Source of the DNA: Chloroflexota bacterium
GTDB taxonomy: Bacteria > Chloroflexota > Limnocylindria > P2-11E
Length of the DNA stretch: 32,442 nt
NCBI GenBank assembly: GCA_005889275.1
Contig: VBFI01000084.1
Coordinates: 1-32,442, forward strand
Direction of reading: 5' to 3'
The notes under the pieces were generated by a model, which was not told where the DNA came from, did no database searches, and was given only the letters and a program-made list of their open reading frames with translations. Of the stretch, positions 1 through 32,442 are shown piece after piece. The first letter of the stretch is position 1; every line of letters starts with the position of its first letter. The position numbers and the translations under genes are program-made.

Positions 1-1
1 G

Positions 2-157
2 GCGGAGCTTTCCATGCGACCGACGACCACCGTGCGCGTCGAGGGCGAGCAGGCGCGGAAGGTGATCGGCTTGGTCGAGACGCTCGAGGAGCTCGACGAC
101 GTGCAGAGAGTGCACGCGAACTTCGACGTGCCCGAAGAAGTGCTCGAGCACGCGTAG
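2..157 (+). CDS. yebC: YebC/PmpR (TACO1)-family regulator, C-terminal fragment (5' end outside window)
   Basis: Frame 2 reads AELSMRPTTTVRVEGEQARKVIGLVETLEELDDVQRVHANFDVPEEVLEHA*, a typical YebC C-terminus, directly upstream of ruvC as in many genomes. Confidence 0.85.
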   Translation, partial: AELSMRPTTTVRVEGEQARKVIGLVETLEELDDVQRVHANFDVPEEVLEHA

Positions 158-167
158 CGCATCCGTC

Positions 168-659
168 ATCCTGGGGATCGATCCCGGGACCACGGGTATG
201 GGCTACGCGTTCCTCGTCGCGGCGACCGAGCGGGCGACGATCCTGGAATGCGGCATCGTGGATGTCCGCGCGAGCGGCACGGCGGCGGAACGGCTGCTCG
301 CGATCTCGGAGGCGCTCGACGAGCTCATCCGCCGCCATCGCCCAGTCGCGCTCGCCGTCGAGCGCCTCTACTTCAACAAGAATGCGCAGACCGCGATGCG
401 CGTGTCCGAGGCACGGGGCGTGGCGCTCCTCTGCGGTGCCCGCGCGGGTCTGGAGATCGCGGAATACACCCCGCAGGAGGTGAAGATCTGCGTGACCGGC
501 AACGGCCGCGGCGACAAGAAGGCGGTGCAGCGGATGCTCCCGCACCTCGTCGCGCTCGACGCGCCGATCACTCAGGACAACGTGGCCGACGCCGTCGCGA
601 TCGCGCTGACGCATGCGCAGCGCGCGCGATTCGCCGCCGCGGTGGCCGCGGCGACGTGA
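168..659 (+). CDS. ruvC: Holliday junction endonuclease RuvC
   Basis: In-frame translation (M/I)LGIDPGTTGMGYAFL...AVERLYFNKNAQTAMRVSEARGVALL...EYTPQEVKICVTGNGRGDKKAVQRM. The track start at 198 cuts off the conserved GIDPGTTG motif. No ATG/GTG/TTG lies just upstream in frame; ATC at 168 is the best placed start. Confidence 0.88.
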   Translation: MLGIDPGTTGMGYAFLVAATERATILECGIVDVRASGTAAERLLAISEALDELIRRHRPVALAVERLYFNKNAQTAMRVSEARGVALLCGARAGLEIAEYTPQEVKICVTGNGRGDKKAVQRMLPHLVALDAPITQDNVADAVAIALTHAQRARFAAAVAAAT

Positions 660-988
660 CGATCGAGGACGACTTCTACTGCGCCGAGGTCCTGAGTGGA
701 CGCACCGCTGTGCGGACCGTGCAGGAAACGGCGGACGTTATCGCGTTCCGGCATACGCGACCGCTGTTCGAGACGCACATCGTGGTCGTCCCAAAGCGGC
801 ACATCGCCTCGTTGCTCGATCCCACGCTGAACGATGACCTCCTGCTCTCGGTCCTCCACGTGGTGCAGGCCGTCGCGCGCGACGTCGTCGCGGAGCGCGG
901 GGCCGGCCGTGTCCAGACGAATCTCGGCAGCTACCAGGATTCGAAGCATCTTCACTGGCACGTGTACGCCGGCGGGCGCCTGCCGTGA
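656..988 (+). CDS. HIT-family protein (histidine triad)
   Basis: GTG start overlapping the ruvC stop (GTGA). Contains HIVVVPKRHIASL and the HLHWHVYAG triad. Confidence 0.88.
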   Translation: MTIEDDFYCAEVLSGRTAVRTVQETADVIAFRHTRPLFETHIVVVPKRHIASLLDPTLNDDLLLSVLHVVQAVARDVVAERGAGRVQTNLGSYQDSKHLHWHVYAGGRLP

Positions 989-1566
989 TTGGCGCCGTCC
1001 GCGGCCAGGTCATCGCGCGGGGCGCCGACCACGTGGTCGTCGAGGCGAATGGCGTCGGCTACAAGGTCTTCGTGCCCCGTCATCCGTCCCGCGACGAGGT
1101 CTTGCTGCACACGCACCACGTCGTCCGGGACGACGCCCAGTCGCTCTACGGATTCGAGTCGCGTGACGAGCTGATGCTCTTCGAGATGCTCATCACCGTC
1201 TCGGGCGTCGGGCCGAAGGCGGCGATGGCGCTCCTGGTGACCTCCCGGCCCGCGGACATCGCCGCCGCAATCGCGTCGGGCGACGCGGCTGCGCTCGCGC
1301 GCGCACCCGGAGTGGGGAAGAAGACCGCGGAGCGTTTGATCGTCGATCTGCGCGGAAGGATCGGGCGCGGAGGCGGCGCGGACGGCGCCGCAGGTCCTGC
1401 GCCGCTGGACGACGACGCCCAGGCCGCTCTTGTCGCCCTTGGCTACACGCCCGCGGAAGCCGCGACCGCGCTGCACGGAGTCCCCGCGAAGGGCCGCGCG
1501 AGCACCGAAGAGCGCGTGTCCGCCGCGCTGCGGGCCGCGGGGCGCCCGCTGGTCGCAGGGGGGTGA
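985..1566 (+). CDS. ruvA: Holliday junction branch migration protein RuvA
   Basis: MIGAVRGQVIARGADHVVVEANGVGYKVFVP...SLYGF...VSGVGPKAAMALL...APGVGKKTAERLIVDLR. GTG start overlaps the HIT stop. Confidence 0.93.
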   Translation: MIGAVRGQVIARGADHVVVEANGVGYKVFVPRHPSRDEVLLHTHHVVRDDAQSLYGFESRDELMLFEMLITVSGVGPKAAMALLVTSRPADIAAAIASGDAAALARAPGVGKKTAERLIVDLRGRIGRGGGADGAAGPAPLDDDAQAALVALGYTPAEAATALHGVPAKGRASTEERVSAALRAAGRPLVAGG

Positions 1567-1677
1567 CGGAACGCACTCATCATCGCGGTCATCGCGATCG
1601 CAGTCATCATCGCGATGATTTTCTTCCGCGATCAGCTGTCGAACTACTTCTCGAGCATCGGAAATAACCTCACGTAG
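1567..1677 (+). pseudogene. Flp/type IVb pilin-like fragment (hydrophobic helix plus C-terminus only)
   Basis: In frame after the ruvA TGA: RNALIIAVIAIAVIIAMIFFRDQLSNYFSSIGNNLT*. Resembles the Flp pilin core 'EYALIIALIA...ISN.FSSIGNNL' but lacks the GQGLVEY prepilin region and a canonical start. Confidence 0.45.
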
Positions 1678-1727
1678 GAGCGGCGCGGCGGCCAGCCCGC
1701 TCCCAAGGGCGGCGCTCCCCGGTTTGG

Positions 1728-1733
1728 TATAGT
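1728..1733 (+). promoter_or_regulatory. Putative -10 element (TATAGT) of the nusA promoter
   Basis: TATAGT in the only sizeable noncoding gap upstream of nusA; no clear -35. Confidence 0.4.
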
Positions 1734-1778
1734 TGTTGCTGGCGTCCGGCCGAGCCGGAGGCTGCGTCGGGCACTGAG

Positions 1779-1802
1779 AGTGGGTCGACCCCACTTTTTT
1801 TT
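1779..1802 (+). terminator. Intrinsic terminator/attenuator inside the nusA leader
   Basis: AGTGGG-TCGAC-CCCACT hairpin followed by T8 (1795-1802), about 65 nt upstream of the nusA ATG and downstream of the putative -10. Confidence 0.65.
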
Positions 1803-1867
1803 CGCCCTACAGGCAGCCGGACGCTGGGCCTGGGCGAAAGTGAAAAAAAGAAGAGGGGGAGTGCGCC

Positions 1868-3088
1868 ATGAACCGAGAGCTCGTCACCGGTCTCGCGCAA
1901 CTCTCCGCCGAGAAGGGCCTCCCCAAGGAGGTCGTCAGCGACATCATCGCCCGGGCGATCAAGCGCGCTTACGGCGATGAGGAGCACATCGACGTCAAGG
2001 TCGACGTCCAGACGGGCGCGTTCAAGGTCTACCTCCTGAAGACGGTGGTCGAGAAGGTCGAGGATCCGAAGATCCAGGTCCAGCTCGACACCGCCAAGAA
2101 GATCAAGACCGACGCGCAGCTGGGCGAGGTCATCCCCTTCGAAGAGTCGGCGGCCGCGCTCGGACGGATCGGCGCGCAGACCGCCAAGCAGGTCATCCAG
2201 CAGTCGCTGCGGGAGGCCGAGCGCGAGCAGGTGTTCGCCGAGTACGCGGACCGCGAGGGCGACATCATCAACGCGAAGATCAGCCACTTCGAGGCGGGCT
2301 CCGCGATCATGGAGCTCGACCGCGGTGCGACCGCGGTCTTGCCGCGCTCGGAGCAGGCCCCGCACGAGCGCTACTTCGCCGGTCAGGCGCGCAAGGTCGT
2401 CGTCCTCGAGGTGCGCCGGACGCTGCGGGGCCCGCAGATCATCGTGAGCCGGGCCCACCGGGCCCTCGTGAAGCGGCTCTTCGAGCTCGAGGTTCCGGAG
2501 ATCTTCCACGGACAGGTCGAGATCGTCGGGATCGCGCGCGAGCCGGGGAGCCGCACGAAGATCGCCGTCCGCGCGCGCCAGCCCGGGCTCGACGCGCGCG
2601 GGGCGTGCATCGGCCAGCGTGGCCTGCGCGTTCAGGCGATCGTGAACGAGCTGGGTGGCGAGAAGATCGACATCATCGAGTGGGCGGAGAGCCCCGAGCG
2701 GTTCGTCGCGAACGCCCTCGAGCCGGCGCACGTCGTCCGGGTCGACATCGTGCCCGAGGACAAGACCGCGTATGTCGTCGTCCCGGACCGGCAGCTCTCG
2801 CTTGCGATCGGCAAGGAGGGCCAAAACGCCCGCCTGGCCGCGAAGCTCACCGGCTGGCGGATCGATATCCGCAGCGAGTCCGAGGTCCGGGCCGAGCTCG
2901 AGCCGGAGCCCGAGCCCGAGCCGGTCGCGGTCGCCGAGGCCGTGCCGGCGAGCGAGGTCGTCGAGGAGGCCATCCGCCATGACCTCGTCGCGGAGGTCGA
3001 GGCGGAGTCCGCGGCTGCGGACGAGGAGGACCTGGATGAGGAGGACCGCGCGCTCCTCGGAGGCAAGAAGAAGCGCGAGCGCCGTTAA
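1868..3088 (+). CDS. nusA: Transcription termination/antitermination factor NusA
   Basis: [31 protein letters not shown]...[28 protein letters not shown]...[37 protein letters not shown] ribosome-binding site upstream. Confidence 0.95.
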
Positions 3089-3389
3089 GCCGCAGGCGGC
3101 TCCGCCGCGGAAGCTTCCGCAGCGGACATGCGTCGCCTGCCGGACGACCCGCGCAAAACGGGATCTCGTCCGCGTCGTACGCTCCCCTCTGGGGGAGCTC
3201 TCGGTGGACCTTCGCGGAAAGGCGCCCGGGCGCGGGGCATACCTCGACCCGGACCCGGCGTGCCTCGAGCGCGGCCTCGCCGGAGGGATCCTCGCGAAAG
3301 CCCTTGAAACCTCGATCGACGACCTGACCGCGGACCGGCTGCGAGGCGAGCTCGCCGCCGGCGCGAAAACACGAACGGGAGGACGCTAG
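3036..3389 (+). CDS. ylxR: YlxR-family (DUF448) RNA-binding protein
   Basis: [47 protein letters not shown] between nusA and infB. The nearest in-frame ATG is 3036, overlapping nusA; the exact start is uncertain. Confidence 0.8.
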
Positions 3390-5294
3390 TTGCCGAAGGC
3401 AAGACCCAGGCGGATGCCACCGCAGCGTGGACCGCGCCCGCGAGGGCGCCGGCCGCAGCGGGCGCCGCAGCCAATTCCAGAAGCCGCGCCCGCGGTCGCC
3501 GTCGCGGAGCCGACGACCTCGGTCGTCACGCTCCCCAAGACGATCCAGGTCGGCGACCTCGCGCGCGCGCTCGACGCGAGCGTCGTCGACGTGATCCGAG
3601 GGCTTGTGAACATCGGCTTGATGGTCTCGATCAACGAGACCGTCGACTTCGAGACGGCATCGCTCGTCGCGAACGAGCTCGGCATCGAGACGCGTCCCGA
3701 GGAAGAGGCCGTCCCCGTCGCGGACGAGGAGGCGCTGACGCCCGAGGCGATCGGCGGTAAGGAGATCCTCTGGGAGGACGTCGACCCGGCGAAGCTGAAG
3801 GAGCGTCCGCCTGTCGTCACCGTACTCGGCCACGTCGACCACGGGAAGACGAGCCTTCTCGACGCGATCCGCTCGACGAACGTGACGTCGCGCGAAGCGG
3901 GCGGCATCACGCAGCACATCGGCGCCTACCAGATCGAGCACAACGGCCGTAAGGTGACCTTCCTCGACACGCCCGGGCACGAGGCGTTCACGGCGATGCG
4001 CGCGCGCGGCGCCCAGGTGACCGACGTCGCGGTTCTCGTCGTCGCCGCGGACGATGGCGTGCAGCCGCAGACGATCGAGGCGATCTCGCACGCGAAGGCG
4101 GCGAAGGTCCCGATCGTGGTCGCGCTGAACAAGATGGACCGACCCGACGCGAACCCCGACCAGGTGAAGGCGCAGCTCGCCGAGCACGGCGTCACGATCG
4201 AGGACTACGGCGGCGATACCCCGCTCGTCCCGGTCTCCGCGAAGACGAAGGAGGGCATCGCCGACCTCGTCGAGGTCGTGCTTCTCGTCGCTGACGTGAA
4301 CGATCTGAAGGCGGACCCCGACCGGCCGGCGATCGGCCGGGTCATCGAGGCGCACCTCGACAAGGGCCGCGGCCCCGTCGCGACCATCCTCGTGCAGACC
4401 GGCACCCTGGAGCGCGGCGACCTCGTCGTCGCGGGCACGACCTTCGGGAAGGTTCGCGCGATGGTCGACGACAAGGGCAAGAACATCGGTCGGGCCGAAC
4501 CGTCCCGGCCGGTGGAGATCCTCGGTCTTCCCGAGGTCCCGGAGGCCGGCGACGTGATCCGTGCCGTCGCCGACGAGAAGGCGGCCCGGGCACTCGCGGC
4601 GCAGAACGCACGCGAGCGGGCCGCGAGCACCGCGGCGGAGAAGCCCGCGACGCTCGACGAGATGTTCGCGCAGGTGAAGGAAGGCAAGGCGAAGGAGCTC
4701 AAGATCGTCCTCAAGGCGGACGTGCAGGGCTCGCTCGAGGCGATCAAGACCGCGCTCGGCAAGATCCCGCAGAACGAGGTCACGCTGGCGGTCATCCACG
4801 ACGCGGTGGGCGACATCACCGAGTCCGACCTCACGCTCGCGGCCGCATCGGGCGCCGTGGTGGTCGGGTTCAACACGAAGATGGAGGCGCCCGCGCGCCG
4901 CGTGGCCGACTCCACGAAGGTCGACGTCCGTCTGTACAAGGTCATCTACGAGCTCCTCGACGATGTGCAGAAGGCGCTCACCGGAATGCTCGAGCCGGAG
5001 ATGGTCGAGTCGACGCTTGGCCACGCCGAGGTGCTGCAGCTCTTCACCGCGGGCAAGACGACCATCGCCGGATCACGCGTCGTGGACGGGCTCGTCCGAC
5101 GGGGCGCGCAGGCGCGCGTCCTCCGCGGCGGGACCGCCGTCTACGACGGCAAGATCGGCACGCTCCGGCGCATGAAGGACGACGTGCGCGAGGTCACCAC
5201 CGGCCTCGAATGCGGGATCGTCCTGGAGAACAGCAACGACGTGCAGGTCGCCGACATCATCGAGTGCTACGTCGTCCAGCCGAAGCCGCGCTGA
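3390..5294 (+). CDS. infB: Translation initiation factor IF-2
   Basis: TTG start; [23 protein letters not shown]...[20 protein letters not shown]...NKMD and IF-2 C-terminal domains. Confidence 0.96.
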
Positions 5295-5297
5295 CCC

Positions 5298-5651
5298 ATG
5301 GCCTACAAGCGCGCGGACCGCGTGAACGCGTTGTTGCAGCGTGAGCTCGGCACGCTCATCAGCGAGGAGCTCCGCGACCCGCGGATCGCGTTCACGACGG
5401 TGACCGCGGTCGAGGTCACCGACGACCTGCGGAGCGCCCGGGTCCACGTGAGCGTCCTCGGCGACGAGGACGCCGCGAAGAGCACGATGGCGGGGCTCGA
5501 GGACGCGAAGAAGTTCCTCCGGCACCAGATCGGCGAGCGGACCGACCTCCGCTTCGTTCCCGAGCTCACGTTCGTCCCGGACCGCTCGGCGGAGCGCGCC
5601 GTGCGGATCGCGGGACTCCTCCGCGAGGCACGCGAGCGCAAGAGCGGATGA
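5298..5651 (+). CDS. rbfA: 30S ribosome-binding factor A
   Basis: MAYKRADRVNALLQRELGTLISEELRDPRIAFTTVTAVEVTDDLRSARVHVSVLGDE, located between infB and nrnA. Confidence 0.93.
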   Translation: MAYKRADRVNALLQRELGTLISEELRDPRIAFTTVTAVEVTDDLRSARVHVSVLGDEDAAKSTMAGLEDAKKFLRHQIGERTDLRFVPELTFVPDRSAERAVRIAGLLREARERKSG

Positions 5652-6625
5652 AGGACGTCGTCCGCTCGCTCCGCCAGGCGGAGCGGATCGCGATCGTGTC
5701 GCACCGCGACCCCGACCCGGACACCATCGGATCCGCCCTCGCCCTCGGCCTGGGCCTCGAGTCGCTGGGCAAGCGGGTCTCCTGGCACTGCGCGGACCCC
5801 GTGCCCGAGCCGCAGCGCTTCCTCAAAGGCACCGAGCGGTTCACGCAGGACCCGCCGACCAACGACGTGGATCTCGTCGTGACCGTCGACTTCGGATCGG
5901 TCGAACGCGCGAAGTTCGCCCTGCCAGCACGGCCGCCGATCGTGAACATCGACCACCACGCGTCGAACGACCGGTTCGGGGCCACGAACCTCGTCGACGC
6001 GACGAGCGCGGCCAGCGCCGAGCTGGTGTCCCGCGTCATCGACGCGCTCGAGATCCCTTGGACTCCCGAGATGGCGACGGCAGCGCTCGTCGGGATCATG
6101 ACCGACACCGGCTCATTCCAGTTCCCGAGCACCGACGCACGCGCGCTCGAGCGCGCCGCGCGGCTCCGCGCCGCCGGCGCCGATCTGCAGGCGATCACGT
6201 ACAACATCTTCCGAAACAAGCGCTTCGAGGCGATACGCCTCTGGGGGCTCGCCTTTTCGCGGCTCGTCAGGGAGCGAAATGGTCAGCTCGTCTGGACCGA
6301 GGTCCGCGCGAGCGATCTCGACGAATCCGGCGCGCGTGACGAGGACATCTCCGGGATCGTCGAGCAGATCGCGCGGTCCAGCGGCATGCGTGTCGCGATC
6401 CTGTTCAACGAGCAGGAGGGCGTCGTGAAGGTCTCCTGCCGGACGTCGCAGTGGGAGCCCTCCGTCGATGCCGCCGCGCTGATGGGCGGCTTCGGCGGCG
6501 GCGGACACGTGCGCGCGGCCGGCGCGCTCATCGGAGGGACCCTCGCGGTCGTGCGCGAGCGCGTGCTCGGCGCCGCGCGCTCGGCGCTCGACGCGGCCAG
6601 CGCTCGCGCGCCCGTCAACGCCTGA
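5648..6625 (+). CDS. nrnA: DHH/DHHA1 bifunctional oligoribonuclease/PAP phosphatase (NrnA-like)
   Basis: IVSHRDPDPDTIGSALAL...VNIDHHASNDRFG...TDTGSFQFPST...GFGGGGHVRAAGA; ATGA overlap with rbfA. Confidence 0.9.
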   Translation: MKDVVRSLRQAERIAIVSHRDPDPDTIGSALALGLGLESLGKRVSWHCADPVPEPQRFLKGTERFTQDPPTNDVDLVVTVDFGSVERAKFALPARPPIVNIDHHASNDRFGATNLVDATSAASAELVSRVIDALEIPWTPEMATAALVGIMTDTGSFQFPSTDARALERAARLRAAGADLQAITYNIFRNKRFEAIRLWGLAFSRLVRERNGQLVWTEVRASDLDESGARDEDISGIVEQIARSSGMRVAILFNEQEGVVKVSCRTSQWEPSVDAAALMGGFGGGGHVRAAGALIGGTLAVVRERVLGAARSALDAASARAPVNA

Positions 6626-7392
6626 TCACCACCGTCGCCGCGGGCGTCCTCGCCGTCGACAAGCCCGAGGGGTGGACCTCCCACGACGTCGTGGCCGTCG
6701 TACGCGGGGTCCTCGGCATGCGGCAGGTCGGTCACGGCGGTACGCTCGATCCACTCGCCTCCGGCCTGCTCCCAGTGCTCGTGGGCACAGCGACGAAATT
6801 CGAGCCGCGGATGCGCGAGGCGACGAAGGTCTATGACGCCGTCGTGCGCTTCGGTCGCGAGACCGCGACGGACGACCGGGAGGGGGAGTCGGTCCGCGAG
6901 GCGGACGTCCCACCGCTCGACGGCTCGACCATCGAGCGTGGTCTGGCCACGTTACGCGGTGTCATCGAACAAACGCCTCCGCGGTACTCGGCCCTGAAGA
7001 TCGCCGGTCGCCCGGCCTACGCGCGCGCTCGCGCCGGCGAAACGTTCGCGATGCAGGCGCGTCGTGTGCAGGTCGACCGACTCGAGGTGATCGAGACGAA
7101 GGGAAACGACGTCCGCGTCCTCGTGGTGTGCTCGTCGGGAACCTACGTGCGCGCGATCGCTCGCGACCTGGGCCGCTCGATCGGCTCGGCGGCCCATCTC
7201 GCCGCGCTTCGCAGACTCGCGGTCGGCGCGCTCGAGGCCGCCGGCGCGGTGACGCCCGACGTCCTGCGGGCCGGCGGTCGCGAAGGCGCGGTCGCGCTCC
7301 TGCGGATCGCGGATGAACGCCTCCTGCGGATCCACGACCGCTACCTCGCGGCCCCCGCCGTTACGATCGTCGCTCAGGGGGAGTCTGTCTGA
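6625..7392 (+). CDS. truB: tRNA pseudouridine(55) synthase TruB
   Basis: GVLAVDKPEGWTSHDVVAVVRGVLGMRQVGHGGTLDPLASGLLPVLVG. The only in-frame canonical start upstream (6451) overlaps nrnA by about 175 nt with Arg-rich out-of-frame sequence. ATC 6625 overlaps the nrnA stop (TGATC). Confidence 0.88.
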   Translation: MTTVAAGVLAVDKPEGWTSHDVVAVVRGVLGMRQVGHGGTLDPLASGLLPVLVGTATKFEPRMREATKVYDAVVRFGRETATDDREGESVREADVPPLDGSTIERGLATLRGVIEQTPPRYSALKIAGRPAYARARAGETFAMQARRVQVDRLEVIETKGNDVRVLVVCSSGTYVRAIARDLGRSIGSAAHLAALRRLAVGALEAAGAVTPDVLRAGGREGAVALLRIADERLLRIHDRYLAAPAVTIVAQGESV

Positions 7393-8930
7393 TGGTCGCA
7401 AAGGGGCTCGAGCGCTTGGGGAAATCGGCCCTGGAGGCGTGGCGCGGGCTCTCGCTCGACGCGAGGCTCGTGGTCGTCTTTGGCATCGGGAACTGGCTCC
7501 TGCTGTTCGCCAACCACACGACGGTCGCGGCGACGCGCGACGTCCCGCTCTGGCAGCTGTTCCCGCCGCTCGCCGACGTCGCGTTCCTGACCGCCTGCGG
7601 CGTCCTCGCGGTGACCTATCCTCTCCGCGATCTTCGCGCGGGTCCCCGCTTCGGCACGCGCGCGCGCGTGGCCCACCTCGCCGCGATCATCGCGATCTTC
7701 GTCGTCGTGCCGACCATCGTCTCGATCGTCCTGCGAGAGACGGGCAGGCCCTACACCTACGTACACGACGGGGCCCTGATGGTCGAGGAGGCCGCGCGCA
7801 AGCTCCTCCTGGGCATGAATCCGTACGTCGCCGACTACCTCGACACGCCGATGTTCTATTGGCCGATGATCAACAACCCGGCCCTCTACCACCTGACCTA
7901 TTTCCCGTTCATGTTCCTCGTCACCGCGCCGTTCGTCGGCTTCTTCGATCACTTCGGTCTGGTCTGGGATCAGCGATACCTCTACCTCCCGGCATATCTG
8001 GGCACCCTCGCGCTGGTCCCGTTCCTCGTCCAGGGCACGGCCCGTCGGCTCGGGATGACCACGGCGATCGCCCTCAACCCGCAGCTCTTCCCATTCGTCG
8101 TCGAGGGACGCAACGACTTCTTCGTGCTTTTCTTCCTGTTCGCGGGCATCGCGCTGCTCATGCGCGAGCGGCGGAGCCTCTCGTCGCTCGCGTTCGCCGC
8201 GGCGGGCGCGGCGAAGCTTCACGCGATCCTGCTGCTTCCGTTCGTCGCCCTCTACCTCGTGGCGACGCGCCGGCCGAAAACGCTCCGCGCGGTCGTCATG
8301 ACCCTCGCGCCCACGTGGCCCGCTGCGATCTTCCTGCTGGTGACGTTCGTTCCGTTCCTCGTGAACGACTTCGGCGCCTTCTACGACGACGTCGTCCGCT
8401 ACAACGCAGGCGGCGCGGCCTGGAGCTACCCGATCTCGGGCATGGGCTTCTCGGCGCTCTTGCTCTCGCTCGGGATCATCCCGTACCGCCAGGCGGATTT
8501 CCCGTTCGCGGTGATCGAACTCGCGGTCGCGACCCCGATCGCGATCTGGTGGCTCGTCCGCCTCTGGCGGCAGCCGACGATCGCGACGCTCCTCGCGGGG
8601 TACGCGCTCACCCTGCTCGCGTTCCTCTTCTTCGGTCGCTACTTCCAAGGGAACTACCTCGGATTCATCGCCGCGGTCTTCACCCCGGTGCCGTTCCTCG
8701 CCGCGCGCCGAGCACCTCTGCGGCGGGCGCGCCGGTCCCCTCGTCTCGGGGGCCCCTTGCCTTCGTACCGGCCCGCGCCTTCGGGCACGGCATCCCCCTC
8801 GCCTCGGGAACCGGCACTCCCGCCGCCATCCTTGGCGCCCGCGCCGGCACTCCCGCCGCCATCTTTGCCGCCCGCGCCGGTGCCGGTCGCGCTCGACGCC
8901 GAACCCTCGCCCGTCGGAGCGGCCGACTAG
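7392..8930 (+). CDS. Polytopic membrane protein, GT87/DUF2029-type glycosyltransferase-like, with Pro-rich C-terminal tail
   Basis: About ten hydrophobic segments; GRNDFFVLFFLFAGIALLMRERRSLSSLAFAAAGAAKLHAILLLPF is typical of lipid-linked-sugar glycosyltransferases. TGATG overlap with truB. Confidence 0.6.
   Translation: MVAKGLERLGKSALEAWRGLSLDARLVVVFGIGNWLLLFANHTTVAATRDVPLWQLFPPLADVAFLTACGVLAVTYPLRDLRAGPRFGTRARVAHLAAIIAIFVVVPTIVSIVLRETGRPYTYVHDGALMVEEAARKLLLGMNPYVADYLDTPMFYWPMINNPALYHLTYFPFMFLVTAPFVGFFDHFGLVWDQRYLYLPAYLGTLALVPFLVQGTARRLGMTTAIALNPQLFPFVVEGRNDFFVLFFLFAGIALLMRERRSLSSLAFAAAGAAKLHAILLLPFVALYLVATRRPKTLRAVVMTLAPTWPAAIFLLVTFVPFLVNDFGAFYDDVVRYNAGGAAWSYPISGMGFSALLLSLGIIPYRQADFPFAVIELAVATPIAIWWLVRLWRQPTIATLLAGYALTLLAFLFFGRYFQGNYLGFIAAVFTPVPFLAARRAPLRRARRSPRLGGPLPSYRPAPSGTASPSPREPALPPPSLAPAPALPPPSLPPAPVPVALDAEPSPVGAAD
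8811..8876 (+). repeat. Imperfect 33-nt tandem duplication encoding PALPPPSLAPA/PALPPPSLPPA
   Basis: CCGGCACTCCCGCCGCCATCCTTGGCGCCCGCG (8811-8843) repeated as CCGGCACTCCCGCCGCCATCTTTGCCGCCCGCG (8844-8876), two mismatches. Confidence 0.85.
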
Positions 8931-8939
8931 GCTCGTCGC

Positions 8940-9851
8940 ATCGACGCGCTTCGCGACTTCGCGGGCTGGCCGAAGGGACCGATCCACCTCGCGATCGGGG
9001 TCTTCGACGGTGTCCACCTCGGCCATCGCGCGCTCATCGCCGAGCTGCGGCGCGGTGCCAAGCCCGACGGCGTAGCCGTCGCGGTCACGTTCGATCCGCT
9101 CCCGATCCAGGTGCTCGCGCCGGGCGCGCCGGCGTCCGCCCTCTCCGACGTCAAGGAGCGCGTGCGGTTGCTGCGCGACGCCGGCGCCGACGCGGTCGTC
9201 GTCTTCCATTTCGACGACGCTTTCGCGAAGCTCTCGGCCGACGAGTTCGTCGATCGCATTCGCTCCGCCTGCGACATTCGGCGCATCGTCGTCGGACCCG
9301 ACTTCCACTTCGGGCACCGCGCCGAGGGCGACGTCGAGAAGCTGCGCGAGCGCGGGAAGCGCTACGGTTTCGCGGTGGACGTCGTCCAGCCGATCGAGAT
9401 CGATGGCGCGATCGTGAGCTCGACCCGCATCCGAAACCTCCTCCTCGCCGGAGCGGTCGAGCCGGCCACGCGGCTCCTGGGCCGGCCCTACGCCGTGCGC
9501 GGCCAGGTCGTGCACGGCGAGCGGCGCGGCCGATCGCTCGGTTTCCCGACGATCAATCTCGCGCTGCCGCGCGAACGGCTGCTGCCGCGCGACGGCATCT
9601 ACGCGATGTGGGCGGAGATGGGGGAGGGTCGCTTCAAGGCGGCCGCGTCGCTCGGTGTCCGACCCACCTTCGGCGGTGGCGAGCGCGTGCTCGAGGCGTT
9701 TCTGCTGGACTTCTCCGGTGAGGTCTACGGCGAGGAGGTCGAGGGGGCGTTCGTGAAGCGGCTCCGCGACGAGATCGCGTTCGCGAGCCCGGCGGAGCTC
9801 TCCGCGCAGATCGCCAAAGACGTGGAGGAGACCCGACGAGCGCTCGCGTGA
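8940..9851 (+). CDS. ribF: Bifunctional riboflavin kinase/FAD synthetase
   Basis: HLAIGVFDGVHLGHRALIAEL...VVGPDFHFGHRAEGD...STRIRNLLLAG...GRSLGFPTINLALP. The FDGVHLGH motif lies upstream of the first canonical start (9111) and downstream of an in-frame TAG (8928-8930). ATC 8940 is the best start candidate. Confidence 0.88.
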   Translation: MDALRDFAGWPKGPIHLAIGVFDGVHLGHRALIAELRRGAKPDGVAVAVTFDPLPIQVLAPGAPASALSDVKERVRLLRDAGADAVVVFHFDDAFAKLSADEFVDRIRSACDIRRIVVGPDFHFGHRAEGDVEKLRERGKRYGFAVDVVQPIEIDGAIVSSTRIRNLLLAGAVEPATRLLGRPYAVRGQVVHGERRGRSLGFPTINLALPRERLLPRDGIYAMWAEMGEGRFKAAASLGVRPTFGGGERVLEAFLLDFSGEVYGEEVEGAFVKRLRDEIAFASPAELSAQIAKDVEETRRALA

Positions 9852-10825
9852 GCACGCTCCGTTACGAACCGGTGATCGGCTGGGAACAGCTCCCGCCGGG
9901 CTTCACCCATCCGGACGTCGCGGCCGTCGCCATCGATTCGCGAAGCGACGTCTACCTCTTCTGCCGCGCGGAGCATCCGGTCCTCGTCTACGACCAGAGC
10001 GGCCGGTTCCTGCGCTCGTGGGGCGAGGGTCTCTTTTCGATGCGCACGCACGGGATCACGATCGGCCCGGACGACTCGGTCTACTGCGTCGACGACGCCG
10101 GCCACTCGGTGCGCAAGTTCACGCCCGAGGGCAAGCTCCTCCTGCAGATCGGCCCCGCCGGGACGCCGTCGGACACCGGCTACGACGGCGCGAACGTCGC
10201 GTCGGTCGCGCGTGCCGCCGGCCCGTTCAACCGCCCGACCAACCTCGCGGTGGCGCCGAACGGCGATCTCTACGTCTCCGACGGCTACGGGAACGCCCGC
10301 GTCCATCGCTTCTCACCGAAGGGCCAGCTCCTCGCGTCGTGGGGCGAGCCGGGCACCGGCCCCGGCCAGTTCATGCTGCCGCACGGGATCGCCGTCGATC
10401 GCGACGGTCGGGTGTTCGTGTGCGACCGCGAGAGCGACCGGATCCAAGTGTTCGACGCGGAGGGGCGCTACGAACGCGAGATCACCGACGTGCAGCGACC
10501 GATGCAGATCGTCCTCGCGGACGACCTCATGTACGTCTCGGAGCTGGTGTGGCGCAAGGGTCAGCGCTCCTTCCGCAACGGCCCCATCGAGCGCGACCTG
10601 CCGGCACGCGTGTCGGTCTTCGACGAGCGGGGCGCGGTCGTGGCGCGCGTCGGCGGACCCGACCCGTGCGCGCCGGGGAGCTTCTGCGCGCCGCACGGTC
10701 TCGCCGTCGACGCGAACGGCGACCTCTACGTCGCCGAGGTCACGATGACAATCGGCGTAAAGCCGGGGCTCGTGCCGCCCGATTGCCACACCTTCCAGAA
10801 GCTCAGGCCGGTGAGCCCGGCCTAG
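9848..10825 (+). CDS. NHL-repeat beta-propeller protein
   Basis: Repeated motifs such as PFNRPTNLAVAPNGDLYVSDGYGNARVHRFSPKGQLLASWG and LPHGIAVDRDGRVFVCDRESDRIQVFD; GTGA overlap with ribF. Confidence 0.8.
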   Translation: MSTLRYEPVIGWEQLPPGFTHPDVAAVAIDSRSDVYLFCRAEHPVLVYDQSGRFLRSWGEGLFSMRTHGITIGPDDSVYCVDDAGHSVRKFTPEGKLLLQIGPAGTPSDTGYDGANVASVARAAGPFNRPTNLAVAPNGDLYVSDGYGNARVHRFSPKGQLLASWGEPGTGPGQFMLPHGIAVDRDGRVFVCDRESDRIQVFDAEGRYEREITDVQRPMQIVLADDLMYVSELVWRKGQRSFRNGPIERDLPARVSVFDERGAVVARVGGPDPCAPGSFCAPHGLAVDANGDLYVAEVTMTIGVKPGLVPPDCHTFQKLRPVSPA

Positions 10826-11205
10826 TTCCAGCGCACCAGCGGGAGATCCGCCTGGAACGTGGCGACCGCGCGGGCGACGCGTGCGGCGAGCTCACCGAGC
10901 GAGAACGGTTTCGCGACGATGTCGGCCACACCGAGAGCGGCGGCGCCCGCCGCGACGATCTCGCTACGGCCGGTGACGAGGACCAGCGGCACGCCGAACC
11001 GGTCCTGGAGCGAGCGAGCCCACGCGCGAACGGCCGCCACCTCGGGCCGCGTCACGACGTCGGTCACGATCACATCGAGCGACGGCGTGAAGGGGATGGG
11101 ATCCGGAGCGTGGCTCTCGCAGACGCCATAGCCCTCAGCGAGCAGGGCCTGCGCGATGACACGCCGGGTCGCGTAATCGTCCTCGATCACCAAAGCGACG
11201 CGCAT
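10822..11205 (-). CDS. Stand-alone response regulator receiver domain
   Basis: MRVALVIEDDYATRRVIAQALLAEGYGV...DVIVTDVV...LVTG...VAKPFSLGELAARV: CheY-like acidic pair, Asp, Thr and Lys signature. Confidence 0.8.
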   Translation of the reverse strand: MRVALVIEDDYATRRVIAQALLAEGYGVCESHAPDPIPFTPSLDVIVTDVVTRPEVAAVRAWARSLQDRFGVPLVLVTGRSEIVAAGAAALGVADIVAKPFSLGELAARVARAVATFQADLPLVRWN

Positions 11206-11244
11206 GGCCCTTCCTATGCACCGTCGATGCCAGCGCGGCGGTGT

Positions 11245-12312
11245 TCAGGCCCTGCGTTCGAGATACGCGCGGAGGTCCGCGACCGACGCCTCCCAGAGCG
11301 CGCCGTCCCAGGCGTGCCTGAACCCGAGCCGGGTGTTGATCGCGAGCATCGGCGCGTTCACGCTCGCGTTCCCCGTGCGGATGTAGCGCGCATCTGGCCA
11401 CTCCCCAAGGACGCGCTCGAGCATGGCGGCCTTGACCCATTTGCCGATCCCGCGCCCGCGGTGCGCGGGGATGACCGCGGTCCCCTGCTGCTGGATGACA
11501 TGCGGTACCCGAGGGTCGTACACGACCTCGGTGTAGCCGGCGGTCTCGCCCGTGGCGTCGTGGATCGCGAGCACCAGCCGCCGCTCGCGACCGGTCGCCC
11601 TGCGCGCACGATCGAACTCGCGGACCTCGGCGGCGGTGAGGTGCCAGTCCTCCATGGCCGAGGCCCCGCGCGGGGCCGTGTTCATCGCCTCGTAGGCCGT
11701 GACGACGTGGGCCATCAGCTCGTCGGTCACGTCGGCGTCCACCCACGCGAGGCGGTAGCCCGGCGGGTCGAGCTTGGCCCAGTCCGCGGTCATCGCCCGG
11801 TCGACCTCGCCGACCGCGAGCTGGCTGAACCGCGCGCGGAGGACCTCGCTCGCCCCGACCGCTTTCGTGAAGGCTTCGCCCGCGGGAATGCGACCGTTCG
11901 TCGAGAACTGGAGCTTCACGGCTCCGGCCGGCACCGCGTCGACCATCTCACGGAGGAAGCGGCGCGCGAGCCCGCGACGCCGATGTCCCGGGAGGACGCC
12001 GATCTCGGTCTCGCGGTAGTGCTGATTGGTCTCGGCGACGATGCGGATGAGCGCCGCCGTCCCGACGATCTGACCGTCGGCGGCGCGCGCGAGCCAGTCG
12101 GTGAACTCGATCATCTTGGGCCGCGCCCGGAGTCGGTCGACCGCGACTTCCGTGGGCGTCGGGGGATCCTCGGGAAAGCGCTCGCCGCCCAGGGCGTTGC
12201 GGAGCTCGGCGATCTGCCGGATGTCGCGGTCAGAGAGCATCGCGAGCTCGAACGCTTCGATCGCGTAGCCAGGTGTCGGCGGAGCGGTCGTCATGACCGG
12301 CGATGATGCCAT
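11245..12312 (-). CDS. GNAT-family N-acetyltransferase with two GNAT domains
   Basis: Two GNAT motif-A-like regions: IGVLPGHRRRGLARRFLREMV and TAVIPAHRGRGIGKWVKAAML. The start may instead be 12294 (MTTAPPTPG). Confidence 0.78.
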   Translation of the reverse strand: MASSPVMTTAPPTPGYAIEAFELAMLSDRDIRQIAELRNALGGERFPEDPPTPTEVAVDRLRARPKMIEFTDWLARAADGQIVGTAALIRIVAETNQHYRETEIGVLPGHRRRGLARRFLREMVDAVPAGAVKLQFSTNGRIPAGEAFTKAVGASEVLRARFSQLAVGEVDRAMTADWAKLDPPGYRLAWVDADVTDELMAHVVTAYEAMNTAPRGASAMEDWHLTAAEVREFDRARRATGRERRLVLAIHDATGETAGYTEVVYDPRVPHVIQQQGTAVIPAHRGRGIGKWVKAAMLERVLGEWPDARYIRTGNASVNAPMLAINTRLGFRHAWDGALWEASVADLRAYLERRA

Positions 12313-12348
12313 CGCGGCGTTTCCGCGGAATCGCTAGATTCGGCACAG

Positions 12349-13209
12349 ATGTCATTCCCGCGACCGCTTCGCTTCGGCCTGAAGTTCTCCCAGCAGATCC
12401 ATCCGATCGACGTCCACACGGACATCTGGCGCATGGCCGACGACGCCGGCTTCGACCACATCTGGCCATTCGACCATCTCATCTCGCTCGGTCCCGACCC
12501 GGCGGCACCGATCTTCGACGGATGGACCGCCCTCGGCGCGATGGCCGCGATCACGAAGCGAGCGCGCATGGGCCTCAACGTCACGGGCAATCTCTACCGC
12601 CACCCGGGGCTCATGGCGAAAATCGCGGTCACCGTCGATCACCTATCCCACGGACGTCTGGAGTTCGGCATCGGAACCGGTTGGAACGAACCGGAGTTCA
12701 CGCAGTTCGGTCTGCCGTTCCCGACCGCCGGAGACCGCGTTCGCATGCTCGACGAGTCCCTTCGCGCGATGAAGCTCCTCTGGTCAGAACCGCGTGCGAC
12801 GTACAAGGGGCGCTTCTACGAGCTGAAGGACGCGATCGCCGAACCGAAGCCGGTGCAACGGCCATACCCGCCGATCTGGATCGGCGCGAAGGGCGAACGC
12901 ATGCTCCGCCTTACCGCGCGGCACGCCGATGTCTGGAATTCCAACGCCCGCGGGTTCGCGGAGTCTGTCGACGCGTCGCGGACGCTCGATGAGGCCTGCA
13001 CGAAGATCGGACGCGACCCCGCGACCCTGCGCCGATCGATCAACGTCATCTTCGACGGAGCGGATGCGACGATCGGGAAGGTCGACGCGGCCGTGAAGGC
13101 CGGATTCAGCGAGATTCTCATCATGATCTCGAACCGCGGCGCCGGAGAGCCCCGCGGGCTCGCCGCGGACGCCGCGAAGCTCCTGGGGCGTCTTCGCCAG
13201 CTTGGTTGA
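12349..13209 (+). CDS. LLM-class (luciferase-like, probably F420-dependent) oxidoreductase
   Basis: RFGLKFSQQIHP...WRMADDAGFDHIWPFDHL...LSHGRLEFGIGTGWNEPEF...RPYPPIWIGAKGERMLRLTARHADVWN. Confidence 0.85.
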   Translation: MSFPRPLRFGLKFSQQIHPIDVHTDIWRMADDAGFDHIWPFDHLISLGPDPAAPIFDGWTALGAMAAITKRARMGLNVTGNLYRHPGLMAKIAVTVDHLSHGRLEFGIGTGWNEPEFTQFGLPFPTAGDRVRMLDESLRAMKLLWSEPRATYKGRFYELKDAIAEPKPVQRPYPPIWIGAKGERMLRLTARHADVWNSNARGFAESVDASRTLDEACTKIGRDPATLRRSINVIFDGADATIGKVDAAVKAGFSEILIMISNRGAGEPRGLAADAAKLLGRLRQLG

Positions 13210-13231
13210 GGGCACAAGAGGCCGCATCGGC

Positions 13232-13237
13232 TAGAAT
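13232..13237 (+). promoter_or_regulatory. Putative -10 (TAGAAT) for rpsO
   Basis: TAGAAT about 45 nt upstream of the rpsO GTG, followed by a GAAAGGA ribosome-binding-site-like sequence; -35 not convincing. Confidence 0.4.
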
Positions 13238-13281
13238 TCGGAGCGAATAAGAGATCCAAAGGATCACAGAAAGGACAACGG

Positions 13282-13554
13282 GTGCCGTCAGCCACGCTTC
13301 CGAACAAGCACGAGGTGATCACGGCCTACCGCCGTGAGGAGAAGGACACCGGCTCGCCGGAGGTCCAGATCGCGCTCCTGACCGAGCGCATCAAGCACCT
13401 CACCGAGCATCTGCGCACGGCCCGCCACGACAACGCGAGTCGTCGCGGCCTGCTCTCGATGGTCGGTCAGCGCCGACGGCTGCTCGCCTACCTGCACCGA
13501 AGAAGCCCAGAGCGATACCAGGACGTCATCGGGCGACTCGGTCTGCGACGGTGA
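13282..13554 (+). CDS. rpsO: 30S ribosomal protein S15
   Basis: [85 protein letters not shown] start. Confidence 0.96.
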
Positions 13555-13573
13555 GACCGCCCGCGTAGAGCGG

Positions 13574-13601
13574 AAAACCCAGGGAAATCCCTGGGTTTTT
13601 T
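13574..13601 (+). terminator. Strong intrinsic terminator between rpsO and pnp
   Basis: AAAACCCAGGGA-AA-TCCCTGGGTTTTTT: 12-bp perfect stem plus T-run. Confidence 0.88.
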
Positions 13602-13627
13602 CATAGGCACCCGAGATCAACAACCAC

Positions 13628-15841
<2,214 letters not shown>

Positions 15842-15850
15842 CTTAGCGCC

Positions 15851-16573
15851 ATCCTGACCCTGGTCCTGCCGGCCTACAACGAGGCTCGCCGCATCGAGGC
15901 GAGCCTCTCGCGTTGCGCGGACTACTTTCGCGAGCGCGGGTTGACCGCCGAGATCCTCCTCGCCGACGACGGGTCGCAGGACGCGACGGCCGACGTGTTC
16001 CACCGCGCGAAGATCGGTCTCCCGTACAAGGGACTGACCTACCGGCTCCTCCGGCTGCCGCACCGCGGCAAGGGGGCGGCTGTGCGGGCCGGGATCATGT
16101 CGGCGGAGGGCGATCCGATCGTCTTCCTCGACGCGGACCTCACCATCCCCGTCGAGATCCTCGACCTCTTTCTCGAAGCGCTCGCGACCGGCGCGGACCT
16201 CGCGATCGCCTCGCGCTACGTCGCCGGATCGGTCGTCGACCGGCCGTGGTGGCGGCGGGTGATGGGCGACGTCTACCGCTTCGTCGTCCATGCGCTCGTT
16301 CCGACCGACATCAAGGACACGCAGTGCGGGGGCAAGATGTACACCGCGGAAGCGGCGAAGAACCTCTTCGCCCGCCAGCGGCTCGACGGGTTCGCGTTCG
16401 ACGCGGAGGTGCTCTTCCTGGCCAAGCGCGCGGGCTACCGGGTGCGCGAGATCCCCTTCGCGCTGCGGCAGCGGAACGACACGCGCATCGACTTCCTCCG
16501 CGACTCGCCGCGGATGTTCCGCGATCTTTTCCTGATCCGTTTGAACGCGCTCCGGGGCGTCTACGGCCGATGA
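15851..16573 (+). CDS. GT2 glycosyltransferase, dolichyl-phosphate beta-glucosyltransferase-like
   Basis: (M/I)LTLVLPAYNEARRIEASL...ILLADDGSQDATADV...RGKGAAVRAGI...VFLDADLTIP...DTQCGGKMYTAEAAKNLFARQRLDGFAFDAEVLFLAKR. In-frame TAA at 15839-15841; no ATG/GTG/TTG before 15941. ATC at 15851. Confidence 0.87.
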   Translation: MLTLVLPAYNEARRIEASLSRCADYFRERGLTAEILLADDGSQDATADVFHRAKIGLPYKGLTYRLLRLPHRGKGAAVRAGIMSAEGDPIVFLDADLTIPVEILDLFLEALATGADLAIASRYVAGSVVDRPWWRRVMGDVYRFVVHALVPTDIKDTQCGGKMYTAEAAKNLFARQRLDGFAFDAEVLFLAKRAGYRVREIPFALRQRNDTRIDFLRDSPRMFRDLFLIRLNALRGVYGR

Positions 16574-17364
16574 CCCTCGTCATCACCGCCGACGACCTCG
16601 GACTTTCGCCCGCGGTCACCCGAGGTGTCCTCGAGGCGCATCGGCGAGGCGTGGTCCGTTCGGCATCGCTGATGGTGACTTTTCCCTCGTCGGCGGAAGC
16701 GGCCGCGCTCGCCCTCGCCGAGCACGACCTCGAGGTGGGGCTGCACCTCGACCTCGTCGGCGGCCAGCCCCTTTCCGATCCCGCGGACATCTCGACCCTC
16801 TGTGATGCCGAGGGTCGCTTCTTCCCGCTCGGCGAGTTCACGCGACGCCTGGTGACCCGCCGCATCCGCGCGGGCGAGCTGGCCGCCGAGATTCGCGCGC
16901 AGGCCGCTCGCGCGCGCACCTGGGGCCACCCGCCGCTCGCCTGGGACTCCCATCGGCACGTGCACCTCATGCCGCCGGTCGCGCGCATCGTCGCGCAGGT
17001 GGCCAGAGAGGAGGGCGCGCGCTGGGTGCGGCGAGCCCGGCCGCCGCGGGCCTGGGGGGCCGTGAAGGAGCAGGCGCTCCGCGCCGCGACCCTCGGCTCG
17101 GCGCTCGCGTACCGCGGCATCGCCGGGCCGAGGTGGTACGTGGACATCACCACCCAGCGACCCCGGCTTGACGCGGTGGGCGTCGCGCTCCTCGCGACCC
17201 ACGGCGGGGTGGGAGAGATCGGGTGCCACCCCGGCTACGTCGACGACGAGCTGCGCCGCGCCGACAGCCTGGTCGATGAGCGCGTCGCGGACCTCACGCT
17301 CATCACCGACCCGCTGCTCCGAACGGCGCTCGGCTCGGACACGGTCCGCAGGCGGGTGCCCTGA
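16570..17364 (+). CDS. ChbG/HpnK (YdjC)-family deacetylase
   Basis: MTLVITADDLGLSPAVTRGVLEAHRRGVVRSASLMVTFPSS...EVGLHLDLVGG...WDSHRHVHLMP...EIGCHPGY; ATGA overlap with GT2. Confidence 0.85.
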   Translation: MTLVITADDLGLSPAVTRGVLEAHRRGVVRSASLMVTFPSSAEAAALALAEHDLEVGLHLDLVGGQPLSDPADISTLCDAEGRFFPLGEFTRRLVTRRIRAGELAAEIRAQAARARTWGHPPLAWDSHRHVHLMPPVARIVAQVAREEGARWVRRARPPRAWGAVKEQALRAATLGSALAYRGIAGPRWYVDITTQRPRLDAVGVALLATHGGVGEIGCHPGYVDDELRRADSLVDERVADLTLITDPLLRTALGSDTVRRRVP

Positions 17365-17867
17365 TGCCGGGCGCGACCACCAGCGGCGCCCTGAACCGCG
17401 CCGTCCACCGTTACCGCTCCGCGCCGCTCGGAGCGCGGCTCTTCGTCCACGGACGGGCGTTCCTCTCGGACCTGGCGTTCGTCGAACGCTTCGTCGACCC
17501 GCCTCCCAAGTGCGACGTCGTCACGATCGTCGACGTCCTCTATCTGCTTCCGTTCGACCAGCAGGAGCGGGTGCTGCGCAACGCGGCGTCAGCCCTCGGC
17601 GAGGGCGGGCCGGTGGTGGTGAAAGCCCAGGAGCGCCGCACCGACCCTCGCTACGCCATCACGTACCTGCAGGAGACGATCACCGTCAGCCTCGGATTCA
17701 CGCGTGGCGGCCGCGAGCGGTTCTTCTTCCCGACGCGGGAGGAGGCGCTCGCCATGTTCGAGCGGGCCGGATTCGTCGTGGAGGTCGAGGACATGCCGAA
17801 CCGGCCGTACACGGACGTGGTTTATCTCGCCCGCAAGGCGCCGATGAAGACCTCGGCCGTCTCATAA
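17364..17867 (+). CDS. Class I SAM-dependent methyltransferase-like protein lacking motif I (probable internal deletion)
   Basis: C-terminal half reads CDVVTIVDVLYLLPFDQQERVLRNAASALGEGGPVVVKAQERRTDP..., typical of class I methyltransferases. The expected DxGxGxG segment is absent between FVERFVD and PPPKCDVV. Confidence 0.65.
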   Translation: MPGATTSGALNRAVHRYRSAPLGARLFVHGRAFLSDLAFVERFVDPPPKCDVVTIVDVLYLLPFDQQERVLRNAASALGEGGPVVVKAQERRTDPRYAITYLQETITVSLGFTRGGRERFFFPTREEALAMFERAGFVVEVEDMPNRPYTDVVYLARKAPMKTSAVS

Positions 17868-17875
17868 TCAGCGCG

Positions 17876-18499
17876 GTGCAAGACGCTTCGTCGACGGAGC
17901 TGCGGCTGGTCGCCGACCAGATCCGCGCTTGCACCGCGTGCCCGCTCCATCGCAGCGCCCGGCAGGCGGTCCCTGGCGACGGGTCGGGCGAGTCGGGGAT
18001 CTTCTTCCTCGGCGAGGCTCCCGGCTACCACGAGGACGTGCAGGGCAGGCCGTTCGTCGGCGCCGCGGGCCAGTTCCTCGACGAGCTGCTCGCCGGCATC
18101 GGGCTCGACCGGCGCAAGGTGTTCATCACCAACGTCGTCCGGCACCGGCCCCCGGAGAACCGCGACCCTCTCCCTGACGAGATCGCCGCGTGCGACATCT
18201 GGCTGCGGCGCCACCTGGAAGTGCTCCGACCCCGCGCCATCGTCACGCTCGGTCGCCACGCGATGGGGAAGTTCTTTCCCGGCGAGTCGATCTCGCGCAT
18301 CCACGGGAAGCCGCGCCGCACCACCGACGGGCTCGTGATCTTCCCCGTCTACCACCCGGCCGCCGCCCTCCATCAGCCGGCCTTGCGGGACGCCCTCGTC
18401 GGCGACTTCCGCGCGCTCGCCGCGTACCTCGCGACCCCCGCGCCGCCCAAACCGGAGGCGGAAGCAAAACCCGCGGAGCAGATCACGCTCTTTGGCTAA
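17876..18499 (+). CDS. Uracil-DNA glycosylase, family 4/5-like
   Basis: CTACPLHRSARQAVPGDGSGESGIFFLGEAPGYHEDVQGRPFVGAAGQFLDELL...VFITNVVRHRPPENRDPLPDEIAAC...FPVYHPAAALH. GTG 17876; an alternative start is ATC 17867 overlapping the preceding TAA. Confidence 0.88.
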   Translation: MQDASSTELRLVADQIRACTACPLHRSARQAVPGDGSGESGIFFLGEAPGYHEDVQGRPFVGAAGQFLDELLAGIGLDRRKVFITNVVRHRPPENRDPLPDEIAACDIWLRRHLEVLRPRAIVTLGRHAMGKFFPGESISRIHGKPRRTTDGLVIFPVYHPAAALHQPALRDALVGDFRALAAYLATPAPPKPEAEAKPAEQITLFG

Positions 18500-20165
18500 G
18501 GCAGACGGCCCGCTGCGGATCATCCCCCTCGGCGGCGTCGGCGAGATCGGCAAGAACATGCTCGCGATCGAGATGGGGGACGACGTCCTCGTCATCGACG
18601 CGGGTCTCATGTTCCCCGACGAGCAAATGCTCGGCATCGATCTCGTCATCCCGGACATCGGGTACCTGCGAACCCGAAAGGACCGGGTCCGCGGCTTCCT
18701 CATGACGCACGCCCACGAGGACCACATCGGCGCCCTTCCCTACGTGCTCCGGGAATTCGTGGACGTGCCGATCTACGGGACCAAGCTCACGCTCGGGCTC
18801 ATCCGCACCAAGCTGCGCGAGCACAAGCTCGCGGAGAAAGCCACGTTCCGCGAGATCGCCCCGGGGGCGCCGTTCAACATCGGTGGCCTGCGCTGTGACT
18901 CGTATTACGTCTGTCACAGCATCCCGGACGCGGTCGGCCTGACCGTCGAAACGCCGTACGGCACGATCGTGCACTCGGGCGACTGGAAGTTCGACCACAC
19001 CCCGGTCGACGGGCGTCAGACCGACTTCGGACGGCTCGCGGCGATCGCCGCGAAGGGCGTCCTCCTGCTCATGTCCGACTCGACGCGCGCGGAGGTCCCG
19101 GGCTACACGCAATCCGAGCGACACGTCGCGGAGATGTTCGACGGGATCATGTCGCGCGCCCCCGGCCGCGTGATCACGACGACGTTCGCCTCGAACATCT
19201 CGCGCATCCGGCAGATCGTGGAGATCGCCGCCGCCTGGGGCAGGAAGACCGCGATCGTCGGCCGCTCGATGGAGAACTACACGAAGACGGCCCGCGAGCT
19301 CGGCTACCTCGAGTACCCGGAGGGCTCGATCGTCCACCCGAACGAGATCGGCAAGCTCGCCGATCACGAGCTCTGCATCATCACCACCGGCAGCCAGGGG
19401 GAGCCGACGAGCGCGCTCTCGCGGATGGCGCTCGGCGACCACCGTCACGTCGCCGTGAAAGAGGGCGACACGGTGGTCATGTCGGCGACGCCGATCCCCG
19501 GCAACGAGGAGCTCGTCAGCCGGACCGTCGACAACCTCTTCAAGCTCGGTGCCGAGGTCATCTACGACGCGCCGAGCCGCCCGCACGTGTCCGGGCACGC
19601 GAGCCAGGAGGAGCTGAAGCTCCTCATGAACATCCTCAGGCCTCAGCACTTCCTGCCGATCCACGGTGAGTACCGGATGCTCGTGCGGCACGCGCGAATG
19701 GCCATGGACGTCGGTGTCGCACCGGACAAGACGTTCGTCCTCACGAACGGCGACGTGCTCCTCATCGACGAGAAAGGCGCGCGCGTCGGCGACCGGGTGC
19801 AAGCCGGGGTCGTCTATGTCGACGGTCTTGGGGTGGGGGACGTGAGCCAGGGGGTCATGCGCGATCGCCTCTCGATCGGGAGCGACGGCATCTTCCTCGT
19901 GGTCGTCACGATCGAGCAGAAGACCGGCGCGGTCGTGGCCGGCCCGGACATCGTGACGAAAGGGTTCGTCCCCGAGCACGACGCCGGCGAGATCGTCGAG
20001 CTCGCAAAGCAGCGGGTCCTCGATGGGCTCGCGGAGGCGCAGACCGGCGAGCATCTCGCCGAGTCGGCGGCGCTCAAGGACGCGATCCACGCGAGCGTCG
20101 CGTCGTTCCTCTACGAGCGGACGAAGCGGAGGCCGATGGTCCTGCCCGTCATCATGCAGGTCTAA
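18492..20165 (+). CDS. rnj: Ribonuclease J
   Basis: LRIIPLGGVGEIGKNMLAIEMGDDVLVIDAGLMFPDEQMLGIDLVIPDIGYL...THAHEDHIGALPYVL...HVSGHASQEELKLLMNILRPQHFLPIHGEYRML; TTG start. Confidence 0.94.
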   Translation: MAKADGPLRIIPLGGVGEIGKNMLAIEMGDDVLVIDAGLMFPDEQMLGIDLVIPDIGYLRTRKDRVRGFLMTHAHEDHIGALPYVLREFVDVPIYGTKLTLGLIRTKLREHKLAEKATFREIAPGAPFNIGGLRCDSYYVCHSIPDAVGLTVETPYGTIVHSGDWKFDHTPVDGRQTDFGRLAAIAAKGVLLLMSDSTRAEVPGYTQSERHVAEMFDGIMSRAPGRVITTTFASNISRIRQIVEIAAAWGRKTAIVGRSMENYTKTARELGYLEYPEGSIVHPNEIGKLADHELCIITTGSQGEPTSALSRMALGDHRHVAVKEGDTVVMSATPIPGNEELVSRTVDNLFKLGAEVIYDAPSRPHVSGHASQEELKLLMNILRPQHFLPIHGEYRMLVRHARMAMDVGVAPDKTFVLTNGDVLLIDEKGARVGDRVQAGVVYVDGLGVGDVSQGVMRDRLSIGSDGIFLVVVTIEQKTGAVVAGPDIVTKGFVPEHDAGEIVELAKQRVLDGLAEAQTGEHLAESAALKDAIHASVASFLYERTKRRPMVLPVIMQV

Positions 20166-20181
20166 AAGACAGAGGAGGGGT

Positions 20182-22374
20182 ATGGCACGAAGGGCGACGC
20201 GCGGCGCGCGTCGAGGAGCCACGCCCGCGATCGAGCCCCGGATCCGTGACGAGGTGGGGGCGATCGCGGTCGTCGCGTTCGCGGTCCTCTCCGCGGTGGC
20301 GCTCGCCACCGATCAGGGAGCGGTCCTGGTGTGGTGGCGGTCGATCCTGTTCGACCTGCTGGGCTGGGCGGCCTTCCTGGTGCCACTGGCGCTCGCGGGC
20401 ATCGCCCTCGAGCTCTGGTTCGGGTTCGTCCGCCGGGAGACGATCCTGCCGATCATCGGCGTCATCGTCGTGGTCCTCGCGCTTCTCGGGCTGACTCGCC
20501 ACTACGTCCACGACGGCGTCGCCGGCGGCTACCTGGGCGGCGCGCTGGCGCAGGCGGCGGCCACGCTCTTCGGGCAGATCGGCGCCCCGATCGCGCTCGC
20601 GGCGCTCCTCCTGGTCGGCGTCGTCATCGCCGCGAATCGCACGCTCGCCGACCTCCTGGCGCCCGTGTGGCGACGGCGGGAAGCGCTCGGCGGGCTCAAG
20701 CCGGGCACGCTCATCCCGGGCGGGACGGCCACCCGGTTCGACCGCCTGCCGGGCGAGCCGGCCGATGGACCGCCCCTGCCGCTGCGCATCAACATGCCCG
20801 AACCGAGGCCACCGAAGGCGGCTCCGGCCCAGCGGCCCGTCGCCCGTGGCCCGTCGGGGCCCGAAACGGACGCCCAGGCCGAACGGGTGCCCTTCGCCGT
20901 CTCCACCGCCGGGCTGCCGTCCGCCGCCGTCGCTGCCGAGGGCGTCCTGCACGCGGATCCCCCCGAGCGTCCGTGGACCCTCCCGTCGATCGACCTGCTC
21001 GAAGAGGGGAACGTGGCCCGGAGCGGCGAGGGTGAGGTCCGCCGGAACGCGCGGCTCATCGAAGAGACGCTCGCGCACTTCGGGATCGCCGCGACCGTCG
21101 CCGAGGTGAGCGTCGGCCCGGTCGTCACCCGCTACGAGCTGAAGCCGGCGGCCGGCGTGAAGCTCTCGCGCATCGAGTCTCTCGCCGACGACCTCGCCCT
21201 CGCCCTCGCCGCGCGCAGCCTGCGCATCGAGGCGCCGATCCCCGGAAAGAGCGTCGTCGGGATCGAGATCCCGAACCTCGCGATCGGGCTCGTCTCGCTC
21301 CGCGACGTCGCCGAGAGCGCCGAGTTCCGCGCCGGGCCCTCGAAGCTCACCGTCGCGCTCGGCCGCGACGTCGCCGGGTCCCCGATCGTGAGCGACCTGG
21401 CCCGGCTCCCGCACCTCCTCATCGCCGGCCAGACCGGGTCGGGGAAGAGCGTCTGCATCAACTCGATCATCTGCAGCATCCTCCTGCAGGCCACGCCGGA
21501 CGAGGTCCGCCTCATCCTCGCCGACCCCAAGCGCGTCGAGCTCACCGGCTTCAACGGCGTTCCGCACCTCGTCGTGCCGGTCGTCACCGACCACGACAAG
21601 ATCCTGAACGCGCTCTACTGGGCGATGGGCGAGATGGACCGGCGCTACCGGCTCTTCGCTCGCTCGGCCGCTCGGAACATCGAGAAGTACAACGAGGCCC
21701 GGACGGGCCTCGACCGCATCCCGTACGTCGTCCTGATCATCGACGAGCTCGCCGACCTCATGATGTCCGCGCCGATCCAGGTGGAGAAGGCGATCACGCG
21801 CATCTCCCAGCTCGCCCGGGCGACCGGCATCCATCTGGTCGTCGCGACGCAGCGTCCCTCGGTCGATGTGATCACCGGGCTCATCAAGGCGAACATCCCG
21901 GCTCGCGTCGCGTTTGCTACCGCCTCGGCGGTCGACTCCCGCACGATCATCGACATGACCGGCGCGGAGAAGCTTCTCGGACGCGGTGACATGCTGTGGC
22001 TGCCGCCGGACTCGCCCAAGCCGACACGCGCCCAGGGTGTGTTCGTCTCCGACGGCGAGATCGAGCTCGTGACCCGGCACTGGAAGCAGCAGCGCGAGCC
22101 GCGGTACGACCTCTCGATCCTCGAGGACAAGGAGCGCGCGCACGTCCGCGACGACGGCGGCGATGACATCGAGGACGAGCGCTACGAGGAGGCCGTCGAG
22201 ATCGTCCAGCGCGCCGGGCAGGCCTCTGTCTCGATGCTCCAGCGCAAGATGACGATCGGTTTCGCGCGCGCCGGCAGGCTCATCGACGTCATGGAGCAGC
22301 ACGGCGTCATCGGTCCTTCGCAGGGCCCCGGCAAGATGCGCGAGGTCTACGGGATGGCGAAGGACGACGCATGA
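20182..22374 (+). CDS. ftsK: DNA translocase FtsK/SpoIIIE
   Basis: N-terminal transmembrane helices; LIAGQTGSGKSVCINSII, LIIDELADLMM, VVATQRPSVDVITGLIKANIPARVAFATASAVDSRTI; C-terminal winged-helix region. GAGGAGGGG ribosome-binding site. Confidence 0.95.
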   Translation: MARRATRGARRGATPAIEPRIRDEVGAIAVVAFAVLSAVALATDQGAVLVWWRSILFDLLGWAAFLVPLALAGIALELWFGFVRRETILPIIGVIVVVLALLGLTRHYVHDGVAGGYLGGALAQAAATLFGQIGAPIALAALLLVGVVIAANRTLADLLAPVWRRREALGGLKPGTLIPGGTATRFDRLPGEPADGPPLPLRINMPEPRPPKAAPAQRPVARGPSGPETDAQAERVPFAVSTAGLPSAAVAAEGVLHADPPERPWTLPSIDLLEEGNVARSGEGEVRRNARLIEETLAHFGIAATVAEVSVGPVVTRYELKPAAGVKLSRIESLADDLALALAARSLRIEAPIPGKSVVGIEIPNLAIGLVSLRDVAESAEFRAGPSKLTVALGRDVAGSPIVSDLARLPHLLIAGQTGSGKSVCINSIICSILLQATPDEVRLILADPKRVELTGFNGVPHLVVPVVTDHDKILNALYWAMGEMDRRYRLFARSAARNIEKYNEARTGLDRIPYVVLIIDELADLMMSAPIQVEKAITRISQLARATGIHLVVATQRPSVDVITGLIKANIPARVAFATASAVDSRTIIDMTGAEKLLGRGDMLWLPPDSPKPTRAQGVFVSDGEIELVTRHWKQQREPRYDLSILEDKERAHVRDDGGDDIEDERYEEAVEIVQRAGQASVSMLQRKMTIGFARAGRLIDVMEQHGVIGPSQGPGKMREVYGMAKDDA

Positions 22375-23363
22375 GCAAGCTCGGGCCCGACGAGCTCATC
22401 CCGCTCTATCAGCGTGAACGCGGCCAGCCCGAGCCGCCGCAGACGAAATCGTTCAAGCCCTACCGCCCGGTCGTTCGGCGGAGCCTCATCTTCCGGCCGG
22501 TCGTCTTCGTGCCGGTCCTCGTCATCGCGGCCGTCGGGCTCTTCGCCGGATATATCTACTACCAGTTCACGACGTTCGCGGTGAAGCCGCGGCTCGAGGT
22601 GACCGATCCGGCCACCGACCTCATCGCGACGACCGCAGAGGTCGTCCTGCGCGGCATCACGGTCCCCGACGGACGGCTCACCGTGCGGGTCTTCCCGGGC
22701 CCGGACACGCTCGGTGACATCCGCCCGGATAGCGACGGACACTTCGTCGTGACCGTCGGACTCAAGCCCGGCGCCAATCACATCGAGGTCGAGATCCTCG
22801 ACGCGGCGGGCAAGACCAACCGCGTCTCCCGCTCGGTCCAGTACCAGGCCCCGGCCGCGTCCGCGGCGCCTCCGCAGCTCGTCATCGAGCAACCGGCCAA
22901 CGGTGGCAAGGTCACGAACACGCCGGTCCAGGTCAGCGGCCACGTCGCCGGACCCGTCGCGAGCCTCAGCATCAACAACAGTGCCGTCCCGCTCAATCCG
23001 GACGGCCGGTTCGACACGCGCTACTACGCTCCCGCTGGGCCTCAGACCTTCACGATCGTCGCCCGGTCGGCGAGCGGCACGACGATCGAGGAGACGCGAA
23101 CGGTGACGGTCGCCTACACGCAGGCGGTCGTTACGGTCTTCGTGAAGGGCGGCGACGCCTGGCTCCTCGCGACCGTCGATGGAAGCCCGGCGACGGGCGC
23201 GACGGGGCGGACGTACCACGACGGCGAGACGGCGGTGTTCAGCGGGCGTGAGGTCCGCATCAAGAGCGGCAACGCCGCGGTGACCCAGGTCATCTACAAC
23301 GGACAGCCGATCACGAGCCTCGGACGCCAGGGGGAGGTCGTCGAGCGCGTCTTCACGCAGTGA
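22371..23363 (+). CDS. RodZ-like/DUF4115 membrane protein with Ig-like repeats, missing the N-terminal HTH
   Basis: MSKLG-PDELIPLYQRERGQ, then one transmembrane helix (FVPVLVIAAVGLFAGYIYYQF), two beta-rich repeats and a DUF4115-like C-terminus (GGDAWLLATVDG...VFSGREVRIKSGNAAVTQVIYNGQ). Confidence 0.65.
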   Translation: MSKLGPDELIPLYQRERGQPEPPQTKSFKPYRPVVRRSLIFRPVVFVPVLVIAAVGLFAGYIYYQFTTFAVKPRLEVTDPATDLIATTAEVVLRGITVPDGRLTVRVFPGPDTLGDIRPDSDGHFVVTVGLKPGANHIEVEILDAAGKTNRVSRSVQYQAPAASAAPPQLVIEQPANGGKVTNTPVQVSGHVAGPVASLSINNSAVPLNPDGRFDTRYYAPAGPQTFTIVARSASGTTIEETRTVTVAYTQAVVTVFVKGGDAWLLATVDGSPATGATGRTYHDGETAVFSGREVRIKSGNAAVTQVIYNGQPITSLGRQGEVVERVFTQ

Positions 23364-23884
23364 ACCTCGCGGACGGGATCGCTCTCGCGCGTGCCGTCGC
23401 TGTCCTCCCCGTGATCGTCCTCGTCGCCACCGGATCCGACACCCTCGCGCTCGTCGTCTTCGCCGCGGCGGCGCTCTCGGACGCGATCGACGGTCCGGTC
23501 GCGCGCGCCCGCGACGAGGTGACCGCCCGCGGCGAATGGCTCGACCCGCTCGCCGACAAGGTCCTGATCGCGGGAACGTTGGCGGCGCTCGCCGCGCGTG
23601 GCCTCGTGCCGCTCTGGGCACTCGTCATCGTCTTCGGCAGGGAGCTCGCGGCGATCGCGGTCCGGAGTCGCTCGCCGCATCCGCTGCCGGCGACCGCGGA
23701 CGGCAAGGCGAAGACCGTCCTCCAGGCCCTTGCCGTCGCGATGACCCTGCTCGCCGCGGACGCGGGGTCCGCGCCGCTCGCGGCGACGGCGGCCATCGTC
23801 CTCGCGGCGGCGCTCGGGCTGACGGTCGTCTCCGGCCTCAGACTCATCCTCCGTGCCGCCCAAACAGCCGCCCACGCTCGCTGA
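23360..23884 (+). CDS. pgsA: CDP-alcohol phosphatidyltransferase (PgsA-like)
   Basis: MNLADGIALARAVAVLPV...ALSDAIDGPVARARDEVTARGEWLDPLADKVL matches DGxxAR(x)8GxxxDxxxD; GTG start. Confidence 0.87.
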   Translation: MNLADGIALARAVAVLPVIVLVATGSDTLALVVFAAAALSDAIDGPVARARDEVTARGEWLDPLADKVLIAGTLAALAARGLVPLWALVIVFGRELAAIAVRSRSPHPLPATADGKAKTVLQALAVAMTLLAADAGSAPLAATAAIVLAAALGLTVVSGLRLILRAAQTAAHAR

Positions 23885-24356
23885 CCTCGAGGAGCGCATG
23901 CGGGCGATCCAGGCGCGCCTGCGCCGCCGCAAGACGACGGTCGCCGTCGCCGAGTCGTGCACCGGCGGGCTCCTCGCGGCCGTCCTGACGGCGCACGGCG
24001 GCGCGAGCGAGTTCTTCAGGGGTGGCGCGGTCGTGTACTCGAACGAGGCCAAGACGATTTACGCGGACGTCGCCCCCGACCTCATCCACGGCCACGGTGC
24101 CGTCTCGTCGGTCGTCGCCGGGGCGCTGGCGCGGGGCGCGCGGGCACGCCTCGAGGCCACGCTCGGCCTCGGGGTCACCGGGATCGCCGGGCCGGGCGGG
24201 GGGACGCCGGGGAAGCCGGTGGGGCTCGCCTACGTCGCCGTCGACAGCGACGCGCACAGCGCGGTGAAGAAGCTCCAGTGGCCGTACGACCGCGAGGGCA
24301 ATCGCCTCGCGTCGGTCGGCGTCGCGCTCGATCTTCTCGAGGCCGCCATCGCGTGA
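23853..24356 (+). CDS. pncC: Nicotinamide-nucleotide amidase (CinA C-terminal domain only)
   Basis: TVAVAESCTGGLLAAVLTAHGGASEFFRGGAVVYSNEAKTIYADV...GVTGIAGPGGGTPGKPVGLAYVAV. Confidence 0.9.
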   Translation: MPPKQPPTLADLEERMRAIQARLRRRKTTVAVAESCTGGLLAAVLTAHGGASEFFRGGAVVYSNEAKTIYADVAPDLIHGHGAVSSVVAGALARGARARLEATLGLGVTGIAGPGGGTPGKPVGLAYVAVDSDAHSAVKKLQWPYDREGNRLASVGVALDLLEAAIA

Positions 24357-25126
24357 CCGCCGAGGTCCGCAGGGCGCTCGCGTCGGTGTGGACCGACCGC
24401 GAGGCCGCCAGCCTTTACCGCTACCGCGCGCCGTATCCGCCCGTGCTGTTCGAGGCGCTCCGTCGCTTCGTCGTTCCGCCACCGGTCGTCCTCGACGCCG
24501 GCTGTGGTACGGGAGCGCTCTCACGCCATCTGGGCGCGTTCGCGAGCCGGATCGACGCGATCGATCCATCCGCGGCGATGATCGAGGAGGGCAGACGGCT
24601 GAGCGGTGGCGACGATCCGCGCATCCGGTGGATCGTTGGGGCGGCCGAGAGCGCGCCGCTCGATCCGCCATACGGACTGATCACCTGCGGAAAGAGCCTT
24701 CACTGGATGGACCACGACGTGGTCATGCCGCGTTTCGCGGACGTCCTCGCGCCGGGCGGCCGTCTCGTGGTGGTCGACGACGACGTCGGATACCCACCGC
24801 TCTGGAAGAAAGATCTCATCGCGATCATCGAGCGGCACTCGCCGGTCAATCCCTCCGCGTTCAAGGACCTCTTCGGTGACCTGCAAAGACGCGGCCTCTT
24901 CGAGCGGCACGGCTTCCTCCGCACGACCGTCGCGCCGTTCGAGCAGTCCGTCGAGGACTTCATTCGGGCGCTGCAGAGCACGAGCAGCCTCTCCCGCGTC
25001 ACGCTCGGCGAGCGAACCGATGCCTTCGCGGCGGACGTGCGCGCGCTCTTCGCGCGTCTGGGGATCACGCGCATCGCGCTGCCGGTCGCGGCGATGGTCG
25101 TGTGGGGACGGCCGCTGCGACCGTGA
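24353..25126 (+). CDS. Class I SAM-dependent methyltransferase
   Basis: VVLDAGCGTGALSRHLGAFASRIDAIDPSAAMIEEGRR...; GTGA overlap with pncC. Confidence 0.82.
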   Translation: MTAEVRRALASVWTDREAASLYRYRAPYPPVLFEALRRFVVPPPVVLDAGCGTGALSRHLGAFASRIDAIDPSAAMIEEGRRLSGGDDPRIRWIVGAAESAPLDPPYGLITCGKSLHWMDHDVVMPRFADVLAPGGRLVVVDDDVGYPPLWKKDLIAIIERHSPVNPSAFKDLFGDLQRRGLFERHGFLRTTVAPFEQSVEDFIRALQSTSSLSRVTLGERTDAFAADVRALFARLGITRIALPVAAMVVWGRPLRP

Positions 25127-26085
25127 GCGCGAAGCCGCTCGGCGTCGGTCTCCTCGGCCTCGGCACGGTGGGGTCGGCCGTGGCGAGAGCGTTCGCGGAA
25201 CGGTCGCGCCGGATCGACGCGGCCGCCGGCCGTCCAGTGAAGCTTGTCTCGGCGGCGGTCCGCGACCCCCACAAGCCGCGCGAGGCCGGCGATGTCCCGG
25301 TCACGGCCGATCCGCACGCCGTCCTCGACGACCCCGAAGTCGCGATCGTCGTCGAGGTGATCGGCGGCACCGACCCCGCCCGCGACCTCGTGTTCGCGGC
25401 GTTCGACGGCGGGAAGCACGTCGTCACCGCAAACAAGGAGCTCGTCGCCAAGGAGTGGAACGCGGTGCACGAGGCGGCGCGAATCGCCAGGCGCGAGCTT
25501 CGCTTCGAGGCGGCGGTCGCGGCCGCGGTGCCGGTCATCGCGGGCATGCGCGGTCTCGGTGCGGTGAGGCCACGCATCCTCCGCGGACTCCTGAACGGGA
25601 CGACTACGTACATCTGCTCGCGGATGGAGACCGGCCGCTCGTTCGACGAGGCGCTCGCGGAGGCGATCGCCGCCGGCTACGCGGAGGCCGACCCGACGAA
25701 CGACGTCGACGGCCACGATGCCGCGTACAAGCTCGCCATCCTCGTCTCCATCCTCGAGGGCCGCCACTTCCATCCAGACAACGTGCGCCGCACGAGCCTC
25801 CGGGGCGTCTCCGCGTCCGAGATGACGAACGCCGCGGCGCGCGGAGCGCGGATCCGCTATCTCGCCGTCGCCGACTTCGGCGAGCGTGCGACGAAGGCAC
25901 GGGTCGGACCGGAGGAGGTGCCCGCGGGATCGCTCGAAGGCCAGGCCACGGGCCCGACGAACGTGATCACGCTCGAGGCGGACCTCGCCGCACGCCTCGT
26001 CTGGAGCGGTCCCGGCGCCGGCGGCGACGCGACCGCGTCCGCGATACTCGGCGACGTGATCGCGATCGCGCGGCGGAGCTCGTAG
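25123..26085 (+). CDS. hom: Homoserine dehydrogenase (no ACT domain)
   Basis: LGVGLLGLGTVGSAVARAF...GGKHVVTANKELVA...GLLNGTTTYICSRM...GYAEADPTNDVDGHDAAYKLAIL...GPGAGGDATASAILGD. Confidence 0.92.
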   Translation: MSAKPLGVGLLGLGTVGSAVARAFAERSRRIDAAAGRPVKLVSAAVRDPHKPREAGDVPVTADPHAVLDDPEVAIVVEVIGGTDPARDLVFAAFDGGKHVVTANKELVAKEWNAVHEAARIARRELRFEAAVAAAVPVIAGMRGLGAVRPRILRGLLNGTTTYICSRMETGRSFDEALAEAIAAGYAEADPTNDVDGHDAAYKLAILVSILEGRHFHPDNVRRTSLRGVSASEMTNAAARGARIRYLAVADFGERATKARVGPEEVPAGSLEGQATGPTNVITLEADLAARLVWSGPGAGGDATASAILGDVIAIARRSS

Positions 26086-26086
26086 C

Positions 26087-27472
26087 GTGCGCACCGTCCT
26101 GAAGTTCGGCGGCACGTCGGTCGCCTCGCCGGCCGCGCTCGCGCGCGTGGCCGAGATCACGAAGGCGACGAAGGGCGAGCGCGTCGTCGTCGTGTCGGCG
26201 ACGGCCGGGACGACCGACACGTTGATCGCCGCGGCCCGCGCGGCAGAGCACGGCGACGTCCAGAAGGCGCAGGACAGCCTGGCCGAGCTCGCCGAAGCGC
26301 ACAAGAACCTCGTGGCGGACGCGCTCGGATTCGAGTCGGCCGACGTGCTCAAGGAGATCGGCGACCTCACCGAACGGACCGACGCGCTCTTGCAGAGCGT
26401 CGCGATCCTGCGCGAGTGCACGGCCCGGACGATGGACGCGATCGTCTCGTACGGCGAGCGGATCTCGGCGCCGATCGTCGCCGCGGTGCTCGATCACCAT
26501 GGGGTGAAGGCCGAGGCGCTCTCGGCTGAGGGCCTCATCATCACCGACGACCAGTTCGGCCACGCCAACCCGATCCTCGACGAAACGAAAGCGCGCGCCG
26601 CACAGGAGCTCGCGCCGCGCCTCAGCTACGGCTCGGTACCGGTGGTCACCGGGTTCATCGGCTCGACCGCCGAGGGCGTGACCACGACGCTCGGCCGGGG
26701 CGGGTCGGACTTTTCGGCCGCCGTCCTCGCGGCCGCCGTAACCGCGAACGAGCTCCGCATCTACACCGACGTGAGTGGGGTCATGAGCGCCGACCCGCGC
26801 GTGGTGAAGGACGCGAAGCCGCTCGCCACGCTGTCGTACGCCGAGGCCGCCGAGCTCAGCTATTTCGGCGCGAAGGTCATCCATCCGCGGACGGTCCTCC
26901 CCGCCGTCGAGGCGGGCATCCCCGTGCGCATCCTGAACACGTTCGCACCTTCCGATCGTGGGACGACGATCACGGCGGCGAGCGGGAACGACGGCACCGT
27001 CGTCAAGGCGACCACGTCGATCGGGTCGCTCGGGCTCATCACCGTCCAGGGCGCGGGCATGAGCGGTATCCCCGGCTTCGCGGCTCGTGTTTTCGACACG
27101 ACCGCGGCGGAAGGCATCTCGGTGATGATGATCAGCCAGTCCTCCAGCGAGAACTCCATCTGCCTCGTCGTCCCCGACGAGGCGACCGAGCGACTTCGGG
27201 GCGCGCTCGAGCGCATGTTCAACGCCGAGCTCCGCCGCCACGACGTCGAGCGCATCGCGGTCGAGAAGCCGGTCGCGATCGTCGCCGCGGTGGGGGAGGG
27301 GATGCGGGGCACCCCCGGGGTGGCGTCGCGGGTCTTCGGCGCACTCGGAAAGGCCGGCGTGAACGTCGTCGCGATCGCCCAAGGCTCGAGCGAGCTGAAC
27401 ATCTCGCTCGTGGTGATGGAACGCGACCGCGAGAAGGCCGTCCGGCTCATCCACGAGGAGTTCCATCGCTGA
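26087..27472 (+). CDS. lysC: Aspartate kinase with tandem ACT domains
   Basis: TVLKFGGTSVASPAALARVAEI...[18 protein letters not shown]...SYFGAKVIHPRTVLPAVEAGIPVRILNTF...VAAVGEGMRGTPGVASRVFGALGKAGVNVVAIAQGSSELNIS. Confidence 0.95.
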   Translation: MRTVLKFGGTSVASPAALARVAEITKATKGERVVVVSATAGTTDTLIAAARAAEHGDVQKAQDSLAELAEAHKNLVADALGFESADVLKEIGDLTERTDALLQSVAILRECTARTMDAIVSYGERISAPIVAAVLDHHGVKAEALSAEGLIITDDQFGHANPILDETKARAAQELAPRLSYGSVPVVTGFIGSTAEGVTTTLGRGGSDFSAAVLAAAVTANELRIYTDVSGVMSADPRVVKDAKPLATLSYAEAAELSYFGAKVIHPRTVLPAVEAGIPVRILNTFAPSDRGTTITAASGNDGTVVKATTSIGSLGLITVQGAGMSGIPGFAARVFDTTAAEGISVMMISQSSSENSICLVVPDEATERLRGALERMFNAELRRHDVERIAVEKPVAIVAAVGEGMRGTPGVASRVFGALGKAGVNVVAIAQGSSELNISLVVMERDREKAVRLIHEEFHR

Positions 27473-28044
27473 GGGCGCTCAACCACTACAGCTACCTCAT
27501 CCTCGTCGTCGCCGTCCTTCTCCCGACCACGCTCGGTGTCCTCGTCACGCTCGCGCCGGTCGGAGCCGCGGCGCTGCCCGCGTTCTTCGCGACGCTCGGG
27601 CTCGACCTCGTGGTCCTCGCCGGGATCTGGCTCGCCATACGCCCGGGTCGGCCGGACGTGCGCTCGCGGGCCGATCTCGAGCGAGTCGTCCACGCGGGAC
27701 GCCCGGCGGTCGTCGAGCTGTACTCGAATTTCTGCCTCATCTGCATGGCCTACCGGCAGGCGGTGCGGCTCGCCGCGACCCGCCTGGCGGGTCAGTGCAC
27801 CTTCGCGCGGGTCGAGCTGCCGACGACCGCGGGCAGCGCCATCGGCGACGCGTACGGCGTCCGCTACACCCCGAGCTTCCTCATCTTCGACGCGCACGGT
27901 GACCTCGTCCGCACGATCATCCCCGACAACGTGACGCCGCTCGCGAACGGCTACCGCGTCCTCGACGAGCGCGGCTCGCTCGTCAGCCGGCTCCAGCGTG
28001 TCACCGCCGACGACCTCGTCGCGATCGTCCGCGCGGCCACCTGA
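27469..28044 (+). CDS. Membrane-anchored thioredoxin-fold protein (CLIC active site)
   Basis: Hydrophobic N-terminus LNHYSYLILVVAVLLPTTLGVLV...LDLVVLAGIWLAI, then AVVELYSNFCLICMAYRQAVRLAA...YGVRYTPSFLIFDAHGDLVRTI. First canonical in-frame start is 27610, inside the second hydrophobic segment. CTG 27469 overlaps the lysC stop (CTGA). Confidence 0.68.
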   Translation: MRALNHYSYLILVVAVLLPTTLGVLVTLAPVGAAALPAFFATLGLDLVVLAGIWLAIRPGRPDVRSRADLERVVHAGRPAVVELYSNFCLICMAYRQAVRLAATRLAGQCTFARVELPTTAGSAIGDAYGVRYTPSFLIFDAHGDLVRTIIPDNVTPLANGYRVLDERGSLVSRLQRVTADDLVAIVRAAT

Positions 28045-28066
28045 CGGCCGGCGTACCGTGTCGGGC

Positions 28067-28717
28067 ATGGCCCCCTCCGACCCCGGAGCACCGGTCGGCC
28101 TCGCCGAGATCCTGCTTCCGGCGGGCGAGCCCGAGCTCATCCACCGCGAGCTGCCGCTCGAGGCCGAGATCCTCGAGCTCGGCTGCGGCACGGGCCGCAT
28201 CACCCACGCGCTCCTGGCGCTTGGCCGGCGCGTGACCGCGGTCGACATGGACCCGGAGATGCTCGAGCACATCGACGGCGCCGAAACGGTCCTCTCGCGG
28301 ATCGAGGACCTCGACCTCGGCCGCACGTTCGGCGGCGTGCTGCTCATGAGCAACCTCGTCAACAACCCCGACGAGAACGGGCGCGTGGCGCTCCTCCGAT
28401 CGTGCCGCCGGCATGTCGCCGCGAACGGCATGGTGCTCGTCGAGCGCTACGACCCCGAGAGCGGCAACGACCCGACGCCGGGCGAGCGCGAGTTCGCGGG
28501 CGTGATCTTCCGGGCGTTCGATATCCGCCGTGAGGGGCAGCTCCTCTATCAGACGATCGAGTACGACGCCGGCGCGCGCGGCAAGTGGATCATGCGGATG
28601 GACGGCGTGCGCATCCTGACCGACGACGAGATGCTCGCCTCCCTCGCCGCGTCGGGACTTCGTCTGTTGCGCTGGATCGACGAACGCCGCCGCTGGCTGG
28701 TGGCGATCCCGGTCTGA
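28067..28717 (+). CDS. Class I SAM-dependent methyltransferase
   Basis: ILELGCGTGRITHALLALGRRVTAVDMDPEMLEHI...DLGRTFGGVLLMSNLVNN. Confidence 0.82.
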   Translation: MAPSDPGAPVGLAEILLPAGEPELIHRELPLEAEILELGCGTGRITHALLALGRRVTAVDMDPEMLEHIDGAETVLSRIEDLDLGRTFGGVLLMSNLVNNPDENGRVALLRSCRRHVAANGMVLVERYDPESGNDPTPGEREFAGVIFRAFDIRREGQLLYQTIEYDAGARGKWIMRMDGVRILTDDEMLASLAASGLRLLRWIDERRRWLVAIPV

Positions 28718-28750
28718 GGCGTCGGTCTCGCTGTCTGCGAGACTACGCGC

Positions 28751-29654
28751 GTGCGAAAGCGCAAAGTCGCGGTCCTCGGCGCGACGGGCACGGTCGGGCA
28801 GCGCTTCATCGGGCTGCTTCAGGGCCACCCCTGGTTCGAGATCGCCGCGCTCACGACGAGCGACGCGAAGGCCGGCAAACGCTACGGCGACGTGACGCCA
28901 TGGCACTGGGGCACAGACATGCCCGCGGAGATCGCCGACATGACGCTGCTGCCGACCCGCGCCGACGTCGACGCCGAGATCTGCTTCTCCGCGCTGCCCT
29001 CGGACGCCGCCGAGGTCTGGGAGACGGCGCTCGCCGAGGCGGGCCATCACGTCTTCTCGAACGTGAAGACCCACCGGATGGACCCGGACGTCCCGCTCAT
29101 GGTCGCCGAGGTGAATCCCGAGCACATGCACGCGCTCGACGCGCAGCGCCGCGCCCGGCGCTGGACCGGGTCGATCGTGGCCAACGGCAACTGCTCGGCG
29201 ATCGGTTTCGTGCTCGCGGCCGCGCCGCTCCAGAGGCGGTTCGGGATCGAGCGCGCCGTTGTGACCACCATGCAGGCGCTCTCCGGGGCCGGCTATCCGG
29301 GCGTCGCCTCGCTCGACGCTCTCGACAACGTCGTCCCGTTCATCGCCGAGGAAGAGGAGAAGATGGAGCAGGAGTCGAAAAAGTTCCTCGGGCGCTGGGA
29401 CGGGAAGCGCTTCGTCGACGCCGACTTCGCGTTCTCCGCGCATTGCAACCGCGTCTCGGTGCGGGACGGCCACACCGAGACGGTGAGACCGGGATACCGA
29501 ACGCGGCATGGCCGCCACGGTCGGCCGCGTCCGCGCCGACCCGGTGCTCGGCGTCAAGTTCGTCGTCCTGACCCACAACACGATCCGCGGCGCCGCGGGC
29601 GCCTCGGTCCTGAACGCGGAGCTCCTCGCCGCGGAAGGGTGCCTCGGGAGTTGA
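28751..29654 (+). pseudogene. asd: Aspartate-semialdehyde dehydrogenase, disrupted by internal deletion and frameshift
   Basis: Frame 2 (28751-29485): KVAVLGATGTVGQRFIGLLQGHPWFEIAALTTS...IVANGNCSAIGFVLA...GYPGVASLD...AHCNRVSVRDGHTETV. Frame 0 (29487-29654): [55 protein letters not shown]. The segment expected between these blocks is absent. Confidence 0.85.
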
Positions 29655-30997
29655 GCGCCGCGGCCGAGACCTTCGTCGCGCGGCTCGACCGCATCCCGCT
29701 CAACCGTTTTCACTGGCGGCTGCTCGTCCTCTCGGGCATCGGCTGGTCGTTCGACGCGATGGACGTGCTCATGCTGAGCTTCCTCCTCGCGCCGATCCGC
29801 GGCGACTTCAAGCTCGACGTGACCCAGATCGGCCTCGTCCCGAGCGCGACGTTCCTCGGCATGTTCATCGGGGCGGCGGCCTCCGGCCGGCTCGCCGATC
29901 GGTACGGCCGTCGCGGCGTCTTCACCGCGACGCTCGTCGTCTTCTCGATCGGCAGCGCGCTGTCCGCGATCGCGCCGTCGTTCGAGACGCTTCTCGCCGC
30001 CCGAGTCATCGCCGGGCTCGGGCTCGGCGGCGAGCTGCCGGTCGCGTCGACGCTCGTCTCGGAGCTGTCGCCGCGCGCCCAGCGCGGGCGGATGATCGTG
30101 CTGCTCGAGTCGTTCTGGGCGTACGGGACGATCCTCGCCGGGATCGTCGCGATCACCGTGGTCGCGACCTACGGCTGGCGCTGGGGCTTCGCCGTCGGCG
30201 CGCTCCCGGCTCTTTACGTCGCGTACCTGCGGCGGGCCCTTCCCGAATCGCCTCGCTACCTCGCGGAGAAGGGCCGCGCGCCCGAGGCGGATGCGATCGT
30301 GCGGCGCGTCGAGCGCGCGGGTGGGGGAGCGCTGCTCACGCTCGCGCCAGCCGTCGCCCCGACGCGGTCGGGGGAGTCGCGGTTCACCGCGCTCTTCGCG
30401 CCGCGCTACCGGCGGCGCACGGCGATGCTCTGGATCGTCTGGTTCGGCGTGGTGCTCACGTACTACGGGATCTTCCTCTGGATCCCCTCGATTCTCGCGA
30501 CGCGAGGCCTCTCGGAGGTCCGGAGCAACGAGTTCTTCTTCCTCTCGACCCTCGCGCAGGTCCCCGGATACTTCAGCGCGGCGTGGCTCGTCGACCGCGT
30601 CGGTCGCCGGCCCACCCTCGTCGCCTACCTGCTCGGGACGGCGGTGAGCGCGTTCCTCTTCGGCAACGCGGGCACCGGCGGCGACGCCTTTGTCTGGGCC
30701 GCGCTGCTGTCGTTCTTCAACCTGGGCGCCTGGGGCGTCCTCTACACGATCACGCCCGAGCTCTACCCGACCGGCGTGCGCGCGACCGGCGCCGGCGTCG
30801 CCGCGGCGGTCGGCCGCGTCGGCGGCATCATCGGGCCGTACCTCACCCCGATCCTCGTCGCGCAGGTCACCGTGGGCGGCACCTTCGCGCTCTTCATGGC
30901 GATCCTGGTCGTGACCGCCGGCTCCGTCGCCGTGCTCGGCGAGGAGACCCGCGGCCGCTCACTCGAGGAGATCGCCCCCGCGGCCGAAGCGGCCTAG
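29651..30997 (+). CDS. MFS transporter (AAHS/sugar-porter-like)
   Basis: [30 protein letters not shown]...[13 protein letters not shown]...[22 protein letters not shown]...[31 protein letters not shown] at 29651; the track's 748-aa asd-MFS ORF is an artefact. Confidence 0.88.
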
Positions 30998-31149
30998 CTG
31001 CGCGCTCCGGGCACCTCGTCGGGCGCCTGCTGCGATCGCGCGTAGGCGTTCGCGCAGTTCGGGCAGCAGAACGTCTTGCCGTCGCGCTTAGCGACCGTCG
31101 ACCACTCGGTGATGAGCGTTCCGCAGTGCGCGCACTCTTCGTTGGCCAT
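30994..31149 (-). CDS. Small (51 aa) four-cysteine zinc-ribbon protein
   Basis: [58 protein letters not shown] ribosome-binding site upstream of the minus-strand ATG. Confidence 0.75.
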   Translation of the reverse strand: MANEECAHCGTLITEWSTVAKRDGKTFCCPNCANAYARSQQAPDEVPGARS

Positions 31150-31202
31150 TTCGTCGCACCTCCGGCGACGAAGGGCTGCAGCCCCGATGCCAGGAAGACG
31201 AG

Positions 31203-32132
31203 CTAGCGAGGCAGCTGCGCGAGGAACCGCTCGGCGTTGCGGTGTGCAATGTTCGCGGCGAGCTCGGTCGGGAGCTGCGCGAGCCACGTGCGGATGCCCC
31301 TCACGAGGTCGGGGTACGCGTCCCAGCGCTCGTTGCCGGTGTACGTACCCCCGACGGTCCAGGTGTCGGTCCCGACCATGAACTTGTCGGGGTACTTCGC
31401 GAAGAGCGCGCCCCATCGTGCGTCGAGCTTTCCGCCGGGCGCGACGTCGTCGCGCAGCGAGAGCTCGACCCAGAGCTTCGGCCATTTCGCGAGGAGCGCC
31501 TCGACCTGATCCGGCGTCGCGGTCACGCCCGCGTGCGCCCAGAGCACGGTCTGATCGGTCACCAGGGGCAAGAGCTCGGCCATCGCGCGGGCGTCCGCGT
31601 GCGGCTGAAGGAAGAGATTCTCGCGCTGCGCGAACGCGAGGAGGGTGCGCACGACCGGCAGCCCGCTTTGTCCGGCGTTCAGGTGGAACTCGCCGAACCC
31701 GCGATGTGTGCCCTGCCGGTAGATCGACTCGACGTACGGCACGATCGATCCATCGCGGGCCCACGAGAACACGTCCGTGCCGTTGCGGTACGGGCTGAGC
31801 ATCGGGATGACGCGGGCCTCGCCGAGGACCGCGCGCAGACGGAACGTGCCTTCGTCGGGCGCGCTCGAGACGAGGCCGGACTCGATGCCGAGCTGATCGA
31901 ACATGGCCGCGATCTTCTCCGGCGGATACGCGGTCCACGATTCGCGGCTGTAGTGGAGATGCGCGTCGAAGATCGGTAGGAGCCCCGGCGTTGGGGAGGG
32001 CGTCGGGCTCGCGCTCGGAGTTGGCGACGCCGTCGGCGAGGGCGACGGGGTCGGCGTCGCTGTGGGCGTGCTCGCGGCCGGCGCGCAGGCCGACAGCAGG
32101 AAGACGAGTGCGGCGAGCAAGCCTCGTGCCAT
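31203..32132 (-). CDS. Amidohydrolase-family (TIM-barrel metal-dependent hydrolase) lipoprotein
   Basis: MARGLLAALVFLLSAC lipobox, T/S-P-rich linker, then LLPIFDAHLHYSRE...LFLQPHADARAMAELLP...LWAHAGVTATPDQVE...FMVGTDTW...NAERFL. Confidence 0.82.
   Translation of the reverse strand: MARGLLAALVFLLSACAPAASTPTATPTPSPSPTASPTPSASPTPSPTPGLLPIFDAHLHYSRESWTAYPPEKIAAMFDQLGIESGLVSSAPDEGTFRLRAVLGEARVIPMLSPYRNGTDVFSWARDGSIVPYVESIYRQGTHRGFGEFHLNAGQSGLPVVRTLLAFAQRENLFLQPHADARAMAELLPLVTDQTVLWAHAGVTATPDQVEALLAKWPKLWVELSLRDDVAPGGKLDARWGALFAKYPDKFMVGTDTWTVGGTYTGNERWDAYPDLVRGIRTWLAQLPTELAANIAHRNAERFLAQLPR
31986..32072 (-). repeat. Low-complexity (T/S/A)P-rich linker coding repeat
   Basis: Encodes STPTATPTPSPSPTASPTPSASPTPSPTP between the lipobox and the hydrolase domain. 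Confidence 0.85.
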
Positions 32133-32182
32133 CCCTCAAGGGTGTCACGACCCGTTCGATACGTCGTGTGTAGACGTTAGCG

Positions 32183-32442
32183 ATGAGGATGAGCGTCGAA
32201 TGGCGCGGGCCCGTGCCCTCGTCGAACTACGACGTCGGCCGTGGCGGCGAGCGCGTGTCCTTCATCGTCGAGCACTGGACCGACGCGCGGCTCGACTCGG
32301 CCATCGCGCGATTCATGGACCCGCGCACCCGCGTGTCCGCTCATTACATCGTCGCCCAGGACGGCCACATCTTCCAGCTCGTCAGCGAGGACGACACGGC
32401 GTTCCACGCCGGCGAGTACGGCGCGAACCAGCGGTCGATCGG
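32183..32442 (+). CDS. N-acetylmuramoyl-L-alanine amidase (Amidase_2/PGRP-like), truncated by window end
   Basis: SVEWRGPVPSSNYDVGRGGERVSFIVEHWTDARLDSAIARFMDPRTRVSAHYIVAQDGHIFQLVSEDDTAFHAGEYGANQRSIG: conserved amidase histidines and ISAHY-like motif. Confidence 0.85.
   Translation, partial: MRMSVEWRGPVPSSNYDVGRGGERVSFIVEHWTDARLDSAIARFMDPRTRVSAHYIVAQDGHIFQLVSEDDTAFHAGEYGANQRSI

What the first reader, a model, noticed from the sequence alone, without database searches (positions are those of the whole stretch)
168..15853. Recurrent non-canonical (ATC) translation starts in conserved genes
Four well-conserved genes have no in-frame ATG/GTG/TTG compatible with their N-terminal motif: ruvC, truB, ribF and the GT2 at 15851. 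Each has an ATC where the start belongs (168, 6625, 8940, 15851). In ribF and GT2 an in-frame stop lies 9 nt upstream, so nothing further upstream can serve. In truB the ATC overlaps the nrnA stop as TGATC, mirroring the usual TGATG coupling. UDG (TAATC at 17865-17869) and the pilin-like fragment (1579) show the same pattern more ambiguously. Standard gene callers would miss these starts and truncate the proteins. Four cases in about 35 genes is far above the rare AUU/AUC starts known in other bacteria. Caveat: ATC is a common Ile codon at high GC, so other near-cognates (GTC, CTG, CTC) are not excluded.
Basis: partly seen in the sequence, partly recalled or inferred. Interest (0 to 1): 0.85.

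Follow-up and report, generated by a model that had tools for sequence, protein, structure and literature searches.

The report
Near-cognate start codons across conserved genes
A family of uncultured soil Chloroflexota bacteria seems to start many important genes, including alanyl-tRNA synthetase, with weak start codons (AUC, AUA, CUG, ACG) that gene-finding programs ignore; in some genes the weak start is kept over evolution while its exact spelling changes, which suggests a deliberate low-output or regulated start.

Summary
The sequence observations are correct. Comparison with 10 congeners and about 15 confamilial genomes supports near-cognate starts, but not ATC everywhere. ribF (8940) and GT2 (15851) use ATC: the aligned codon in relatives is ATC, ATA, CTG, GTG or ATG. 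truB starts at CTG 6622, overlapping the nrnA stop as CTGA in all 10 genus genomes examined; its ATC is kept in 4. ruvC is ambiguous (GTC 165 or ATC 168). UDG has an ordinary GTG (17876); the 'pilin' is an N-terminal deletion. Outside the window alaS is the best case: ATC/ATA/CTG/ACG/GTA in 18 of 23 family genomes behind a strong Shine-Dalgarno, with about ten codon changes but two class changes. GT2 shows a context rule: 3-9 nt after the pnp stop the start is ATC/CTG (13/13); at 16 nt or more it is GTG/ATG (5/5). IF3 and initiator tRNA look ordinary. Most likely fMet-tRNA initiates weakly at one-base neighbours of AUG, helped by coupling or a strong SD and probably restrained by IF3. There are no protein data; prevalence (about 2-3%) is a rough estimate.

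The parts
165..659 (+). ruvC; start is GTC 165 or ATC 168 (undecided); no canonical start before ATG 198
   Evidence: Pfam RuvC from residue 1 of the frame read from 168; seven congeners have GTG at the 165 column, G000, G001 and G009 have GTC
6622..7392 (+). truB; CTG start overlapping the nrnA stop as CTGA
   Evidence: CTG in 10/10 genus genomes examined while the next codon varies (ATC, AAC, AGC, AAA, ACC); TruB_N
6623..6625 (+). TGA stop of nrnA, overlapped by the truB CTG
   Evidence: sequence
8928..8930 (+). TAG stop of the upstream gene, in frame with ribF
   Evidence: sequence; TAG/TAA kept 9 nt upstream in nine genus genomes
8940..9851 (+). ribF (FAD synthetase/riboflavin kinase); ATC start
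   Evidence: aligned column: ATC in 9 of 11 genus genomes, ATA in G007, GTG in G006; GTG/ATG in most other genera; Pfam
15839..15841 (+). TAA stop of pnp, 9 nt upstream of and in frame with GT2
   Evidence: sequence; gap compared over genomes
15851..16573 (+). family 2 glycosyltransferase; ATC start coupled to the pnp stop
   Evidence: ATC/CTG in 13/13 genomes with a 3-9 nt gap, GTG/ATG in 5/5 with a gap of 16 nt or more; Pfam
   Evidence: CTG AGG NCG CTN AAC CAC in 4/4 genomes compared; no canonical codon at -15..+10; Pfam thioredoxin
17876..18499 (+). UDG-family glycosylase; ordinary GTG start (not part of the phenomenon)
   Evidence: GTG/TTG column in relatives; Pfam UDG
1567..1677 (+). remnant of a Flp-type pilin whose N-terminus is missing here (not a start-codon case)
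   Evidence: longer, mostly ATG-started homologues in the relatives compared

Best explanation
In this Chloroflexota family, ordinary fMet-tRNA initiates a minority of genes at near-cognate codons, mainly one-base neighbours of AUG (AUC, CUG, AUA, ACG). Two contexts make this possible: termination-reinitiation, where the start overlaps or lies 3-9 nt after the upstream stop (CTGA in truB and the thioredoxin-like gene; stop-N9-ATC in ribF; stop-N3-9-ATC/CTG in GT2), and de novo initiation behind a strong Shine-Dalgarno (alaS, a DtxR-type regulator). Such starts should give low output and be repressed by IF3, as known for infC and Streptomyces sigR. In alaS and infC the weak class is maintained, which suggests dosage control; in ribF and GT2 it interchanges with GTG and looks like tolerance depending on context. 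Shown by sequence: the codon columns, the forced reading frames, the coupling rule, a kept infC near-cognate start and an intact initiator tRNA anticodon stem. Inferred: fMet insertion, low yield, IF3 sensitivity, regulation.
For: Start columns of alaS, ribF, GT2 and dnaE pooled: 52 of 53 non-canonical codons are one-base neighbours of ATG (background 14%); CTG is 12/12 of CTN codons versus 33% inside the same genes; ATA is 7/38 of Ile versus 1.9%; GTG 16/17 of Val versus 37%. alaS: ATC 4, ATA 5, CTG 6, ACG 2, GTA 1 among 23 genomes, with about 10 codon changes but 2 class changes on the tree. dnaE: ATC in 8 and ATA in 1 of 9 genus genomes; an upstream GTG is out of frame in 4 of them, so it is not the common start. 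GT2: gap 3-9 nt gives ATC/CTG in 13/13, gap of 16 nt or more gives GTG/ATG in 5/5. CTGA junctions without a canonical alternative: 16/45 in the genus, 0/13 in the class-mate control, p=0.008. infC starts at ATA throughout the genus, so the IF3 autoregulation signature is kept. Initiator tRNA has CAU and an intact GGG/CCC anticodon stem. Precedents: PMC5472188, PMC11497404, PMC10158994.
Against: No proteomics, Ribo-seq or expression data. Congeners are not independent, so the Fisher and binomial values overstate significance. A coding-potential scan alone does not separate this genome from the control (12.6% versus 11.4% of genes without a canonical codon near the onset), so genome-wide prevalence is uncertain. 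An SD-anchored scan was uninformative. GTA (alaS of G012) and GTC (ruvC) are poor starts by E. coli standards. GT2 gaps are all multiples of 3, which reinitiation does not predict.
Confidence: 0.85

Rival explanations
1. Relaxed initiation stringency with neutral drift: the near-cognate starts are slightly harmful tolerated mutations, not regulatory. (This shares the near-cognate initiation step with the best explanation and differs only on why such starts persist.)
For: ribF and GT2 interchange with GTG within the genus; the near-cognate codons are mixed and many genes are involved.
Against: alaS has changed codon repeatedly yet is non-canonical in all 11 genus genomes and 18 of 23 family genomes; CTG is reached from ATA/ATC in one-base steps only through ATG or non-start codons, yet no ATG is seen in that clade. 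infC keeps ATA. IF3 looks intact.
Confidence: 0.35
2. Stop-codon readthrough: genes such as GT2 have no start codon and are made as C-terminal extensions of the upstream protein.
For: All 13 near-cognate GT2 cases are in frame with the pnp stop, with gaps of 3, 6 or 9 nt only.
Against: Stops are TAA, TAG and TGA with no conserved context; truB and the thioredoxin-like gene are in another frame than their upstream gene; ribF of G007 (ATA) appears out of frame with its upstream gene; alaS, dnaE and infC are not such extensions; CTG 5/5 at the GT2 column fits a start.
Confidence: 0.05
3. Artefact: wrong frames, hidden canonical starts, or sequencing/assembly errors.
Against: Independent MAGs agree; in-frame stops shortly upstream leave no alternative in alaS, ribF, GT2 and dnaE of this genome; codon statistics at the column are start-specific.
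Confidence: 0.06
4. A changed initiation apparatus: a second initiator tRNA or an altered IF3 dedicated to AUC/AUA.
For: IF3 of this family has F or H where class-mates have Y in the MDYGK motif and, in most members, a Pro/Ala-rich C-terminal tail.
Against: Only an ordinary CAU initiator with GGG/CCC pairs was found; CTG and ACG are used as well as AUC/AUA; the tail is variable and the IF3 core is conserved.
Confidence: 0.08

Closest known systems
infC AUU/AUC start with IF3 autoregulation (E. coli, Streptomyces; described in PMC5472188)
   Same: Near-cognate start, no compatible canonical start; infC itself starts at ATA here
   Different: Here many unrelated genes (alaS, dnaE, ribF, truB, GT2, a class A penicillin-binding protein) do the same, and the codon identity drifts within a gene
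Streptomyces sigR GTC start repressed by IF3 (PMC5472188)
   Same: Conserved non-canonical start behind an extended SD; a possible GTC start occurs in ruvC
   Different: sigR is a single regulatory gene with GTC in 32 of 34 species; in alaS the spelling changes among ATC/ATA/CTG/ACG/GTA
Rare CUG starts in bacteria (0.024% of bacterial initiation codons; PMC11497404)
   Same: CUG as start, presumably decoded by fMet-tRNA
   Different: Found repeatedly in one genome, mostly as a CTGA overlap with the upstream stop
Translational coupling by ATGA/GTGA/TGATG overlaps
   Same: Same 4-nt geometry and stop-proximal starts
   Different: The start half of the overlap is CTG

Membership tests
Genes with a genuine near-cognate start (infC/sigR kind) | No canonical in-frame start compatible with the conserved N-terminus | tested here: met
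   ribF, GT2, truB, ruvC in the window; alaS, dnaE outside it
Genes with a genuine near-cognate start (infC/sigR kind) | Near-cognate codon aligns with canonical starts of orthologues and the column is start-specific | tested here: met
   ribF, GT2, alaS; for ruvC the GTC column does so but in most congeners the ATC column is codon 2
Genes with a genuine near-cognate start (infC/sigR kind) | Strong SD or coupling that compensates | tested here: inconclusive
   Strong SD at alaS and dtxR, coupling rule at GT2; ribF and GT2 show no SD; genome-wide SD test uninformative
Genes with a genuine near-cognate start (infC/sigR kind) | Translation repressed by IF3 | not testable with these tools
   Needs expression with infC overexpression or fidelity mutants
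   Met for ribF and GT2 in the genus and for dnaE; not met for truB (ATC in 4 of 10, CTG in 10 of 10); undecided for ruvC
Altered initiator tRNA | Non-standard anticodon or lost GGG/CCC stem | tested here: not met
   TTGGGCTCATAACCCAA in G000 and standard variants in relatives

The most novel reading that the evidence does not exclude
A lineage-wide set of near-cognate-started essential genes (infC, alaS, dnaE, ribF, truB, a class A PBP and others) is read out at low, IF3-sensitive yield as a deliberate control layer. In alaS it is combined with a conserved single-copy leader hairpin, and selection keeps the weak start class while its spelling drifts.
Probability: 0.35. Interest if true: 0.82.

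Novelty: new variant of a known kind. Interest (0 to 1): 0.66.

Why it matters
Near-cognate starts in bacteria are documented for a handful of genes. A family using them in several essential genes means standard gene callers truncate or mis-start conserved proteins in these genomes. It also gives natural comparative material for start-codon selection: the GT2 coupling rule and the alaS column make clear testable predictions about reinitiation, Shine-Dalgarno compensation and IF3 control. The literature searches made here found no description of it in Chloroflexota, but the library held is incomplete.

Tried and rejected
Rejected: ATC as the truB start (ATC in 4 of 10 genus genomes, CTG in 10 of 10); UDG and the pilin fragment as further cases. 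Automated start-column detection with a conservation-drop score was too noisy; a version anchored on upstream stops worked better. An SD-anchored scan for excess near-cognates was uninformative because SD motifs are rare. Coding potential without homology gave the same rate of 'no canonical start' in the control genome, so it is not used for prevalence. Rfam found no known RNA family in the window or in the alaS loci searched. Paper searches gave no report of this in Chloroflexota or of alaS starts.

Full report
What was checked. The window is contig C18 of a 2.78 Mb MAG; ten genomes of the same genus and many of the same family are held. Public records matching ribF at 62-84% identity are titled 'Chloroflexi bacterium', most from one CF series with 20-40 cm depth labels.

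Start columns in relatives. I aligned each gene's 5' region by protein anchor and read the codon at the proposed start. ribF: the start column is ATC in nine of eleven genus genomes, ATA in G007 and GTG in G006; other genera mostly have GTG or ATG, and in nine genus genomes TAG/TAA lies 9 nt upstream in frame. GT2: ATC in eight genus genomes, CTG in G007 and four genomes of other genera, GTG in G005, G010, G030 and G023, ATG in G027. truB: the codon overlapping the nrnA stop is CTG (CTGA) in all ten genus genomes examined, while the next codon is ATC, AAC, AGC, AAA or ACC, so CTG 6622 is the better start. ruvC: seven congeners have GTG one codon before the ATC; G000, G001 and G009 have GTC there, so the start may be GTC 165 or ATC 168.

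Outside the window. A scan for coding frames with no canonical start pointed to dnaE and alaS. dnaE begins ATC (8 genomes) or ATA (G002) in the genus; an upstream GTG is in frame in five genomes but out of frame in the other four because of a 1-nt difference, so it is not the common start. alaS is the clearest case: behind a strong Shine-Dalgarno in the genus, followed by the conserved GAC and usually AGC, the column reads ATC 4, ATA 5, CTG 6, ACG 2, GTA 1, ATG 4, GTG 1 in 23 family genomes. On a tree of five concatenated proteins this needs about 10 codon changes but only 2 changes between canonical and non-canonical (some deep nodes have low support, but the genus is well supported and all 11 of its members are non-canonical). 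A class A penicillin-binding protein has ATC at its start column in G007, G004 and G024 and ATT in G012 (Pfam Transgly). infC starts at ATA throughout the genus.

Statistics. Pooled over alaS, ribF, GT2 and dnaE, 52 of 53 non-canonical start-column codons are one-base neighbours of ATG against a background of 14%. If the column were only a hydrophobic position, Leu should mostly be CTC and Val mostly GTC; instead CTG is 12/12 of CTN codons (33% inside the same genes), GTG is 16/17 of Val (37%) and ATA is 7/38 of Ile (1.9%). Because genomes are related, the p-values overstate the evidence; ambiguous genomes were left out of these columns by hand.

Context. For GT2 the distance to the pnp stop decides: 3, 6 or 9 nt goes with ATC/CTG in 13/13 genomes, 16 nt or more (16, 22, 38, 95, 97) with GTG/ATG in 5/5; G029, G022 and G013 were not interpretable. 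This includes separate switches inside the genus (G005, G010). CTGA overlaps in frame with a downstream coding onset and with no ATG/GTG/TTG from -15 to +10 codons occur in 16/45 genus and 5/22 other family cases, but 0/13 in the class-mate G017 (p=0.008 for genus versus control). One is a thioredoxin-domain protein at 27469 in the window, CTG in 4/4 genomes compared.

Machinery. IF3 is present with a conserved core. The initiator tRNA has a CAU anticodon and three intact G-C pairs. Nothing points to a new initiator; the codon set is what mispaired fMet-tRNA would be expected to accept. In E. coli CUG gives about 0.9% of AUG output, and it makes up 0.024% of bacterial starts (PMC11497404); IF3 represses such starts (PMC5472188; PMC10158994); switches from AUG to CUG or AUU are very rare across 36 genome triplets (PMC5622118).

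Prevalence. In the window five of roughly 32 selected genes are affected (ruvC, truB, ribF, GT2, thioredoxin-like). In 592 kb of this genome about 15 of 512 called genes have support of some kind, but only ribF, GT2, dnaE, alaS, truB, the thioredoxin-like gene and infC are confirmed by comparison. Coding potential alone does not separate the genome from the control, so 2-3% is a rough estimate.

Interpretation. Best supported is ordinary fMet-tRNA initiation at near-cognates, helped by coupling or by a strong SD. That the weak class is selected is likely for alaS and infC and unproven elsewhere. The alaS leader adds weight: a hairpin with invariant arms (GGGGAACGCGGGGAG...CCCGCGTTT) occurs once per genome in 16 family genomes; in the 15 of these whose alaS locus was held it lies directly upstream of alaS. 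Counting two variants by eye, it accompanies 17 of 18 non-canonical alaS genes and none of 6 canonical ones, although this reflects few evolutionary events.

Noticed in passing
G000:C3:12847-12883 (-), upstream of alaS (L335), and the same place in other family genomes: A strongly conserved single-copy hairpin with a T-rich tail (GGGGAACGCGGGGAG-N-CCCGCGTTTTCGTTT) just upstream of the alaS Shine-Dalgarno, usually preceded by a TAGACT element; no Rfam match. Looks like an alaS-specific attenuator or leader; present with non-canonical alaS starts, absent with canonical ones.
   Followed up: partly
pnp-GT2 junction, window 15839-15851 and relatives: In all 13 close-coupled genomes the gap between the pnp stop and the GT2 start is 3, 6 or 9 nt, i.e. 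always in frame; not explained by reinitiation.
   Followed up: partly
window 1567-1677: Flp-type pilin lacking its N-terminus (the GQGLVEYA region) in this genome only among those compared; deletion or assembly loss.
   Followed up: yes
infC loci L004-L018: IF3 of this family has F or H instead of Y in the MDYGK-type motif in most members and, in many, a long Pro/Ala/Arg-rich C-terminal tail.
   Followed up: no
alaS upstream regions of G022, G023, G025, G029 (L357, L348, L351, L347): Canonical ATG alaS genes lack an obvious Shine-Dalgarno and have promoter-like sequence close to the ATG, suggesting leaderless mRNAs (inference only).
   Followed up: no
G000:C47:4292 and G000:C36:10308: A DtxR-type regulator (GGAGG then ATC) and a response regulator (GGAGG..CTGA) are further near-cognate candidates without comparative confirmation.
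   Followed up: partly
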